From Nitrosomonas sp. (GTDB taxonomy: Bacteria > Pseudomonadota > Gammaproteobacteria > Burkholderiales > Nitrosomonadaceae), in assembly GCA_031316255.1 (NCBI GenBank), contig JALDQW010000001.1:1116001-1180000 (forward strand): a stretch of DNA of 64,000 nt, in the 5' to 3' direction. The translations under genes were made by a program, and so were the position numbers. The first letter of the stretch is position 1. Each line of letters opens with the position of its first letter. Under the pieces are notes generated by a model. The model made no database searches, was not told the DNA's origin, and saw only the letters and a list, made by a program, of their open reading frames with translations. Shown here piece by piece: positions 1-64,000 of this stretch.

Positions 1-279
1 AGCATTTTGTTTACCATTTTATCTGCACCGTTGACGAAAGCTTGATTAAAAACTGTTTTGAGTTTATAGAATAAATCGAGTTCCTACATTTATATTTTGG
101 AAGTAATTTGTTTATACTCCATAAACATTTAATTTCTGCAATTACATTATTATTTATCCATATAAACAATGCTATAGCGTGATATTAAACAAAATTTAAA
201 GAATAAATGTCGTACAGAAATATTTGTATTTTATTATTTTAAGCTCTGCAATCTAGAATTTTTTATATAAAGAAGAAGC
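1..279. other. AT-rich intergenic stretch
   Basis: Very AT-rich sequence downstream of the amo cluster. No open frame with a plausible start or ribosome binding site, no RNA gene and no strong hairpin could be seen. It may hold the 3' end of the amo transcript or the promoter of a gene beyond the left edge. Confidence 0.5.
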
Positions 280-936
280 TCACGCCGTCCTTTTTTTTCT
301 TCGGGTAGCCATCCAGTTTTTGAAACGCTTGGATTTGAATAATTTGTAGCCAATTAAAGTCAGCAACACCAATCCAACAACAGGGCCTATCGAAGCCCTG
401 AATACTTCTGCATAATTGACCATCTCAACGCGCAAATGATAGAGATACTTCAGCGGTTGCACGCCATCGACAGTTATGACCAATAGATGCCTCCCCTGCT
501 CCAATACCTGATGCGTGTTAATTACACCATCGGCATATACGGATGCCCTTATATTTGCCAGTACTTCACCGTCTTCTTCTCTGCTACCTCGCACCAGTTT
601 CACCCCTATCGGCATTTCACGCAATATCGGGTCAACCAGATCCACGACAAGCACCGTATTGCCCGTCGCAGGTATGTCCGTACAATAATGCCCAGCTTCG
701 TCAACCTGCGGTTGATAAACACTTAAATGTATCATGTTCTCACCTATACGGCGCATGCAACTGTCATCTTCCAGTTCTTCTGCTCCATGCCCAAATACCG
801 CGCCTGTATACAATGCCGCAACTAATACCGTAACTGCTGCGCCCATTTTCATGGTTCGCTTTAACACATCCATTACCTCCTGATCAGAGTACTTCGCCCG
901 CTTCTTCTCGCCTGCCGCACTCCGCTTATCTTTCAT
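280..936 (-). CDS. AmoD/AmoE family membrane-anchored periplasmic protein of the amo cluster
   Basis: Last gene of the ammonia monooxygenase cluster. From the ATG at 936 it is 218 aa: a basic N-terminus, a membrane segment at about 31-49, a periplasmic domain, a second membrane segment at about 183-200 and a very basic tail. The periplasmic part starts with a Cys60-Met61 pair followed by Met68 and Cys85, residue types that could bind copper. The related methanotroph protein PmoD is known to form a CuA-like copper site, so a role in copper handling for AMO is inferred. Ammonia oxidisers often carry two tandem paralogues here (orf4/amoE and orf5/amoD); only one is visible, and I cannot say which. 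An upstream in-frame ATG at 954 has no Shine-Dalgarno; the ATG at 936 follows a purine-rich AGAGAG stretch. A terminator separates it from amoB. Confidence 0.8.
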   Translation of the reverse strand: MKDKRSAAGEKKRAKYSDQEVMDVLKRTMKMGAAVTVLVAALYTGAVFGHGAEELEDDSCMRRIGENMIHLSVYQPQVDEAGHYCTDIPATGNTVLVVDLVDPILREMPIGVKLVRGSREEDGEVLANIRASVYADGVINTHQVLEQGRHLLVITVDGVQPLKYLYHLRVEMVNYAEVFRASIGPVVGLVLLTLIGYKLFKSKRFKNWMATRRKKRTA

Positions 937-999
937 TTCTCTCTTTCCCTGCATTGTTAATGCGGTGCCCTGAGTCTTCTTGTGCTCTTCTTCTTAATA

Positions 1000-1043
1000 A
1001 AAAAGCCGGTACACCGGCTGTCTTGCGACAGTGGTGTACCGGC
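1000..1043 (-). terminator. Rho-independent terminator after amoB
   Basis: A perfect 11-bp stem (1005-1015 with 1033-1043) encloses a second 5-bp hairpin (1018-1022 with 1027-1031). On the minus strand it is followed by TTTTATTAAG. It lies between the amoB stop (1063) and the AmoD/AmoE gene start, so it should end most amoCAB transcripts and leave the last gene to readthrough. Confidence 0.85.
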
Positions 1044-1062
1044 GTTGTTGCTTGTCTACTTT

Positions 1063-2325
1063 TTAGAGTCTCGTAAAGACCGGGATTACCGCTCCAGCAA
1101 TACTGTTGATGTAACGGTTGCCTTCTTCATCCCATGTCATCAACAATCCACCAAAACGACTTTCCGGATCACCCAACAAAGCCATCAAACGCTGCACTTC
1201 CCACAATGCGTCTTTAGCTTCCAGTTTGACTTCACGGGTCTCGCCTGGCTCAATCGCTGCGTCATTATCCAATGTCAAGCCTGTTGCAACCAGCTCTCTC
1301 GGATAATCAGGATCAAGATGCTCACGGCCCAGCGCGTTTACAAAACGTACACCCGCTGTCGTGAACTCACCAATGTTGATCGCTGTATCACCATTGTTGG
1401 TAACGTCCATGGTAATACGTAATGCACGCCCTGGTACGTCATAGTTAGCATGCGTTATTCTGATCGCTACCGGGTTTGGCTCAATCGGCAGTGGATCTAT
1501 CTTGGACTCACCAGCCTGAATCGGAATCGTATATGGATAGGTGCTTTCCGTATAACGATAACCACCCCATACCAACGTACAGGTCAGTATCGCTACCGCC
1601 CACGCTACCTTACGATCCATTGGATCCAACAACAGGTCATCACCATACGCCAATAATACACGGCTACGTGGCAAAAACATCGGACGTGCTACATAATAGC
1701 CAATCCAGAATATGCCCAGACCCGTCCATACAAGATGCCAGAATATACCATTGGCAAAGTTGAAGGTCTCTGTATCAATAGTATCGCCTGTCAGTGTCTT
1801 GATAGGGTTGGTAAAGTCATCCCAGTTGCCTGTGATGTTCATCCACGATGCAGGCCCTGCAATCGGTCCTGCGTCTTTTACGTTAACCATCGCGTGCATA
1901 TGATGACGGCCAGGTATACGCGCTTTCAGCTTGACTTCAAATTCATAGTCACGACCAATAACCAACGGCCCTGATATGAACATCGGTTCGCCATTCAGCT
2001 TGGTGCTCAAACGAACAAATACCGGACTCGGACTACCAACGTTGAAGAACGCACGCTCCGGCTTGCCAACCGCACGGGGCCAGTCTTCCGCCAGGTGAAA
2101 CTTTCCTGACATGGTCGCAATGTCGTTCACCTTGGTGACCTTAGGCTCCCATCTCATGTCGTACCATTGGATGGAACGCATACGCAAAAATGGCTCCTGT
2201 GAACGTTCACCATGCGCCGCTACCGGTGTCACGTCTACCGCTACTGTCAACGCCAGTGTCGCGGCTCCTATCGCTGCGCCATACAATCCCATGACGCCAA
2301 GCTTAAAGATGTTCTTTATTTTCAT
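1063..2325 (-). CDS. amoB: Ammonia monooxygenase subunit B
   Basis: Copper-binding periplasmic subunit of ammonia monooxygenase, which oxidises ammonia to hydroxylamine at the membrane. The 420-aa protein has a signal peptide cut near residue 37, giving a mature N-terminal His38, and a His142-Met-His144 motif. The N-terminal His and this HxH pair match the copper ligands known for the PmoB/AmoB family. After the first cupredoxin-like domain come a membrane segment near 193-210, a second near 240, and a second cupredoxin-like domain. The start ATG overlaps the amoA stop by one base (TAATG) and is preceded by a GAGAGGA ribosome binding site, so amoA and amoB are translationally coupled. Length is normal for the family. 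Confidence 0.97.
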
Positions 2326-3149
2326 TATTTGATCCTCTCTGCAAATCCTGCTTCACCATATGCCGTAACGTCCATCTTCATTGAAATACGGCCTCTTTCG
2401 CCTTTAACATAGTAAAACGCGGTGCAATAGATTTTGCCAAAGTACCACCATACACAGAACATCAGCATGGATACAAAGGCCGAGAAGAACGCCGCAATCA
2501 CCGTGGTGTGTCCACCAAATGTCCTCAGTGACCCTTGTTCAATCAATCGAACATATTCCGGTGTACCTGTACGTACATACAAGAATCCCGTGTAGTCAGC
2601 TACTGAAAGCAATACGCCTTCTACAACCACCGGTAAGTGGGTTGGACCAAATATCGGCCAGTTGCCAGGATAAAAGAACAATCCCCAGAATCCGCCACCA
2701 ATCAATGCTGTAACCAACCAGTTTCCTGTCAACAACAAGATCGTGTCAAGCATCAATGCGCCTGGTATCATTGTCGATGGCAATACAAAGTTGATCGGAT
2801 AGTGTGACCACCAGTAAAAACCCCAGTAACGCGTCAGCCATTCACCTATTAACAGGCAAACAATACATAAGGTCGCACCATACGGTAAACGGTAGTTTAC
2901 CCACAGATAGTACATCAATGCCGCACAATACATAACGCCTACAATCGGTGTCACTACCGGCCACCACTGACGGTCTTTCCAATCCAACCAGAAATCCCAG
3001 TCACCTGCCAATAGCATAAAGTGCATGTGGAATGTACCTACCAAAAGTATACACAGAATTGGAAAATACACCGCATCAATGTATCTGGACATCCTAACCG
3101 CTTCCGGCGGCATCTTCGCCGCCGCTATAATTTCGTCTGTTCTGCTCAC
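2325..3149 (-). CDS. amoA: Ammonia monooxygenase subunit A
   Basis: Integral membrane subunit of ammonia monooxygenase, and the standard marker gene for ammonia-oxidising bacteria. The 274-aa protein is mostly membrane helices and carries the family's strongly conserved stretches, for example [16 protein letters not shown] near 49-64 and [20 protein letters not shown] near 194-213. It starts with GTG at 3149 behind a GGGAG ribosome binding site. It lies 186 bp after amoC and overlaps amoB by one base. The protein clearly belongs to the betaproteobacterial (Nitrosomonas-type) branch, based on recall of the family rather than an alignment. Confidence 0.98.
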
Positions 3150-3290
3150 TAGACTCTCCCTTCGTTTGTTTCGTGTGATATTAATTTAATAACATGACGA
3201 TTCCTTCACTGCCTTTCACTACATCTCCTCGAGATTTCTCAGAATGCATTATTATTACTCCCTTTATCTGCATCCCGTAGCCTCACAGAG

Positions 3291-3319
3291 CATCGCCCAG
3301 GCTTCTCGCTTGGGCGATG
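3291..3319 (-). other. Hairpin between amoC and amoA
   Basis: A perfect 9-bp GC-rich stem (3291-3299 with 3311-3319) lies 16 bases after the amoC stop. On the minus strand no T-run follows it, so it is a poor intrinsic terminator. It is better explained as an mRNA processing or 3'-end stabilising structure that lets amoC transcript levels differ from amoAB. A separate amoC message is known in Nitrosomonas europaea. Confidence 0.65.
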
Positions 3320-3335
3320 TATAGTCTAGCTTAGA

Positions 3336-4154
<819 letters not shown>

Positions 4155-4288
4155 TTACTTTCGTATTAATTATTACTACTACTTCTCTCTTGTCCTTAAT
4201 ACTAATTAATTAGTACTGCTCTTTAATACTGCTCTTTTTAACAGCTCAGTTGCGCTTCTTCATACTCGCTCCTGCTACTGTAAACCAA

Positions 4289-4318
4289 AGGCTAGTCGAC
4301 CTTACACTATAAAGTCAA
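4289..4318 (-). promoter_or_regulatory. Candidate amoC promoter
   Basis: On the minus strand a TTGACT (-35-like, at 4318-4313) is followed 18 bases later by TAGCCT (weak -10-like, at 4294-4289), about 147 bases before the amoC start. The -35 match is good and the -10 match is poor, so this is only a candidate. The rest of the 4143-4496 gap is AT-rich and shows no gene. Confidence 0.25.
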
Positions 4319-4333
4319 GTCATTTGTCATAAA

Positions 4334-4361
4334 ATCTCCACGGGGTCCGTGAGGGTTTTTT
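4334..4361. terminator. Possible bidirectional terminator upstream of amoC
   Basis: A short stem (CACGG at 4339-4343 with CCGTG at 4347-4351) has a run of six T on the plus-strand side and GAGATTTTAT on the minus-strand side. It could end the minus-strand regulator gene at 4497-4898 before the amo promoter. The five-pair stem and three-base loop make it weak. Confidence 0.3.
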
Positions 4362-4496
4362 AAGATGAAATACGTTTTATTTCTAATAATCATTGATTTA
4401 TATCAAACAATAATTTTTGCATTATTTTTATGAGGTTGGTCCAATTTGAACAGAAAAATGGCTCTATTAAAAATATAAATGCGTTTAAATTACAGT

Positions 4497-4898
4497 TCAA
4501 GTGTTGCTGATTTGTAACGCATGTTTTTCGATTGCATTAAGCAACTCATCTTTGGTAAATGGCTTAGTTAAATATTCGCTTGAACCAACCATACGACCTC
4601 TCGCCTTATCAAACAGTCCATTTTTGCTAGATAACATAATGACAGGCGTTGCATGAAAGCGCGTGTTTTTTTTAATTAATTGGCATGCCTGATAGCCATC
4701 AAGCCGCGGCATCACAACATCAACAAATATAATATCCGGTTGATTATCTACAACTTTTGCTAATGCATCAAATCCGTCTACTGCTAAAATAATCTCACAC
4801 CCGGTGTTACTCAAAAAAATTTCTGCACTTCTTCGTATGGTGCTACTATCATCCACTACGAGTACTTTAATACCATTCAACCTTTTAAGATCACCCAC
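4497..4898 (-). CDS. Single-domain response regulator, PilG/CheY-like
   Basis: A 133-aa receiver domain with nothing attached. It shows the acidic pair Asp16-Asp17, the phosphoacceptor Asp60 in FVDVVMP, the conserved Ser in MLSSKNG near 90, and Lys112 in TKPF. The sequence resembles PilG, the receiver protein of the Pil-Chp system that controls type IV pilus twitching. In most genomes pilG sits with pilH, pilI and pilJ; here it is alone between trkH and amoC, so its partner kinase must be elsewhere. CheY-like is the fallback name. Confidence 0.75.
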   Translation of the reverse strand: MGDLKRLNGIKVLVVDDSSTIRRSAEIFLSNTGCEIILAVDGFDALAKVVDNQPDIIFVDVVMPRLDGYQACQLIKKNTRFHATPVIMLSSKNGLFDKARGRMVGSSEYLTKPFTKDELLNAIEKHALQISNT

Positions 4899-4963
4899 CT
4901 GATGCTCCTTCAGCTAAATTTATAACAGTATAAACCCATACCCTTACATTACTTATACATCAA

Positions 4964-6421
4964 TTATTTTCTCCAAAAAGCGGGGGTAAAAACGACAAGC
5001 AATGTAAAAAATTCGAGCCGTCCCAACAGCATTGCAAAACTACACACCCATGTTTGAAAATCCGTCAATGACGCATAGGTTGATGCTGGGCCAATCGCAC
5101 CCAACCCAGGACCCAGATTATTGATGCAAGCCACAGCTGCCGAGAAAGCTGTCATTTCATCCAACCCGCTCAACGTTAAAATCAATGTCATTATTACAAT
5201 ACTGACGGAGTAAATGAAAATAAATACCAATACCGCAAAAACAATGCGGTTAGATATAACTGTTTTACCCAACTTTGCTGGTGTTATCGCGTTTGGATGC
5301 ATCATCGTTATCAATTCACGATACACTTGATGGTAGACAATTCTTGCACGCATCATTTTGATTCCACCGCCAGTAGAACCGGAAGAAGTACAGAATGCAG
5401 ACAGAAACAACATATACAGCGGAATGAAGATAGGCCATACGCTGTAATCCGTACTGCTGTAGCCTGTTGTAGTCGCAACCGAAATAATATTAAAACTCGC
5501 ATAACGCAAAGCAACGAATAGATCCGCATAAACTTCCAGAAACCACAAATATAGCGCAAATACGAAACAACTAAAGAGGACAATAAACAAAAACCACCCG
5601 ACCTCAGGGTCAATGCGATAAGCGCTGAAGCTTTTGGCACGCCAAGCCAGAAAATGGGTCGCAAAGTTTATCCCGGCTATCAGCATGAAAACCATGGCTA
5701 CAAACTCAATCGAAGGAGAATTCCAATAACCAAAGCTCGCATCATGCGATGAAAACCCGCCCAAACCCAATGTCGTAAAAGCATGCATGAGCGCATCAAA
5801 CCAGTCCATACCGGCCCACCGATAGGCAATCATGCAAGCCAATGTCAGACACGTATAAATCAACCACAATCCCTTTGCAGTCTCTGCAATGCGCGGTGTT
5901 AATTTACTTTCCTTCATCGGTCCCGGTGTTTCGGCTTTATAGATTTGCCGTCCACCCACACCAAGCAAAGGCAAAATTGCGACGGCAAGGACAATAAGTC
6001 CCATTCCACCCAGCCAGACGATTTCACCCCGCCACAAATTGATTGAAAGCGGCAAATCATCCAGACCTGTCAACACTGTTCCACCCGTCGCAGTTAATCC
6101 AGAAACCGCTTCGAAATATGCCATGCTCAAGCTCAACTCGGGCAAATAAAATAAAAATGGCAGCATGGCAAACGCAGGCAGAACGGACCATACCAGCACA
6201 ACCAACAGGAATCCATCCCGCGTTTGCAATTCGCGCTTAAAACGCGATGTAATAAACCATAAGATTAAGCCGCTAGCTAATGTAAACAGAATGGATTCTT
6301 CAAACACCCAAGCTGCACCATCATCAATCAAAAGGGCTAAACCAAGCGGTATAAGCATTGTCAGCCCAAATACCACAATCATTTTTCCCAGTACATTGAC
6401 AACAGCAAGAAGACGGCCCAT
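4964..6421 (-). CDS. trkH: Trk potassium uptake system, membrane subunit TrkH
   Basis: Pore-forming subunit of the Trk potassium transporter in the inner membrane. The 485-aa protein has the repeated helix-pore-helix plan of the SKT family, with glycine-rich selectivity-filter segments such as SGLTATGGTVL near 108-118, TTLGLGGFSSHD near 218-229, TTTGYSSTDY near 320-329 and NNLGPGLGAIG near 440-450. Length is typical. The ATG at 6421 lies 15 bases after the trkA stop, so both subunits are made from one transcript. Confidence 0.95.
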   Translation of the reverse strand: MGRLLAVVNVLGKMIVVFGLTMLIPLGLALLIDDGAAWVFEESILFTLASGLILWFITSRFKRELQTRDGFLLVVLVWSVLPAFAMLPFLFYLPELSLSMAYFEAVSGLTATGGTVLTGLDDLPLSINLWRGEIVWLGGMGLIVLAVAILPLLGVGGRQIYKAETPGPMKESKLTPRIAETAKGLWLIYTCLTLACMIAYRWAGMDWFDALMHAFTTLGLGGFSSHDASFGYWNSPSIEFVAMVFMLIAGINFATHFLAWRAKSFSAYRIDPEVGWFLFIVLFSCFVFALYLWFLEVYADLFVALRYASFNIISVATTTGYSSTDYSVWPIFIPLYMLFLSAFCTSSGSTGGGIKMMRARIVYHQVYRELITMMHPNAITPAKLGKTVISNRIVFAVLVFIFIYSVSIVIMTLILTLSGLDEMTAFSAAVACINNLGPGLGAIGPASTYASLTDFQTWVCSFAMLLGRLEFFTLLVVFTPAFWRK

Positions 6422-6436
6422 AAGTTCAACAAATCA

Positions 6437-7873
6437 CTATATAAAACCGACTTTTACCTGGAACAACTTTTCCACTTCCCGAATTATTTTTCTGTTAACG
6501 ACAAACAGAATGACATGATCCTCAGATTCAATCACTGTATCATGATGCGCGATGATAACCTTGGCATGAACAATGGCACTCGCCTGTTCGTTGGATGCCT
6601 TTTCATAAACACCGCTTATCACAGGCAGACCGCGCACAATGGCACCTATCGTTGCGCCTTTAGGGAGTTCGATATCCTCTATTTTTCTACCCACAACATT
6701 AGACGAACGCGCATCTCCGTGCGCCACCAGTTCGAGTGCTTCAGCCGCTCCCCGCCGTAAGCTATGCACGGCAACCACATCGCCCTGCCGTACATAGGCC
6801 AGCAACGAACCAATTGTCACCTGTGCAGGCGAAATTGCAATATCAATACCGCCACTTTGCACCAAATCAACATAGGCGCGTCGATTAATCAACGCGATTA
6901 CCTTTCGTGCGCCCATGCGTTTGGCGAGTAACGCCGCCATAATGTTGTTTTCATCATCGTTTGTAAGCGCACAAAACATATCCATTTCGGCGATACTTTC
7001 GCTTTCAAGCAATTTTTCATCTGTCGCATCGCCATTCAACACCAATGTTTTATGCAATTCTGCAGCAAGACGTTCACTGGCCTTATAGTTCCGCTCGATG
7101 ATTCTGACTTGATAATCTTTTTCCAATGTTTCACCCAAGCGCCTACCGATCTTGCCACCACCGGCAATCATTACCCGTTTTACCGCTTTATCCATTTTGC
7201 GCAGTTCACGCATCACAGCACGAATGTTTTCAGCTGCGGCAATAAAAAAGACCTCATCTTCGGCCTCAATAATGGTGTCGCCCTCAGGAATAATTGGGCG
7301 ATTTTTTCTGAAAATTGCTGCTACGCGTGTATCCACATTAGGCATATGCTTGCGAAGTTCCTGCAACTGCTGTCCTACAAGAAGTCCACCGAATAGGGCC
7401 CGCACGGCCACCAGGCTAACTTTTCCTTCCGCAAAATCGAGCACCTGGAGCGCCTCTGGAAATTCAATCAAATTTTCAATGTATTCAGTCAGTATTTGCT
7501 CTGGACATATTGCAAAATCGACACAAAAATTAGCCGTCGAAAATATTTCAGAGTGTGTCAAATATTCTGACGAACGGATGCGTGCTATCTTGGTCGGGGT
7601 ATTGAACATTGAAGCAGCAAGCTTGCATGATACAAGATTGGTTTCATCATGTGCTGTTACAGCAAGAATCATGTCAGCATCTTCAGCGCCAGCACTAACC
7701 AATACAGAAGGATGCGAAGCATTGCCGACCACGGTACGCAAATCCAGACGATCCTGTAACAATGCCAACCGTTCGGGATCGATATCTACCATAGTGATAT
7801 CATTGGCTTCACTGACAAGACGCTCAGCCACTGTCGAACCCACCTGGCCTGCACCAAGAATGATAATTTTCAA
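6437..7873 (-). CDS. trkA: Trk potassium uptake system, regulatory subunit TrkA
   Basis: Cytoplasmic NAD(H)-binding regulator that gates TrkH. The 478-aa protein has two tandem RCK halves. Each starts with a Rossmann glycine motif: GAGQVGSTVAERL near 7-19 and GGGKIGRRLGETL near 238-250. Each ends with a TrkA-C domain. The start is a TTG at 7873 that follows a TAGGGA ribosome binding site and gives the usual MKIIILGAGQVG beginning; no ATG is available at this point. It is first in the trkA-trkH pair. Confidence 0.95.
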   Translation of the reverse strand: MKIIILGAGQVGSTVAERLVSEANDITMVDIDPERLALLQDRLDLRTVVGNASHPSVLVSAGAEDADMILAVTAHDETNLVSCKLAASMFNTPTKIARIRSSEYLTHSEIFSTANFCVDFAICPEQILTEYIENLIEFPEALQVLDFAEGKVSLVAVRALFGGLLVGQQLQELRKHMPNVDTRVAAIFRKNRPIIPEGDTIIEAEDEVFFIAAAENIRAVMRELRKMDKAVKRVMIAGGGKIGRRLGETLEKDYQVRIIERNYKASERLAAELHKTLVLNGDATDEKLLESESIAEMDMFCALTNDDENNIMAALLAKRMGARKVIALINRRAYVDLVQSGGIDIAISPAQVTIGSLLAYVRQGDVVAVHSLRRGAAEALELVAHGDARSSNVVGRKIEDIELPKGATIGAIVRGLPVISGVYEKASNEQASAIVHAKVIIAHHDTVIESEDHVILFVVNRKIIREVEKLFQVKVGFI

Positions 7874-7932
7874 ATCAATTTCCCTACACTGATTGCTGCA
7901 TGACGCTATAGATCACGGTGTAAAACTGGGTT

Positions 7933-8727
7933 TTATTTATGTTCCCGCACCCATTCACGCCACTGCATGAACAAATCCGCATTCAATGCTGCAATGACTG
8001 AGCGTTTCCAGGGTGAACCCGTCCAATAATCGTCATACTCGAAACCCGACATATGCCCACCTGCCTCCTCGAGTATCAGACTACCCGCAGCATAGTCCCA
8101 TGGTTTTTGTCCGCCATGTAGATAGATATCAAAATAACCCGCTGCGGTATAACACCATTCCAGTGCACAGGCACCGTAATTTCGTTGAGAGGCATAGGGT
8201 GGATTCGCAGCAACTTCCACAGCCAGTTTTTTATGCAGCCTTTTTAAATCTACATTGGCTATCGCACCTGACAATACAGTAATATGCTGTTTTATAGGAA
8301 GCGGTTTTTCGTTTAGAAATGCACCGCGCCCTTTCTCAGCATAAAACATCTCATCTGAAACCGGATTATATACAACGCCTAATACACTTTTGCCTTGTAC
8401 CATCCAGGCAACCGAGATCGCGAAATACGGCAATCCGTTGAGGAAATTAGACGTACCGTCGATAGGATCGACACTCCACAAACCATCCACATTTCCAGTC
8501 ATTCCTTTCTGCCATTGCACTTCTTGCTCTTCCAGCGACATCTCTTCACCCATGAAAGCGCCAGAGCGGACTGTCTGTAACGCTTGCAGCAAAATTTCTT
8601 GTGCAGCAATATCTGCTTCTGTGAAACTGCTGCCATCTGATTTTACTTTTCGCGCAACCTGCATATAGCGCGGCATCACTTCTTCTTGGGCGACCCTTCT
8701 GACAACTGCAATAACTTCATTTAACAC
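7933..8727 (-). CDS. Inositol monophosphatase family protein
   Basis: Mg-dependent sugar-phosphate or nucleotide phosphatase of the inositol monophosphatase superfamily, 264 aa. The three metal-site motifs are present: GEEMS near 65, DPIDGTSNF near 87-95, and WDYAAGSLI near 210-218. The exact substrate (inositol phosphate, histidinol phosphate or PAP) cannot be told from sequence. Start is uncertain: a GTG at 8727, just after the stop of the preceding gene, fits the family N-terminus; an in-frame GTG at 8745 would overlap that gene by 16 bases. It is probably co-transcribed with the thioredoxin-fold gene before it. Confidence 0.85.
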   Translation of the reverse strand: MLNEVIAVVRRVAQEEVMPRYMQVARKVKSDGSSFTEADIAAQEILLQALQTVRSGAFMGEEMSLEEQEVQWQKGMTGNVDGLWSVDPIDGTSNFLNGLPYFAISVAWMVQGKSVLGVVYNPVSDEMFYAEKGRGAFLNEKPLPIKQHITVLSGAIANVDLKRLHKKLAVEVAANPPYASQRNYGACALEWCYTAAGYFDIYLHGGQKPWDYAAGSLILEEAGGHMSGFEYDDYWTGSPWKRSVIAALNADLFMQWREWVREHK

Positions 8728-8729
8728 TT

Positions 8730-9287
8730 TTACTCTGAACGCCACTTAATGGAGCAACCAATGCTGGGTATCTGGTCCTCTGGACCTTGGTCAGTCTTGG
8801 CAACCTGCCGCATGCCTTCAAACAAATCACGGCGCACATCAGGCGCCGCCGCTTCCTTACGCGAAGCATCCAGACGGCCACGATATTGAAGTTCAAGTTG
8901 ACTATTGAAACCGAAAAAATCCGGTGTGCACACAGCGCCATATGCTTTGGCGACACCCTGTGTTTCATCCCAGACATATGGAAAAGGATAATTTAATTCC
9001 GTGGCAACACGAGACATATTCTCAAACGAATCCTCAGGATATTCAGCAGGATCATTTGACATAATTGCTATGGCATTAATTCCATATTGCTTCAATTCAT
9101 TGATATCACGAATGAGCCTATCCTGTATTGCTTTTACATAGGGACAGTGATTGCAGATAAACATCACCAATAGTCCATTTTCTCCTTTAGCCGAAGTCAA
9201 ATTATGGCGTTTTCCATCGACACCCAACAAATCAAAATCTATCGCTTTCCAACCAAAGTCACAAACAGGCGTTTCCAAGCTTGCCAT
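8730..9287 (-). CDS. Thioredoxin-fold (AhpC/TSA-like) protein
   Basis: A 185-aa thioredoxin-like protein. The redox motif CNHC lies near 47-50 in MFICNHCPYVKAI, where peroxiredoxins or thioredoxins carry their active Cys. The central VWDETQGVAKAYGAVCTPDFF segment with its cis-Pro is typical of the fold. No signal peptide is seen, so it should act in the cytoplasm. Proteins of this type are usually annotated as thioredoxin family or alkyl hydroperoxide reductase-like; substrate unknown. The ATG at 9287 was preferred to the TTG at 9293; both share a GGGAG ribosome binding site. Confidence 0.8.
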   Translation of the reverse strand: MASLETPVCDFGWKAIDFDLLGVDGKRHNLTSAKGENGLLVMFICNHCPYVKAIQDRLIRDINELKQYGINAIAIMSNDPAEYPEDSFENMSRVATELNYPFPYVWDETQGVAKAYGAVCTPDFFGFNSQLELQYRGRLDASRKEAAAPDVRRDLFEGMRQVAKTDQGPEDQIPSIGCSIKWRSE

Positions 9288-9475
9288 ATCCAAATATCTC
9301 CCTACTTAATGCTATTATAGATTCAAAAACGTCAATCCATTTTCTACCGGTGGTCTTAGTCATCCTGCATTATCTGCACAGACAACTCACTGCACAGTAA
9401 TTTTTCATGACTGAACATGTTATATTAACATGACTCGCACTATTGATTACGCTACTTACCCGTCTAACACTGCAT

Positions 9476-10219
9476 ATGCCGCCACGTTTCTTTCATCATG
9501 ACGATATTTATGTCGGGCAATGTATTGAATTAGAAATTACCAGCGCACACCATGCTGTTCGTGTTTTGCGAATCAAAGCAGGCGACTCAATCGTCCTGTT
9601 TAACGGAAAAGGTGGTGAATATTCTGCACATATAGAAAGTATCCGAAAAACAACCACCAAGGTCATTATTGATCAATTTAACGCCGTTGAGCGGGAATCG
9701 CCACTTGACATAGATCTTGTTCAAGCCATATGCGTTAACGAAAAAATGGATCTGATTATACAAAAATCTGTAGAATTGGGCGTTACTAGCATTCAGCCCA
9801 TTTCGACAACACGAAGCATTGTCCGTCTTTCAAAAGAGCGCGCTACAAAAAGACTACAACACTGGAATCGCGTTGTTATCTCGGCGTGCGAACAATGCGG
9901 CAGAAACTTTATACCGATAGTCTTTCCTCTGATTTCATTAACAGACTGGATAATTAACAACAAAACCAATAGTTCAAACCATTTACGCTATATGCTCTCT
10001 ACAACCGGCAATGAAAGTCTAAAAAATCTGACTGACCCTGTACCAACCCAGTATTTTACTGTAGTTGTCGGCCCGGAAGGCGGTTTGACTTCAGAAGAAG
10101 AAATAATTTTGCAACAGGCAGATTTTCAACCTTTACGTATCGGAAAGCGCATATTAAGAACAGAAACAGCCGCACTGTCGACAATCGCGGCATTGCAAAT
10201 GAGATGGGGAGATTTTTAA
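9476..10219 (+). CDS. rsmE: 16S rRNA m3U1498 methyltransferase RsmE
   Basis: SPOUT-family methyltransferase that modifies U1498 of 16S rRNA. The 247-aa protein starts MPPRFFHHDD, the usual RsmE N-terminus with its PUA-like RNA-binding domain, and ends with the knotted SAM site: VVGPEGGLTSEEE followed by RIGKRILRTETAALST. The ATG at 9476 was chosen on this homology; a TTG 33 bases upstream (9443) is also open. No clear ribosome binding site is visible for either. It is first in the plus-strand group with argA, yggX and the CYTH gene. Confidence 0.93.
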   Translation: MPPRFFHHDDIYVGQCIELEITSAHHAVRVLRIKAGDSIVLFNGKGGEYSAHIESIRKTTTKVIIDQFNAVERESPLDIDLVQAICVNEKMDLIIQKSVELGVTSIQPISTTRSIVRLSKERATKRLQHWNRVVISACEQCGRNFIPIVFPLISLTDWIINNKTNSSNHLRYMLSTTGNESLKNLTDPVPTQYFTVVVGPEGGLTSEEEIILQQADFQPLRIGKRILRTETAALSTIAALQMRWGDF

Positions 10220-10305
10220 ATCTATCTCATGATCAATACCTGCTGGATTAAGATAAGCAAATCAATTTAAACTTGTAACGGATAGCCTCAAAAATTTTTC
10301 TAACA

Positions 10306-11652
10306 ATGAATTCAACTGCGGATTTTGTCGCCTGGTTTCGCTCCGTCGCCCCTTATATAAATACATTCAGAGGAAAAGTCTTTGTTATTGGCATAAGTGG
10401 TGAAATGGTCACAGATGATAATTTCGTCAGCTTTGTCCATGATATAAATTTACTGGCCAGTCTGGGAGTGAAGCTGGTATTGGTATATGGCGCACGTCCG
10501 CAAATACTTCAGCGGCTCAACGAGAATCAACTCGAAATAAAGTTCGCATTGGGTAATCACATTACCGACACCGCATCGCTACAGTGTGTCAAAGAAGCCA
10601 TTGGACGCATTCATATTGAGATTGAAGCACAGTTATCCATGGGTTTACCGAATTCTCCGATGGCAAATGCAGCGATACATGTCGCCAGCGGCAATTTCGT
10701 CACCGCCTGCCCCTTTGGCATTATAAATGGCGTTGATTTTATGCATACCGGCAAAGTGCGCAAAATCAACGCCCACGCTATTCAACTTTGCCTGGATCAA
10801 GGTGATGTTGTTCTAATGCCGCCACTGGGATTCTCGCCTACCGGTGAAATTTTTAACCTGACTATGGAACATGTGGCAACTGAAGTCGCCATTGCGCTGA
10901 ATGCTGAAAAACTTATTTTTCTGCTGGATTCATTGGATGACAACAGCACTTCGCCCAACAAACAGAAAATTCTTCCACGTGAATTAACCGTTGCACAAAG
11001 CAAATCACTGCTGAGGCAGCAAGTAGAAAATACTCCAGTTGGCCTTTCCGAAGAAATTCAAATATTGCTTTCTTGCGCGATAAAAGCCTGTGAAACCAAA
11101 ATCTCTCGCACGCATCTGATCAGCCGCCATACAGATGGCGCCATTTTAAAGGAATTGTTTACGCATTACGGTTTTGGCTGCATGATTTCCCGTGAAACAC
11201 TGGAATCGCTTCGAAAAGCCCAAATTGAAGATGTGGGCACCATTCTACAACTGATAGAACCCCTTGAGACTGAAGGCATATTGGTCAGAAGGAATCGCGA
11301 ATTACTGGAAATCGAGATTGACCGCTTTATTGTATTTGAACATGACAACATGATTATCGGCTGCGCCGCGCTTTATCCTTTTTCTCAAGAGCGCGTCAGT
11401 GAATTAGCCTGTCTGGCTGTACACCCATCTTATCGTAACCAAGGCTATGGAAATCGATTATTGAAGACGATTGAAGATATTACCGTCTCCCAGGGCAATA
11501 ACAAGCTATTTGTATTGACCACACATGCAACGCATTGGTTTATCGAACATGGCTTTACCGAAACCTCATTGGCCGAATTACCCAAACTCAAAAAAGATTT
11601 ATATAATTACAAGCGCAAATCAAAAGTATTTATGAAAACACTCAAACTCTGA
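10306..11652 (+). CDS. argA: N-acetylglutamate synthase (classical ArgA)
   Basis: First enzyme of arginine synthesis, acetylating glutamate with acetyl-CoA. The 448-aa protein joins an N-terminal amino-acid-kinase domain (about 1-285, including KLVLVYGARPQI) to a C-terminal GNAT acetyltransferase domain (about 300-448, with the acetyl-CoA loop HPSYRNQGYGNRLL). In this classical form the kinase-like domain binds arginine for feedback control. Length fits the family. The ATG at 10306 is preferred, although the upstream ribosome binding site is weak. Confidence 0.93.
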   Translation: MNSTADFVAWFRSVAPYINTFRGKVFVIGISGEMVTDDNFVSFVHDINLLASLGVKLVLVYGARPQILQRLNENQLEIKFALGNHITDTASLQCVKEAIGRIHIEIEAQLSMGLPNSPMANAAIHVASGNFVTACPFGIINGVDFMHTGKVRKINAHAIQLCLDQGDVVLMPPLGFSPTGEIFNLTMEHVATEVAIALNAEKLIFLLDSLDDNSTSPNKQKILPRELTVAQSKSLLRQQVENTPVGLSEEIQILLSCAIKACETKISRTHLISRHTDGAILKELFTHYGFGCMISRETLESLRKAQIEDVGTILQLIEPLETEGILVRRNRELLEIEIDRFIVFEHDNMIIGCAALYPFSQERVSELACLAVHPSYRNQGYGNRLLKTIEDITVSQGNNKLFVLTTHATHWFIEHGFTETSLAELPKLKKDLYNYKRKSKVFMKTLKL

Positions 11653-11725
11653 TTTGGATACCGTGATATTTACTCGAGCGCTTTGATTCTTCATAATTAT
11701 AACTTTTTATTCCAAGGCATCTTCT

Positions 11726-11998
11726 ATGGCGAGAACTGTTAAATGCATCAAACTTGGGCACGAAGCTGAAGGACTGGATTTTAAGCCCTATCCAGGCGAA
11801 CTGGGTCAACGAATTTTTGAACAGATTTCAAAACAAGCCTGGAATGAATGGATCGAGCTTCAGACCATGTTGATCAATGAAAACCGGCTAAATCTATCCG
11901 ATAACAAAGCACGCCACTATCTTGCCGAACAAATGGAAGCACATTTTTTTGGTCAGGGCGCCGAGCAACCCGAAGGGTATGTATCACCCGAAAACTAA
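11726..11998 (+). CDS. yggX: Oxidative damage protection / Fe(II) trafficking protein YggX
   Basis: A 90-aa protein of the YggX family, which protects iron-sulfur enzymes from oxidative damage and may move ferrous iron. It has the conserved beginning [11 protein letters not shown], the single Cys7, and the core [20 protein letters not shown]. The size is exactly that of the family. It lies between argA and a CYTH protein in a compact plus-strand group. Iron protection suits an organism rich in haem and iron proteins, though that link is inference. Confidence 0.94.
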
Positions 11999-12014
11999 AA
12001 TAATTTAAAAGTGC

Positions 12015-12638
12015 GTGTCCACTGAAGTCGAACTCAAACTACGGTTTTCGCCGCAGTTTTCTGCCAGCATAAAACAGCTGCAATTGTTGAAAGATTTCAG
12101 TATCAGCAAACCAGTCAGTCAAAAACTGTATAGCATTTATTTCGATTCATCAGATTTTATACTGCAGAAACAACGTATTGCGTTACGTGTGCGAAAAGCA
12201 GGCGGTTTATGGATTCAAACAATCAAAAGTGGCGGCACAATTCAAGACGGACTTCATCAGCATAACGAATGGGAATATCCAATTGCTGATGACAATCCCG
12301 ATTTTTCACAAATACCTGATCAAGGCATAAAAAACTTCTTTGCTGACAGGAGACTTCGTCGTTCACTGCGCCCCATATTCATTACTGACTTTAATCGTAT
12401 CACCCATTTACTCGAACCCGAACAGGGTTTTAGACTCGAGTTTTGCATTGATGAGGGAAAAATTGTGGCCAATCAACGCATACTACCGATCTGCGAAATA
12501 GAACTTGAATTAAAATCCGGGAACACGGCCCAATTGTTTCAGTTTGCTGAAATGTTACAAAGAAGCTGCGCTTTCCCATTGACCCGGGAAAATACCAACA
12601 AAGCCATGCGCGGATATGCACTCTTGGTTGGGCAATAA
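12015..12638 (+). CDS. CYTH domain protein (probable inorganic triphosphatase)
   Basis: A 207-aa protein made of a single CYTH triphosphate-tunnel domain. The defining ExExK signature is at the N-terminus (EVELKL), and the strand pattern of charged residues continues with RVRKAGG, EWEYP, RLEFCIDEG and EIELELKSG. Enzymes of this family split inorganic triphosphate or related phosphate compounds with Mg. The sequence resembles the N-terminal half of E. coli YgiF but lacks the CHAD domain that would follow. The start is GTG at 12015, 16 bases after yggX; no ATG fits. Confidence 0.85.
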   Translation: MSTEVELKLRFSPQFSASIKQLQLLKDFSISKPVSQKLYSIYFDSSDFILQKQRIALRVRKAGGLWIQTIKSGGTIQDGLHQHNEWEYPIADDNPDFSQIPDQGIKNFFADRRLRRSLRPIFITDFNRITHLLEPEQGFRLEFCIDEGKIVANQRILPICEIELELKSGNTAQLFQFAEMLQRSCAFPLTRENTNKAMRGYALLVGQ

Positions 12639-12721
12639 TTTGTCTTGATGACTACAAGCACGAAGAATCTGGCACTCAAACCACAATTCTCCGTACTTGA
12701 AATTATTAGTTATCGCTCGCG

Positions 12722-13786
12722 CTATTTAATGACTGGATCTAGTTCACCTTTTGCATAGCGAGACGCCATATCGTCCAGTTGAATCGGTCTGATTTTGCTT
12801 GCTTGACCAGCACAACCAAAGGCTTCAAAACGCGCTTTACAAATATCTTTTGCTGCAACGGTCGCTTCCTTGAGGAATTTACGCGGATCAAAATTGCTTT
12901 TGTCCTGATTCATATGGCGACGAATCGCACCCGTCATTGCCAAGCGAATGTCCGTATCGATATTGACTTTACGCACACCATTCTTGATACCTTCCCGGAT
13001 TTCTTCAACCGGAACCCCATAGGTTTCTTTCATCTCACCGCCATACTGCCGAATAATGTCCAGCCATTCCTGCGGCACTGAGCTGGAACCATGCATCACT
13101 AAATGCGTATTCGGTATACGTTGGTGAATTTCCCGAATACGGTCAATGGCCAGAATATCACCTGTCGGCTTGCGCGTAAATTTATAAGCACCATGCGATG
13201 TACCAATTGCGATCGCCAGAGCATCGACACCGGTTTTCTTAACAAAATCAGCCGCTTCTTCCGGATCGGTCAACAGTTGATCATGCGACAGCTTGCCTTC
13301 AGCGCCATGACCATCTTCAGCCTCACCCATGCCGGATTCCAGGGAACCCAGACAGCCCAATTCTCCTTCAACCGAAACACCTACCGAATGTGCGATACTC
13401 ACGACTTCAGAGGTAACATTGACATTATATTCGTAAGATGAAGGTGTTTTAGCATCGGCTTCAAGAGATCCATCCATCATGACACTTGAAAAACCACTGC
13501 GGATCGCATTCACACAGACCGCTGGCGATGCGCCATGGTCCTGATGCATTACGATCGGAATATGTGGATACGCTTCTACAGCAGCCGCAATCAGATGACG
13601 CAAAAACGCTTCGCCTGCATATTTTCTAGCACCGGCTGAACCCTGCATGATCACCGGACTGTCGCATTCATCTGCCGCCTGCATAATGGCATGGATTTGC
13701 TCCAGATTGTTTACATTGAATGCTGGCAGACCATAATCGTTTTCTGCCGCATGATCCAAAAGTTGTCTTAATGATACAAGTGCCAT
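12722..13786 (-). CDS. cbbA: Fructose-bisphosphate aldolase class II, Calvin-cycle subtype
   Basis: Zinc-dependent aldolase that joins glyceraldehyde-3-phosphate and DHAP in the Calvin cycle and gluconeogenesis. The 354-aa protein has the class II motifs: the zinc-binding pair in VMHQDHGAS near 78-86, the GELGC segment near 140, and HGSSSVP near 232-238. The long form with [10 protein letters not shown] near the C-terminus is that seen in the CbbA subtype. The ATG at 13786 has an AAGGAGAG ribosome binding site. It is the last gene of tkt-gap-pgk-pyk-fba, with a 106-bp gap after pyk. The symbol fba is equally used. Confidence 0.95.
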
Positions 13787-13892
13787 TTATCTCTCCTTCA
13801 TTAGATTTATCGAAATTTTGATTTTATAGAATGCCAAATATTCTCTGTATTTTTACGGACAATAAATCCGTCTTACGTGGACTTGAATGCCA

Positions 13893-15359
13893 TTATGCAT
13901 TTTCTGCTGCAATATCATCTTCTTTTTTTATACATTCGCCCACTCTGATAATTTTCATCGTATTGGTGCCACCTGCTTTCCCTATCGGCTCGCCTATCGT
14001 CATGACCATAATGTCCCCATTCCGTACAATCCCCCGATTAAGCAGTTCGTCCTCTGCACGTTCTAGAATAATTTCAGGATCATTGATCTCATGACCAAAC
14101 TCGACAGGATAGACACCCCTGAACAGGGTGACCTTACGCCGAGTACTCTCGTTTGGACTTAGCGCCACTATCGGTACTTTTGAACTTCTACGCGACATAA
14201 GCAATGCTGTCTCACCACTTTGCGTTAGCGCAGCAATGGCACGAATTTGCAGCCCACTGGCAGTAAACATGGTTGCTCTGGCAATGGCTTCCTCGATGGA
14301 AGCGGGGTGATTAGTCGGTTGTCGCCGTCTATCTCCGGTAACCAGATATTCCTTTTCCGCTTCAAGGCAAACCCTTGCCATCGCCGCAACTGATTCTACA
14401 GGATATTCGCCTGCTGCTGATTCAGCCGATAGCATGACGGCATCTGTTCCGTCCAATACCGCATTGGCCACATCCGATACTTCTGCACGCGTCGGAATCG
14501 GACTGGTAATCATCGATTCCATCATTTGTGTTGCGGTCACGACCAGTTTGTTGTTGTTCCGTGCATTTCGAATCATTTTCTTTTGTAAAGCAGGCACTGC
14601 CGCATCGCCCACTTCAACCGCCAGATCCCCCCTTGCAACCATTATCGCATCGGACGCCTCCAGAATATCCTCCAATGCAAGAATCGCCTCTGTACGTTCA
14701 ATTTTTGCCATGACAAGACTTTTTCCGCCTGCGGCCAGCATCATCTCACGCGCTTGCCTGATATCGTCACCTGATCGAACGAAAGAAACCGCCAAATAAT
14801 CCGCATTCATTTCGGCTGCAATTTTAATATCTTCTATGTCCTTTGCAGTCAAAGCCGGGGCGCCCAATCCACCCCCTTTGCGATTGATTCCCTTATTATT
14901 CGACAATACACCACCTTGCTCTACAACACAGATGATCTCATTGTTTTTTACCATGGACACATTCAATACAATACGACCGTCATCCAGCATGAGTGTCGCA
15001 CCCGGCTCTACATCATTGGGCAGCTCCTTGTAATCCAGACCCACTCTTTCCTGATTACCCAATTCACAGGTTGCATCGAGTATAAATGTGTCCCCGATTT
15101 CAAGCTTGATTTTGCCACCCTCAAATTTTCCAATACGTATTTTTGGACCTTGCAAATCGGCCAAAACACCGACAGTTTGTCCGAGCGAATGCGCAATTGA
15201 TCGCGTCATCTCGGCATGGTGTAAATGCTGCTCACGCGTTCCATGTGAAAAATTAATCCGCACCACGTCCACCCCTGCGCGTATCATTCGCTCTAGTACA
15301 CTCGGATTGGTACAACTTGCTGGGCCGAGTGTAGCGACAATTTTCGTTCGTCGGATCAT
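13893..15359 (-). CDS. pyk: Pyruvate kinase
   Basis: Makes pyruvate and ATP from phosphoenolpyruvate, drawing fixed carbon from the Calvin cycle into biosynthesis. The 488-aa protein begins with RRTKIVATLGPAS and has the active-site stretch VMAKIERTEAIL near 217-228 containing the catalytic Lys and Glu, followed by IMVARGDLAVEV and the K-binding and allosteric C-terminal domains. Length is normal. It follows pgk by 21 bases in the cbb operon, an arrangement recalled from other betaproteobacterial autotrophs. Confidence 0.96.
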   Translation of the reverse strand: MIRRTKIVATLGPASCTNPSVLERMIRAGVDVVRINFSHGTREQHLHHAEMTRSIAHSLGQTVGVLADLQGPKIRIGKFEGGKIKLEIGDTFILDATCELGNQERVGLDYKELPNDVEPGATLMLDDGRIVLNVSMVKNNEIICVVEQGGVLSNNKGINRKGGGLGAPALTAKDIEDIKIAAEMNADYLAVSFVRSGDDIRQAREMMLAAGGKSLVMAKIERTEAILALEDILEASDAIMVARGDLAVEVGDAAVPALQKKMIRNARNNNKLVVTATQMMESMITSPIPTRAEVSDVANAVLDGTDAVMLSAESAAGEYPVESVAAMARVCLEAEKEYLVTGDRRRQPTNHPASIEEAIARATMFTASGLQIRAIAALTQSGETALLMSRRSSKVPIVALSPNESTRRKVTLFRGVYPVEFGHEINDPEIILERAEDELLNRGIVRNGDIMVMTIGEPIGKAGGTNTMKIIRVGECIKKEDDIAAENA

Positions 15360-15380
15360 TTCTATTTTGATAAAAGAAAA

Positions 15381-16559
15381 TTATTTTGCACGCGCTTCAA
15401 GGATTTCAACCGCAGGCAGCTTTTTACCTTCCAGGAACTCGAGGAACGCACCGCCTGCCGTCGATATATACGATACCTTGTCGTATATATCATATTTCTG
15501 AATGGCTGCAATCGTATCGCCGCCACCGGCTAACGTGAATGCACTCGTTTCAGCAATTGCGCGCGCAATTTTTTCAGTACCCGCGCCAAATTGATCAAAC
15601 TCAAACACACCTACTGGACCATTCCAAACCACTGTACCCGCTTTCATAATAATATCTGCAAGCTCCTGCGCGCTTTTAGGGCCGATATCAAAAATCATAT
15701 CATCGTCTGCAACTGCATCAGCATCCTTTAATACAGCAGCTTCATTGGCATCAAATTTCTTACCCACTACTACATCGACAGCAATAGGAATGGATGCATT
15801 ACGCTGATTCATTTTTTCAATGAGCGATTTTGCCGTTGGAACAAGATCGTCCTCACATAACGATTTACCGATATTTTTGCCAGTTGCTTTCAAGAAGGTA
15901 TTGGCTATACCCCCCCCCACAACCAGTTGATCGACTTTTTCAGAAAGCGATTCCAGTACAGTCAGTTTTGTCGATACTTTTGACCCGCCAACAATCGCCA
16001 CCATGGGTCTTGCAGGATCGTGCAATGCTTTTGTTAATGCCTCGAGCTCCTCAGTCAATAGTATGCCGGCACAGGCAACAGGGGCATATTGCGCTATTCC
16101 ATAGGTTGACGCTTGTGCACGATGCGCCGTCCCAAAAGCATCCATAACAAAAATATCGCACAAACGCGCATATTTACGGGATGTTTCCTCCAAATTTTTC
16201 TTTTCGCCCTTATTGATGCGGCAGTTTTCCAAAACAACCAATTCCCCATCAGCCACATCAAAACCGCCATCCACCCAATCCTTGATCAATCGAACCGGAC
16301 TGTTTAACCGGGCCGCAATATTATCTGCAACAGGCTTCAGCGAATTCTCTTCCGACCATTCCCCTTCTTCGGGGCGGCCCAAATGCGAGGTAACCATCAC
16401 TTTTGCACCCGCGTTCAGGCAATGATTGATTGTAGCCATAGAGGCTGTAATACGCGCATCCGACGTTACCTTGCCATCCTTTACAGGCACATTCAGGTCG
16501 GAACGAATAAAAACACGCTTCCCCTTGAGATCAAGGTCAACAAGTTTGATAACAGACAC
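15381..16559 (-). CDS. pgk: Phosphoglycerate kinase
   Basis: Phosphorylates 3-phosphoglycerate with ATP in the reducing phase of the Calvin cycle. From the GTG at 16559 it is 392 aa, the usual length, starting [25 protein letters not shown]. This start has a GGAG ribosome binding site eight bases upstream; a longer open frame reaches 16601 but would add 14 non-homologous residues. The hinge and nucleotide site GGGDTIAAI lies near the C-terminus. It is the third gene of the operon (also called cbbK). Confidence 0.96.
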
Positions 16560-16654
16560 GGTGAACTCCAGATTTGTCTTAAAATGAATAAAGGATAGCA
16601 TGGGCTACCCTTTATATTAATTGATAAAAACTGATTCAAGTAGTTGCTGCCGAT

Positions 16655-16670
16655 GACACTCTATAGTGTC
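16655..16670 (-). other. Hairpin between gap and pgk
   Basis: A perfect 6-bp stem with a 4-base loop (GACACT-CTAT-AGTGTC) in the 167-bp gap between gap and pgk. No T-run follows. It may affect mRNA processing or stability between the two cistrons. Confidence 0.35.
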
Positions 16671-16726
16671 CACTTCTCACATCAAGCCTATTTCTTTTAA
16701 CTACTCAAATACAAAAAAACCATATT

Positions 16727-17740
<1,014 letters not shown>

Positions 17741-17760
17741 TCAATAAAAATTCTGTAGTA

Positions 17761-17782
17761 GCAAGCGCCATCTGCGCCTTGC
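17761..17782 (-). other. Stem-loop between tkt and gap (possible attenuator)
   Basis: GCAAG-g-CGC pairs with GCG-CTTGC around a 5-base loop, giving 8 pairs with one bulge, 14 bases after the tkt stop. On the minus strand a TTTTT run follows about ten bases later. It could partly stop transcription after tkt, or mark a processing point. Confidence 0.4.
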
Positions 17783-17796
17783 AGTTTCAAATACGG

Positions 17797-19812
17797 TTAA
17801 AGCACACTCTTGACAGTTTTAACCACGTTGGCAACTGTAAACCCGAAGTGCTCAAATAAAACATTTGCTGGCGCAGATTCACCGAATGTATCTATGCCGA
17901 CAACAGCGCCCTCCAATCCAACATATTTGCGCCAATAGTCGCTCACACCTGCTTCAATCGCAACGCGTACAACACCCCTTGGCAAAACACTTTCCTTGTA
18001 TGCGCGATCCTGGCGGTCAAATACACCGGTGCAAGGCATGGAGACCACTCTCGCTTGAATGCCTTCTTTGACTAATTCTGCTTGCGCCTGAATGGCCAGA
18101 TCAACTTCGGATCCTGTTGCAATCAGTACTACTTGCGGCTTCCCATTTTCTGCTTCGGATAAGAGATAACCGCCTTTATCTATCAGCTTGATTGTAGCTG
18201 CATCACGTTTTTGGAATGGCAGGTTCTGGCGACTGAAAATCAGGGTCGACGGACCATCTGTTCGCTCAATAGAACGCGCCCAAGCTACGGTCGACTCAAC
18301 CGTATCACACGGCCGCCAGACATCCATATTGGGAATCAAGCGTAATGTTGACGTTTGTTCAACCGGTTGATGTGTTGGTCCATCTTCTCCCAGACCGATG
18401 GAATCATGTGTAAACACAAACAGATTGCGAATTTTCATCAACGCAGCCATGCGTAATGCATTACGCGCATACTCCGAAAACATCAGAAAGGTAGCGCCAT
18501 ATGGAATCAGGCCGCCGTGCAAAGACATACCGTTCATCATGGCACTCATACCGAATTCCCGAACGCCGTAATACACATAATTACCACCTGTTTCGCGACT
18601 CACACCTTTGGAACCCGACCATAGTGTCAAATTCGAACCGGCCAGATCCGCAGACCCTCCAATCAACTCTGGTAAAATGGGCGCCAATCCTTCAATGGCG
18701 TTTTGAGAAGCTTTACGGCTTGCTATTGTTTCTGCTTTGCCATTGACTTCGCTAATGACTGCTTCGACATGACTTGCCCAACTAGCAGGCAAGTCACCCG
18801 CCATCCGTCGTTTAAACTCAGCCGCTTCCGATGGATACTTGTTTGCATATTCAGCAAATTTTTCATTCCATTCACCTTCCAGTTGTTTACCTTTATCACG
18901 GGCATCCCAAGCACTGTAGACTTCATCTGGAATCTCAAATGGCGCATAATGCCAGCCGATATGTGGCCGTGTCGCAGCAATTTCGGCATCGCCCAAGGCC
19001 GCACCATGCACAGCATGTGTATTTGCCAAATTTGGAGAACCTAAACCGATAACTGTTTTGCAGCATATCATGCTGGGCTTGTCATTAACTCGCTTAGCCT
19101 CTTCAATAGCAGCTTCAATGGCAACAGGATCGTGTCCGTTCACATTGGGCACAACATGCCAGCCATATGACTCAAACCGCTTGGGCGTATCATCGGTAAA
19201 CCAGCCTTCGACATGCCCATCGATTGAGATACCGTTATCATCATAAAAACAAATCAACTTTCCTAAACCCAAAGTACCCGCAAGAGAACATGCTTCGTGG
19301 GAAATGCCTTCCATAAGACAACCATCACCCAGAAAAACATAGGTATGATGATTAACAATATCGAATCCCGGACGATTAAATTCTGCAGCCAACACTTTTT
19401 CAGCAACAGCCATACCTACTGCGTTGGTAATACCTTGACCCAATGGCCCTGTTGTTGTTTCAACTCCAGGTGTATAACCATATTCAGGATGTCCTGGCGT
19501 TTTAGAGTGAAATTGACGGAATTTTTTGATCTCTTCCATTGGCAAATCGTAGCCCGTCAAATGTAATAGCGCATAGATCAGCATTGATCCGTGACCATTT
19601 GATAACACAAAGCGATCCCGATCAGACCAGTTGGGATTGTCAGGATTATGCCGGAGATGATGTATCCATAATACCTCAGCGATTTCAGCCATGCCCATTG
19701 GCATGCCTGGATGACCGGAATTGGCCTTTTGCACGGCATCCATGGCCAGCGCCCTTACCGCACTGGTCAGATTCTTAAATACCGGCTCATTAAAATCTTT
19801 GAATGTATCCAT
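17797..19812 (-). CDS. tkt: Transketolase
   Basis: Thiamine-diphosphate enzyme that moves two-carbon units between sugar phosphates to regenerate ribulose-5-phosphate in the Calvin cycle. The 671-aa protein has the N-terminal [14 protein letters not shown] segment near 32-45, the ThDP motif GDGCLMEG near 157-164, the pyrimidine domain with [17 protein letters not shown] near 466-482, and a C-terminal domain. Length is typical. The ATG at 19812 has an AAGGGAG ribosome binding site and about 400 bp of AT-rich DNA upstream, so it is probably the first gene of the operon tkt-gap-pgk-pyk-fba. Confidence 0.96.
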
Positions 19813-20218
19813 TGATACTTACTCCCTTATTCCTTTTATTTATAATTATTAATAGTATATTCAATCCAAACGCTCGGTTTTCTTTCTTGAACAACCTTAT
19901 GCAGGCATTATCGCTTAAGATGACGCACGAGACAATATCAAAAAGTTTCACTGAGTGAATAAAGCAATGCATCATTTTTCTGAAAACCAGTACCCTGTTC
20001 GTTTTTTTTCTAGGATTGTTTCCAGGTATTTATTTTAAATAAAAATAGCATGCCATTTTTTGCCCCCTATACCGAACTTAAAATAGCAGCCGGAGGATTT
20101 TTCACGCAAAAACCTAATTTACACAAAATGCTATATTTCAAATGGGCAATGAAATTCCATCACAGCATTGGAGATTTTTTATCCATCTAAATATCTAAAT
20201 TGGGACTCAGCAGAAATC
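19813..20218. other. Gene-free stretch between lapA and tkt
   Basis: About 400 bases of AT-rich DNA. It lies downstream of lapA and upstream of tkt, so it should hold the lapA terminator and the cbb operon promoter, but I could not pick out a convincing one. No gene or RNA seen; lapB, which often follows lapA, is not here. Confidence 0.5.
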
Positions 20219-20425
20219 TTATTTTTTTTCGGACGATTTTCGTGGTGAAGTAAGAACTGTCAACAAAACCCCTAATCCGAAGAATATCAGCAAGACAACA
20301 CTTAAAGGCAGCTCCAATGACAGATCATGATAGTAATATAAGGATATCTTATCTGAATTAATCACAGAAAAACAAACCAAAACAACAAACAGGATTAAAC
20401 GCAGCAGCCATGTTATTAGTTGCAT
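20219..20425 (-). CDS. lapA: LapA-domain small membrane protein
   Basis: A 68-aa inner-membrane protein of the LapA (DUF1049) family: two hydrophobic helices at about 3-21 and 35-58 joined by a short loop containing INSDKISLYYY, then a short basic tail. In E. coli LapA works with LapB to control LPS synthesis through LpxC breakdown. The position after rpsA-ihfB matches the usual lapA neighbourhood, but no lapB follows. The ATG at 20425 was chosen; a GTG at 20443 would add six residues. Confidence 0.8.
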   Translation of the reverse strand: MQLITWLLRLILFVVLVCFSVINSDKISLYYYHDLSLELPLSVVLLIFFGLGVLLTVLTSPRKSSEKK

Positions 20426-20573
20426 AATAGACCAAACTCGCACATTTCAAGAAAGTTACAATTTAATAGAAATTAATTACTACGTATGCCATGTTTCAGC
20501 AAACGGGCAACAAATAAAAAACAACTATTTACGATTAATCACCCGTTTCGCTAGCATTAAAACAAAGAGTACA

Positions 20574-20858
20574 TCAACTCTTATAGTCTACTCGCTCTCT
20601 CATTTCTTTACCCGCCTTAAAATGTGGAACGTATTTCGCTGGAACATGCACCTTGTCACCTGATTTGGGATTCCGGCCAATTCGCGGCGGCCTATAATTC
20701 AAATCGAAGCTACCAAATCCACGAATTTCAATTCGTTGACCATCAGCCAAACTCTTTGCCATTGCATCAATGATCATTTTGACGGAAAGCTCGGCATCCT
20801 TTGCTACAAGCTGCGGGAAACGTGCCGCAAGCCGGGAAATCAGTTCAGATTTCGTCAT
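20574..20858 (-). CDS. ihfB: Integration host factor subunit beta
   Basis: DNA-bending protein of the HU/IHF family that pairs with IhfA. The 94-aa protein begins [15 protein letters not shown], typical of IhfB rather than HU, and carries the DNA-contacting arm [20 protein letters not shown] near 41-60. The ATG at 20858 has an AAGGA ribosome binding site and lies nine bases after the rpsA stop, the common rpsA-ihfB arrangement. Confidence 0.95.
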
Positions 20859-20867
20859 GAATATTCC

Positions 20868-22577
20868 TTATTGCTCTGTATTTTTACTATCCATTTTAGC
20901 TTTAAGCAGCGCGCCTAGACTTGTAGTTCCTGCATTTGCCGGCGCCTTAATTTTCTGCATTGCACTGGTTTCATCTGATTTATCTTTCGCCTTGATTGAC
21001 AGATTAATCGCACGATTCTTGCGATCCACATTGACGATCATGGTTTCGACTTTCTCACCCTCTTTCAAGTGAGCACGGATATCTTCGACTCGGTCACGAG
21101 ATATTTCAGATGCACGCAGATAACCGTCAATTTCATTAGTCAATGAAATCACCGCACCCTTTGCGTCTATGGATTTCACTGTTCCTTCAACTATGCTGTT
21201 TTTGTCATGCTCGGCAACAAAACTGTTAAAGGGATCGTCTTCCAGTTGCTTGATACCTAATGAAATACGTTCGCGCTCGACATCAATGGAAAGAATAACC
21301 GCCTCAACTTCGTCACCTTTTTTATAATTGCAAACCGCTTCTTCACCGGGTTGATTCCACGACAAATCCGACAAATGCACCAAACCATCAATATTACCTG
21401 GCAATCCGATGAAAACACCAAAATCAGTAATCGATTTAATCTGGCCTTTAACTTTATCGCCTTTTTCACGATTCATAGCAAATTCTTCCCATGGGTTAAC
21501 CTGACATTGTTTCATGCCCAGGGAAATACGACGACGCTCCTCATCAATCTCAAGTATCATCACTTCAACTTCATCACCCAACTGAACAACTTTGGATGGA
21601 TAAACGTTTTTATTGGTCCAATCCATTTCGGAAACATGCACAAGTCCTTCGATACCCTGTTCAATTTCTATAAAAGCACCGTAATCGGTCAGGTTTGTCA
21701 CTTTACCAAACAAACGCGTGCGCGGCGGATAACGGCGTGACAATCCTACCCATGGATCTTCGGTCAATTGCTTCATACCGAGCGAAACACGATTTTTTTC
21801 CTGATCAAACTTGAGCACTTTTGCGGTCACTTCATCACCGATATTAACAACTTCGGACGGATGCTTAACACGCCGCCAGGCCAGATCTGTTATATGCAAC
21901 AAACCGTCAATACCGCCCAAATCAACAAATGCGCCATAATCGGTTATATTCTTAACAATGCCATGCACAACTGAGCCTTCCTCAAGACTTGCCAACAGTG
22001 ATTCACGATCCGCGCCCTGGGTTTCTTCAAGTACAGCACGACGCGAAACGACCACATTGTTCCGTTTGCGATCAAGTTTAATAACCTTGAATTCCATTTC
22101 CTTATTTTCATACGGCGTCGTGTCTTTTACAGGCCGTATATCAACCAGTGAGCCGGGTAAAAAAGCACGAATACCATTGATCATGGCCGTCAAACCACCT
22201 TTTACTTTACCATTGACCATACCCGTAACAATTTTGCCGCTTTCCATCGCTTCTTCGAGTTCATGCCATGCAGTCAAACGTTTTGCTTTGTCACGGGATA
22301 ACCGCGTTTCTCCATATCCATCTTCTAACGTTTCTATGGCAACACTGACAAAATCTCCAGGTTTTACTTCAATTTCACCTTTATCGTTCTTAAATTCCTC
22401 AACGGGAATGAAGCTTTCCGATTTCAAACCTGCATTAACGATAACAATATTGTAGTCAACACGCACGACTTCAGCGGTGATAACTTCTCCAGCGCGCATT
22501 TCCTGGCGCGCAAGGCTCTCTTCAAACAGCTGGGCAAAACTTTCTGGGGAATTAGTTACGGTGGAAGCAGTAGTCAT
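20868..22577 (-). CDS. rpsA: 30S ribosomal protein S1
   Basis: RNA-binding ribosomal protein needed to start translation on most mRNAs. The 569-aa protein consists of six S1 repeats, visible as recurring blocks such as [49 protein letters not shown] and [25 protein letters not shown] (each under 26 residues apart in pattern G-x-F-V/I...GL-H-S/T-D). The length matches other proteobacterial S1 proteins. It sits in cmk-rpsA-ihfB. S1 is known to repress its own mRNA; the AT-rich leader with hairpins upstream would suit that, by inference. Confidence 0.97.
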
Positions 22578-22600
22578 TATAAAAAATACCTGAAATTTTT

Positions 22601-22649
22601 CTTCTTTTACAAGAAGAATGGGTTGGTTAAAAAATTGTTTGAAAACAAG
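22601..22649 (-). promoter_or_regulatory. Hairpins in the cmk-rpsA gap
   Basis: Two short AT-rich stems in the rpsA leader. One pairs 22635-22639 with 22644-22648 and is followed on the minus strand by TTTTTT, like a weak terminator after cmk. The other pairs CTTCTT (22601-22606) with AAGAAG (22611-22616) close to the rpsA start. They may lower readthrough or take part in S1 autoregulation. Confidence 0.3.
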
Positions 22650-22683
22650 CCTTTTTCTACTTCATGAAACAGGCCTCAGATTT

Positions 22684-23364
22684 TCAAACCCGCTTGCTTG
22701 AACAGCATTCTCGATACCATTCAAGCACGTAATTTTGCGCTTGCAAAATAGAAAGCGAGGTTGTATCGAGCAACCTCGCATCTGAATTTTGCTGCAAAGG
22801 TGCAACGCTACGATTGCTATCCCTTTCATCACGTTTTTGGACATCCCTTTGCAATTCGTCAATATTAGCATTTATTCCTTTCTCTATCAACTGCTTATAC
22901 CGTCTTTGCGCACGTATCTCAACACTTGCAGTAAGAAAAACCTTCAATAACGCATCTGGAAATATCACTGCCCCCATATCCCGGCCATCTGTCACCAATC
23001 CGGGCAGCTGTCGAAAAGCGCGCTGGCGCATAAGCAATGATGCTCTAACTCTTGGATATGAAGCAAGTTTTGAAGCCATAATGCCGCATTCCTCAGTACG
23101 TATCTTGTCGGTAACCAAAATGTTTTCGAGGAAAACCTGTTCGTTATCAAAATAAACTTCCAGTTCTGCGGCAATCTTTGCCAGTTTGTTTTCGTCAGTA
23201 ATATCGATCCCCGCTTGCAACGCCTTTAATGCAACCAAACGATACAATGCACCGCTATCCAGATAATGAAATCCAAGTTTTTTTGCCACTAACTGTGCAA
23301 TCGTACCTTTCCCAGATGCCGAAGGACCATCGATTGTAATAACTGGAATACTGTTTTTTTCCAT
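22684..23364 (-). CDS. cmk: Cytidylate kinase
   Basis: Phosphorylates CMP and dCMP with ATP. The 226-aa protein has the P-loop TIDGPSASGKGTIAQ near 10-24, the nucleotide segment YLDSGALYR near 35-43, and DGRDMGAVIFPDA near 145-157. Length is normal. It lies 16 bases after aroA and before rpsA, the order aroA-cmk-rpsA widely seen in proteobacteria. Confidence 0.96.
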   Translation of the reverse strand: MEKNSIPVITIDGPSASGKGTIAQLVAKKLGFHYLDSGALYRLVALKALQAGIDITDENKLAKIAAELEVYFDNEQVFLENILVTDKIRTEECGIMASKLASYPRVRASLLMRQRAFRQLPGLVTDGRDMGAVIFPDALLKVFLTASVEIRAQRRYKQLIEKGINANIDELQRDVQKRDERDSNRSVAPLQQNSDARLLDTTSLSILQAQNYVLEWYRECCSSKRV

Positions 23365-23380
23365 AAATCCAATTTATCCC

Positions 23381-24688
23381 TTAGGACTGGATAATCCGTT
23401 TAAATTGATCAAAATAATCAGGAAATGTTTTGGACACACATTCCGGTTCATTGATACGCACCGGCGCCCCAAATGCTGCCAGGGAAAAACACATCGCCAT
23501 ACGATGATCATCGTACGTATCAATTGCGACACCCGATGTCAGGCCATTTTCAGGTGGCGTGATCCGCAAATAATCCGCGCCTTCTTCAATATGTGCACCT
23601 AACTTTCGAAGCTCGATAGACATTGCAGCAAGCCTGTCCGTTTCTTTCAAACGCCAACTCGCTATATTTCTAAGAACGGTAACGCCGTTTGCAAACAATG
23701 CGGTCACGGCAAGCGTCATTGCCGCGTCCGGTATATGATTACAGTCCAAGTCGATCGCTTTCAGTGACTGGCAAAATGTTTCAAAGTGCGGGCAAGCAGA
23801 CTCGATCCAGTTCTCGCCCATTTTGATATGCCCCCCCATTTTTTCCAGCGCATCAGCAAAGCGCACATCACCTTGTATACTTTCTCTACCTACACCTTGT
23901 ACCCGCACTGGACCGCCGCCAATAACTCCAGCGGCAAGAAAATACGATGCCGAAGAAGCATCACCCTCGACCATAATGTCGCCGGGACTTCGATAGGATT
24001 GATGCGCTGGCAACGTAAATTTTTGCCACGACTCATGCTCAACAATTACCCCGAACTTTCTCATTTGCGCAATCGTCAATGCGATATAGGGTTGTGAAAT
24101 TAATGTACCCGAAACTTCGATAACCGATTTTTTCCCGGTAATCGGAAGCGCCATTAACAACCCGGTTAAGAATTGACTTGATACATCGCCTTTGACGACA
24201 AGATGTATATTTTCATGATGAATTGAAGCTGGATTTATTTCCAGCGGCGGATAGCCCTGCTGCCCCAGATAATTGATATGCGAGCCAATTTGGCGTAACG
24301 CGTCTATCAAATCGCCTATAGGCCGCTCGTGCATTCGTGCAACGCCAGACATCCGATAGCGCCCCCCCATGAGTGACAGCACTGCAACCAGCGGACGAAA
24401 AGCGGTACCCGCATTTCCTAGAAACAGATCTGCTTCTTTTACTTTAAACTGACCTGCAGCACCGTTAACCTGATAGCTGTTTTCACCTGTCGGAGTAATA
24501 CCAACACCGAGTGTCGCCAGCGCTTTCAGCATATAGCCCGTGTCATCCGAAGCAAGCAAATCATGGACATGCGTAGCACCTTCTGCCAAAGCGGCGAGCA
24601 GCAATATACGATTGGAAATACTTTTAGATCCAGGTAACTGAATTGTACCCTGCGTTTTTTTGACTGCTGGCAAGTCAAGCCATTTCAT
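23381..24688 (-). CDS. aroA: 3-phosphoshikimate 1-carboxyvinyltransferase (EPSP synthase)
   Basis: Sixth step of the shikimate pathway, joining phosphoenolpyruvate to shikimate-3-phosphate. The 435-aa protein has the N-terminal [16 protein letters not shown] near 20-35, the [11 protein letters not shown] motif near 88-98 and [11 protein letters not shown] near 343-353, all active-site signatures. Length is typical. It is the first gene of the aroA-cmk-rpsA-ihfB-lapA group; about 350 bp of gene-free DNA lie upstream. Confidence 0.96.
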
Positions 24689-25036
24689 GGTATTTCATAA
24701 GTTTGGAAATTGGACAATAGCCATACGATATGCACGAAAAGCGAATTTCGTGTTAAAGATCAGCAGGTAGAAGTAGAGGAAATAATTTCCGCTGATTTAT
24801 TTTTCTTTAACCGACAGCTGCTAAGTTCCTCTGAGTTGCGTAATAAAAAATTTATAAATCTGTTCTGTTTAAGGTAATCTATTATATATTGATCTATTTT
24901 TCTATTTAAGAAAACGTTATTATTTTAGCATCGGTCTGCTAATCATGATTGCGCGAAATAAGTACCCATAAAACAAAAAATTGCAGACAAAGCAGACCAT
25001 AGCACCGTAACATCATTATATTTAAAGAGGATTATC
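24689..25036. other. Gene-free divergent promoter region
   Basis: AT-rich DNA between the divergent aroA and the small membrane protein gene. It must carry promoters in both directions, but no clear -35/-10 pair stood out. No ORF or RNA gene was recognised. Confidence 0.45.
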
Positions 25037-25291
25037 ATGTTTTACATGGAAGATGAAGAAATTGCTTTAATGTTTGCTCTACTGATTATTCCAGTCATCA
25101 TCTGGTTACAGATTTGGGTAAAAAAACGTCGGGAAAGTCGCAAAAATGAGCTCGGTGACGAAGAATTTGAAACTACAGGACGCGCATTTCTGTCCATTTT
25201 AGTTGAAGGCACAGCTGTTATTGGCGGACTGATCATGATCATTGTTTCATCAGGGGTCGTGATTAAATATATCATCAACTTTTATGCCTAG
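25037..25291 (+). CDS. Small two-helix membrane protein of unknown function
   Basis: An 84-aa protein with a short acidic N-terminus (MEDEE), a hydrophobic helix at about 10-29, a charged cytoplasmic loop (KKRRESRKNELGDEEF), and a second helix at about 55-80. The ATG at 25037 has an AGAGG ribosome binding site, and its hydrophobic-charged-hydrophobic plan and own gene-free upstream region support a real gene. I do not recognise the family. It is transcribed alone, with convergent topB downstream. Confidence 0.7.
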   Translation: MFYMEDEEIALMFALLIIPVIIWLQIWVKKRRESRKNELGDEEFETTGRAFLSILVEGTAVIGGLIMIIVSSGVVIKYIINFYA

Positions 25292-25411
25292 CATTTATAG
25301 GATTAGAGCCCGATAGCCGGATGAAAGCAATTATTCAATATCGGGTTCATTCAGGATAGATAAAAACCATTAGAAATCCTGAGAGCGTCCTCTCATGTTA
25401 CATTTGTTTTT

Positions 25412-27916
25412 TTATTCGTTGACTTCTTGGTAGTCTGTTTTTTTTGTTTGGGATTCATCCGCCGATTCCTTTTTGGATTTTCTCTGTTCGAACTCAAATC
25501 CAATTTTGCCATCCTCATTTCTTACCAGATACGCCGAGAAGGGTCTGCCTTTTTTAGAAATGAATTTTGTAAGCAAATCTGTTCTTCCTGTTTCAAGTAA
25601 CTTAGAAACCTGTTCCGGTTCAATCGGTCTTTCCAGAATGATTTTTCCCATTTTAAAACTACATGTACGCGAAGCACCCACTGATTTTTCACAGGTATAA
25701 CTCATACCATGCTCATATACAGCGTGCTGACACACAGGACACTTACCCAAAGGTGTCTGATTTGAGAAATCAACGGGAGCTTGGTCTTCTTCATCATTAC
25801 CAAAATCAAATTTCAGCTCAAAATCGTCTGAGAGTTTGATATTGGCGTTAAATAACCGCCCCATTTTACTGCGAAAACCTTGCAGCGGACCGACTTCTCT
25901 TTGCGTAATCAGTGTCTCCATTTCCTCAATTTCAAACTGACGCCCGGCAAGTATTTTCCATACCGCAAAATCACATTGCTGACACTTAAATTTTTTGTAC
26001 GTTTCATGCACAACACCACCGCATTTAGGACAAGGTGACTTCAGCGTAGCAAAGTCGCCCTCTATCGTTTCGCCACGATGACTTTTTGCCTGCTCAACAA
26101 TATGCTGCGTCATTTCTGCAATTTTTTCCATAAACGCGCTGCGTTTCAGTTCGCCTTTTTCAATTTGACGCAACTGAAACTCCCAATTACCCGTCAATTC
26201 CGGCGAAATCAATTCCGGAATCTTCAATCCGCGCAACAATGTAATCAATGAAAAGGCCTTTGCAGTAGGCTGCAGTTCGCGCCCCATTCTTAACAGATAA
26301 TTTTCCGAAACCAGGCCCTCTATAATGGCTGCACGCGTAGCAGGCGTTCCCAACCCTTTTGCGCTCATCGCAGCGCGCAATTCCTCATCTTCCACCAGCT
26401 TACCGGCACCTTCCATAGCTGACAACAGAGTTGCTTCATTGAATCGAGCAGGGGGACGCGTTTGATTGGCAATGATTTTAACCGCCGTGGTTGCCACAGG
26501 TTTGCCAGATTCTACCGCAATCAGTGAAGCGCCATCTTCAGCACTGTGATGTGACGCTTTGCCATACACTATCTGCCATCCGGGATTAACCATTACCTTC
26601 CCTTCCGTTTTAAAAGGCTCATTCTCTACTCGGGTTATCCGTGTCGTGATCAAAAATTCTGCCGCAGGATAAAAAATGGCTATAAAACGCTTGGTTACCA
26701 AGTCATAAAGTTTGAATTCAGCCTCATTTAATTTCTTGGGGTTGAGCAAGGTTGGAATGATAGCAAAATGATCAGAAATCTTGGCATTATTAAAAATGCG
26801 TTTATTGGGCTTGACCCAATCAGACACCAATGCCTTTTTGGCAAACTCACCATATGCAGTACCTTCAAGATTATGCAAGGTGCTCTTCACCGTATCGATA
26901 TAGTCTTCCGGCAAGGCGCGTGAATCAGTACGCGGGTAGGTCAATACCTTATGTCTTTCATATAAAGCCTGCGCCAATCCTAGCGTTACTTTAGCCGAAA
27001 AACCAAATCGACTGTTGGCATCACGCTGCAAACTGGTCAAATCATATAGAAGTGGACAAGTTTCTTTGGAAGGCTTGCTTTCTTCAGTAACAACACCGGA
27101 TTTTCCCGTACATTTAAGCCGTATGGTTTCGGCTTTCTCTTTATCCCAAATTCGGTCGGACTTAAGCTCGGCGTTTATTTTGTCTTTTTTAAACGACTCA
27201 TCGAACCACTTACCACAATAGCTGCCATTCCCGGTGGAAAATTCGCCCTGCACTTCCCAATAATCTTTGGGCTTAAATTTCTTTATTTTTTCTTCGCGCT
27301 CGACAAGAATCGCCAACGTCGGCGTCTGCACCCGCCCAACAGTTGTTTTATGAAAACCGCCTTCCTGGGAATTAAACGCAGTCATGGCTCGCGTACCGTT
27401 AATCCCAACCAACCAGTCCGATTCCGATCGACTTACAGCGGCCTCTGCCAGCGATTGAACTTCCGAATTATCCAGGAGCTTCTTAAATCCCTCTCGAATC
27501 GCATCAGGCGTCATGGATTGCAACCAAAGGCGCTTGATCGCCTTATTAACACCCGCATGCCGGATAATATAGTTAAAAATTAATTCGCCCTCACGTCCCG
27601 CATCACATGCATTGACAATGGTGTCAACATCCTTGCGCTTGATCAATTTGGTTAACAACTTCAGACGTGTTGCTGTTTTCTCGATTGGATGTAAATCAAA
27701 TCGCGGTGGAATGACCGGAAGGTTTGCAAAACTCCACTTTCCACGCTTAACTTCATACTCTTCTGGCACAGCAAGTTCGAGCAAATGACCAATTGCCGAT
27801 GAAACAATATACGCATCATTTTCAAAATAATCCGTATGTTTTGTGAAATTACCCAATGCGCGGGTAATATCCGATGCAACCGAAGGTTTCTCGGCAATTA
27901 TCAATGACTTGCTCAT
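25412..27916 (-). CDS. topB: DNA topoisomerase III
   Basis: Type IA topoisomerase that unlinks single-stranded DNA and recombination intermediates. The 834-aa protein starts MSKSLIIAEKPSVASDI (Toprim domain) and has the acidic DAGREGE motif near 105-111, the active-site tyrosine in LTYPRTDSRALP near 325-336, and zinc-finger modules near the C-terminus (CPKCGG...CQQC and CPVCQH...C). Length is longer than E. coli TopB because of these fingers. The ATG at 27916 has a GGAG ribosome binding site. Order dprA-smg-topB is the usual one in Betaproteobacteria, so this is a chromosomal copy rather than a plasmid or island one. Confidence 0.95.
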   Translation of the reverse strand: MSKSLIIAEKPSVASDITRALGNFTKHTDYFENDAYIVSSAIGHLLELAVPEEYEVKRGKWSFANLPVIPPRFDLHPIEKTATRLKLLTKLIKRKDVDTIVNACDAGREGELIFNYIIRHAGVNKAIKRLWLQSMTPDAIREGFKKLLDNSEVQSLAEAAVSRSESDWLVGINGTRAMTAFNSQEGGFHKTTVGRVQTPTLAILVEREEKIKKFKPKDYWEVQGEFSTGNGSYCGKWFDESFKKDKINAELKSDRIWDKEKAETIRLKCTGKSGVVTEESKPSKETCPLLYDLTSLQRDANSRFGFSAKVTLGLAQALYERHKVLTYPRTDSRALPEDYIDTVKSTLHNLEGTAYGEFAKKALVSDWVKPNKRIFNNAKISDHFAIIPTLLNPKKLNEAEFKLYDLVTKRFIAIFYPAAEFLITTRITRVENEPFKTEGKVMVNPGWQIVYGKASHHSAEDGASLIAVESGKPVATTAVKIIANQTRPPARFNEATLLSAMEGAGKLVEDEELRAAMSAKGLGTPATRAAIIEGLVSENYLLRMGRELQPTAKAFSLITLLRGLKIPELISPELTGNWEFQLRQIEKGELKRSAFMEKIAEMTQHIVEQAKSHRGETIEGDFATLKSPCPKCGGVVHETYKKFKCQQCDFAVWKILAGRQFEIEEMETLITQREVGPLQGFRSKMGRLFNANIKLSDDFELKFDFGNDEEDQAPVDFSNQTPLGKCPVCQHAVYEHGMSYTCEKSVGASRTCSFKMGKIILERPIEPEQVSKLLETGRTDLLTKFISKKGRPFSAYLVRNEDGKIGFEFEQRKSKKESADESQTKKTDYQEVNE

Positions 27917-28087
27917 GACTTTTCTCCAAATAAGCGAGAATCGGTCATATTTCTAATCATTATGACGACAATTTCTGATTTGAAAAATTTCGCGGGTAGA
28001 ATCGACTCATTTCCCGATGTAATTTTTAGCACATTCATTCTGGAAAAATAATTTCAAATGAAATGACAACAGACATACAGGCAAATA

Positions 28088-28549
28088 CTAATGCCTATAG
28101 TGCGAATCACTTACAATTAATAATTTCTCCAGAACCGCATCATCGGAAAGTTGGTTCTGTATCCAGAGTTCTGTTAGCACGATTAGTTTGATTTTATCCA
28201 AGCTGGAAGACACCTCATCCATCGCAATCACGCGGTCAATCAATAATTCTCTTTGCAAAGGGTTAATAATCTTTGCTTGCTCAAGGAAGTGAATAAAACC
28301 GCGTCCTTCCGTATCAATTTTCTCCATCTCAAACGCGCTAAAGCATCTAAACGAGCCATTATCTGCAAATGCAGCTGGATAGTTGCCAGTATCTTGACGC
28401 GCCAACTCAGATAACCAATCCAACGCCTGATGTATTTCTTCATCATCAAAACCAGCCAATGCCAGTTTTCGGGTAAGCGTTTCTGAGTCAGGATAACTCC
28501 CTGAGTCAAAATAATTTTCAAATAAATAATAAAGTATGTCAAACATCAT
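28088..28549 (-). CDS. smg: Smg family protein (DUF494)
   Basis: A 153-aa acidic protein starting MMFDILYYLFENYFD, the hallmark of the Smg/DUF494 family. Its biochemical role is unknown; the gene is conserved between dprA and topB, as here, which may hint at a link with DNA processing. Helical, with no membrane segment or signal. A second ATG directly follows the first, so the start is ambiguous by one codon. Confidence 0.9.
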   Translation of the reverse strand: MMFDILYYLFENYFDSGSYPDSETLTRKLALAGFDDEEIHQALDWLSELARQDTGNYPAAFADNGSFRCFSAFEMEKIDTEGRGFIHFLEQAKIINPLQRELLIDRVIAMDEVSSSLDKIKLIVLTELWIQNQLSDDAVLEKLLIVSDSHYRH

Positions 28550-28673
28550 AAAGCTCTAAAATATATCAATATACTTACAGCATAAGCTGATTAATCACTG
28601 GGCTTCAGACTAAATCAAATCAGCCATGTACACTGTAACAAAAAGACTCAGCATTTTATTCTTTTTTACTGTT

Positions 28674-29771
28674 TTATTTCGTAATTCTCTGATAGCAACC
28701 ACCCGGCAGACTGGCAACATAACCATCAAGTTCAAGCGTTAATAGCATGGCTGATACAGACTCAACCGTCAAGCCACTACGCATACATAACGTATCCACA
28801 TCGACAACATCATAACCCAAATACTTGAGCAGCAAAGTATTTTCATTTGACAGCTCAAAACCACCCGGCTCAATCATGCTTTGTTTATTTTGAGTGACAG
28901 GATAATTCAATTCATCAAGAATATCCTGAGTACTTTCAACCAGTTTCGCACCTTCCTTGATGAGTGCATGACACCCTTTTGATAATGGAGAATGAATAGA
29001 ACCCGGTATAGCCAGAACCTCGCGTCCTTGTTCCAACGCTTGTCTGGCTGTAATTAAAGAACCGCTGCGCAATGCAGCTTCAACGACCAAACAACCCCGA
29101 CTCATGCCACTGATAATTCTGTTTCTTCTAGGAAAATTTCTACCAATGGCCGGTGTGCCCAATGGCAACTCTGAGATCAGCGCGCCGTCTTGCGCCAATT
29201 TATGCGCTAATGAATGATTTTTTGCCGGATATACGATATCCAACCCGGTGCCCACAACAGCAATACTTGATGCGTTTCCTTGCAATCCGCCACGATGTGC
29301 GGCAGTGTCTATGCCAAGCGCCATGCCGCTGATGATGCAAATCCCGGCATTACTGATTGATCCTGCAAACGCTTCCGCATTGGACAACCCTTGCGGCGTT
29401 GCATTGCGACTACCCACCACCGCGAGCGCCGGATTATTCAGAAGCTCACGCCTGCCCTTGAAATAAAGCAAAGGGGGCGGATCCGCAATATTAAGCAACT
29501 GGGACGGATAGTCATTATCCGCAAAAGTAATAACCGAATTGGCAGAATCTTTAAGCCAGTCCAGTGTACAAGCTACTCTTTTTGAATCAGCGCCATTTTT
29601 AATAAATTTGGCAACCGATCTTTTGACAACGCGCTCAAGTGCGGCTTCAGGCGCCGCTAAAACTGCTGTTGGCGTCCCAAATGCAACCAATAATCGCCGG
29701 ATGGATTCATCACCTACACCTTTGATAAGACAGAGTTTCAACCATGACTCGATATCGGTTTCATGTTTCAT
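28674..29771 (-). CDS. dprA: DNA processing protein DprA
   Basis: Binds incoming single-stranded DNA and loads RecA during natural transformation. From the ATG at 29771 it is 365 aa: an N-terminal SAM-like helical region, a Rossmann-fold core with AVVGSRNATPQGL near 114-126 and ISGMALGIDTAAHRGGL near 142-158, and a C-terminal winged-helix (DML1-like) domain near 300-365. A TTG at 29834 would add 21 unrelated residues. Family length fits. It is followed by smg and topB. Confidence 0.93.
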   Translation of the reverse strand: MKHETDIESWLKLCLIKGVGDESIRRLLVAFGTPTAVLAAPEAALERVVKRSVAKFIKNGADSKRVACTLDWLKDSANSVITFADNDYPSQLLNIADPPPLLYFKGRRELLNNPALAVVGSRNATPQGLSNAEAFAGSISNAGICIISGMALGIDTAAHRGGLQGNASSIAVVGTGLDIVYPAKNHSLAHKLAQDGALISELPLGTPAIGRNFPRRNRIISGMSRGCLVVEAALRSGSLITARQALEQGREVLAIPGSIHSPLSKGCHALIKEGAKLVESTQDILDELNYPVTQNKQSMIEPGGFELSNENTLLLKYLGYDVVDVDTLCMRSGLTVESVSAMLLTLELDGYVASLPGGCYQRITK

Positions 29772-29884
29772 GTTTTTGTTTTGAGAACGCTCTACTCCGC
29801 CAGAATATCTAAGATTGGAGTATTCCCGCAACAAACATTTGCTGTCAAGCCAAACCGAGGCCCATTTTCATCGACTACTTCAGC

Positions 29885-30922
29885 TCATGGATTCTTCACT
29901 GCATCCAGAATTTTGATTGTAGCGGTACTGTTAACAACAAGCGCATAGGACACATGATCAAACACCCTAAATACAAAAACCAGGCCAGTACGTTCTTCAG
30001 GCAACTCAATCATTTTTCCATCGGGCATGCGAGTTTGGCTTCTACGATAAACCGCAAGAACATGGCCCATTTCCAAACCATTCTGCATACCTCTATTCAA
30101 CGTAATAATAGAACCTTTGCCAATTTCTGTAACGCCGCCATAAACAGAAATTATCCGTCCGGTAATAAACACCTCTGGAGCATGCGGTGCATAATTGTTG
30201 AAGACAATTCCGGGTGCGGGTACAAGGCGATCGCCTTTTAAAATCTCTTGCGTGGAATGTGTAATCACTGCTGTGCTAATCTCATCAAAAACTTTAACAC
30301 TGGCATTGCCCAAATACTCAGCCTCATAACCGATTACCTGATTATTCTGATCAGGATCCCTCAATGGTTTGCCAGTTCGAAAAATTTGCCAGGCTTTGCC
30401 CAAATCATACGGCATGTTGCCGATGTAGACTGTGTTTCCCGCACTCAAAACAACTCGATTGTCGCTCGTTCCCAGTAAATAGGGCGCCTGCACAAGACCG
30501 TCTTGTTCCACAACCATCGGCTGGCTGAGAAATGGCTCTATAACAGATGCGGGAATACTTGGAATAGCTCTTGATTTTACCTGCTCAATACGTATTTGCG
30601 GCGATAATTTGACGGTCCTCTGATCACCTTCGCCTTTTATAAGCCGCAGGCGGTTACCTTTCAGTGTTTTTTCCAGAGCAATAATATCGCCCGGAAAAAT
30701 ACTATGCGGATTTTTCAATTGATCGCGATTTAGTCCCCAAATTTCAGGCCAGCGCCATGGTTCTCTCAGAAATCGTGCCGCAATCCCCCACAACGTGTCG
30801 CCTTGTACAACTTCATATCGATCAGGAATATCACTTTTTAATAGACCATGATCAACAGCTTTGACAGACAAAGCGGAAAAAAGGCTTAAACACAGGATTA
30901 TCGATATAATTAGCTTACGCAT
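29885..30922 (-). CDS. LysM domain exported protein
   Basis: An exported peptidoglycan-binding protein of 345 aa. It has a signal peptide (MRKLIISIILCLSLFSALSVKA) and then one LysM domain at about 34-83 with the core YEVVQGDTLWGIAARFL and NPHSIFPGDIIAL. The remaining 260 residues are beta-rich and resemble the long tail of LysM proteins found next to dprA/def in Betaproteobacteria. The ATG at 30922 has a GAGG ribosome binding site and gives a clean signal peptide; the frame stays open to 30976. It is divergent from def. Confidence 0.87.
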   Translation of the reverse strand: MRKLIISIILCLSLFSALSVKAVDHGLLKSDIPDRYEVVQGDTLWGIAARFLREPWRWPEIWGLNRDQLKNPHSIFPGDIIALEKTLKGNRLRLIKGEGDQRTVKLSPQIRIEQVKSRAIPSIPASVIEPFLSQPMVVEQDGLVQAPYLLGTSDNRVVLSAGNTVYIGNMPYDLGKAWQIFRTGKPLRDPDQNNQVIGYEAEYLGNASVKVFDEISTAVITHSTQEILKGDRLVPAPGIVFNNYAPHAPEVFITGRIISVYGGVTEIGKGSIITLNRGMQNGLEMGHVLAVYRRSQTRMPDGKMIELPEERTGLVFVFRVFDHVSYALVVNSTATIKILDAVKNP

Positions 30923-31026
30923 GAAATGACCTCGGCGACAGAAAATAGTTTTAGTGAGCGCAGAATTACTCACCAATGATACGGTCTATATCGTCTGTTC
31001 GATTTGATAAAATAGATAATTTTTTT

Positions 31027-31530
31027 ATGGCTATTCTAAAAATTTTACAATACCCTGATGAAAGGCTTCATATCAAAGCAGCGCCGGTTGCTCATGTGAA
31101 TGACAAAACGCGCACGCTGATTCAGGACATGGCTGAAACAATGTATGCGGCACCAGGCATTGGCCTGGCCGCCACACAAATTGATGTACATGAACGCATT
31201 ATTATTATTGATATCTCTGAAACACACGATCAACTGTATGTTCTTATTAATCCAGAAATCATTTCACGCGACGGATCATTTGATTACGAAGAAGGCTGTT
31301 TATCCGTTCCCGGAATATTTGGCAAAATAAAACGCGCTGAATCAATAACGGTTAAAGCACTGGATACTGATGGCAAACCCTTTACACTTGACGCAAAGGG
31401 ATTGTTGGCTGTGTGCATTCAACATGAGATGGATCACCTTGAAGGCAAGGTTTTTGTAGAATACTGGTCCAAATTTAAACAATCCCGGGTTTTGGCAAAA
31501 TTAAAGAAGCAACAACGCGGAGCAATGTAG
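31027..31530 (+). CDS. def: Peptide deformylase
   Basis: Removes the formyl group from the N-terminal Met of new proteins. The 167-aa protein has all three motifs: GIGLAATQ near 44-51, EGCLS near 90-94, and the metal-binding HEMDH near 132-136. The ATG at 31027 gives [14 protein letters not shown], the family N-terminus; the frame is open from 30976 but those codons are not homologous. First gene of def-fmt-rsmB-DUF4390-ntrY-ntrX. Confidence 0.96.
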
Positions 31531-31600
31531 TGTCCTGTATTATTCTTTCTGACTTTTTCCAACATTGCGTGCCATTTAAGACTGAAAAACAATCAGCATC

Positions 31601-32557
31601 ATGAAAATAATTTTTGCGGGAACACCGGTTTTTGCAGCAACAGCACTGGATGCGCTGATCGCTGCGGGTCATGAAATTGCACTGGTACTCACTCAACCGG
31701 ACCGACCAGCGGGCAGAGGAATGAAAAAGGTCGCCAGTGCGGTCAAACAACTGGCTGAAAAACATAAACTGCCTTTAATACAACCACAATCTCTGAAAGA
31801 CCCGGAAATGCATCAGCAATTGCGTGCTGTCAGTGCTGATGTCATGGTCGTAGCTGCTTATGGTTTGATATTACCCGATGTCGTGTTACCAATACCCCGT
31901 CATGGATGCTTAAACATTCATGCATCCCTGCTACCCCGTTGGCGCGGCGCGGCGCCGATCCAAAGAGCGATTCTCGCCGGTGACAAAGAAACGGGTATCA
32001 CCATTATGCAAATGAATGCGGGGCTTGATACGGGCGGCATGTTATTTAAAGAAAGCATGGCTATTTCACATGATGAAACAACACATACGTTGCATGACAA
32101 ATTATGCAAACTTGGAGCAGATGCCATTATCAACGCTTTGAAGTTACTCGAGCGCGACAAACTCACTCCGACACAGCAGGATGAATCCCAGGCCTGCTAT
32201 GCTGCCAAAATCAAAAAAAACGAAGCACAAATAGACTGGCAGCAGCCCGCAGAAGAAATTGAACGTAAAATTCGCGCCTTTAATCCGTCACCAGGCGCTT
32301 ATACGCGCTTTCAAGGCGTTAACATCAAAATTTGGCAGGCAAAAATGATACCAGGGGATTCCTGCCAAACGGGAAAAATTATTGCAATCGCGCATGACGG
32401 GATTTTTGTTGCTTGCGGTCAAGGCCAACTCCGACTTGAGATCATCCAAAGACCTGGCGGAAAACGATTGCATGCAAATGAATTCCTGACCGGATTTAAT
32501 CTGCATGCCGGGGATTATTTTGACACCCCTGATGATTTAGCTGTAATACATGATTAA
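31601..32557 (+). CDS. fmt: Methionyl-tRNA formyltransferase
   Basis: Adds the formyl group to initiator Met-tRNA. The 318-aa protein begins [19 protein letters not shown] and carries the catalytic segment [17 protein letters not shown] near 106-122 with Asn, His and, later, Asp in [13 protein letters not shown]-terminal OB-like domain follows from about 210. Length is normal. It lies 70 bases after def and overlaps rsmB by eight bases. Confidence 0.97.
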
Positions 32558-33827
32558 TACACAGCTAATCGCTGTTTCTGTTATAAGCAAGGTTTTAGCC
32601 GGATCCAGCCTGACAGACACACTCCACCAATGCTGGCATAAACATCCAACGCTTTCAAGTCAGCAAAAAGGCGCCATTCAAGACTTCAGTTATGGTGTGC
32701 TACGGTTTTACGGGCAGCTCTCCGGAATTTTGACCATTTTGCTGAGCAAACCGCTACAAGACAAAAAAATATACTACCTGTTACTGATAAGTCTGTATCA
32801 ATTGCTTTATAGCAAATTGCCGGTATACACAGTCGTCAACCAGGCCGTTTCCGCTTCGAGAACACTGGCCGGCAACAAAAAAATGCAGGGACTGGTGAAT
32901 GCAGTGCTGCGTAATTTTTTACGGCAAAAAGAAACGCTGTTGATAAAAGCGGCAGAAAATGAAGTTGGTTTTTACTCTCATCCGCAATGGTGGATAAACA
33001 AGCTGCGTGCGCAGTATCCGCAAAACTTTCAAACTATCCTGAATGCAAATAATAAACACCCTCCCATGGTTTTGCGCGTCAATCAACGTAAAATCAGTGT
33101 AACAGCCTATCAACAGCTGCTCACGGATAACAATATGGATTCACAATTGGTATGGTCGCATGCTTTACTTCTAAAAAAACCCGTTGGGGTTGAAAAATTA
33201 CCGGGATTTCATGAAGGGCTGGTATCAGTACAAGATGCGGGTGCTCAGCTTGCAGCACCTTTACTTGATGTACGTCCCGGCATGCGCGTGCTGGATGCGT
33301 GCGCCGCACCGGGTGGCAAAAGTACTCACTTATTGGAAATTGCAGACATACTATTAACTATACTGGACAATGATAAAACCAGGCTCATCCAGGTTGAGCA
33401 AAATCTTGAGCGTCTGCAAATGCATGCGCACCGTATCGTTTGCGCAGACGCAGCCAATCCCAGTTCATGGTGGGATGGAAAATTATTCGATCGCATTCTG
33501 GCTGACGTGCCCTGCTCCGCTTCAGGCGTGGTATGCCGGCACCCTGATATCAAGTGGTTACGGCGCGAAAGCGACCTGCAGAAATTCGCCATTCAGCAAC
33601 AAACAATTCTCAATGCCGTATGGCAAATGTTGGCAAGAAATGGTAAGTTGCTTTATGTTACCTGCTCAGTGTTTATAGAAGAGAATAAATTGCAGATAGA
33701 TCAATTTCTAAAACAACATTCCGATGCACGAATTGAGCCACATTCGCAATCAATTTTACTCGATGGACAACTGCTACCGGACAGTCAACACGATGGTTTT
33801 TTTTATACGCTTTTGCACAAACTTTAA
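32550..33827 (+). CDS. rsmB: 16S rRNA m5C967 methyltransferase RsmB
   Basis: Methylates C967 of 16S rRNA. The 425-aa protein has an N-terminal NusB-like RNA-binding domain (about 1-140) and a C-terminal methyltransferase domain with the SAM motif [17 protein letters not shown] near 248-264, the motif IV cysteine in DVPCSASGV near 317-325, and the catalytic cysteine in YVTCSVF near 368-374. Length and position after fmt are typical (also called sun). Confidence 0.96.
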
Positions 33828-33833
33828 ACTGTC

Positions 33834-34439
33834 ATGAAACGGCCCAGATTATTAAAATTGGCTTTCATTATTATGTTTTCGGCAGCATGTTCATGTATTA
33901 CAAACACGTTTGCCAACGGCAGCATTCAGGTTAAATCGTTTAAACTGACCGCAGTGGACAATGGCTACACCGTCAGTATCGACTCCGAAATTGAATTGAA
34001 CCCGACACTGGTACAGGCTTTGGAAAAAGGCGTTGTACTGTACTTTGTAAATAAATTCACTCTCGTTGAGCCACGCTGGTACTGGCTAGACAAAGAAATC
34101 GCCCGGATTAAAACACGAACCGGTTTAAGATACCATGCTCTCACACGGCAATATCGCCTCACTGACAGAACGTCTTCAAGTAACTATTCCTCACTCAAAG
34201 ATGCGCTAATGGCCTTGCAGCGCCTACGGGATCACCCCTTAACAATAAAACATGAACTAAAACCCAATGTTCACTACAATGCAATATTGAGATTATGGCT
34301 TGATTTGACACGTATGCCCAAACCCTTTCAAGTTGAGGCACTCGGCTCAAGTGCATGGAATTTGAGCTCCGACAGACTAGAGTGGCGTATGACACTGCCC
34401 TCATCAGAACAACCGTTTCAACTTTTTGACGATCAATGA
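33834..34439 (+). CDS. DUF4390 exported protein
   Basis: A 201-aa protein with an N-terminal hydrophobic signal segment (about 8-27) and a beta-rich body, including VEPRWYWLDKEIA near 77-89 and LTRQYRLT near 102-109. These fit the DUF4390 family, which in Betaproteobacteria lies between rsmB and ntrY, as here. The function is unknown; co-location suggests it may feed the NtrY sensor. A Cys pair near 19-21 follows the hydrophobic stretch and might be a lipoprotein site. Its stop overlaps the ntrY start (ATGA). Confidence 0.8.
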   Translation: MKRPRLLKLAFIIMFSAACSCITNTFANGSIQVKSFKLTAVDNGYTVSIDSEIELNPTLVQALEKGVVLYFVNKFTLVEPRWYWLDKEIARIKTRTGLRYHALTRQYRLTDRTSSSNYSSLKDALMALQRLRDHPLTIKHELKPNVHYNAILRLWLDLTRMPKPFQVEALGSSAWNLSSDRLEWRMTLPSSEQPFQLFDDQ

Positions 34440-36589
34440 AATATGTTCTGATCATCGGCGCAGGATTGGGAGCAATCATGCTGTTTTTGTTGGCAACAGC
34501 CGGCGCCAACACCGACTTCTTTGAACGCCGCTACCAGTTACTACTGATAATTAATATCGTCTTCGTATTACTATTTATAGTCGTTGTCGGATATCTGTTA
34601 TGGCGGTTTAGACGGCGACTTAAATCCGGCGTATTTGGCTCAAGATTAGCGTTACGGTTATTAGTCATTTTCTCATTAATGGCCATTTTACCCGGCGTGC
34701 TCGTCTATACGGTTTCAGTGCAATTTCTCGAAAAAAGTATTGAATCCTGGTTTGATGTCAAAGTAGACCGGGCTCTCGAAAGTGGTTTAAACCTGGGTCA
34801 AACAATGCTGGAAAATTCATTGGAAGAATTGCAAAAAAAAGCGAAAGTAGCCGCACTGACATTATCAGAGCCATCAATCTCTCCCGTAACTTCATTGAAT
34901 GAATTACTATTGCAGTCACAGATAGAAGAAGCCACTTTATTTAATCGTGATGGTAAGGTTATTGCTTTCTCAAGTGAAAACAGTCTGGCATTATTTCCTG
35001 AAGTACCCACGGGTATTGTAATGCGCCATATCAGAACACAAAAAGCGTATAGCGCCATTGAACCGGTCGACGACAAAGGATTGTATCTGCGTGTACTGGC
35101 GCCGGTAAATGTGTTAAGTTTGGATGACGACATTCGTATTCTCCAGTTATTGCAACCGGTACCTGAACATTTGGCACAGAATGCAGAAAAAGTGCAAGAA
35201 GGTTATTGGGATTACCAAGAGCTCTCGCTCTCGCGCCAAGGCCTGACCCGCCTCTATAGCGTGACTCTGACCCTGGCCTTATTGCTATCTCTTTTTTCAG
35301 CATTGGCTACCGCCTCTCTATTGAGTGAAAACTTAAGTTCACCGCTGGGTATGCTGGCTGAAGGCACAAAAGCCGTCGCACAAGGGGATTATAGCCGCCG
35401 CCACTTGGTACAAAGCCGTGATGAACTGGGCATTCTGACCGAATCCTTTAATTTGATGACGCAACAACTGGAAGAAGCCCGTGCAATCGCGCAGCATAAT
35501 CAGCAAGAGGTTGAAAGTGCGCGCGCGCATCTGGAAAGTATTCTGGCAAATCTTTCATCAGGCGTACTCGTATTTGATGAACAACTGACACTGATCAAGG
35601 CCAACAGAAGTGCCGAACAGATTTTACAGACACCGCTAATCAGTCTGGATGGTTCTGTTATTGACGGCTGTATTGAAAATGAATTTCAGGTTGAATCCAT
35701 AGTGGCGGAAATTCGCGCAGGCTTTAATTCGGGTGAAACAGGCATGTGGGAACGGCAAATGACGCGCTCGGATGACGGAAACAATCAAGTATTGTTATTA
35801 CGCGGCACGCGATTGCCTGAAATTTCTGGCGGCGGCGGTGTTGTTGTTTTTGATGACATTACAAACCTGCTGCAAGTACAGCGTGCTGTAGCCTGGAGCG
35901 AAATAGCCCGACGACTTGCCCATGAAATAAAAAACCCACTCACACCCATACAACTCTCTGCCGAACGGATAGAACATAAACTGGCCAGCAAACTCGATGA
36001 GCAGGATGCCAAAACCCTACATCGCCTGACTGAAACAATCGTCAATCAGGTAGAAGCATTAAAACGTATGGTTAACGAGTTTAACCAGTACGCCCGTGCA
36101 CCCACGCTAGAAATGCGTAAACTGGATATCAATAAACTGGTGATGGAGATCCTGTCACTCTATGAAACTGCAAATATCGCAAATGAAAAAAGAGGACAGA
36201 TAACAATAAAGCGGGTGCTGGCCAAGAATTTGCCGCCAATTTATGGAGACTCCGCACAATTGCGTCAAGTCATGCATAACTTATTGCTTAATGCCCAGGA
36301 TGCTTTGAACGAAATCGAAAAACCTGTAATAGAAATCAAAACGGAAGCAATGCAAGGCAGTATTCAATTATCCGTGTGTGATAATGGCTGCGGTTTCTCC
36401 GATGAAGTCAGGGCACGGGTTTTTGAACCTTATGTTACCACCAAGGCTAAAGGAACCGGATTGGGTCTGCCTATTGTAAAAAAAATTGTAGAGGAGCACG
36501 AAGGAACCATCCGTATCGAAAATCGGAAACCACATGGCGCCCAGGTAACAATCACTTTACCGGCACCAGAAAACTTAGCTCAAGACTAA
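34436..36589 (+). CDS. ntrY: Sensor histidine kinase NtrY
   Basis: Membrane sensor kinase of the NtrY type, paired with the next gene. The 717-aa protein has about four membrane helices (near 3-22, 35-55, 74-95 and 274-297), an extracytoplasmic domain at about 96-273, a HAMP domain near 298-350, a PAS domain near 365-475, the HisKA box with His496 in RRLAHEIKNPLTP, and an ATPase domain ending with GTGLGLPIVKKIVEEHEG. All kinase motifs look intact. In other bacteria NtrYX responds to nitrogen or redox state. The ATG at 34436 overlaps the previous stop by four bases. Confidence 0.92.
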   Translation: MKYVLIIGAGLGAIMLFLLATAGANTDFFERRYQLLLIINIVFVLLFIVVVGYLLWRFRRRLKSGVFGSRLALRLLVIFSLMAILPGVLVYTVSVQFLEKSIESWFDVKVDRALESGLNLGQTMLENSLEELQKKAKVAALTLSEPSISPVTSLNELLLQSQIEEATLFNRDGKVIAFSSENSLALFPEVPTGIVMRHIRTQKAYSAIEPVDDKGLYLRVLAPVNVLSLDDDIRILQLLQPVPEHLAQNAEKVQEGYWDYQELSLSRQGLTRLYSVTLTLALLLSLFSALATASLLSENLSSPLGMLAEGTKAVAQGDYSRRHLVQSRDELGILTESFNLMTQQLEEARAIAQHNQQEVESARAHLESILANLSSGVLVFDEQLTLIKANRSAEQILQTPLISLDGSVIDGCIENEFQVESIVAEIRAGFNSGETGMWERQMTRSDDGNNQVLLLRGTRLPEISGGGGVVVFDDITNLLQVQRAVAWSEIARRLAHEIKNPLTPIQLSAERIEHKLASKLDEQDAKTLHRLTETIVNQVEALKRMVNEFNQYARAPTLEMRKLDINKLVMEILSLYETANIANEKRGQITIKRVLAKNLPPIYGDSAQLRQVMHNLLLNAQDALNEIEKPVIEIKTEAMQGSIQLSVCDNGCGFSDEVRARVFEPYVTTKAKGTGLGLPIVKKIVEEHEGTIRIENRKPHGAQVTITLPAPENLAQD

Positions 36590-36601
36590 GGATAAAATTT
36601 A

Positions 36602-37864
36602 ATGATGACAAATAATACAATATTAGTAGTTGATGATGAAATCGGGATACGCGAATTATTATCCGAAATTTTGCGCGACGAAGGCTATCGCGTTGCGTTA
36701 GCTGAAAACGCCGAACAAGCGCGCATCTGGCGCAATCAGACACGACCCGATCTGGTATTACTGGACATCTGGATGCCTGATACAGATGGCATCACACTGC
36801 TGAAGGACTGGGCCAGTAGCGGCATGCTGACCATGCCTGTAATCATGATGTCCGGACATGGCACCATTGATACAGCCGTAGAGGCAACGCGTATTGGCGC
36901 ATTCGGTTATCTGGAGAAACCCATACCACTGCAAAAGCTGTTGAGCACTGTCGGCAAGGCAATGCGTGGCGGCCAAAGCAAGCAACAGACCGCGCTATCG
37001 CTGGCCAGCCTGGGAAAAGGCGCACTGATCATTGATCTCAAAAAGAAACTGGAGAAAGTTGCTAATCTGAAAACCCCATTACTCTTAATGGGCGAACCCG
37101 GTGTCGGCATGGAAATCTGCGCGCGCTTTATGCACCGCCCCAATACACCCTGGGTAGAACCGGAAACGTTGACGCTATTAGCAGAGAAACCCCTGGATCT
37201 CCTGGAACAGGCCAAGGATGGACTTTTATTCCTGAAAGATATTGGCGAAATCAATAAACTGGCACAAAAAGGCTTGTTGTTACTGCTCAGCAAACTGGAA
37301 AAATATAATGTGCGCCTTGTCTGCGCAACTTCCCAGCCTCTGGCGGAATTGGCCGCTCAAGGCAACTACCATACCAAGTTATATGAAGTGCTCAGCGTGC
37401 TCAGTATCGGTGTTCCGTCACTGCGAACGCACCGCGAAGACATCCCCGATATGGCCAATCAGATTTTGTCCGGCTTTGCCGAATCAGGAGAAGTTTCGCC
37501 AGTCTTGCAATTTAGTACAGCCGCGTTAAATTGTCTGCGCAATTATGACTGGCCCGGCAACCTGACGCAATTGACCGGCGTTGTTCACTCGTTAGCACTC
37601 ACCTGTACTGGCGACGAAATTACTGCGGACATGGTTCAACAAGCCATGGTTTTCCCTGAATCAACCTCAACGTCATCCGCACCCGACATTCCCTTTGACC
37701 TGTCATTGCGAGAAGCGCGCGACTTATTTGAAAAAACATATTTTGAACGATTGATTGAAGAAGAAAACGGAAATATGACACGCGTCGCCGAGCGTGCTGG
37801 ATTGGAGCGCACTCATTTATACAGAAAGATCAAATTACTGGGCATTAAACTGAGAGGCAATTAA
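36602..37864 (+). CDS. ntrX: NtrX-like response regulator with degenerate ATPase domain
   Basis: Partner regulator of NtrY, 420 aa. The receiver domain (1-120) is intact: Asp11-Asp12, phosphoacceptor Asp55 and Lys106. The C-terminal Fis-type helix-turn-helix is also intact (near 370-415, NMTRVAERAGLERTHLYRKIK). The central sigma-54 ATPase domain is not: the Walker A reads GEPGVGME (164-171) with Met in place of Lys, the Walker B reads FLKDIGE (210-216) instead of FLDEIG, and the sigma-54-binding GAFTGA loop and surrounding 20-odd residues are missing. It therefore probably does not drive sigma-54 promoters and may act as a plain activator or repressor. Start has an AAGGAT site. Confidence 0.9.
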   Translation: MMTNNTILVVDDEIGIRELLSEILRDEGYRVALAENAEQARIWRNQTRPDLVLLDIWMPDTDGITLLKDWASSGMLTMPVIMMSGHGTIDTAVEATRIGAFGYLEKPIPLQKLLSTVGKAMRGGQSKQQTALSLASLGKGALIIDLKKKLEKVANLKTPLLLMGEPGVGMEICARFMHRPNTPWVEPETLTLLAEKPLDLLEQAKDGLLFLKDIGEINKLAQKGLLLLLSKLEKYNVRLVCATSQPLAELAAQGNYHTKLYEVLSVLSIGVPSLRTHREDIPDMANQILSGFAESGEVSPVLQFSTAALNCLRNYDWPGNLTQLTGVVHSLALTCTGDEITADMVQQAMVFPESTSTSSAPDIPFDLSLREARDLFEKTYFERLIEEENGNMTRVAERAGLERTHLYRKIKLLGIKLRGN

Positions 37865-37908
37865 CGAACTATTGAAACACTAACCGTAACGGCACGGCAA
37901 AGCGTCTC

Positions 37909-37943
37909 AAAAAAAAGCACACCGTATTGGTGTGCTTTTTTTA
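37909..37943. terminator. Bidirectional terminator between ntrX and hppA
   Basis: A perfect 8-bp stem (37916-37923 with 37929-37936), a GTATT loop, an A-run on the left and TTTTTTT on the right. It serves both the plus-strand ntrYX operon and the minus-strand adk-pfp-hppA group, which converge here. Confidence 0.93.
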
Positions 37944-37959
37944 TACTATGCAAAGATTA

Positions 37960-40017
37960 TTACAGCAACGGAATAATCATCAATGCCACGATGTTGATAA
38001 TTTTGATCAGTGGATTAATTGCCGGACCAGCAGTATCCTTGTATGGATCGCCCACTGTATCACCCGTAACAGAAGCTTTGTGCGCTTCACTGTTTTTACC
38101 GCCGAAATTGCCATCTTCGATGTACTTTTTCGCGTTATCCCATGCACCGCCACCGGCTGTCATGGAAATCGCAACAAACAAACCTGTCACAATAGAGCCC
38201 ATTAGTACGCCACCCAATGCTTGCGGCCCGAGCAGCACGCCAACCAACAATGGAACCAGAACGGGCAAGAGTGATGGAATCATCATTTCTTTAATCGCCG
38301 CTTTGGTCAGCATATCAACCGCGCGGGAATAATCAGGCCTTGCGGTACCTTCCATAATCCCTGGAATTTCATTGAATTGGCGACGGACTTCAATCACCAC
38401 AGAACTGGCAGCGCGTCCGACTGCTTCCATAGACATGGCGCCAAACAGATAGGGAATCAAACCACCGATAAACAAGCCAATGATAACCATGTGATTGGAC
38501 AAATCAAACGTCAACATATGACCCGCTTTTTCCAGCCCATGCGTATAGTCTGCAAACAACACCAGTGCCGCAAGGCCTGCAGAACCGATTGCATAACCTT
38601 TGGTAACTGCCTTCGTTGTATTTCCAACCGCATCAAGCGGATCGGTAACTGCGCGAACAGATTCCGGCATTTCGGCCATTTCTGCAATACCGCCCGCGTT
38701 ATCGGTAATCGGGCCATACGCATCCAGTGCGACGATAATACCCGTCATCGACAGCATAGCTGTCGCTGCAATGGCAATACCATAAAGACCTGCCAGTGAA
38801 TAAGCCATCAAAATACTCAAGCAGACCGCCAACACTGGCGCTGCAGTTGCGCGCATGGAAACACCCAATCCGGCAATAATGTTTGTTGCATGACCGGTTG
38901 TAGACGCTTCAGCAATATGCTGCACTGGCGGATAGTCGGTTGATGTGTAATATTCCGTGATCACAACCATCGCACCGGTCAGCAGCAAACCAATCGCAGC
39001 AGCCAGGTATATGCGCATAACCAGCGCACCACCGGCGACTTCAACGCCTGATACTTCCAGTGTCATATCGGCCATAAACCAAACGGTTACCGGCAGATAG
39101 GCCAACAATGCAATACCGCCGGCGACAATTAATCCACGATAAAGCGCTTTCATAATCGTGCCACCTTCCTGCATTTTGACGTAGTAGCACCCGATAATCG
39201 ATGCAACGATTGAAGCAGCACCCAGCATGAGCGGAAAAACCACAGCGCTCATTTCGTTGGTCAGAAAGAGTAATGAACCCAACAGCATGGTCGCAATAAT
39301 CGTTACTGCATAGGTTTCAAACAAATCCGCCGCCATACCCGCACAATCACCGACGTTATCGCCAACGTTATCGGCAATCACAGCAGGATTACGTGGATCA
39401 TCTTCAGGAATTCCGGCCTCAACCTTACCCACCAGATCGGCACCGACGTCGGCGCCTTTGGTGAAAATACCACCACCCAGACGGGCAAAGATAGAAATCA
39501 GCGAGCCGCCAAAAGCAAACCCGATCAAAGGTTTGATCACTTCACTGACTGGCGTGTCCGGATCAGCACCGTTAAATAACCATGCACAATACCCTGCAAC
39601 GCCCAGAAGACCCAAGCCAACGACCAGCATGCCTGTCACTGCACCACCACGGAATGCGATAGCGAGTGCCTCGTTCAATCCGGTACGCGCTGCCTCTGCA
39701 GTCCGCACATTAGAATGAACGGAGACATTCATTCCCAGATATCCTGCAGCACCGGATAAAATAGCACCCAATGCAAAACCAATTGCAGTATCCCATGTCA
39801 ATGCCAGGCCAATGGCCAGGAATAGAATTAAACCGACTATGCCAATCGTTGTATATTGGCGATTGAGATATGCCGAAGCACCTTCCTGTACTGCAGAAGC
39901 AATTTCCTGCATGCGAGCATTACCGGTAGACTGGGCATAAATACCCCTGATCCATATGCCGCTGTATATCAGGGCCAGAATCCCGCTACCAATTGCGATA
40001 ATTAAACCGTTAGACAT
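37960..40017 (-). CDS. hppA: Proton-translocating membrane pyrophosphatase, K-independent type
   Basis: Membrane enzyme that splits pyrophosphate and pumps protons, or runs in reverse. The 685-aa protein is almost entirely membrane helices (about 16). The pyrophosphate site shows [20 protein letters not shown] near 187-206 and [13 protein letters not shown] near 216-228. The segment [16 protein letters not shown] (from about 465) has Lys469 where K-dependent enzymes have Ala, which marks the K-independent H+ type. The ATG at 40017 sits six bases after a GGAG ribosome binding site; the GTG at 40029 overlaps that site. Last gene of adk-pfp-hppA. Confidence 0.96.
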
Positions 40018-40168
40018 AAAGAACTCCACTTAAAGTCAGACCATCTAAAATTAATACGTAGAATATCGGTCTAATAATTCCACATAATTAAACACTTGTC
40101 CAAAATCTTGGCACAAAAGGCGCATATTTTATATGCACTTGTTGTTTAAATGCATCTTTTTATACACC

Positions 40169-41428
40169 CTAGATTTCGAATCCAGCTAGTTTCTTTTCTA
40201 TTGCAACATTTTTTAACCGCACGTAATCAGGCAAACCATCTTTATACGGTGGATAGTCTTCGCCTTCTATGAGCGGCAATAAATATTCGCGGCAAGCTTC
40301 GCTGATACCGAACCCATCCTCACTGATGTATTCTGTTGGCATCATTTTCTCGACATTCGCGACATTCGAAAGCTGCGCCATACCCACCTGCCAGCGATAA
40401 GGCGAGCTGGACAAACGCTCAATTGTCGGCATGACCGAGTTGTGGCCTGCAAGCGCATATTCAACAGCGGCCTTACCCATCGCATAAGCTTGCTCCACAT
40501 CGGTTTTGGAAGCCACATGACGCGCGGCGCGCTGCAAGTAATCCGCCACACCCCAGTGATATTTCAAGCCCAGTCCTTCTTTGACAATATTTGCGACAAC
40601 TGGGGCCACACCACCTAACTGGGCATGACCAAACGCGTCACGCAACCCCTGATCGGCTAAAAATTTACCGTCTGGCCCTTGAACGCCTTCAGAAACCACG
40701 ACTGAACAATAGCCATATTCCTTGACGTAACTATCCACTTTGGCAAGAAACTTTTCCTTATCGAAGGTAATTTCCGGGAACAGAATCACAATCGGGATTT
40801 CACAATCCTTGCTGGACGCCAAACCACCGGCAGCAGCAATCCACCCTGCGTGGCGTCCCATTACTTCAAGCACAAAAACCTTGGTGGATGTCTTAGACAT
40901 ACTGGCCACATCAAAACTTGCCTCGCGCGTCGATACGGCGATATATTTTGCAACCGAGCCAAATCCGGGACAACAATCGGTAATCGGCAAATCATTATCG
41001 ACTGTTTTCGGCACATGGATTGCCTGAATCGGATAGCCCAGCGTATCGGAAATTTGCGACACCTTGAGGCAGGTGTCAGCAGAATCTCCACCGCCATTAT
41101 AAAAAAAGTATCCGATATTGTGTGCCTTGAAAACCTCGATCAGACGCTCATATTCGCGGCGGTTTTGCTCTATGCTTTTCAATTTGTAGCGACATGAACC
41201 AAATCCGCCCGATGGCGTATGGCGCAATGCGGCAATTGCTTCGGCTGAATCGGCATTGGTGTCGATCAAGTCCTCGGTCAGCGCACCAATAATTCCGTTA
41301 CGGCCTGCGTAAACATTGCCAATTTTATCGGGATGTTGGCGCGCTGTTTCTATCACACCGGCTGCCGATGCATTAATAACTGCAGTCACACCCCCTGATT
41401 GGGCATAAAATGCATTTTTTATTGACAT
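40169..41428 (-). CDS. pfp: 6-phosphofructokinase, probably PPi-dependent
   Basis: Phosphofructokinase-family enzyme of 419 aa. Residues at the donor site indicate pyrophosphate rather than ATP: NGGGDS (111-116) has Asp where ATP enzymes have the second Gly of GGDGS, and PKTVDND (140-146) has Lys where ATP enzymes have Gly. Further motifs are VMGRHAGWIA near 188-197 and VVVSEGVQ near 246-253. The reaction is reversible, so it can also act as a fructose- or sedoheptulose-bisphosphatase that yields PPi. The gene lies directly upstream of hppA, as described for methanotrophs. The ATG at 41428 has a GGAG site. Donor specificity is inferred. Confidence 0.88.
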   Translation of the reverse strand: MSIKNAFYAQSGGVTAVINASAAGVIETARQHPDKIGNVYAGRNGIIGALTEDLIDTNADSAEAIAALRHTPSGGFGSCRYKLKSIEQNRREYERLIEVFKAHNIGYFFYNGGGDSADTCLKVSQISDTLGYPIQAIHVPKTVDNDLPITDCCPGFGSVAKYIAVSTREASFDVASMSKTSTKVFVLEVMGRHAGWIAAAGGLASSKDCEIPIVILFPEITFDKEKFLAKVDSYVKEYGYCSVVVSEGVQGPDGKFLADQGLRDAFGHAQLGGVAPVVANIVKEGLGLKYHWGVADYLQRAARHVASKTDVEQAYAMGKAAVEYALAGHNSVMPTIERLSSSPYRWQVGMAQLSNVANVEKMMPTEYISEDGFGISEACREYLLPLIEGEDYPPYKDGLPDYVRLKNVAIEKKLAGFEI

Positions 41429-41496
41429 TTTTTATTTCTCCTGATTGATCAAATCTTAAGCAAAACCTTACTATCAAAAGGCACAGTTGATACAGT

Positions 41497-42615
<1,119 letters not shown>

Positions 42616-43647
42616 ATGGACGAAAACAGAAGCAAAGCATTAGCCGTAGCACTGGCCCAAATTGAAAAACAATTTGGCAAAGGCGCAATCATGCGCATGG
42701 GGGCCAATGATGTTGCCAATGACATACAAGTTGTTTCCACTGGGTCGCTTAGCCTGGATATTGCGCTGGGTGTTGGTGGCTTGCCACGCGGCCGTGTCAT
42801 TGAAATCTATGGCCCTGAGTCTTCAGGCAAAACTACGCTTACCCTGCAAGTGATTGCTGAAATGCAAAAACTTGGCGGAACGGCTGCCTTTATCGATGCC
42901 GAACACGCACTGGATCCGAATTATGCACGGAAAATCGGTGTCAATGTGCAGGAACTTCTTATCTCGCAGCCCGATAACGGCGAACAGGCGCTTGAAATTG
43001 CCGATATGCTTGTGCGTTCCGGTTCAATTGATATCGTTGTCATTGATTCCGTCGCCGCACTGACACCGCGCGCCGAAATTGAAGGAGAAATGGGCGATCC
43101 GCAAATGGGCTTGCAAGCCAGATTGATGTCTCAGGCATTGAGAAAGCTGACTGCCAACATTAAGCGCAGCAACACCATGGTGATTTTCATCAACCAGATC
43201 CGCATGAAAATCGGTGTCATCTTTGGTAATCCGGAAACAACCACAGGCGGCAATGCACTCAAGTTCTATGCTTCTGTGCGTCTCGAAATCCGCCGTACGG
43301 GCGCCATCAAAAAGGGCGAAGAAACAATCGGAAATGAAACGCGCGTCAAGGTGGTCAAAAACAAAGTGGCCCCGCCATTCAAACAAGCTGAATTCGATAT
43401 TCTTTATGGCGAAGGCATTTCCCGCGAGAGCGAAATTATCGAACTCGGCGTGCAGCACAAACTGATCGACAAAGCGGGCGCCTGGTACTCCTACAATGGC
43501 GATAAAATTGGTCAGGGCAAGGATAATGTGCGCGAATATCTCAAAGAACATGCCGATATGGCCCAGGAAATCGAGCGGAAAATCCGCGAATCGGTTGGCA
43601 TCTTTGCGCCCGACAATCAAACCCAAGCGTCTAATGAAACAGAGTGA
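42616..43647 (+). CDS. recA: Recombinase RecA
   Basis: Strand-exchange ATPase for homologous recombination and SOS induction. The 343-aa protein has Walker [10 protein letters not shown] near 66-74, Walker B segment [12 protein letters not shown] near 137-148, and the L2 DNA-binding loop [19 protein letters not shown] near 196-214. Length is typical. The ATG at 42616 has an AGGA ribosome binding site. recX overlaps its 3' end. GC content rises visibly from here on compared with the DNA to the left. Confidence 0.98.
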
Positions 43648-44111
43648 TGACAGATACTGACATCAGCAAACCCACTCTCGAAACGCGTGCACTACGCTAT
43701 CTGGCGCGGCGCGAATATTCGCGGCGTGAGCTGGAAAAAAAACTGTCAGCGCATGAACAGTCGCCTCAGGCACTGTCCAGCTTGCTCGATCAACTCGAAC
43801 AGGACGGCTACCTGTCAACGGAACGTTTTGCCGAGCAAGCCGCACGGACACGCAGACCACGGTTTGGCAGCCAGCGCATCGTGCGCGAACTCAAGGAGAA
43901 AGGCGTTGACGCACATTTGATTGCCGATATATTGCCCGATCTCAAAGAAACCGATCTGGAAATCGCGTGCCAAATCTGGCAAAAAAAATTCGGCGCGCCC
44001 CCCAACGATCTCAAGGAACGCGGCAAACAGATACGCTTTCTGGTGAACAGAGGATTTTCGTCCGACGTCATTCACCAGGTATTGTCGCAGGCTGAACAGG
44101 ACAATCGATGA
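43647..44111 (+). CDS. recX: Regulatory protein RecX
   Basis: Small protein that binds RecA filaments and limits their activity. The 154-aa protein consists of repeated three-helix RecX motifs, starting with ALRYLARREYSRRELEKKL near 15-33 and continuing with DQLEQDGYLSTERFAEQAA and FLVNRGFSSDVIHQVL near the end. Length is normal. The ATG at 43647 overlaps the recA stop; a GTG directly before it (43644) is an alternative. Coupling to recA is the usual arrangement. Confidence 0.94.
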   Translation: MTDTDISKPTLETRALRYLARREYSRRELEKKLSAHEQSPQALSSLLDQLEQDGYLSTERFAEQAARTRRPRFGSQRIVRELKEKGVDAHLIADILPDLKETDLEIACQIWQKKFGAPPNDLKERGKQIRFLVNRGFSSDVIHQVLSQAEQDNR

Positions 44112-44470
44112 AAACGGTTTCAGGACTCATAGTTTCATTAATCATGCTGCTCCCATTGGCATACCCTTTTCCACTTAACGCCAGCGGGATTACAGCCATT
44201 CAGGAAATCAATACCTCTCCCGCCAGTTTTGACGGCAAGGAAGTCATGCTCAGCGGCATCACAAAAGATCCGACACGCATTCCCGTCATTGATTTGAAAG
44301 CATATGTGCTGGAAGACAATACCGGCGAAATCACCATACTCACAGGTTCCGACTTACCTGAAACAGGCATTAAACTCACGGTCCGCGTACGCATTGAGAG
44401 TCTGGCGATCATCAAGGGTGAAGCACTGGGCACGACAGTTGTTGAATTAAAAAGATACAATAATTTATAA
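44108..44470 (+). CDS. Exported OB-fold protein of unknown function
   Basis: A 120-aa protein with a signal peptide (about 1-27, hydrophobic core [15 protein letters not shown], cut near NASG) and a small OB-like beta-barrel: [27 protein letters not shown] and [15 protein letters not shown]. It looks like the periplasmic OB-fold (tOB/BOF-like) proteins, whose ligands are mostly unknown. Its start overlaps the recX stop (ATGA) and alaS begins six bases after its stop, so it is co-transcribed with recA-recX-alaS without obvious functional link. Confidence 0.72.
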
Positions 44471-44475
44471 CAGAG

Positions 44476-47067
44476 ATGAAAAGCAGCGAAATACGACAAA
44501 AATTTTTGGACTTTTTTGAGTCACATGGCCACACCATTGTCGCCTCCAGCCCGCTGGTACCCGGCAACGATCCGACGCTCCTGTTTACCAATGCCGGCAT
44601 GGTTCAGTTCAAGGATGTTTTTCTCGGGCAGGATCAGCGAAGCTACGCGCGCGCGGCCAGTTCACAGCGTTGCGTTCGCGCCGGCGGCAAGCATAATGAC
44701 CTGGAAAATGTCGGCTATACGGCGCGGCATCATACCTTTTTCGAAATGCTCGGCAATTTCAGTTTCGGCGATTATTTCAAGCGCAACGCCATTCAGTTTG
44801 CCTGGGAATTTCTGACCGACACACTCAACATTCCGCAGGACAAATTGTGGGTTACCGTCTACGCCGAAGACGACGAAGCTGCCGATATCTGGCTCAATGA
44901 AATCGGCGTCGATCCCGCGCGTTTTGTGCGCATCGACACCATGGACAACTTCTGGCAAATGGGCGATACCGGCCCGTGCGGACCGTGTTCCGAAATTTTT
45001 TACGATCACGGCGCCGATGTTGCGGGTGGCCCCCCGGGTTCACCTGACGCAGAAGGCGACCGCTATATCGAAATCTGGAATCTGGTGTTCATGCAATACA
45101 ACCGCGACAGCAACGGCGAGCTGCACCCGTTGCCCAAACCCTCGGTCGACACTGGCATGGGACTTGAACGCATTTCCGCGGTCATGCAGCAGGTGCACAG
45201 CAATTATGACATCGATCTGTTTCAGGACCTGATCAAAGCCGCCGCACGCGAAACCGGTACGCAAAATCTTGAAGACAATTCGCTCAAAGTCATTGCCGAC
45301 CATATCCGCGCATGTGCATTTCTGATCACCGACGGCGTAATTCCGAGCAGCGAAGGCCGCGGTTATGTATTGCGGCGCATTATCCGTCGCGCCATCCGTC
45401 ACGGCTACCGCCTGGGTCAAAAGGAGCCTTTTTTCTACCGACTGGTTACGGATCTGAGCAACGTAATGGGCGAAGCCTACCCTGAGTTGACTGCGGCAAA
45501 AGAACGCGTAGCCGGTGTGCTGCAACTGGAAGAAGAACGCTTTGCCGAAACGCTGGAGCATGGCATGCAGATTCTGGAAGAAGCGTTAAGCCAGGAAATC
45601 AAGGTGCTCGATGGCGAAACCGCATTCCGTCTGTACGACACCTTCGGCTTTCCACTCGATTTGACCGCCGACATTGCGCGCGAACGCGGTATCAGCATCG
45701 ACAATGAAGGCTTTGAAAAGGCCATGGCGCGGCAGCGCGAACAGGCACGCGCTGCCAACAAGTTCACCATGACCGAAGGTCTGGCGTATAACGGCGATCA
45801 AACCGTTTTTCACGGCTATGACGCATTGCAGCATGACGGCAGGATACTCGCTATCTACAAGGAAGGCACACCGGTCGATTTTATCGAAGCCGGTGACGAA
45901 GCGGTGATCGTGCTCGATCATACGCCATTCTATGCCGAATCCGGCGGACAGGTCGGCGACAGTGGCGAACTCATGGCCGCGAACGGCACGTTTGCCGTCA
46001 CCGATACGCAAAAAATCCAGGCTGACGTATTTGGCCACAAAGGACTGCTGCAAAGCGGTCGGTTGGTCGTCAAGGATCATGTCCAGGCCAGAGTCAACCC
46101 GCTCACCCGCTCCAGCATCGCCAATAATCATTCCGCCACGCATTTGCTGCATGCCGCATTGCGTAAAGTGCTCGGCAATCATGTGGCACAAAAAGGTTCG
46201 CTGGTCGACGCCAACCGGTTGCGTTTTGATTTTTCGCATAATACACCAATGACAACCGAAGAAATCAGTGAAGCCGAACGGCTGGTCAATGAACAAATCC
46301 GTCATAACTGGCCAGTTACCGCCGATCATATGAAATATGACGAAGCTGTCAAACAGGGCGCGATGGCGCTGTTCGGCGAGAAATACGCCGATGTGGTGCG
46401 CGTCATCGGCATGGGCGATTTCTCTACCGAGCTGTGCGGCGGCACGCATGTCGCGCAAATCGGCCAGATCGGTTTTTTCAAAATCACTGCCGAAACCGGC
46501 ATTGCCGCAGGCATACGCCGCGTCGAAGCGGTAACCGGCAAGGGCGCCGTCGACTATATTCAGCAGCGCGAAGCGCAACTGCAAACCATCGCGCAAACAC
46601 TCAAAACCAATCCCCAGGAAATCAATCAGAAAATTTCCCAGATCATCGACAACGTCAAGCAAACTGAAAAAGAACTTGCACAACTCAAGGCCAAGCTGGC
46701 CGGATACCAAAGCACAAATCTTGTCGATCAGGCCAAGGAAATCAAGGGTGTTAAAGTCCTCACCGCCAACCTCGAAGGCGCCAATGCCAAATCACTGCGC
46801 GAAACTTTGGACAAACTGAAAGACAAGCTCAAATCCTGCATTATCGTGCTGGCCACCGTTGACGCTGACAAAGTCACTTTGATTGCCGGTGTCAGTGACG
46901 ACCTCACCAAACAGATCAAAGCCGGCGAACTCGTCAACTTCGTCGCCCAGCAAGTCGGTGGCAAAGGCGGCGGAAGACCGGATATGGCGCAGGCGGGGGG
47001 GACGCTGCCGGATGGGTTGCCTGAGGCGTTGGAGAGTGTGGTGGGTTGGCTACAAAGCAAGATTTGA
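44476..47067 (+). CDS. alaS: Alanyl-tRNA synthetase
   Basis: Charges tRNA-Ala and clears mischarged Ser and Gly. The 863-aa protein has the class II catalytic domain (about 1-240, with [14 protein letters not shown] and [18 protein letters not shown]), the tRNA-recognition domain, the editing domain with the zinc motifs [13 protein letters not shown] near 551-563 and [10 protein letters not shown] near 653-662, and a C-terminal coiled coil plus DHHA1 domain ending [11 protein letters not shown]. Length is standard. The last 80 or so bases use different codons (many GGG, GTG, TTG) from the rest of the gene, although the reading frame and motif are intact. Confidence 0.97.
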
Positions 47068-47122
47068 ATAACTCTCATTACAAAACTTGATTCCCAATTA
47101 ATCTGTTTGAGCGTGAACACCT

Positions 47123-47569
47123 ATGAAGTTTGAACGACTGTTCACCATTATCACCAATTTCGCCTTGGTATCTGGCCTAGTACTTGTGATATTTGAACTA
47201 CAGCAAAATCGTGAAGCGATTCAGATCACGCATCAATTATCCCTAGCTGGATTAATGAGCCAAATCAATCTGGCCGTAGCATCGGATCATGAGCTCGCAG
47301 ACCTGATAGCCCGGACAAAGCGCAACGACACGAAAGACTTCAGCCCCGCAGACACCGAACGGGTCAAACACTGGACGCTGGCAATCCTTGAGCCGCGCAT
47401 CAGCTCGTATCATCTCAGAAGCAGTGAATTTGTTGTCATGGAAGACTGGTGCAATCTCATGCGCGACTATACCGACCTCTACCGGCACCCGTATTTCGGC
47501 GCTATCGTAAAGTCCGATCTCAGTTACGCAGATGACATTGCGGCGGATATAGAAAACCGGTGCAAATAA
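47123..47569 (+). CDS. Unknown protein with N-terminal membrane anchor
   Basis: A 148-aa protein with one hydrophobic helix at about 8-27 (TIITNFALVSGLVLVIFELQQN), then a helical soluble part rich in charged residues and Trp/Tyr, for example LEPRISSYHLRSSEF and DWCNLMRDYTDLYRHPYFG near 110-128. I do not recognise a named family; short proteins of this plan occur as single genes in many bacteria. It is followed within 40 bases by a dispersed repeat, so it marks the left edge of the accessory region. Confidence 0.6.
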   Translation: MKFERLFTIITNFALVSGLVLVIFELQQNREAIQITHQLSLAGLMSQINLAVASDHELADLIARTKRNDTKDFSPADTERVKHWTLAILEPRISSYHLRSSEFVVMEDWCNLMRDYTDLYRHPYFGAIVKSDLSYADDIAADIENRCK

Positions 47570-47607
47570 TGACGACGGCAGTTGATCGAAGTAAACGTGA
47601 ACGGTAC

Positions 47608-47797
47608 CGAACGGTAGGTCTTGCATTAATACATTCCCATATTCGTCAGGTCTATATTAGTAGACTAGAATTCTAGACCCGAACACCCCGTGGCACAGCC
47701 AGATCGATTGCCTGCTTCGTCGGAGAGTGCTGCGAGTTAGGTAGAGAGGACAATTTGAATGTTGTTTTGCCGCGCGACCCCTTTTGCGCGTTACGGC
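47608..47797 (+). repeat. Dispersed repeat, copy A
   Basis: About 190 bases that match the reverse complement of 52512-52730. Shared blocks include GGTCTTGCATTAATACATTC, TCGTCAGG, ATTCTAGA, ACACCCCGT, TTGCCTGCT and TTGAATGTTGTTT. A short inverted repeat (GGTCTA with TAGACC) lies in the middle. The right end (CCCCTTTTGCGCGTT) resembles the inverted left end of the other copy, which suggests a non-coding mobile element with terminal inverted repeats. Confidence 0.75.
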
Positions 47798-47822
47798 ACA
47801 GAGAGAGGCACAAGAATCTAAA

Positions 47823-48488
47823 CTAAGCCTTGCGTCGTTGTACTACAAGCCCGATCAAGCCCGCACCTATTAACACAATTATAGTTGGCTCAGGAATTTG
47901 TGCAAACACATCACCGCCATGCATTGCCAAAATACGAAATTCAGATTCGGGCAGCATTAAAAACGCTGTTTCATAAGCTTCACCAAAAGATGAGCGCAAA
48001 CCATATGGTGCACCGAGAATAAAACCAATTGCAAATTCTTCAGTATTATCAGGGCCTGGACAAGGGAAACCGCCGCAAACAAGTGCGGAACCTACGGCCC
48101 AATATGATTGATGACCTCCAAAAGCATCATAAAAAGAAGGTGTTTGCTCTAATTCGTCAATAAGAAAATCTACTTCAGAATTAGAATAGTTATACCAACG
48201 ATCGGTTTCTTCGGTAGCGCTCCACCCTGTAACGCCAGCAACATTCAAATTTGCAAGCCAGCCTACAGCATTAGCAAAAGTAACTTCGCCATCATTATTA
48301 GATCTTCCGTTATCGAAAGCATTAGGACGAGCTGCGCTTGGATCTGCTAGCCAGGTTACGTTTTGATCTGTGTCGTATACAGCTTTACCGCCCAATCTAA
48401 ATTCCAGCGTGGCATTTGCTGATGTTGTAAGAAAAATTGCAATAACGCCAACCACGAATAATTCTATTGCTTTATTGAAGCATTTCAT
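47823..48488 (-). CDS. PEP-CTERM sorting-signal exported protein (DUF1566-like)
   Basis: An exported protein of 221 aa. It has a signal peptide (hydrophobic core near 9-25, cut after SANA), a body with YDTDQNVTWLADP near 38-50 and WLANLNVAGVTGW near 77-89, typical of DUF1566/Lcl-like domains, and a C-terminal sorting signal: IPEPT, a hydrophobic helix, then RRKA. Such PEP-CTERM tails are recognised by an exosortase and go with extracellular polysaccharide. No exosortase gene is in the window. The ATG at 48488 has an AGGGG ribosome binding site. Its 3' end lies next to repeat copy A. Confidence 0.85.
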   Translation of the reverse strand: MKCFNKAIELFVVGVIAIFLTTSANATLEFRLGGKAVYDTDQNVTWLADPSAARPNAFDNGRSNNDGEVTFANAVGWLANLNVAGVTGWSATEETDRWYNYSNSEVDFLIDELEQTPSFYDAFGGHQSYWAVGSALVCGGFPCPGPDNTEEFAIGFILGAPYGLRSSFGEAYETAFLMLPESEFRILAMHGGDVFAQIPEPTIIVLIGAGLIGLVVQRRKA

Positions 48489-48779
48489 TCTATTCTTCCC
48501 CTTTTTGTTGTGAAGTTTTTCCTTTTGTATGTTTCAAGCAATATTCACTCCCAATCTACACTCCACTGTTTATTAAAGCATTAGTTTGCTTTCCATTGAC
48601 TAGCCGTTGTGAACAGTAAAATTAATCGACACTTAAAAATAAGAATCACAAAGAAAAAACGGGATCTCCAATTAGCCGTCTTGAGTCATGTATTAATACA
48701 TTCTCTGACGATCAACAAACAGCAAAATCCCGGATAATCATTATTAATATCATCTACTTGAGAATATCCTAAGGGACGA
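48489..48779. other. Intergenic stretch with a partial repeat
   Basis: About 290 bases with no gene. At 48676-48714 it holds a fragment resembling the dispersed repeat (GTCTTG, then TATTAATACATTCTCTGACG). The rest is AT-rich promoter region for the PEP-CTERM gene and 3' region of the helicase gene. Confidence 0.4.
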
Positions 48780-51242
48780 CTACTTACGCAGCATCTCTGC
48801 CAACGCAGCAAAGGTGTCCGCCAACTGACGCGTAGTTTCAGGTGGAGGAACGGGGATTTTCAAATGACTGGTCCCGGTTTGTTCATCACGCGCAACCCAA
48901 GGGTGCCCAGGTGCATCAGGATTATGCGCCGAAGCCAAAGCAGCAACAAGCTGCCCGCCAATTTGGGCAATCGCTTGCCAGGGATCAGTAACGGGCGGCG
49001 CGGTTGTTGTTATTGCTGAATCTTGACTTGAATTGGGCGGTGTAGCTGCATCGCTGCAGTCTTCTTCTTTTAATTCATAGATTGCTTCTTGTTGGATTGG
49101 CGTCTGTTCAGCCTGATCTAACGGTTCGCCGCCTCTCATATTGGCCGTCGCATTTTCCACATCTTGCATAAAGCGTTTCAAACGTGATCCACCCAGTGAG
49201 ATTTCAGCACTACCTCCATCCAGAATGCCAGCCGATAACGAGCGCTTGAATGCCAACAACGACAGCATACCTTCTTCTATCGAACCTTTGGCTACATAGT
49301 TAATTACCTGCACTTTATCCGGTTGCCCCATACGGTGAATACGAGCAATACGCTGCTCCAACAATGCTGGATTCCACGGCAAGTCCATATTCACCACAGT
49401 GTTGGCAAACTGCAGATTCAGTCCGGTTGCGCCAGCATCTGTTGATAAAAATACTCTACAATCGGTGTCTTCTTTAAACCGCCGAATCAATTCTGGGCGC
49501 TTTTCGGATGCAATGCCACCATGGAAACTGACATAGCTGATACCCCGGGTTTTAAGACGCCGAATCAAGATTTCATGGGTACGGACCCACTGACTGAACA
49601 CCACTACCTTGTTTTGTGGGTACTCGAACAATTCATCAAACAGTACCATTAATTCATCGGCCTTAGTCCCATGATCGGTTTCCTGATCTAACAAATATGT
49701 GCTGTTACATGACATACGCATATTCTGCAGCGCACAAGTCAATCGACGCTGGTCGGTATCAGACAGATATTTCTTATGACGCCAGCGTGCCACAATACGG
49801 GCAACGACTTCAGCATTTTCCTGATGCCACTGTTGTTGCTGTGCTGTCATAGGCAGGAGAACATTCTGATCCGACCGCTCAGGTAATTGTAAGAAAACTT
49901 CAGATTTCAATCGACGAATCATCATTGGAGCTAGTGTCTCGCCAATTTTGTTCAAACCAACATAGCCTGTAACCTTGCCGGTTTCATCTTTTTGCTGATG
50001 TTCATACAACAATTTCCAAGTCGGTCCAAGGCGATATTGGTCGACAAACTGCACCAGCGAAATCAGTTCTTCCAACTTGTTTTCCAGTGGTGTGCCGGTT
50101 AGCACTACTGCATAAGGACTGTTAATTCGTTTGAGTGCACGCGAGGCAATAGTGTTCCAATTTTTAATCCGCTGCGCTTCATCCACAATCACCAGTTCCG
50201 GTGACCAATCTTCTATCAAATCCAGATCGGCATGCAACTTCTCATAGTTGGTGATTTTGCAAAAGCCGGCCTGTTGATACTGCTTGCGACGTTTGGCCGG
50301 ATTACCACTGATTACCAACGATTCACGTCCGGTAAAGCGTTCATTTTCGCTCTGCCACTGGTATTTCAGCGAGGTCGGACATACTATCAACACTTTACTG
50401 ACATCAAAATAACGTGCCAGCAACTCGGTAACCGCAATGGCCTGTATGGTTTTCCCCAGTCCCATTTCATCACCGATCAATGCTCGTCCGGCCCGTACCG
50501 CAAACAAAGCACCTTCTTTCTGATACGGATAAAGTGGTACTTTTAGCAATTTCTTCCATTGCGGGTCTTCTATCCCCAATGGGAAAGTCTGGTTTAAAAA
50601 CTGCAACCGTTTCTCAGCATCACGCAATCCGGCAACATAATCCAACGCATCATCGTAAGTACGCAATTCATGCACACATTTAACCGCTGCATTAATAAAT
50701 TTATCCAACTCTCCATAGCGCTGCACAGGTAAACACCAATCTGCCGCTTCATCAAATAGCACGCGCGCTTTGTCCAATAGTTTTTGCGGACAATCGGTTC
50801 CAGGACGAAAATGTACCGTTCGTTCACTATCGTAACGCAGATATAATTCAGAAAAAACCGGGTGATAACCTCGAGCAAATGCCGTTTTAAAACCACGCAC
50901 TTTTTCCAGTTTGGCCAGCGCAAATTCAATGTGCTTACAGGTTCCCAGCTCATTGGTGGCAAAATCCGGACAGGCACAAAAATTATCACCAGGTCGCAAA
51001 CCGCGAATTGCGACCCGATAACTGCTGTTCGAAACCGGATTAACAACTTTAAAATCCGAAAAGAATTTTTCAGTCCCCTGATTGACGAGACCAAATTGCT
51101 GCACACGACCAAACTGCCGCCGCAGTCTTCGCTGCCATTCCACCGCCGTCAAACCGTCTGGTAGATGCGTCCGTGAGAGCTTAAGCTCGGTCTTAGCCTT
51201 GCGAGGCGATTTTTTCTTTGCTTTGCGGCTATTAGTTGCCAT
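48780..51242 (-). CDS. SNF2-family helicase with SWIM zinc finger
   Basis: ATP-dependent DNA translocase of 820 aa. The N-terminus is very basic (MATNSRKAKKKSPRKAK). A SWIM zinc finger, with CACPDF and GTCKH at about 89-105, precedes the SNF2 core: Walker A GDEMGLGKTIQAI near 259-271, the DEAQ box VIVDEAQRI near 353-361, LTGTPLENKLEEL near 380-392, FHGGIASEKRPELI, STDAGATGLNLQ and QRIARIHRMGQ in the helicase C domain near 540-640. The tail after 660 is low-complexity. SWIM-SNF2 proteins are widespread; their role is likely in repair or transcription but is not established. The ATG at 51242 has an AGGGA site. No methylase or nuclease partner adjoins it. Confidence 0.9.
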   Translation of the reverse strand: MATNSRKAKKKSPRKAKTELKLSRTHLPDGLTAVEWQRRLRRQFGRVQQFGLVNQGTEKFFSDFKVVNPVSNSSYRVAIRGLRPGDNFCACPDFATNELGTCKHIEFALAKLEKVRGFKTAFARGYHPVFSELYLRYDSERTVHFRPGTDCPQKLLDKARVLFDEAADWCLPVQRYGELDKFINAAVKCVHELRTYDDALDYVAGLRDAEKRLQFLNQTFPLGIEDPQWKKLLKVPLYPYQKEGALFAVRAGRALIGDEMGLGKTIQAIAVTELLARYFDVSKVLIVCPTSLKYQWQSENERFTGRESLVISGNPAKRRKQYQQAGFCKITNYEKLHADLDLIEDWSPELVIVDEAQRIKNWNTIASRALKRINSPYAVVLTGTPLENKLEELISLVQFVDQYRLGPTWKLLYEHQQKDETGKVTGYVGLNKIGETLAPMMIRRLKSEVFLQLPERSDQNVLLPMTAQQQQWHQENAEVVARIVARWRHKKYLSDTDQRRLTCALQNMRMSCNSTYLLDQETDHGTKADELMVLFDELFEYPQNKVVVFSQWVRTHEILIRRLKTRGISYVSFHGGIASEKRPELIRRFKEDTDCRVFLSTDAGATGLNLQFANTVVNMDLPWNPALLEQRIARIHRMGQPDKVQVINYVAKGSIEEGMLSLLAFKRSLSAGILDGGSAEISLGGSRLKRFMQDVENATANMRGGEPLDQAEQTPIQQEAIYELKEEDCSDAATPPNSSQDSAITTTAPPVTDPWQAIAQIGGQLVAALASAHNPDAPGHPWVARDEQTGTSHLKIPVPPPETTRQLADTFAALAEMLRK

Positions 51243-51566
51243 TTTTTCCCTGTGAGCGTAACAAAAGAACAATTTTAACAAGTCAACAGAGAAACAATAA
51301 AACTGATTTATCAAATCGGAAAAAAATCCCTGTGCAATGAAGTCTCTTCTGCAGATCTACCCTACTTCCAAATCTGCTCAATAGGCACTCAATCGCTCTG
51401 TATACAAACCCAATCAGAACCCAACCAGTAGGTCTTGCATTAATACATAGAATTAATTTTAGACTCAAACACCCCGCGGATTGTGCATCCTCTTGCCAAA
51501 TCTCTCATAGAACAATTAAAAATAGGCTGGATAATGATAGAAACGGAGTTTTCGGACAGACACGAC
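51243..51566. other. Intergenic stretch with truncated repeat copy
   Basis: About 320 bases without a gene. It holds repeat copy B at 51428-51477 and otherwise AT-rich DNA upstream of the SNF2 helicase gene. Confidence 0.4.
51428..51477 (+). repeat. Dispersed repeat, truncated copy B
   Basis: Starts with TAGGTCTTGCATTAATACAT, identical to copy A, then jumps to a segment like TTTTAGACTCAAACACCCCG, missing the central 25 or so bases. Homology fades after the CCCCG. Same orientation as copy A. Confidence 0.6.
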
Positions 51567-52132
51567 CTAAAAACTCTCCACCGATACCTCAAAGAATGTA
51601 AAGGAATTTGATAGCACAACGGTGGCGCTTAGGATTGTATCCATCTGAAAATAAAAAATATGTCCGCCCTCCTCGAGATACTCCACTGTTGCATAATGGC
51701 TGTAGAAGGTCGGTGATGCCCCATATTCCCAGTTTTCCAAAGTGGAGTGCCCATTGCCCTGGATACGTAGCCGAGCCTTGTTTTTCCCATAGCCGTAGGA
51801 ATCAATCAGGTACCACCCTGTCTGGGGAACTACAACATAAATTTTGGCGTATGGTCTACGATATTTATCCCTATTGCTCGGGCACCATGATCTTCCAGCA
51901 CGTATGTGTAAAGCCCCGTATCGGATCGTATCATCTTGGCGCCATAAAAATTCGGGGTATGCATATGGAGAACGCGAAAACGTTTGCTGGCCGTCAGTGT
52001 AACGCTAAAACCTTCTTGTGCCTCACTGACAACACTCGCTCCAGAAAGTTTGGAGGTTTTTGGCGACGGTTGATCCTTCACCGCCTGCTGGGTTTTTGCA
52101 CGAATCCGAGGATTGCTATGGTTTAGCAGCAT
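51567..52132 (-). pseudogene. Frameshifted gene for an unknown beta-rich protein
   Basis: Two overlapping minus-strand frames look like one protein split by a frameshift near 51835-51850. The first part (ATG at 52132, 100 codons, stop at 51830) contains SVTLTASKRFRVLHMHTP and DTGLYTYVLEDHGARAIGIN. The second frame continues VVVPQTGWYLIDSYGYGKN, then ARLRIQGNGHSTLENWEYG, and stops at 51567-51569. The two halves share a pattern (TG-W/L-Y..., a strand pair, then a charged turn), as repeated beta modules would. No signal peptide is seen, so the 5' end may also be missing. Family unknown. The long plus-strand frame over the same DNA (51608-52126) is less protein-like. Confidence 0.5.
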
Positions 52133-52152
52133 GCTGCGTTTTTGTTGTCGCG

Positions 52153-52173
52153 ATAGATAATTCTAGACCCTCT
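52153..52173 (-). repeat. Fragment of the dispersed repeat
   Basis: A short piece (GATAATTCTAGACCCTCTAC) matching the ATTCTAGACCC block of copy A, just upstream of the frameshifted gene. Short enough that chance cannot be excluded. Confidence 0.25.
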
Positions 52174-52289
52174 ACTTTTCTTAGAACTTTAATCCGCTTT
52201 ATTCTGTATGGCTACATAGTGTATTTAAAGGTATACTGATAGCGCTTATTAAGATTTAAGCATATTTTCTTTACAAAAAGGTTTATATT

Positions 52290-52439
52290 ATGAAATTCAC
52301 ATTATTGTTTGCAGTATTATTATCATTTGCTTTAATTGCCTGTGGCGGACCGTCAGCACCTGCGAGTCCTGGAAACACTGACAGCTATGGAACAACGCAT
52401 GAAGGCGAGGCTGTTGAAGGCCGTAATGAATTGGATTAG
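52290..52439 (+). CDS. Small lipoprotein
   Basis: A 49-aa protein with a complete lipoprotein signal: MKFTLLFAVLLSFALIAC, with the lipobox LIAC and Cys18 as the lipidated residue, followed by GGPSAPASPGNTDSY and a short acidic tail ending GRNELD. The ATG at 52290 has an AAAGG ribosome binding site about eight bases upstream. It resembles the very short entericidin-like or hypothetical lipoproteins found in many Proteobacteria. It is too short for most gene finders and lies alone among repeats. Confidence 0.7.
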   Translation: MKFTLLFAVLLSFALIACGGPSAPASPGNTDSYGTTHEGEAVEGRNELD

Positions 52440-52511
52440 CATTACGTAGACTGCAAAAACGGGGTCACACAAAAAACGAGGTCTTCTTGCAATACAATAC
52501 GAAGCATACTC

Positions 52512-52730
52512 AAATGAGCGGCGCAAAGGATCGTGTCTTGCCAAACAACATTCAATTTTTCTCTCTGCTTAGCTCGCAACACGCTCCAACGCAGCAGGCA
52601 ACCGATCCGTTTATACTACGGGGTGTCTGATCTAGAATTATAGCCTACTCAATAGGCCTGACGATTATCTGAGAATGTATCAATGCAAGACCGAACCCCT
52701 TTGCGCGGAACCCCATTGCGCGTTTTGCCG
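52512..52730 (-). repeat. Dispersed repeat, copy C (inverted relative to copy A)
   Basis: The reverse complement of this stretch runs parallel to copy A across about 190 bases, with short gaps. It is the longest copy and shows both ends: GGCAAAACGCGCAATGGGGT on the left (minus-strand sense) and a degraded GATCCTTTGCGCCGCT on the right, related in inverted orientation. The inner hairpin (AGCCTA with TAGGCT) sits where copy A has its own hairpin with a different sequence. Confidence 0.75.
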
Positions 52731-52758
52731 AATAATGACTTAACGCGCAATAAATAGA

Positions 52759-53469
52759 CTATATGCGGCTACGGCCGCGGTTCAGTACTGTCAAACCTAA
52801 TAATCCAATGCCAAACAGCCAAATAGTTGCAGGTAAAGGTACTTGATTTTTCTCGGCAGTAAATAACCAATCACTCGAATAAATATGGTCGCATCTTCCA
52901 GATATACAATTTGCGCCATGGTTAACCCAACCCCATCCTGAAATTCCGGAAAAACCACGATGACCACCGCCATTTTCATCACCCAGCTGGAACGCTAAAC
53001 CAGTATTCTGATTATTATTAGACTGATCCTCAAGTTCCCATGAACCAAAACTACTGCTAATCGTGCCAAAATTTTGATTATCGGCATGTACGACAAGATC
53101 GATCAATCCACCGTTGGCAGACTGTGAAATACCAATCTTATATTCAAAATGAATATTCCATAGATCAGTTGTGCCTGCTTTATAACCGCCTCCGATGTCT
53201 TCACCACCAAAGGCAGTGCCGTCAATTACAATTTTGCTGCCATCCCAAGTAAGCGTCATATTACTGCCGCTATGATCAAAATCAAAAGTATATTCTTTAG
53301 CTGGATCGCCCAGCAGACCATCAAGACGAAAACCATACAACGGCGGCGCTATACCACCATCGGGATGATTGTGCAGCGTATAAGTGCCTAGAGTAATTGC
53401 TTGCGCTTGTGGCATTATAAGACAGCCGACTATTGCTAGTGCAGTAAACAAATTTATATTTCTTTTCAT
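52759..53469 (-). CDS. Exported protein with VPLPA/PEP-CTERM type sorting signal
   Basis: A 236-aa exported protein: signal peptide (ALAIVGCLIMPQAQA, cut near 24), a beta-rich body (for example YTFDFDHSGSNMTLTWDGSK near 61-80 and FHYEYKIG-like strands), and a C-terminal sorting tail VPLPATIWLFGIGLLGL followed by RGRSRI. This is the VPLPA variant of the PEP-CTERM signal, handled by an exosortase encoded elsewhere. The ATG at 53469 has an AAAGG site. The body is not a domain I recognise; it may bind or structure extracellular polymer. Its 3' end adjoins repeat copy C, as the other PEP-CTERM gene adjoins copy A. Confidence 0.82.
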   Translation of the reverse strand: MKRNINLFTALAIVGCLIMPQAQAITLGTYTLHNHPDGGIAPPLYGFRLDGLLGDPAKEYTFDFDHSGSNMTLTWDGSKIVIDGTAFGGEDIGGGYKAGTTDLWNIHFEYKIGISQSANGGLIDLVVHADNQNFGTISSSFGSWELEDQSNNNQNTGLAFQLGDENGGGHRGFSGISGWGWVNHGANCISGRCDHIYSSDWLFTAEKNQVPLPATIWLFGIGLLGLTVLNRGRSRI

Positions 53470-53898
53470 TGTTATAAACCTTTCTTAAAATATTAAAATA
53501 AAAAAATTAACCTAATGCTTTAAAAATATAGTGAGCAATTTTTATGCCATATTGTTATGCTGCTGATTATTAGAGAATATTTCAGAATAATGAAAATTAA
53601 TTTTTAAGAAATGTAAAGGTTTTCGACATGTGCTAGTTTTCACCTCTAGTGAAATTTCAATGTAATAGAGCCTTTTGATTTGACTGCATTGCCCGGATTT
53701 CGGGTTCGGATTTTTTGTCACTGCGGGTTATTCTGTTGATTTTTATTAGAGCGCTTCTTGAAGATCATCAGGATGAAATCATTCCACTCGCGCTGAAGTA
53801 GCCCCGGTAATTTGGACACCAGAATGGCAATGTTAAGGCGTTATTTTCTGTATGATTATTTTTATAAATAAAAGGATGTGACCCAGTACTCTATGCGT
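53470..53898. other. Intergenic stretch with an open-frame remnant
   Basis: About 430 bases between the sorting-signal gene and queC. On the minus strand 53718-53840 is open for 40 codons without a usable start (content such as NIAILVSKLPGLLQREWNDF) and looks like the 3' end of a lost gene or part of an insertion sequence. The rest is AT-rich. Confidence 0.4.
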
Positions 53899-54600
53899 TC
53901 AGGTTAGTGAGCGGTAATACGTCATGTCCGCAATACCGGCAGCTTCAAACCCATCCCGCCTGATCCGGCAAGAGTCACAAGCGCCGCACGCACGCCCAGC
54001 TTCGTCGGCCTGATAGCACGAAACCGTCAGACTGTAATCGACGCCAAGTGCCAGACCGGTCAGAATGATGTCTTTCTTCGATAAATCGATGAGTGGGGTA
54101 TGGATGGTGAGTGCGCCGCCCTCGATGGCGGCTTTGGTCGCGAGGTTGGCCATTTTTTCAAATGCCTGGATATATTCGGGACGGCAATCGGGATAACCGG
54201 AATAATCGACGGCGTTGACGCCGATAAAAATATCCCGGCAATTCAGCGTTTCCGCCCATGCCAATGCAAGCGACAGCATGATGGTATTGCGCGCAGGAAC
54301 ATAGGTAATTGGAATGCCGGTTGTTTCACCTGACACTGGCACAGCGATGGATGTATCGGTCAGCGCCGAACCGCCAAATGCGGTCAGATCGACGGTAAGG
54401 ATTTTGTGGTCGGCAACACCTATTGCTGCGGCAACGCTCCTGGCCGCATTGAGTTCGGATTCATGCCGCTGACCGTAATCGACGCTGAGCGCGTAGCAAT
54501 CAAATTTCCGGTCTTTGGCAATCGCCAGCGCGGTGGCAGAGTCAAGGCCGCCGGACAGCAGTACGACGGCTTTTTTTTCAGGTTGAGTTGCTTTGTTCAT
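53899..54600 (-). CDS. queC: 7-cyano-7-deazaguanine synthase QueC
   Basis: Makes preQ0 for queuosine from 7-carboxy-7-deazaguanine and ammonia with ATP. The 233-aa protein has the PP-loop [17 protein letters not shown] near 12-28 and the C-terminal zinc cysteines in [20 protein letters not shown] near 194-213. The ATG at 54600 overlaps the end of queE and gives the usual N-terminus; the longer open frame up to 54708 lies inside queE. Last gene of the tol-pal-queE-queC run. Confidence 0.96.
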
Positions 54601-54604
54601 GTGT

Positions 54605-55294
54605 TCATCGCCCCGGCCCATCTTCCCAGAGCAGTTTATGCAACTGAATCTGCATGCGCACAGGCAGTTGATCGCATAAAATCCATCCGGCCAGAGTAGT
54701 TGGATCAAGCTGGTCGTGCACGGGCGAGAACAACACGGAACCGCGTCTGTCCAGGCCGTGTTCCTGGATCATCCGGCATGCCCAGCGATAATCCGCTTCA
54801 TCGCACAGCACGAATTTGATTTCATCGTGCGGCGTTAAATAATTCAGATTATCCCAACGGTTTTTGTCCATTTCGCCCGATCCGGGTGTTTTGATGTCCA
54901 TGATTTTGCAAACGCGTGGGTCAACGCCAGATATATCGAGTGCGCCGCTGGTTTCAAGCGATACGCAATAGCCCGCATCGCAGAGTGCGGTCAGCAGTAC
55001 CGGGCAATTTTTTTGCGCGAGCGGTTCGCCGCCGGTGACGGTGACATATCGTGTCCGGTAATTGACTATTCGTTCCAGAATGACGTCAATAACCATGTTT
55101 TCTCCGCCGGTAAATGCATAGGCCGTATCGCAGTAACCGCAGCGCAGCGGGCAGCCTGTCAGGCGGATGAATACGGTTGGCAAACCGGTGCGGCTGGTTT
55201 CACCTTGTAGTGAATAGAAAATCTCGCTGATACGCAAGGTTGAGGTTTTGTCGTTCCTTGCCTGGTTTGTGTGTTTGCTGCTGGAAAAATTCAA
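54605..55294 (-). CDS. queE: 7-carboxy-7-deazaguanine synthase QueE
   Basis: Radical-SAM enzyme forming the deazaguanine ring in queuosine synthesis. The 229-aa protein has [10 protein letters not shown] near 23-32 and the [4Fe-4S] motif CPLRCGYC near 48-55, then TGGEPLAQ. The start is a TTG at 55294, directly after the cpoB stop; no ATG exists before the conserved region, and a second TTG lies 19 codons later. Placement after cpoB is common in proteobacteria. Confidence 0.94.
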
Positions 55295-55295
55295 A

Positions 55296-56222
55296 TCAGA
55301 ATTGAGTCAGCCGTTGCTTGGCTTTTCCGGCGGCATCGCTGAAAGGATACCGGGTAATCAGGTCTTCAAGGGTTTTTTTGGCCGCTTTACTGTTGGCCAT
55401 TTCATTCTGGCTGCTGGCAATGTTGAGCATTGCGTCAGGCACTTTGGGACTGTCCGGATAGCGGTTGATCAGCGCACTTTGGGCATCTATCGCTTCCTGA
55501 AAATCCCGTAACGCATAAAGCGCATTGCCAACCCAGTAAGCCGCGCTCGGCGCCAGAATCGATTGCGGATAATGTTTCAGGAAGGCTTCAAACTGCGCTT
55601 TGGCGCCGCTGTAATCGCCACTGGTAAAAAGCCTGTAAGCAGTATCATAAACCTGTTTATCGGTCGCACCTGCGGGTCTTAAATCATGTTCGGGAACCGC
55701 GGCAATCATTGTTTGCGGTTCCGCGTTTGCCATTTCCGCTTCGGGTGTTAACTGTGCTTGTGGCGCAAAGTTTTCTACACTGGATTGCTCCGATTGACCA
55801 GATGCGGGCGGTACGGCAATACTGTTCGTCGATTGTTCGGGAATGGCAGGAGAATCGTCATTGGTAGGGGCGGTATAGGTTGGAAGCGGCGCATTGGGAT
55901 CTTCGATCAATCTTAAACGGTTATCCAGATCGATATAGAAATCCCTTTGCCGTTTTTGCAACGATGCGTTGTCATTTGAGAGTACTTCGATCTGCCCGCG
56001 TAATTTGCCGAGTTCCAGTCCAAGCGTCTCGACCTGGGAATAAAGATCCAGCAACGCCTGGCTTTTCAGCGCTTCTTCCATTTTGGTAATACGCGTCTCC
56101 ATTTCCTCAACCTGTTGACGCAAAACACTGATTTGTTCGCGTGCTTTATCGTCGCCAAATAATCCGGCATAGCTGGCATTGCTACTGATCAATAACAGCA
56201 GACAGAAAACGCGTATTAACAT
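55296..56222 (-). CDS. cpoB: Cell division coordinator CpoB (YbgF)
   Basis: Periplasmic protein that links TolA/Tol-Pal constriction with peptidoglycan synthesis. The 308-aa protein has a signal peptide (about 1-19), a coiled coil near 25-100 (ISVLRQQVEEMETRITKMEE), a Pro/Ser-rich linker, and C-terminal TPR repeats near 190-300 (YDTAYRLFTSGDYSGAKAQF). The domain order matches the family. The ATG at 56222 has a GAGG site four bases after the pal stop. Confidence 0.94.
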   Translation of the reverse strand: MLIRVFCLLLLISSNASYAGLFGDDKAREQISVLRQQVEEMETRITKMEEALKSQALLDLYSQVETLGLELGKLRGQIEVLSNDNASLQKRQRDFYIDLDNRLRLIEDPNAPLPTYTAPTNDDSPAIPEQSTNSIAVPPASGQSEQSSVENFAPQAQLTPEAEMANAEPQTMIAAVPEHDLRPAGATDKQVYDTAYRLFTSGDYSGAKAQFEAFLKHYPQSILAPSAAYWVGNALYALRDFQEAIDAQSALINRYPDSPKVPDAMLNIASSQNEMANSKAAKKTLEDLITRYPFSDAAGKAKQRLTQF

Positions 56223-56225
56223 GTT

Positions 56226-56741
56226 TTATTCACCTCGATAAAGTATGTCCGTGCGGCGGTTCTCACCCCATGCCGATTCACTACTGCCGTAGGCGCGGGG
56301 TTTTTCTTCGCCCAAGCTGACGGCTTCAATTTGTGATTCCCGTGCACCGGATAATGTCATGATGTTTTTTACACCATCGGCGCGACGTTGACCGAGCGCC
56401 AGATTGTATTCGCGGCTGCCGCGCTCATCGGTGTTACCCTGCAAAATGACCTGTGCATTGGGATTGTCGCGGAGATATTGTGCGTGCGCAATGACCATAG
56501 GTCTGTAGTCATTCTTTACTGTATAACTGTCAAAGTCATAAAACACACTGCGTTGTGACAAAATGCTGTTCGGATCGTTCAGCGGATGAAAACCCGTACC
56601 GCCTGAACCCAGCGCGCTGCCATCCGCGCCATAACCGCTATCTGCCCCTGTTGTTGACCGATCTTCTACATCAGGCTGCGTCGTTTGACTGGCGCATGCT
56701 GATAATAAGCCAATGATCAAAATACCTGCTATTGTCTTCAT
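56226..56741 (-). CDS. pal: Peptidoglycan-associated lipoprotein Pal
   Basis: Outer-membrane lipoprotein that holds peptidoglycan and binds TolB. The 171-aa protein has a lipobox (GLLSAC, Cys16), a Gly/Ser-rich linker, and an OmpA-like domain from about 65 with VFYDFDSYTVKNDY, GNTDERGSREYNLALGQRRA and the conserved C-terminal RRTDILY. The ATG at 56741 has an AAGGAG ribosome binding site. About 180 bp separate it from tolB, so it may have its own promoter as in other bacteria. Confidence 0.96.
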   Translation of the reverse strand: MKTIAGILIIGLLSACASQTTQPDVEDRSTTGADSGYGADGSALGSGGTGFHPLNDPNSILSQRSVFYDFDSYTVKNDYRPMVIAHAQYLRDNPNAQVILQGNTDERGSREYNLALGQRRADGVKNIMTLSGARESQIEAVSLGEEKPRAYGSSESAWGENRRTDILYRGE

Positions 56742-56921
56742 TTACCGCTCCTTTAATAATAAACAAAAAATCTTAGGGTCATCTCTAAAAATCCGAAATT
56801 TGCTACAACACGACACTACTTACAAAAATGCTTCCTTATATATCAAACGATACGCTATGTCATCATTTTTTACGCGAACCTCTTTTTTTAAATCTTCGAA
56901 TTTTTTAAACGCACAAATACC

Positions 56922-58220
56922 TCATTTTTGTTTTAGCAACGGCCCCCAAGCCGGTTCCCTGATATCACCCGTCTGAACAGATAAATGCTGCCTCGTCTGA
57001 CCATCTCTAGAAACAGCCGATAATATACCACGCCCTCCGATTTCTGTAGCATGCAAGATCATCCTGCCATTCGGCGCAAAGCTGGGCGATTCGTCAAACT
57101 GGGAATTTGTCAGAATTTGCACCTGGCGTGTGGCAATATCCTGCACTGCAACAGTAAACCGGCCTTGATGCCGGTGTATAAATGCAAAGCTTTTGCCGTC
57201 ATGACTGAAATCCGGGCTGACATTATAGTTGCCTTCAAATGTCAGCCGTTCGGCTGTTGTTGATTCTGTCGCAGAAACAGGAATACGATAGATCTGAGGA
57301 CTGCCGCCGCGATCAGAAGTGAAAATAATATGGCGTCCGTCCGGCGAGAAATTCGGTTCCGTATCGATACCCGAACTTCGGGTTAGCCGCCGCAAACCGC
57401 TGCCGTCCGCGTTAATCAGGTAAATCTGTGAACCGCCATGCAGCGATAGCACAACGGCCAGTGTTTTACCGTCAGGCGACCATGCAGGCGCGCTGTTGCT
57501 GCCGGCAAAATTGGCGACAGCCTTGCGTTGCCGCGTTGCAATCGTCTGCACATAGACCACCGGCTTTTTATTTTCGAACGAAACATAAGCGATTTGACCG
57601 CCATTGGGCGACCAGGCGGGCGAAATAATGGGTTCCGTATATTCGATAATCGAGTGTTCGTTATAGCCGTCCGAATCGGCAATCTGAAGCGCATATTTGT
57701 TTCCCTGTTTCAAAACATAGGCAATACGCGTACTGAACACACCGGCTTCGCCCGTCAATGCTTCGTAAATGATATCGGCGATACGATGTGCGGCTGCGCG
57801 TAATTGCGTTACCGGCACAATTGTTGCCAGGCCGGTCAACTGCGCCTGTCTCGCCACATCCATCAAACGAAACTGAATTTCCACCTGACCGCCGGGCATG
57901 GGAATCGTGCGCCCGATAACCAAGGCGCTCGCCCCCCGATTCGTCCAGTCGCTGTAGACGACTTCCGCAGGTGCATGGGGCGTCAATCCGGTCGGGTCGA
58001 TTAATCTGAACAGTCCGCTGCGCTGCAAATCGGCAGCAACCACATCGGTGACGCGTTGCTGCAGTCTGTTTTCATCTGCAAAAGGTACGATTGCAATGGA
58101 GATTCGTTCGGTTCCGCCGCCAAAAATTTCAATATTAAGTCTGGCGTGCAGCGGTGTGCAGACCAACCAAAGCAATACTGTCAATAGACAATAAAATTGT
58201 GTGCGAGAATGCGTTGACAT
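56922..58220 (-). CDS. tolB: Tol-Pal system protein TolB
   Basis: Periplasmic beta-propeller protein that shuttles between Pal and the inner-membrane TolQRA motor. The 432-aa protein has a signal peptide (about 1-26), an N-terminal domain, and six WD40-like repeats recognisable as recurring SPAWSPNGGQIAYVS, APAWSPDGKTLAVV, EPNFSPDGRHIIFTS, SPDFSHDGKSFAFIH blocks near 200-380. Length is normal. Confidence 0.96.
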   Translation of the reverse strand: MSTHSRTQFYCLLTVLLWLVCTPLHARLNIEIFGGGTERISIAIVPFADENRLQQRVTDVVAADLQRSGLFRLIDPTGLTPHAPAEVVYSDWTNRGASALVIGRTIPMPGGQVEIQFRLMDVARQAQLTGLATIVPVTQLRAAAHRIADIIYEALTGEAGVFSTRIAYVLKQGNKYALQIADSDGYNEHSIIEYTEPIISPAWSPNGGQIAYVSFENKKPVVYVQTIATRQRKAVANFAGSNSAPAWSPDGKTLAVVLSLHGGSQIYLINADGSGLRRLTRSSGIDTEPNFSPDGRHIIFTSDRGGSPQIYRIPVSATESTTAERLTFEGNYNVSPDFSHDGKSFAFIHRHQGRFTVAVQDIATRQVQILTNSQFDESPSFAPNGRMILHATEIGGRGILSAVSRDGQTRQHLSVQTGDIREPAWGPLLKQK

Positions 58221-58267
58221 AGATATAAGACGTTAAAAATTCGAAAAATAATATTGGATTATAACAA

Positions 58268-59206
58268 TCATTCCAAATAATGCACGGTTACATGCAGGTT
58301 CCGAAATTCATTAAATAATGCCGGGTCGGGCGGCAACGGCAGCGGCCTGGAAAGCAGAATGGCGCGCTCAACGGCACTGTCAAAAGCGGGATAACCGCTG
58401 CTTTTGCGCAACCTGACATCGAGAATATCGCCGCCTGGCAATAACGTGACGTTGAACTCGGTAACCGGGTTACCCGGTAAATCGGGCGGCATGACGATTC
58501 TGCTTTTGATTTTAGCGAGAATCATAGCCTTGTATTTTCCGATTTCACTGGCGATTTGTGCACGCGCAGCCGCCTGTTGCGCCTCGAGACGGGCTTTTTC
58601 TTCCTGCTCCCGTTTCTGCTGAGCTTCTAATTCACGTTTCTTCTGTTCTTCCTGCTCTCGTTTCTTCTGTTCTTCCTGCTCTCGTTTTTTTTGTTCTTCC
58701 AATTCGCGCTTTTTCTGCGCTTCCAGTTCACGCTGTTTTTGCGCTTCCTGTTCGCGTTTCAATCGCTCCGATTCAGCTTTTTCCTGTTCTTTTTTCTTCT
58801 GTTCCTCCAGATCGGGTTTCGGTTTTTCCTGGACGGGTTTTGGTTTTTCAGTTTTGTCTTTTAGTTCAATGTCCGGCTTACTGGGCGGTGGCGGCGCAAC
58901 ATTAATCGGCGCAGGTCTGGCCTTGGCCGGTTCCGGCTTCGGTTCGGACTTTGGCTCCGGTACAGGTTTTGGCTGTTGTTTTGGCTGGGCAGGCGGTGGC
59001 GGCGTTGTTTTGACGACCGGCGGCTGAACGGGCTGGGACAAATCCTGCCATAATTCTACAATCATGCCTTCAGGCGGACGGTCTTTCCAGTTAAACCCGA
59101 AAACCAGGAGAGCAATGAATACAATGTGCACCAGCAATGCCAAAATTCCCGCCAGCGCTGAACGCTGTTCTTCTGAAGGTGCTTTGTCTGGCTGGCCTGC
59201 AATCAT
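58268..59206 (-). CDS. tolA: Cell envelope protein TolA
   Basis: Inner-membrane protein that spans the periplasm and transmits TolQR energy to Pal. The 312-aa protein has an N-terminal membrane helix (about 24-43), a proline-rich stretch near 55-130, a long charged coiled coil near 130-215 made of repeated KKREQEEQ-type units, and the C-terminal TonB/TolA domain ending in VTVHYLE. The 8-residue repeats make this DNA itself repetitive. The ATG at 59206 was preferred to the TTG at 59230. Confidence 0.95.
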   Translation of the reverse strand: MIAGQPDKAPSEEQRSALAGILALLVHIVFIALLVFGFNWKDRPPEGMIVELWQDLSQPVQPPVVKTTPPPPAQPKQQPKPVPEPKSEPKPEPAKARPAPINVAPPPPSKPDIELKDKTEKPKPVQEKPKPDLEEQKKKEQEKAESERLKREQEAQKQRELEAQKKRELEEQKKREQEEQKKREQEEQKKRELEAQQKREQEEKARLEAQQAAARAQIASEIGKYKAMILAKIKSRIVMPPDLPGNPVTEFNVTLLPGGDILDVRLRKSSGYPAFDSAVERAILLSRPLPLPPDPALFNEFRNLHVTVHYLE

Positions 59207-59251
59207 GACTACCGATCTATTAATAAACAAAAAATGGCTTTTCAGGATTGA

Positions 59252-59665
59252 TCATTTAGGTTGTGTTAGCAAACCGACTTTTTGAACCTGGTACTGCTGC
59301 AAAATATCCATGATCTTGATGACTTCCTCGTAACGCACATTTTTGTCGGCGGCAATAACGACGGGCTGATCGGCATTTTGCGACTGTTTTTGTTTGATCG
59401 CATCAATCAGCTGTTGATGTGTCACATGGACTTCAAGACTTGTTTTGGCCCGGTCAAGCAATGCAAGACTGTTGTCGGCCTTGATCATCACCTCCAACGG
59501 TGCGGAAGGCACAGCGGATGATTTCCCGATCTGAGGCAATTCGATTTGCCCCGGATTGATCATGGGCGCAGTGATCATAAAAATGATCAACAACACCAGC
59601 ATCACATCAATATAGGGCACGACATTAATTTCATTCTTTAACTGGCGTTTAATGCGACGAGCCAT
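59252..59665 (-). CDS. tolR: Tol-Pal system protein TolR (ExbD/TolR family)
   Basis: Inner-membrane protein that forms the proton channel of the Tol motor with TolQ. The 137-aa protein has one membrane helix at about 17-37 containing the conserved Asp in YIDVMLVLLIIF, and a periplasmic domain ending VQKVGLLTQ. Length and order (tolQ-tolR-tolA) are standard. Confidence 0.95.
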   Translation of the reverse strand: MARRIKRQLKNEINVVPYIDVMLVLLIIFMITAPMINPGQIELPQIGKSSAVPSAPLEVMIKADNSLALLDRAKTSLEVHVTHQQLIDAIKQKQSQNADQPVVIAADKNVRYEEVIKIMDILQQYQVQKVGLLTQPK

Positions 59666-59684
59666 TGTGTTTTCTTACTCCAGA

Positions 59685-60365
59685 TTAATGGGAAGCCCTG
59701 CGTTGCAAAACATTAGACAGTTCTTCCATGAAACTCTCGAACCGTGTCGCCAGTTTTTCGGTATCACTGACATAACGGTTATAGGCAATAACAGCCGGTA
59801 TGGCTGCAAACAGACCCATTGCGGTTGCAATCAGGGCTTCTGCAATTCCGGGTGCAACATGTGAAATTGTTGCCTGGGAAATATTGGATAAACTGCGAAA
59901 GGAATTCATGATTCCCCATACCGTGCCTAATAATCCGATATAGGGACTGACAGAACCCACTGTTGCCAGAAAGGACAAATGTGTTTCCAGTCTGTCCATT
60001 TCCCGTTGGTACGTTGCCTGCATGGCGCGGCGCGTACTATCCATAACCATGTCGACGTCCGTGCCCGGTGGATGCTTGCTGAATTCGCCGAATCCCGCCA
60101 CGAAAATACGCTCCATACTGCCAGAGGTATAGCGCGAACTGGTTGCGCGCTGATACAGCGCGTTCATGTCCGCGCCGCGCCAGAAAATATCCTCAAAATC
60201 ATCGCTTTGTTTTATGGCATTTCGAATCACAAATAGTTTCCGGAATATATACCACCATGAAAACAATGAAGCCAGTAACAGTATAAGCATGACCAGTTGT
60301 ACAAAAACACTGGCACTGCTGATCAGATAAAAAAGAGATAAATCCTGGGTGACTGGTGTGTTCAT
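59685..60365 (-). CDS. tolQ: Tol-Pal system protein TolQ (MotA/ExbB family)
   Basis: Inner-membrane channel subunit of the Tol motor. The 226-aa protein has three membrane helices (about 15-40, 130-155 and 165-190) and the conserved stretch GLLGTVWGIMNSFRSL near 144-159 followed by GIAEALIATAMGLFAAIPAV near 174-193. The ATG at 60365 overlaps the ybgC stop by four bases. Confidence 0.96.
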   Translation of the reverse strand: MNTPVTQDLSLFYLISSASVFVQLVMLILLLASLFSWWYIFRKLFVIRNAIKQSDDFEDIFWRGADMNALYQRATSSRYTSGSMERIFVAGFGEFSKHPPGTDVDMVMDSTRRAMQATYQREMDRLETHLSFLATVGSVSPYIGLLGTVWGIMNSFRSLSNISQATISHVAPGIAEALIATAMGLFAAIPAVIAYNRYVSDTEKLATRFESFMEELSNVLQRRASH

Positions 60366-60772
60366 GTTGGTGTCTCGATTTTTTCGCGTAGATTGATAGG
60401 AATTCTTACGGGCTTAAGGGTGTCTGTATCAACACATACCACATGGATTGTTGCCTTAACCAAAGTAGTCTGGTTGCATAAAATTTCTTGCGCCAAAGTA
60501 ATGCGGCTACGTCCCATGTCAACGACATCAACGGTGATATGAAGTAGATCATCCAGTATCGCGGGTTTGAAATATTCTATCTCGAGTGAGCGCACCATGA
60601 ACTGCAATTTATGGGTATTAAGCAACTCATGTACATCGTAGCCCAGTTCCCGAAGCCATTCGTAGCGCGCACGTTCCAGAAAGTGAAGATGGGTTGCATG
60701 ATAAACAACACCGCCTGCATCGGTATCCTGGTAATAAACCCTTGTGGGCAAGGAAAATTTTTGATTATCCAT
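60362..60772 (-). CDS. ybgC: Acyl-CoA thioesterase YbgC (Tol-Pal associated)
   Basis: Hot-dog-fold thioesterase that acts on short-chain acyl-CoA or acyl-ACP. The 136-aa protein has RVYYQDTDAGGVVYHATHLHFLERAR near 12-37, with Asp and His of the active site, in line with the 4-hydroxybenzoyl-CoA thioesterase subfamily. It is the usual first gene of ybgC-tolQRAB-pal. The ATG at 60772 is used. Confidence 0.95.
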   Translation of the reverse strand: MDNQKFSLPTRVYYQDTDAGGVVYHATHLHFLERARYEWLRELGYDVHELLNTHKLQFMVRSLEIEYFKPAILDDLLHITVDVVDMGRSRITLAQEILCNQTTLVKATIHVVCVDTDTLKPVRIPINLREKIETPT

Positions 60773-60920
60773 TGTGTATAAAAAGTCTAAACAGGGCGCC
60801 TAAAAAAATTCTGATAATTCTATACTATAAATTACCTGAAAAGATGACAAAAATTACTTGAAGTTAAAATTAAAAATGATTTTTTATATGACGACTTCGG
60901 GAACGGATAATGAGGGTGTT

Positions 60921-62201
60921 TTATTGTTCGGTTTCCATTGAAACCGGATGAATTCTGACTGTTCTGACCGCCTGATTTTTTACTTGCAAAATTTCCATGG
61001 GGTAACCGGCAATATTGAGTCCGGTTCCGCTTTCCGGAATTTCCTGTAAATATTCGAGAATCAGACCATTGAGTGTTTTCGGACCGTCAAGCGGAAACTG
61101 CGTATCCAGCTTGCGGTTTAAATCCCGCAATAACGCGCTGCCCTCGACAATAATGCTTCCATCCTCCTGCTTATGATAGGTGCTTGCATGGGTGGGCGCA
61201 TGCGTCGTGAATTCGCCGATAATTTCTTCGAGTATGTCCTCAAGCGTAACCAGCCCCATCCATTCACCGTACTCATCGACAACCAGGCCGATTCTATTCC
61301 TGTTTTCCTCGAAAAGCTGCAACTGTGAAAACAGCGGTGTTCCGGATGGAATGAAATACGGTTTTTGCATGATTTTTTCCAAAGTGGCCGCCGTAATGGG
61401 CCCGCTTTTCATGTGATTCAGTACTTTTCGCATATGGATGATGCCGACAATATTGTCCATGCGTTCACGGTAGACCGGTAGTCGGGTGTGATGGCAGGTC
61501 AGCAGTTGTTCCTGTATGGTTTCATCATCGGCGGTCAGGTCAATTGCTTCGATCCGGCTGCGCGGCACAATAACATCGTCGACCGTAATCGTTTCAAGAT
61601 CAAACAGATTAAGCAACATGCTCTGATGTTTTTTCTGGATAAAATGCCCGCCTTCCAGAACCAGTGTTTTAAGTTCCTCTGAGCTGATCGTCTGTGTCGC
61701 TGTCGATTGCGTTGGGTTTAAACGCAACAGCATCAAAAGCCCAGTGACAAATAAATTAATAAACCACACAACCGGATAAAGAATCTTCAGCAAAGGCGTC
61801 AGAATATAACTTGCAAACAAAGCAATGCGTTCGGGATATGCCGCTGCGATGACTTTCGGGGTAATCTCGCTGAAAATCAGTATGGCGAAAGTGACGCAAA
61901 TGGTGCCAATTAACAATGCCAATTCATCCTGCCCGAAAAGCATTGCGACTATGACTGCCACCAGGGTAGCCGAAGCGGTATTGAGTAGATTATTTCCCAG
62001 TAAAATCACACCCAGTAGCCGATCCGTCTTGTCCAGCAATCGGCTGGTCAGGCGCGCAGCCCGGTGCCCCTGCTTGGCCATATGCTTCAGGCGATAGCGA
62101 TTGATCGCCATCATACTGGTTTCGGAAAGTGAGAAAAAACCTGACAGAATTAATAAGAAAAATAGAATTATCAGTAAGATATAAAGCGGTATATCTTCCA
62201 A
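60921..62201 (-). CDS. CorC/HlyC-type membrane transporter (CNNM family, YfjD-like)
   Basis: Inner-membrane protein of 426 aa that probably exports or senses divalent cations such as Mg or Co. It has a DUF21 membrane domain (helices near 5-25, 62-85, 92-112 and 130-155, with GFFSLSETSMMAINRYRL near 21-38), two CBS domains near 200-330 (VIVPRSRIEAI and MQKPYFIPSGTPL) and a C-terminal CorC/HlyC domain near 340-420. The start is TTG at 62201, behind an AAGGTG site. Proteins of this type were once called hemolysins; that name is misleading. It lies alone. Confidence 0.9.
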   Translation of the reverse strand: MEDIPLYILLIILFFLLILSGFFSLSETSMMAINRYRLKHMAKQGHRAARLTSRLLDKTDRLLGVILLGNNLLNTASATLVAVIVAMLFGQDELALLIGTICVTFAILIFSEITPKVIAAAYPERIALFASYILTPLLKILYPVVWFINLFVTGLLMLLRLNPTQSTATQTISSEELKTLVLEGGHFIQKKHQSMLLNLFDLETITVDDVIVPRSRIEAIDLTADDETIQEQLLTCHHTRLPVYRERMDNIVGIIHMRKVLNHMKSGPITAATLEKIMQKPYFIPSGTPLFSQLQLFEENRNRIGLVVDEYGEWMGLVTLEDILEEIIGEFTTHAPTHASTYHKQEDGSIIVEGSALLRDLNRKLDTQFPLDGPKTLNGLILEYLQEIPESGTGLNIAGYPMEILQVKNQAVRTVRIHPVSMETEQ

Positions 62202-62340
62202 AGAACACCTTTTTCGGCAGTTGAATTTCGGTTATCAAACTGCAAGCGTAATCGAATTCGAGCGGGTTGTTAAGTAGGCGATAGCCAATTCATTATTTTT
62301 TCTATTGCAAAACAGCGTTTTTTCATACTTAAGATCTGTT

Positions 62341-62369
62341 CTTGCGTTGATAAACGAGTTTAACGCAAG
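62341..62369. other. Hairpin downstream of xth
   Basis: An 8-bp perfect stem (CTTGCGTT with AACGCAAG) with an inner AAAC/GTTT pairing. It lies 46 bases after the xth stop, without a T-run. Possible mRNA 3' end of xth or a protein site. Confidence 0.35.
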
Positions 62370-62414
62370 GCAAAAATTCCATTTGTACGATCTTGAGCAG
62401 ATTCTTGGAAAATA

Positions 62415-63182
62415 CTAACGCGATAATTCAACGATGACGGGCGCATGATCAGAAGGACGTTCCAGTTTGCGCGTTGCTTTATCAATATGACACGCGCTAC
62501 AGTGATCAGCCAATTCCTTGCTCAACAGAATATGATCGATACGTAGCCCCCTGTTGCGGCGGAAAGCCAACATGCGGTAATCCCACCAACTATAGGTCTT
62601 TTCAGGCTGATCAAACAAACGAAAACTGTCTTTGAACCCAAGATTCAACAGTTTGTCAAAAAAATCCCTTTCAGCCTGGCTACACAATACTTTTCCTGCC
62701 CAGAGTTTTGGATCATAAACGTCACGGTCATCCGGTGCAATATTGTAGTCGCCCAGTACTGCCAGTTTGGGATAGGTTTTCAATTCATCACGCAACCATT
62801 CGGCAAGCGCCTGCAACCAGTTTAATTTGTAATCAAATTTTTTAGATTCAACTGCTTCGCCGTTAGGGACATAAATACAAATTATACGGCACTCATCAAA
62901 AGTCGCAGAAATGACTCTTTGTTGTTCGTCTTCAAAACCCGGTATCGCAGTCAGTACTTCCTTACCTTGCTTCTTGCTGAGTATCGCAACACCATTATAG
63001 GTTTTTTGCCCGGTAAATACGGATTGATACCCTGCTTCAGCAATTTCATTTTGCGGGAAGTTTTCATCGGTTAATTTGGTTTCCTGCAAACACAACACAT
63101 CAGGCTGATGTGCGTGCAGCCAGTCAACGACTTGAGGCAGTCGAACTTTCAATGAATTGACGTTCCAGGTGGCCAGCTTCAT
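62415..63182 (-). CDS. xth: Exodeoxyribonuclease III
   Basis: AP endonuclease / 3'-5' exonuclease of base-excision repair. The 255-aa protein begins MKLATWNVNSLKVRLPQVVDWL and has the catalytic LQETKL near 34-39, the GDYNIAPDDRDVYDP stretch near 146-160 (metal-binding Asp and Asn), and the final SDHAPVI near 243-249. Length is standard. The ATG at 63182 is used. It is followed (in transcription) by gene-free DNA. Confidence 0.95.
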   Translation of the reverse strand: MKLATWNVNSLKVRLPQVVDWLHAHQPDVLCLQETKLTDENFPQNEIAEAGYQSVFTGQKTYNGVAILSKKQGKEVLTAIPGFEDEQQRVISATFDECRIICIYVPNGEAVESKKFDYKLNWLQALAEWLRDELKTYPKLAVLGDYNIAPDDRDVYDPKLWAGKVLCSQAERDFFDKLLNLGFKDSFRLFDQPEKTYSWWDYRMLAFRRNRGLRIDHILLSKELADHCSACHIDKATRKLERPSDHAPVIVELSR

Positions 63183-63223
63183 ATCTATTTTCCATTAAGA
63201 CAACGTAAGTAAAGATAGCGCAC

Positions 63224-63898
63224 TTACGCGAAAACCCGAAGTAACCAACCATCGATATCGCTGATTTCCTGTGCGCAAACGGCATGTTCCATCGGGTATT
63301 CGTGCCAATCAGGCATGTAATTGGCCTGGCACAGTTTATCCCTGGAAGTAATGGCCAGTGAAACTGGAACAACCGCATCATATGTGCCATGCGCCATAAA
63401 AATGGGGATTGAGGCATTCGCCGGATGCACTTCGTTTAAAAGTGTCTCAGAAAGCGGAAGATAACATGATAACGCCATAATACCCGCCAGTTTGTTTTTT
63501 TGGCGCAGACCGGCCTGCAGTGCGATTGCGCCACCCTGAGAAAACCCGGCCAAAACAATATTGTTTGAAACAATACCGCGATTGATTTCATGACCGATCA
63601 GTGCGTCAATAGCGTGTTGCGAATCTCTGATACCCGTTTCATCTTCCAGGGAACTGATATTCATACTCCGGATATCATACCAGGCGCGCATGACATAACC
63701 AGCATTAATCGTCACTGGTCGCATGGGTGCATGCGGAAAGATGAAACGTATTCCTTTTTTGGGAGAAAATTCCAGTTCATTGATTATAGGGACAAAATCA
63801 TTGCCATCCGCACCCAGACCATGCAGCCAGATAACGGCATAATCGGGATCAGAACCTGTTTCTATTTCAACTGTGGGCAATAAATCTGAAGTTGGCAT
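63224..63898 (-). CDS. Carboxylesterase / phospholipase-type alpha-beta hydrolase
   Basis: Serine hydrolase of 224 aa in the Abhydrolase_2 (carboxylesterase/phospholipase) family. It has the N-terminal IWLHGLGADGNDF near 23-35 (oxyanion region), the nucleophile elbow GFSQGGAIALQ near 118-128, the Asp in HGTYDAVVPVS near 169-179, and the His in YPMEHAVC near 200-207. It acts on short-chain esters; the natural substrate is unknown. The ATG at 63898 is used. It precedes xth by about 40 bases. Confidence 0.9.
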   Translation of the reverse strand: MPTSDLLPTVEIETGSDPDYAVIWLHGLGADGNDFVPIINELEFSPKKGIRFIFPHAPMRPVTINAGYVMRAWYDIRSMNISSLEDETGIRDSQHAIDALIGHEINRGIVSNNIVLAGFSQGGAIALQAGLRQKNKLAGIMALSCYLPLSETLLNEVHPANASIPIFMAHGTYDAVVPVSLAITSRDKLCQANYMPDWHEYPMEHAVCAQEISDIDGWLLRVFA

Positions 63899-64000
63899 GA
63901 GCGATAATTACAGAGAGTACAATGTGGCATTGACTAAAGCCGATGATAGGATAAAATTTGCCAGCTGGCAGTTATTCAAATTCAAAATATATTTTTAGAG

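Follow-up and report, generated by a model that had tools for sequence, protein, structure and literature searches.

The window analysed here, 64,000 bases of a Nitrosomonas genome that is assembled as one contig of 3,737,323 bases (window = genome positions 1116001-1180000), holds two similar sequences of about 200 bp in opposite orientation, copy A (47608-47797) and copy C (52512-52730), which bracket an SNF2-type helicase gene and a PEP-CTERM gene. The question raised by this locus is what these repeats are, whether they can invert the 4.7 kb between them, and by which enzyme they might have been spread. According to the original prediction, they are the degraded, geneless copies of a MITE-like element and could allow such an inversion.

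The similarity of A to inverted C is confirmed by statistics: 139 of 177 aligned columns are identical, the alignment score is 94 with a maximum of 17 among 500 mononucleotide shuffles, and C is recovered by a genome search with A (E 1.1e-30, 80% identity over query positions 10-163). The ends that had been pointed out, GCGCAAnGGGG and CCCCTTTTGCGCG, are real as well and form part of longer terminal repeats. As for the three minor fragments named alongside them, the one at 51428 is real (28 nt at 89% plus 25 nt at 84%, with a terminal-repeat profile match at 51430-51448, E 0.08), the one at 48676 is short and degenerate (17/19 nt, and also 53 bp at 79%, E 8e-7, against the flank of the distant copy T1), and the one at 52153 appears in no repeat list at a minimum length of 18. 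No gene was found in A or C, the alaS-like frame of A being broken by an internal stop, and Rfam reports 0 matches to known RNA families at gathering score in positions 40000-60000 of the window. C folds mildly better than shuffled sequences (z -2.1), and A does not (z -0.75).

The proposed inversion is not supported. An invertible segment switching the SNF2 and PEP-CTERM genes would suit two inverted copies about 4.7 kb apart, but A and C are identical over no more than 13 bp in a row, which is too short for ordinary homologous recombination. Furthermore, no recombinase was recognised with Pfam among the four local open reading frames scanned (two between the repeats and one on each side), and further copies lie far off in the genome. 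Such a switch is regarded as very improbable, and it was set aside on the first of these points. The SNF2-type gene itself (48780-51239) is present in 5 of 85 genomes of the genus at E 1e-100. Around it, the corresponding stretches of four relatives contain none of eight other tested window genes at E 1e-4, and DNA similarity to the window region ends near or within the gene ends.

The genome-wide search agrees with the dispersal expected of a mobile element, returning five long copies (two of them damaged), one truncated copy and several end pieces. The long copies are located at genome positions 1163608 (A), 1168540 (C), 1740070 (T1), 1740665 (T2) and 1805211 (M1805); M1805 has an internal deletion, and in T2 the head of the right repeat is gone. 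The truncated copy at 1397374 (P1397) is 93% identical to C, and the end pieces lie at 1240779, 1400612 and 1167428. Pairwise identity among the long copies ranges from 74% (A and M1805) to 87% (T1 and T2), so they are old, and they are probably no longer moving. C and T1 have flanking sequence in common beyond the element. T1 and T2 stand in direct orientation, 595 bp apart, and T2 lies just upstream of a gene that is HD-GYP-like from its translation. A and C belong to a decayed, non-autonomous element that is about 190 bp long and low in copy number.

At each end of this element stands a terminal repeat of the GGGGTC..GTCTTGCATT type, the two being inverted to each other. The score of the left and right ends of C as inverted repeats was reached by 0 of 2000 shuffles, and GGGGTNNNGTCTTGCAW, with at most one mismatch, has 18 matches in the genome versus 0 for the reversed pattern. 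The terminal-repeat profile was built without three of these matches and without the right end of A. Such repeats are dispersed in the genome as singles, dimers and groups, and the inverted repeat inside the element resembles, by eye, a second terminal-repeat type ('TAGA'). No target-site duplication was detected at A or C: in either case the two 36-nt flanks share at most 4 nt in a row, a length reached by 493 (A) and 468 (C) of 500 shuffles. The features of the window are the following.

44476..47067, + strand: host alaS, whose gene family is the apparent source of the internal piece (sequence comparison).
47599..47616, + strand: outer edge of A, with the tandem flank duplication GAACGGTA-CC-GAACGGTA (read from the sequence; of the sort counted at other repeats, A itself standing outside those sets).
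47616..47642, + strand: left terminal repeat of A, head degenerate (profile match 47616-47636, E 0.027, below the inclusion threshold; copy alignment).
47665..47689, - strand: internal inverted repeat of A, similar to the 'TAGA' type, its head CCCC adjoining the alaS piece (likeness to L071, L076 and L078 by eye, unscored).
47690..47758, + strand: decayed alaS 3' end of A, including the stop codon, with an in-frame internal stop (alaS tail comparison; exact start by eye).
47757..47790, - strand: right terminal repeat of A plus TTTTGCGCG (alignment; weak profile match 47770-47756, E 4.9).
48661..48703, + strand: degenerate terminal-repeat-like piece, the 48676 fragment (repeat lists and flank match; no profile match).
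51430..51479, + strand: short left half consisting of terminal repeat and internal inverted repeat, the 51428 fragment (repeat lists, profile).
52461..52501, + strand: solitary terminal repeat beside C, with an ACAAAAA(A)CG tandem around GGGGTCA (sequence; weak profile match 52484-52499, E 0.92; flank common to C and T1).
52521..52554, + strand: right terminal repeat of C, head outward, C itself being on the minus strand (profile E 0.0066, this end of C being in the profile).
52553..52619, - strand: alaS 3'-end piece of C (alaS tail comparison).
52620..52645, + strand: internal inverted 'TAGA'-like repeat of C (by eye).
52673..52699, - strand: left terminal repeat of C, head outward (profile E 0.0011, this end of C being in the profile).
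52700..52721, - strand: outer edge of C, GCGCAAT-GGGGTTCC-GCGCAAA, an inexact tandem duplication (sequence; fails the exact-run test with 5 nt).

As for the enzyme, a GGGGTNNNGTCTTGCAW-type repeat stands immediately upstream (5') of the single Pfam Y1_Tnp match of the genome, which provides the transposase matching the element that had been looked for. It is predicted to be of the Y1/HUH kind, a point absent from the original prediction. The gene is located at genome positions 359305-360168 on the minus strand, and its protein scores 45.9 bits with PF01797 (cut-off 23) and 83.4 bits with NF047646, REP-associated tyrosine transposase (cut-off 80). The protein aligns an HUH motif and a tyrosine with TnpArep 4er8 (E 9e-4), and the role of this tyrosine is presumed from family knowledge. 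At the C-terminus, where the TIRYT kind (subclass 2.1) has a helix-turn-helix extension, HTH_38 and LacI match in residues 236-282 with scores that stay under the Pfam cut-off. The repeat upstream of the gene is GGGGTCAA, with its last base outside the GGGGWSAS motif of the inverted repeats that lie at both ends of TIRYT genes, and the downstream repeat is degenerate. A second, weaker match to the protein was counted in the same genome, so another enzyme is possible.

The association of repeat and transposase is also seen across the genus. A relative of the protein is present at E 1e-5 in 52 of 85 genomes, with a close group (73-100% identity) in 7 of 85. Exact GGGGTNNNGTCTTGCATT occurs in 5 of 85 genomes, namely 4 of the 7 with a close transposase relative (at least 73% identity) and 1 of the 78 others (Fisher 8e-5); G058 carries the repeat and gives no Y1 match at E 1e-5. 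According to inspection by eye of the seven close genes, a GGGGTCAAGTCTTG-like head with varying first bases lies upstream of six (all but L059), an inverted copy of the repeat downstream of four (L059, L060, L063 and L064), and clear inverted repeats at both ends of three (L060, L063 and L064). The repeats of the relatives diverge after GTCTTG, and those of other transposases in the genus have a similar head and different tails, e.g. GGGGTCAGGTCTAGA and GGGGTCAGGTCGCGA. The pattern GGGGTCAGGTCKNGA gives 65 matches in 27 of 85 genus genomes (1 match for the reversed control), and a Y1 match is found in 25 of these 27, all except G057 and G083, versus 27 of the 58 others (Fisher 3e-5). Elsewhere, a related protein is matched within the fetched stretch at 16 of 80 examined repeat loci, and some of these matches are short. 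At E 0.001, 4 of 85 genus genomes have the 190-bp element, whole or in part. Close inverted pairs of the repeat, with starts 32-66 bp apart, were observed at L218, L235, L250, L259, L272 and L281, in records named Omnitrophota, Thiobacillus, Aminicenantes, Elusimicrobia, Betaproteobacteria and Actinobacteria.

In its middle, the element resembles a piece captured from the essential gene alaS. Its body runs from the left repeat through the inverted TAGA-like repeat (by eye) to a stretch of about 70 bp matching alaS 3' ends together with the stop codon. Against 21 alaS tails (from 30 fetched alaS loci, taken where the motif was found), the best local scores are 36 for A, 33 for C, 32 for T1, 32 for T2, and 38, 35 and 33 for L051, L052 and L055, with shuffle maxima (60 shuffles each) of 19, 19, 18, 24, 18, 17 and 18, respectively. 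For M1805 and P1397, the scores with the same 21 tails (14 and 12) do not exceed the shuffle maxima (22 and 16). The best-matching alaS for all seven sequences above the shuffles is that of G070 and not that of the host, and A matches the G070 tail with E 2e-8 in a 12-locus database.

The region behind alaS provides a candidate setting for this capture. In the window, 541 bp separate alaS from the start of A. An antitoxin/ParE-like pair (Pfam) comes after alaS in G012, and G011 has similar DNA there; beyond it, both genomes carry a second alaS tail that ends in the right terminal repeat, the match starting 589 bp (G011) and 565 bp (G012) past the end of the alaS match, a distance similar to that of A, and the displaced tail of G011 is readable in the alaS frame over 20 residues. 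G033 also has a second tail, whose end lies 729 bp behind the first. On contig C34 of G039, the repeat stands directly after the alaS stop codon; this contig starts inside alaS and another alaS lies on C139, so the C34 gene may be a second copy or belong to a foreign contig. The G012 region also holds an integron integrase gene (TIGR02249, 455 bits). From these arrangements we infer that the element originated in the vicinity of A. Among the literature matches listed, none by title records alaS as an integration site.

Several further observations concern this region. The stretch L128 (G012:C43) contains, at 843-5329 behind alaS, the antitoxin/ParE-like pair, the displaced alaS tail and the integron integrase gene, as well as cassette-like genes on the other strand, one of which is a pPIWI-associated nuclease by Pfam. 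A further alaS 3'-end piece lies behind the integrase region beside a GTPase-like gene fragment (from its translation) at L128 5986-6129 and L129 4969-5132. In L136 (G033), the stretches 1688-1849 and 4170-4617 cover the second tail behind alaS and a relative, at 82% protein identity, of the 148-residue open reading frame 47123-47569 of the window, a frame for which neither Pfam nor NCBIfam gives a match at E 0.001.

The integrase and the cassette-like genes behind alaS in G012 might suggest that the repeats are integron attC sites, but the transposase repeats account for the ends. By two simple and weak tests, the six copies examined have no attC-like core pair in common; the relaxed version yields one pair each in A and M1805, and the cassette gaps of G012 and G011, which served as positive controls, gave none. 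An attC origin is considered extremely improbable.

Another reading takes the copies for what remains of alaS 3'-end duplications that arose when a cassette or island inserted behind alaS, with terminal repeats inserted beside them later and dispersal by segmental duplication instead of transposition. It agrees with the further alaS tails in G011, G012 and G033, with the integrase gene of G012 and with the flank similarity of C and T1 beyond the element. The long copies, however, have common modules, and except for C and T1 their alignments end near the terminal repeats, so this origin is judged rather unlikely. The whole is best explained, with good though not full confidence, by an element with transposase-type ends that carries an alaS piece and would have been spread by the Y1 enzyme. 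Cassette entry behind alaS would have displaced an alaS tail, terminal repeats would have come to flank it on both sides, and the Y1 transposase would then have spread the whole unit; transposases of this family act on single-stranded DNA. A would still lie near the place of origin, with C and the distant copies as descendants.

Traces of nicking may be present at the outer edges. Outside the repeats, 7-13 nt of local flank, often together with GGGGTCA, stand in tandem. A duplication was counted where a flank of at least 7 nt ending at the repeat recurs 6-45 nt upstream, and the same test beyond nt 27 served as the inner control; sites of one genome are not independent in these counts. In the genus set, 19 of 62 outer sites and no inner sites are positive (at most 2 in each of 50 shuffles; random places 22/1550), and in the host genome 6 of 18 outer and no inner sites (shuffles at most 1; random 6/510). 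Five further sites in relatives have no duplication (0/5). Among the sites listed for named genomes of several phyla (78 loci), 19 of 106 outer sites are duplicated and 2 inner ones (at most 2 in 20 shuffles; random 32/3051), and among those listed for held-out stretches of the same scan 13 of 44 and 1 (shuffles at most 1; random 11/1264). With other limits, the test gives 15/63, with 2 inner sites, 0 in shuffles and 4/1009 at random places.

Regarding the breakpoints, a stretch of 6 nt or more is repeated at 45 of the 170 sites listed in the genus and named sets. Of these, 17 run 0-1 nt into the repeat, where chance matches would fall, and 11 end exactly 7 nt into it, after GGGGTCA, while the remainder are spread. 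The held-out breakpoints lie at 7 nt in 4 of 13 cases, at 8 nt in 2 and at 0-1 nt in 1, so the 7-nt pile is reproduced and the 0-1 nt pile is not.

Ordinary replication slippage, silent on transposition, might also generate such duplications. Slippage is common, the 0-1 nt pile failed to recur, and tandem REP clusters with flanking DNA are noted in the excerpted text of Di Nocera 2013 (PMC3733652), which means that tandem flanks are not wholly new. Against slippage stand the excess of outer over inner sites in the genus, named and held-out sets (the latter two among the sites listed) and the recurrence of the breakpoint 7 nt into the repeat, and we consider it unlikely as the full explanation. 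In the examined parts of PMC3733652 and PMC6006769, the partial head, the breakpoint and the outer-edge duplications do not appear. Among the literature matches listed for RAYT with tandem duplication, a term that also caught other words, none fits by title; for GGGGTCAGGTC and its complement no title concerns repeats or transposases, and one concerns a bacterium (Sphingomonas).

Returning to the Y1 enzyme, it would nick the repeats after GGGGTCA, perhaps at the outer boundary too, and repair of the nicks would leave tandem copies of the flank. To our knowledge, there is still no clear account of how RAYT-like transposases disperse their repeats. More generally, and only tentatively, a Y1 transposase of the TIRYT kind may nick repeatedly after GGGGTCA (perhaps also at the outer boundary), growing tandem flanks in many bacterial groups, and may be able to pick up and spread part of an essential host gene, alaS being the case here. 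The recurrent outer-edge duplication with its preferred breakpoint points to a possible enzyme cut site that can be tested in vitro, and from the alaS piece it seems that host DNA can travel with such repeats. Locally, the element explains the repeats and makes an inversion switch less plausible.

In comparison with known systems, the element is similar to MITEs in being short, without an intact open reading frame, with inverted ends and a related transposase elsewhere in the genome, but there is no target-site duplication at A or C and the transposase is not of the DDE kind. The MITE reading of the original prediction is retained in part: a non-autonomous, MITE-like, dispersed element with inverted ends and a matching transposase stands, and inversion of the 4.7 kb is not supported. 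With REPINs and BIMEs associated with a RAYT, it has in common two inverted repeats with heads outward, lack of autonomy and a Y1 transposase gene in the genome. Unlike them, 0 of the 18 repeats of the genome carry the GT[AG]G tag (GTAG is read, though, at the degenerate left end of A and at that of the 51428 fragment), folding is no better than in shuffles (mean z +0.44, RNA parameters), and the spacer is about 150 bp. The closest likeness is to TIRYTs and TIRtrons. According to the excerpted text of the two articles, TIRYT is the name for Y1 transposases with inverted repeats of the motif GGGGWSAS (Di Nocera 2013, PMC3733652), and 20 of 26 TIRYTs fall in subclass 2.1 (Quentin 2018, PMC6006769). 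Alike, as far as these excerpts go, are the RAYT-related Y1 HUH transposase, the inverted repeats with a GGGG-type motif, and the dispersal of repeats also as singles, dimers and groups. In contrast, the dispersed unit here includes part of a host gene and apparently two repeat types. On balance, the element probably works like, and belongs with, the TIRYT/TIRtron kind.
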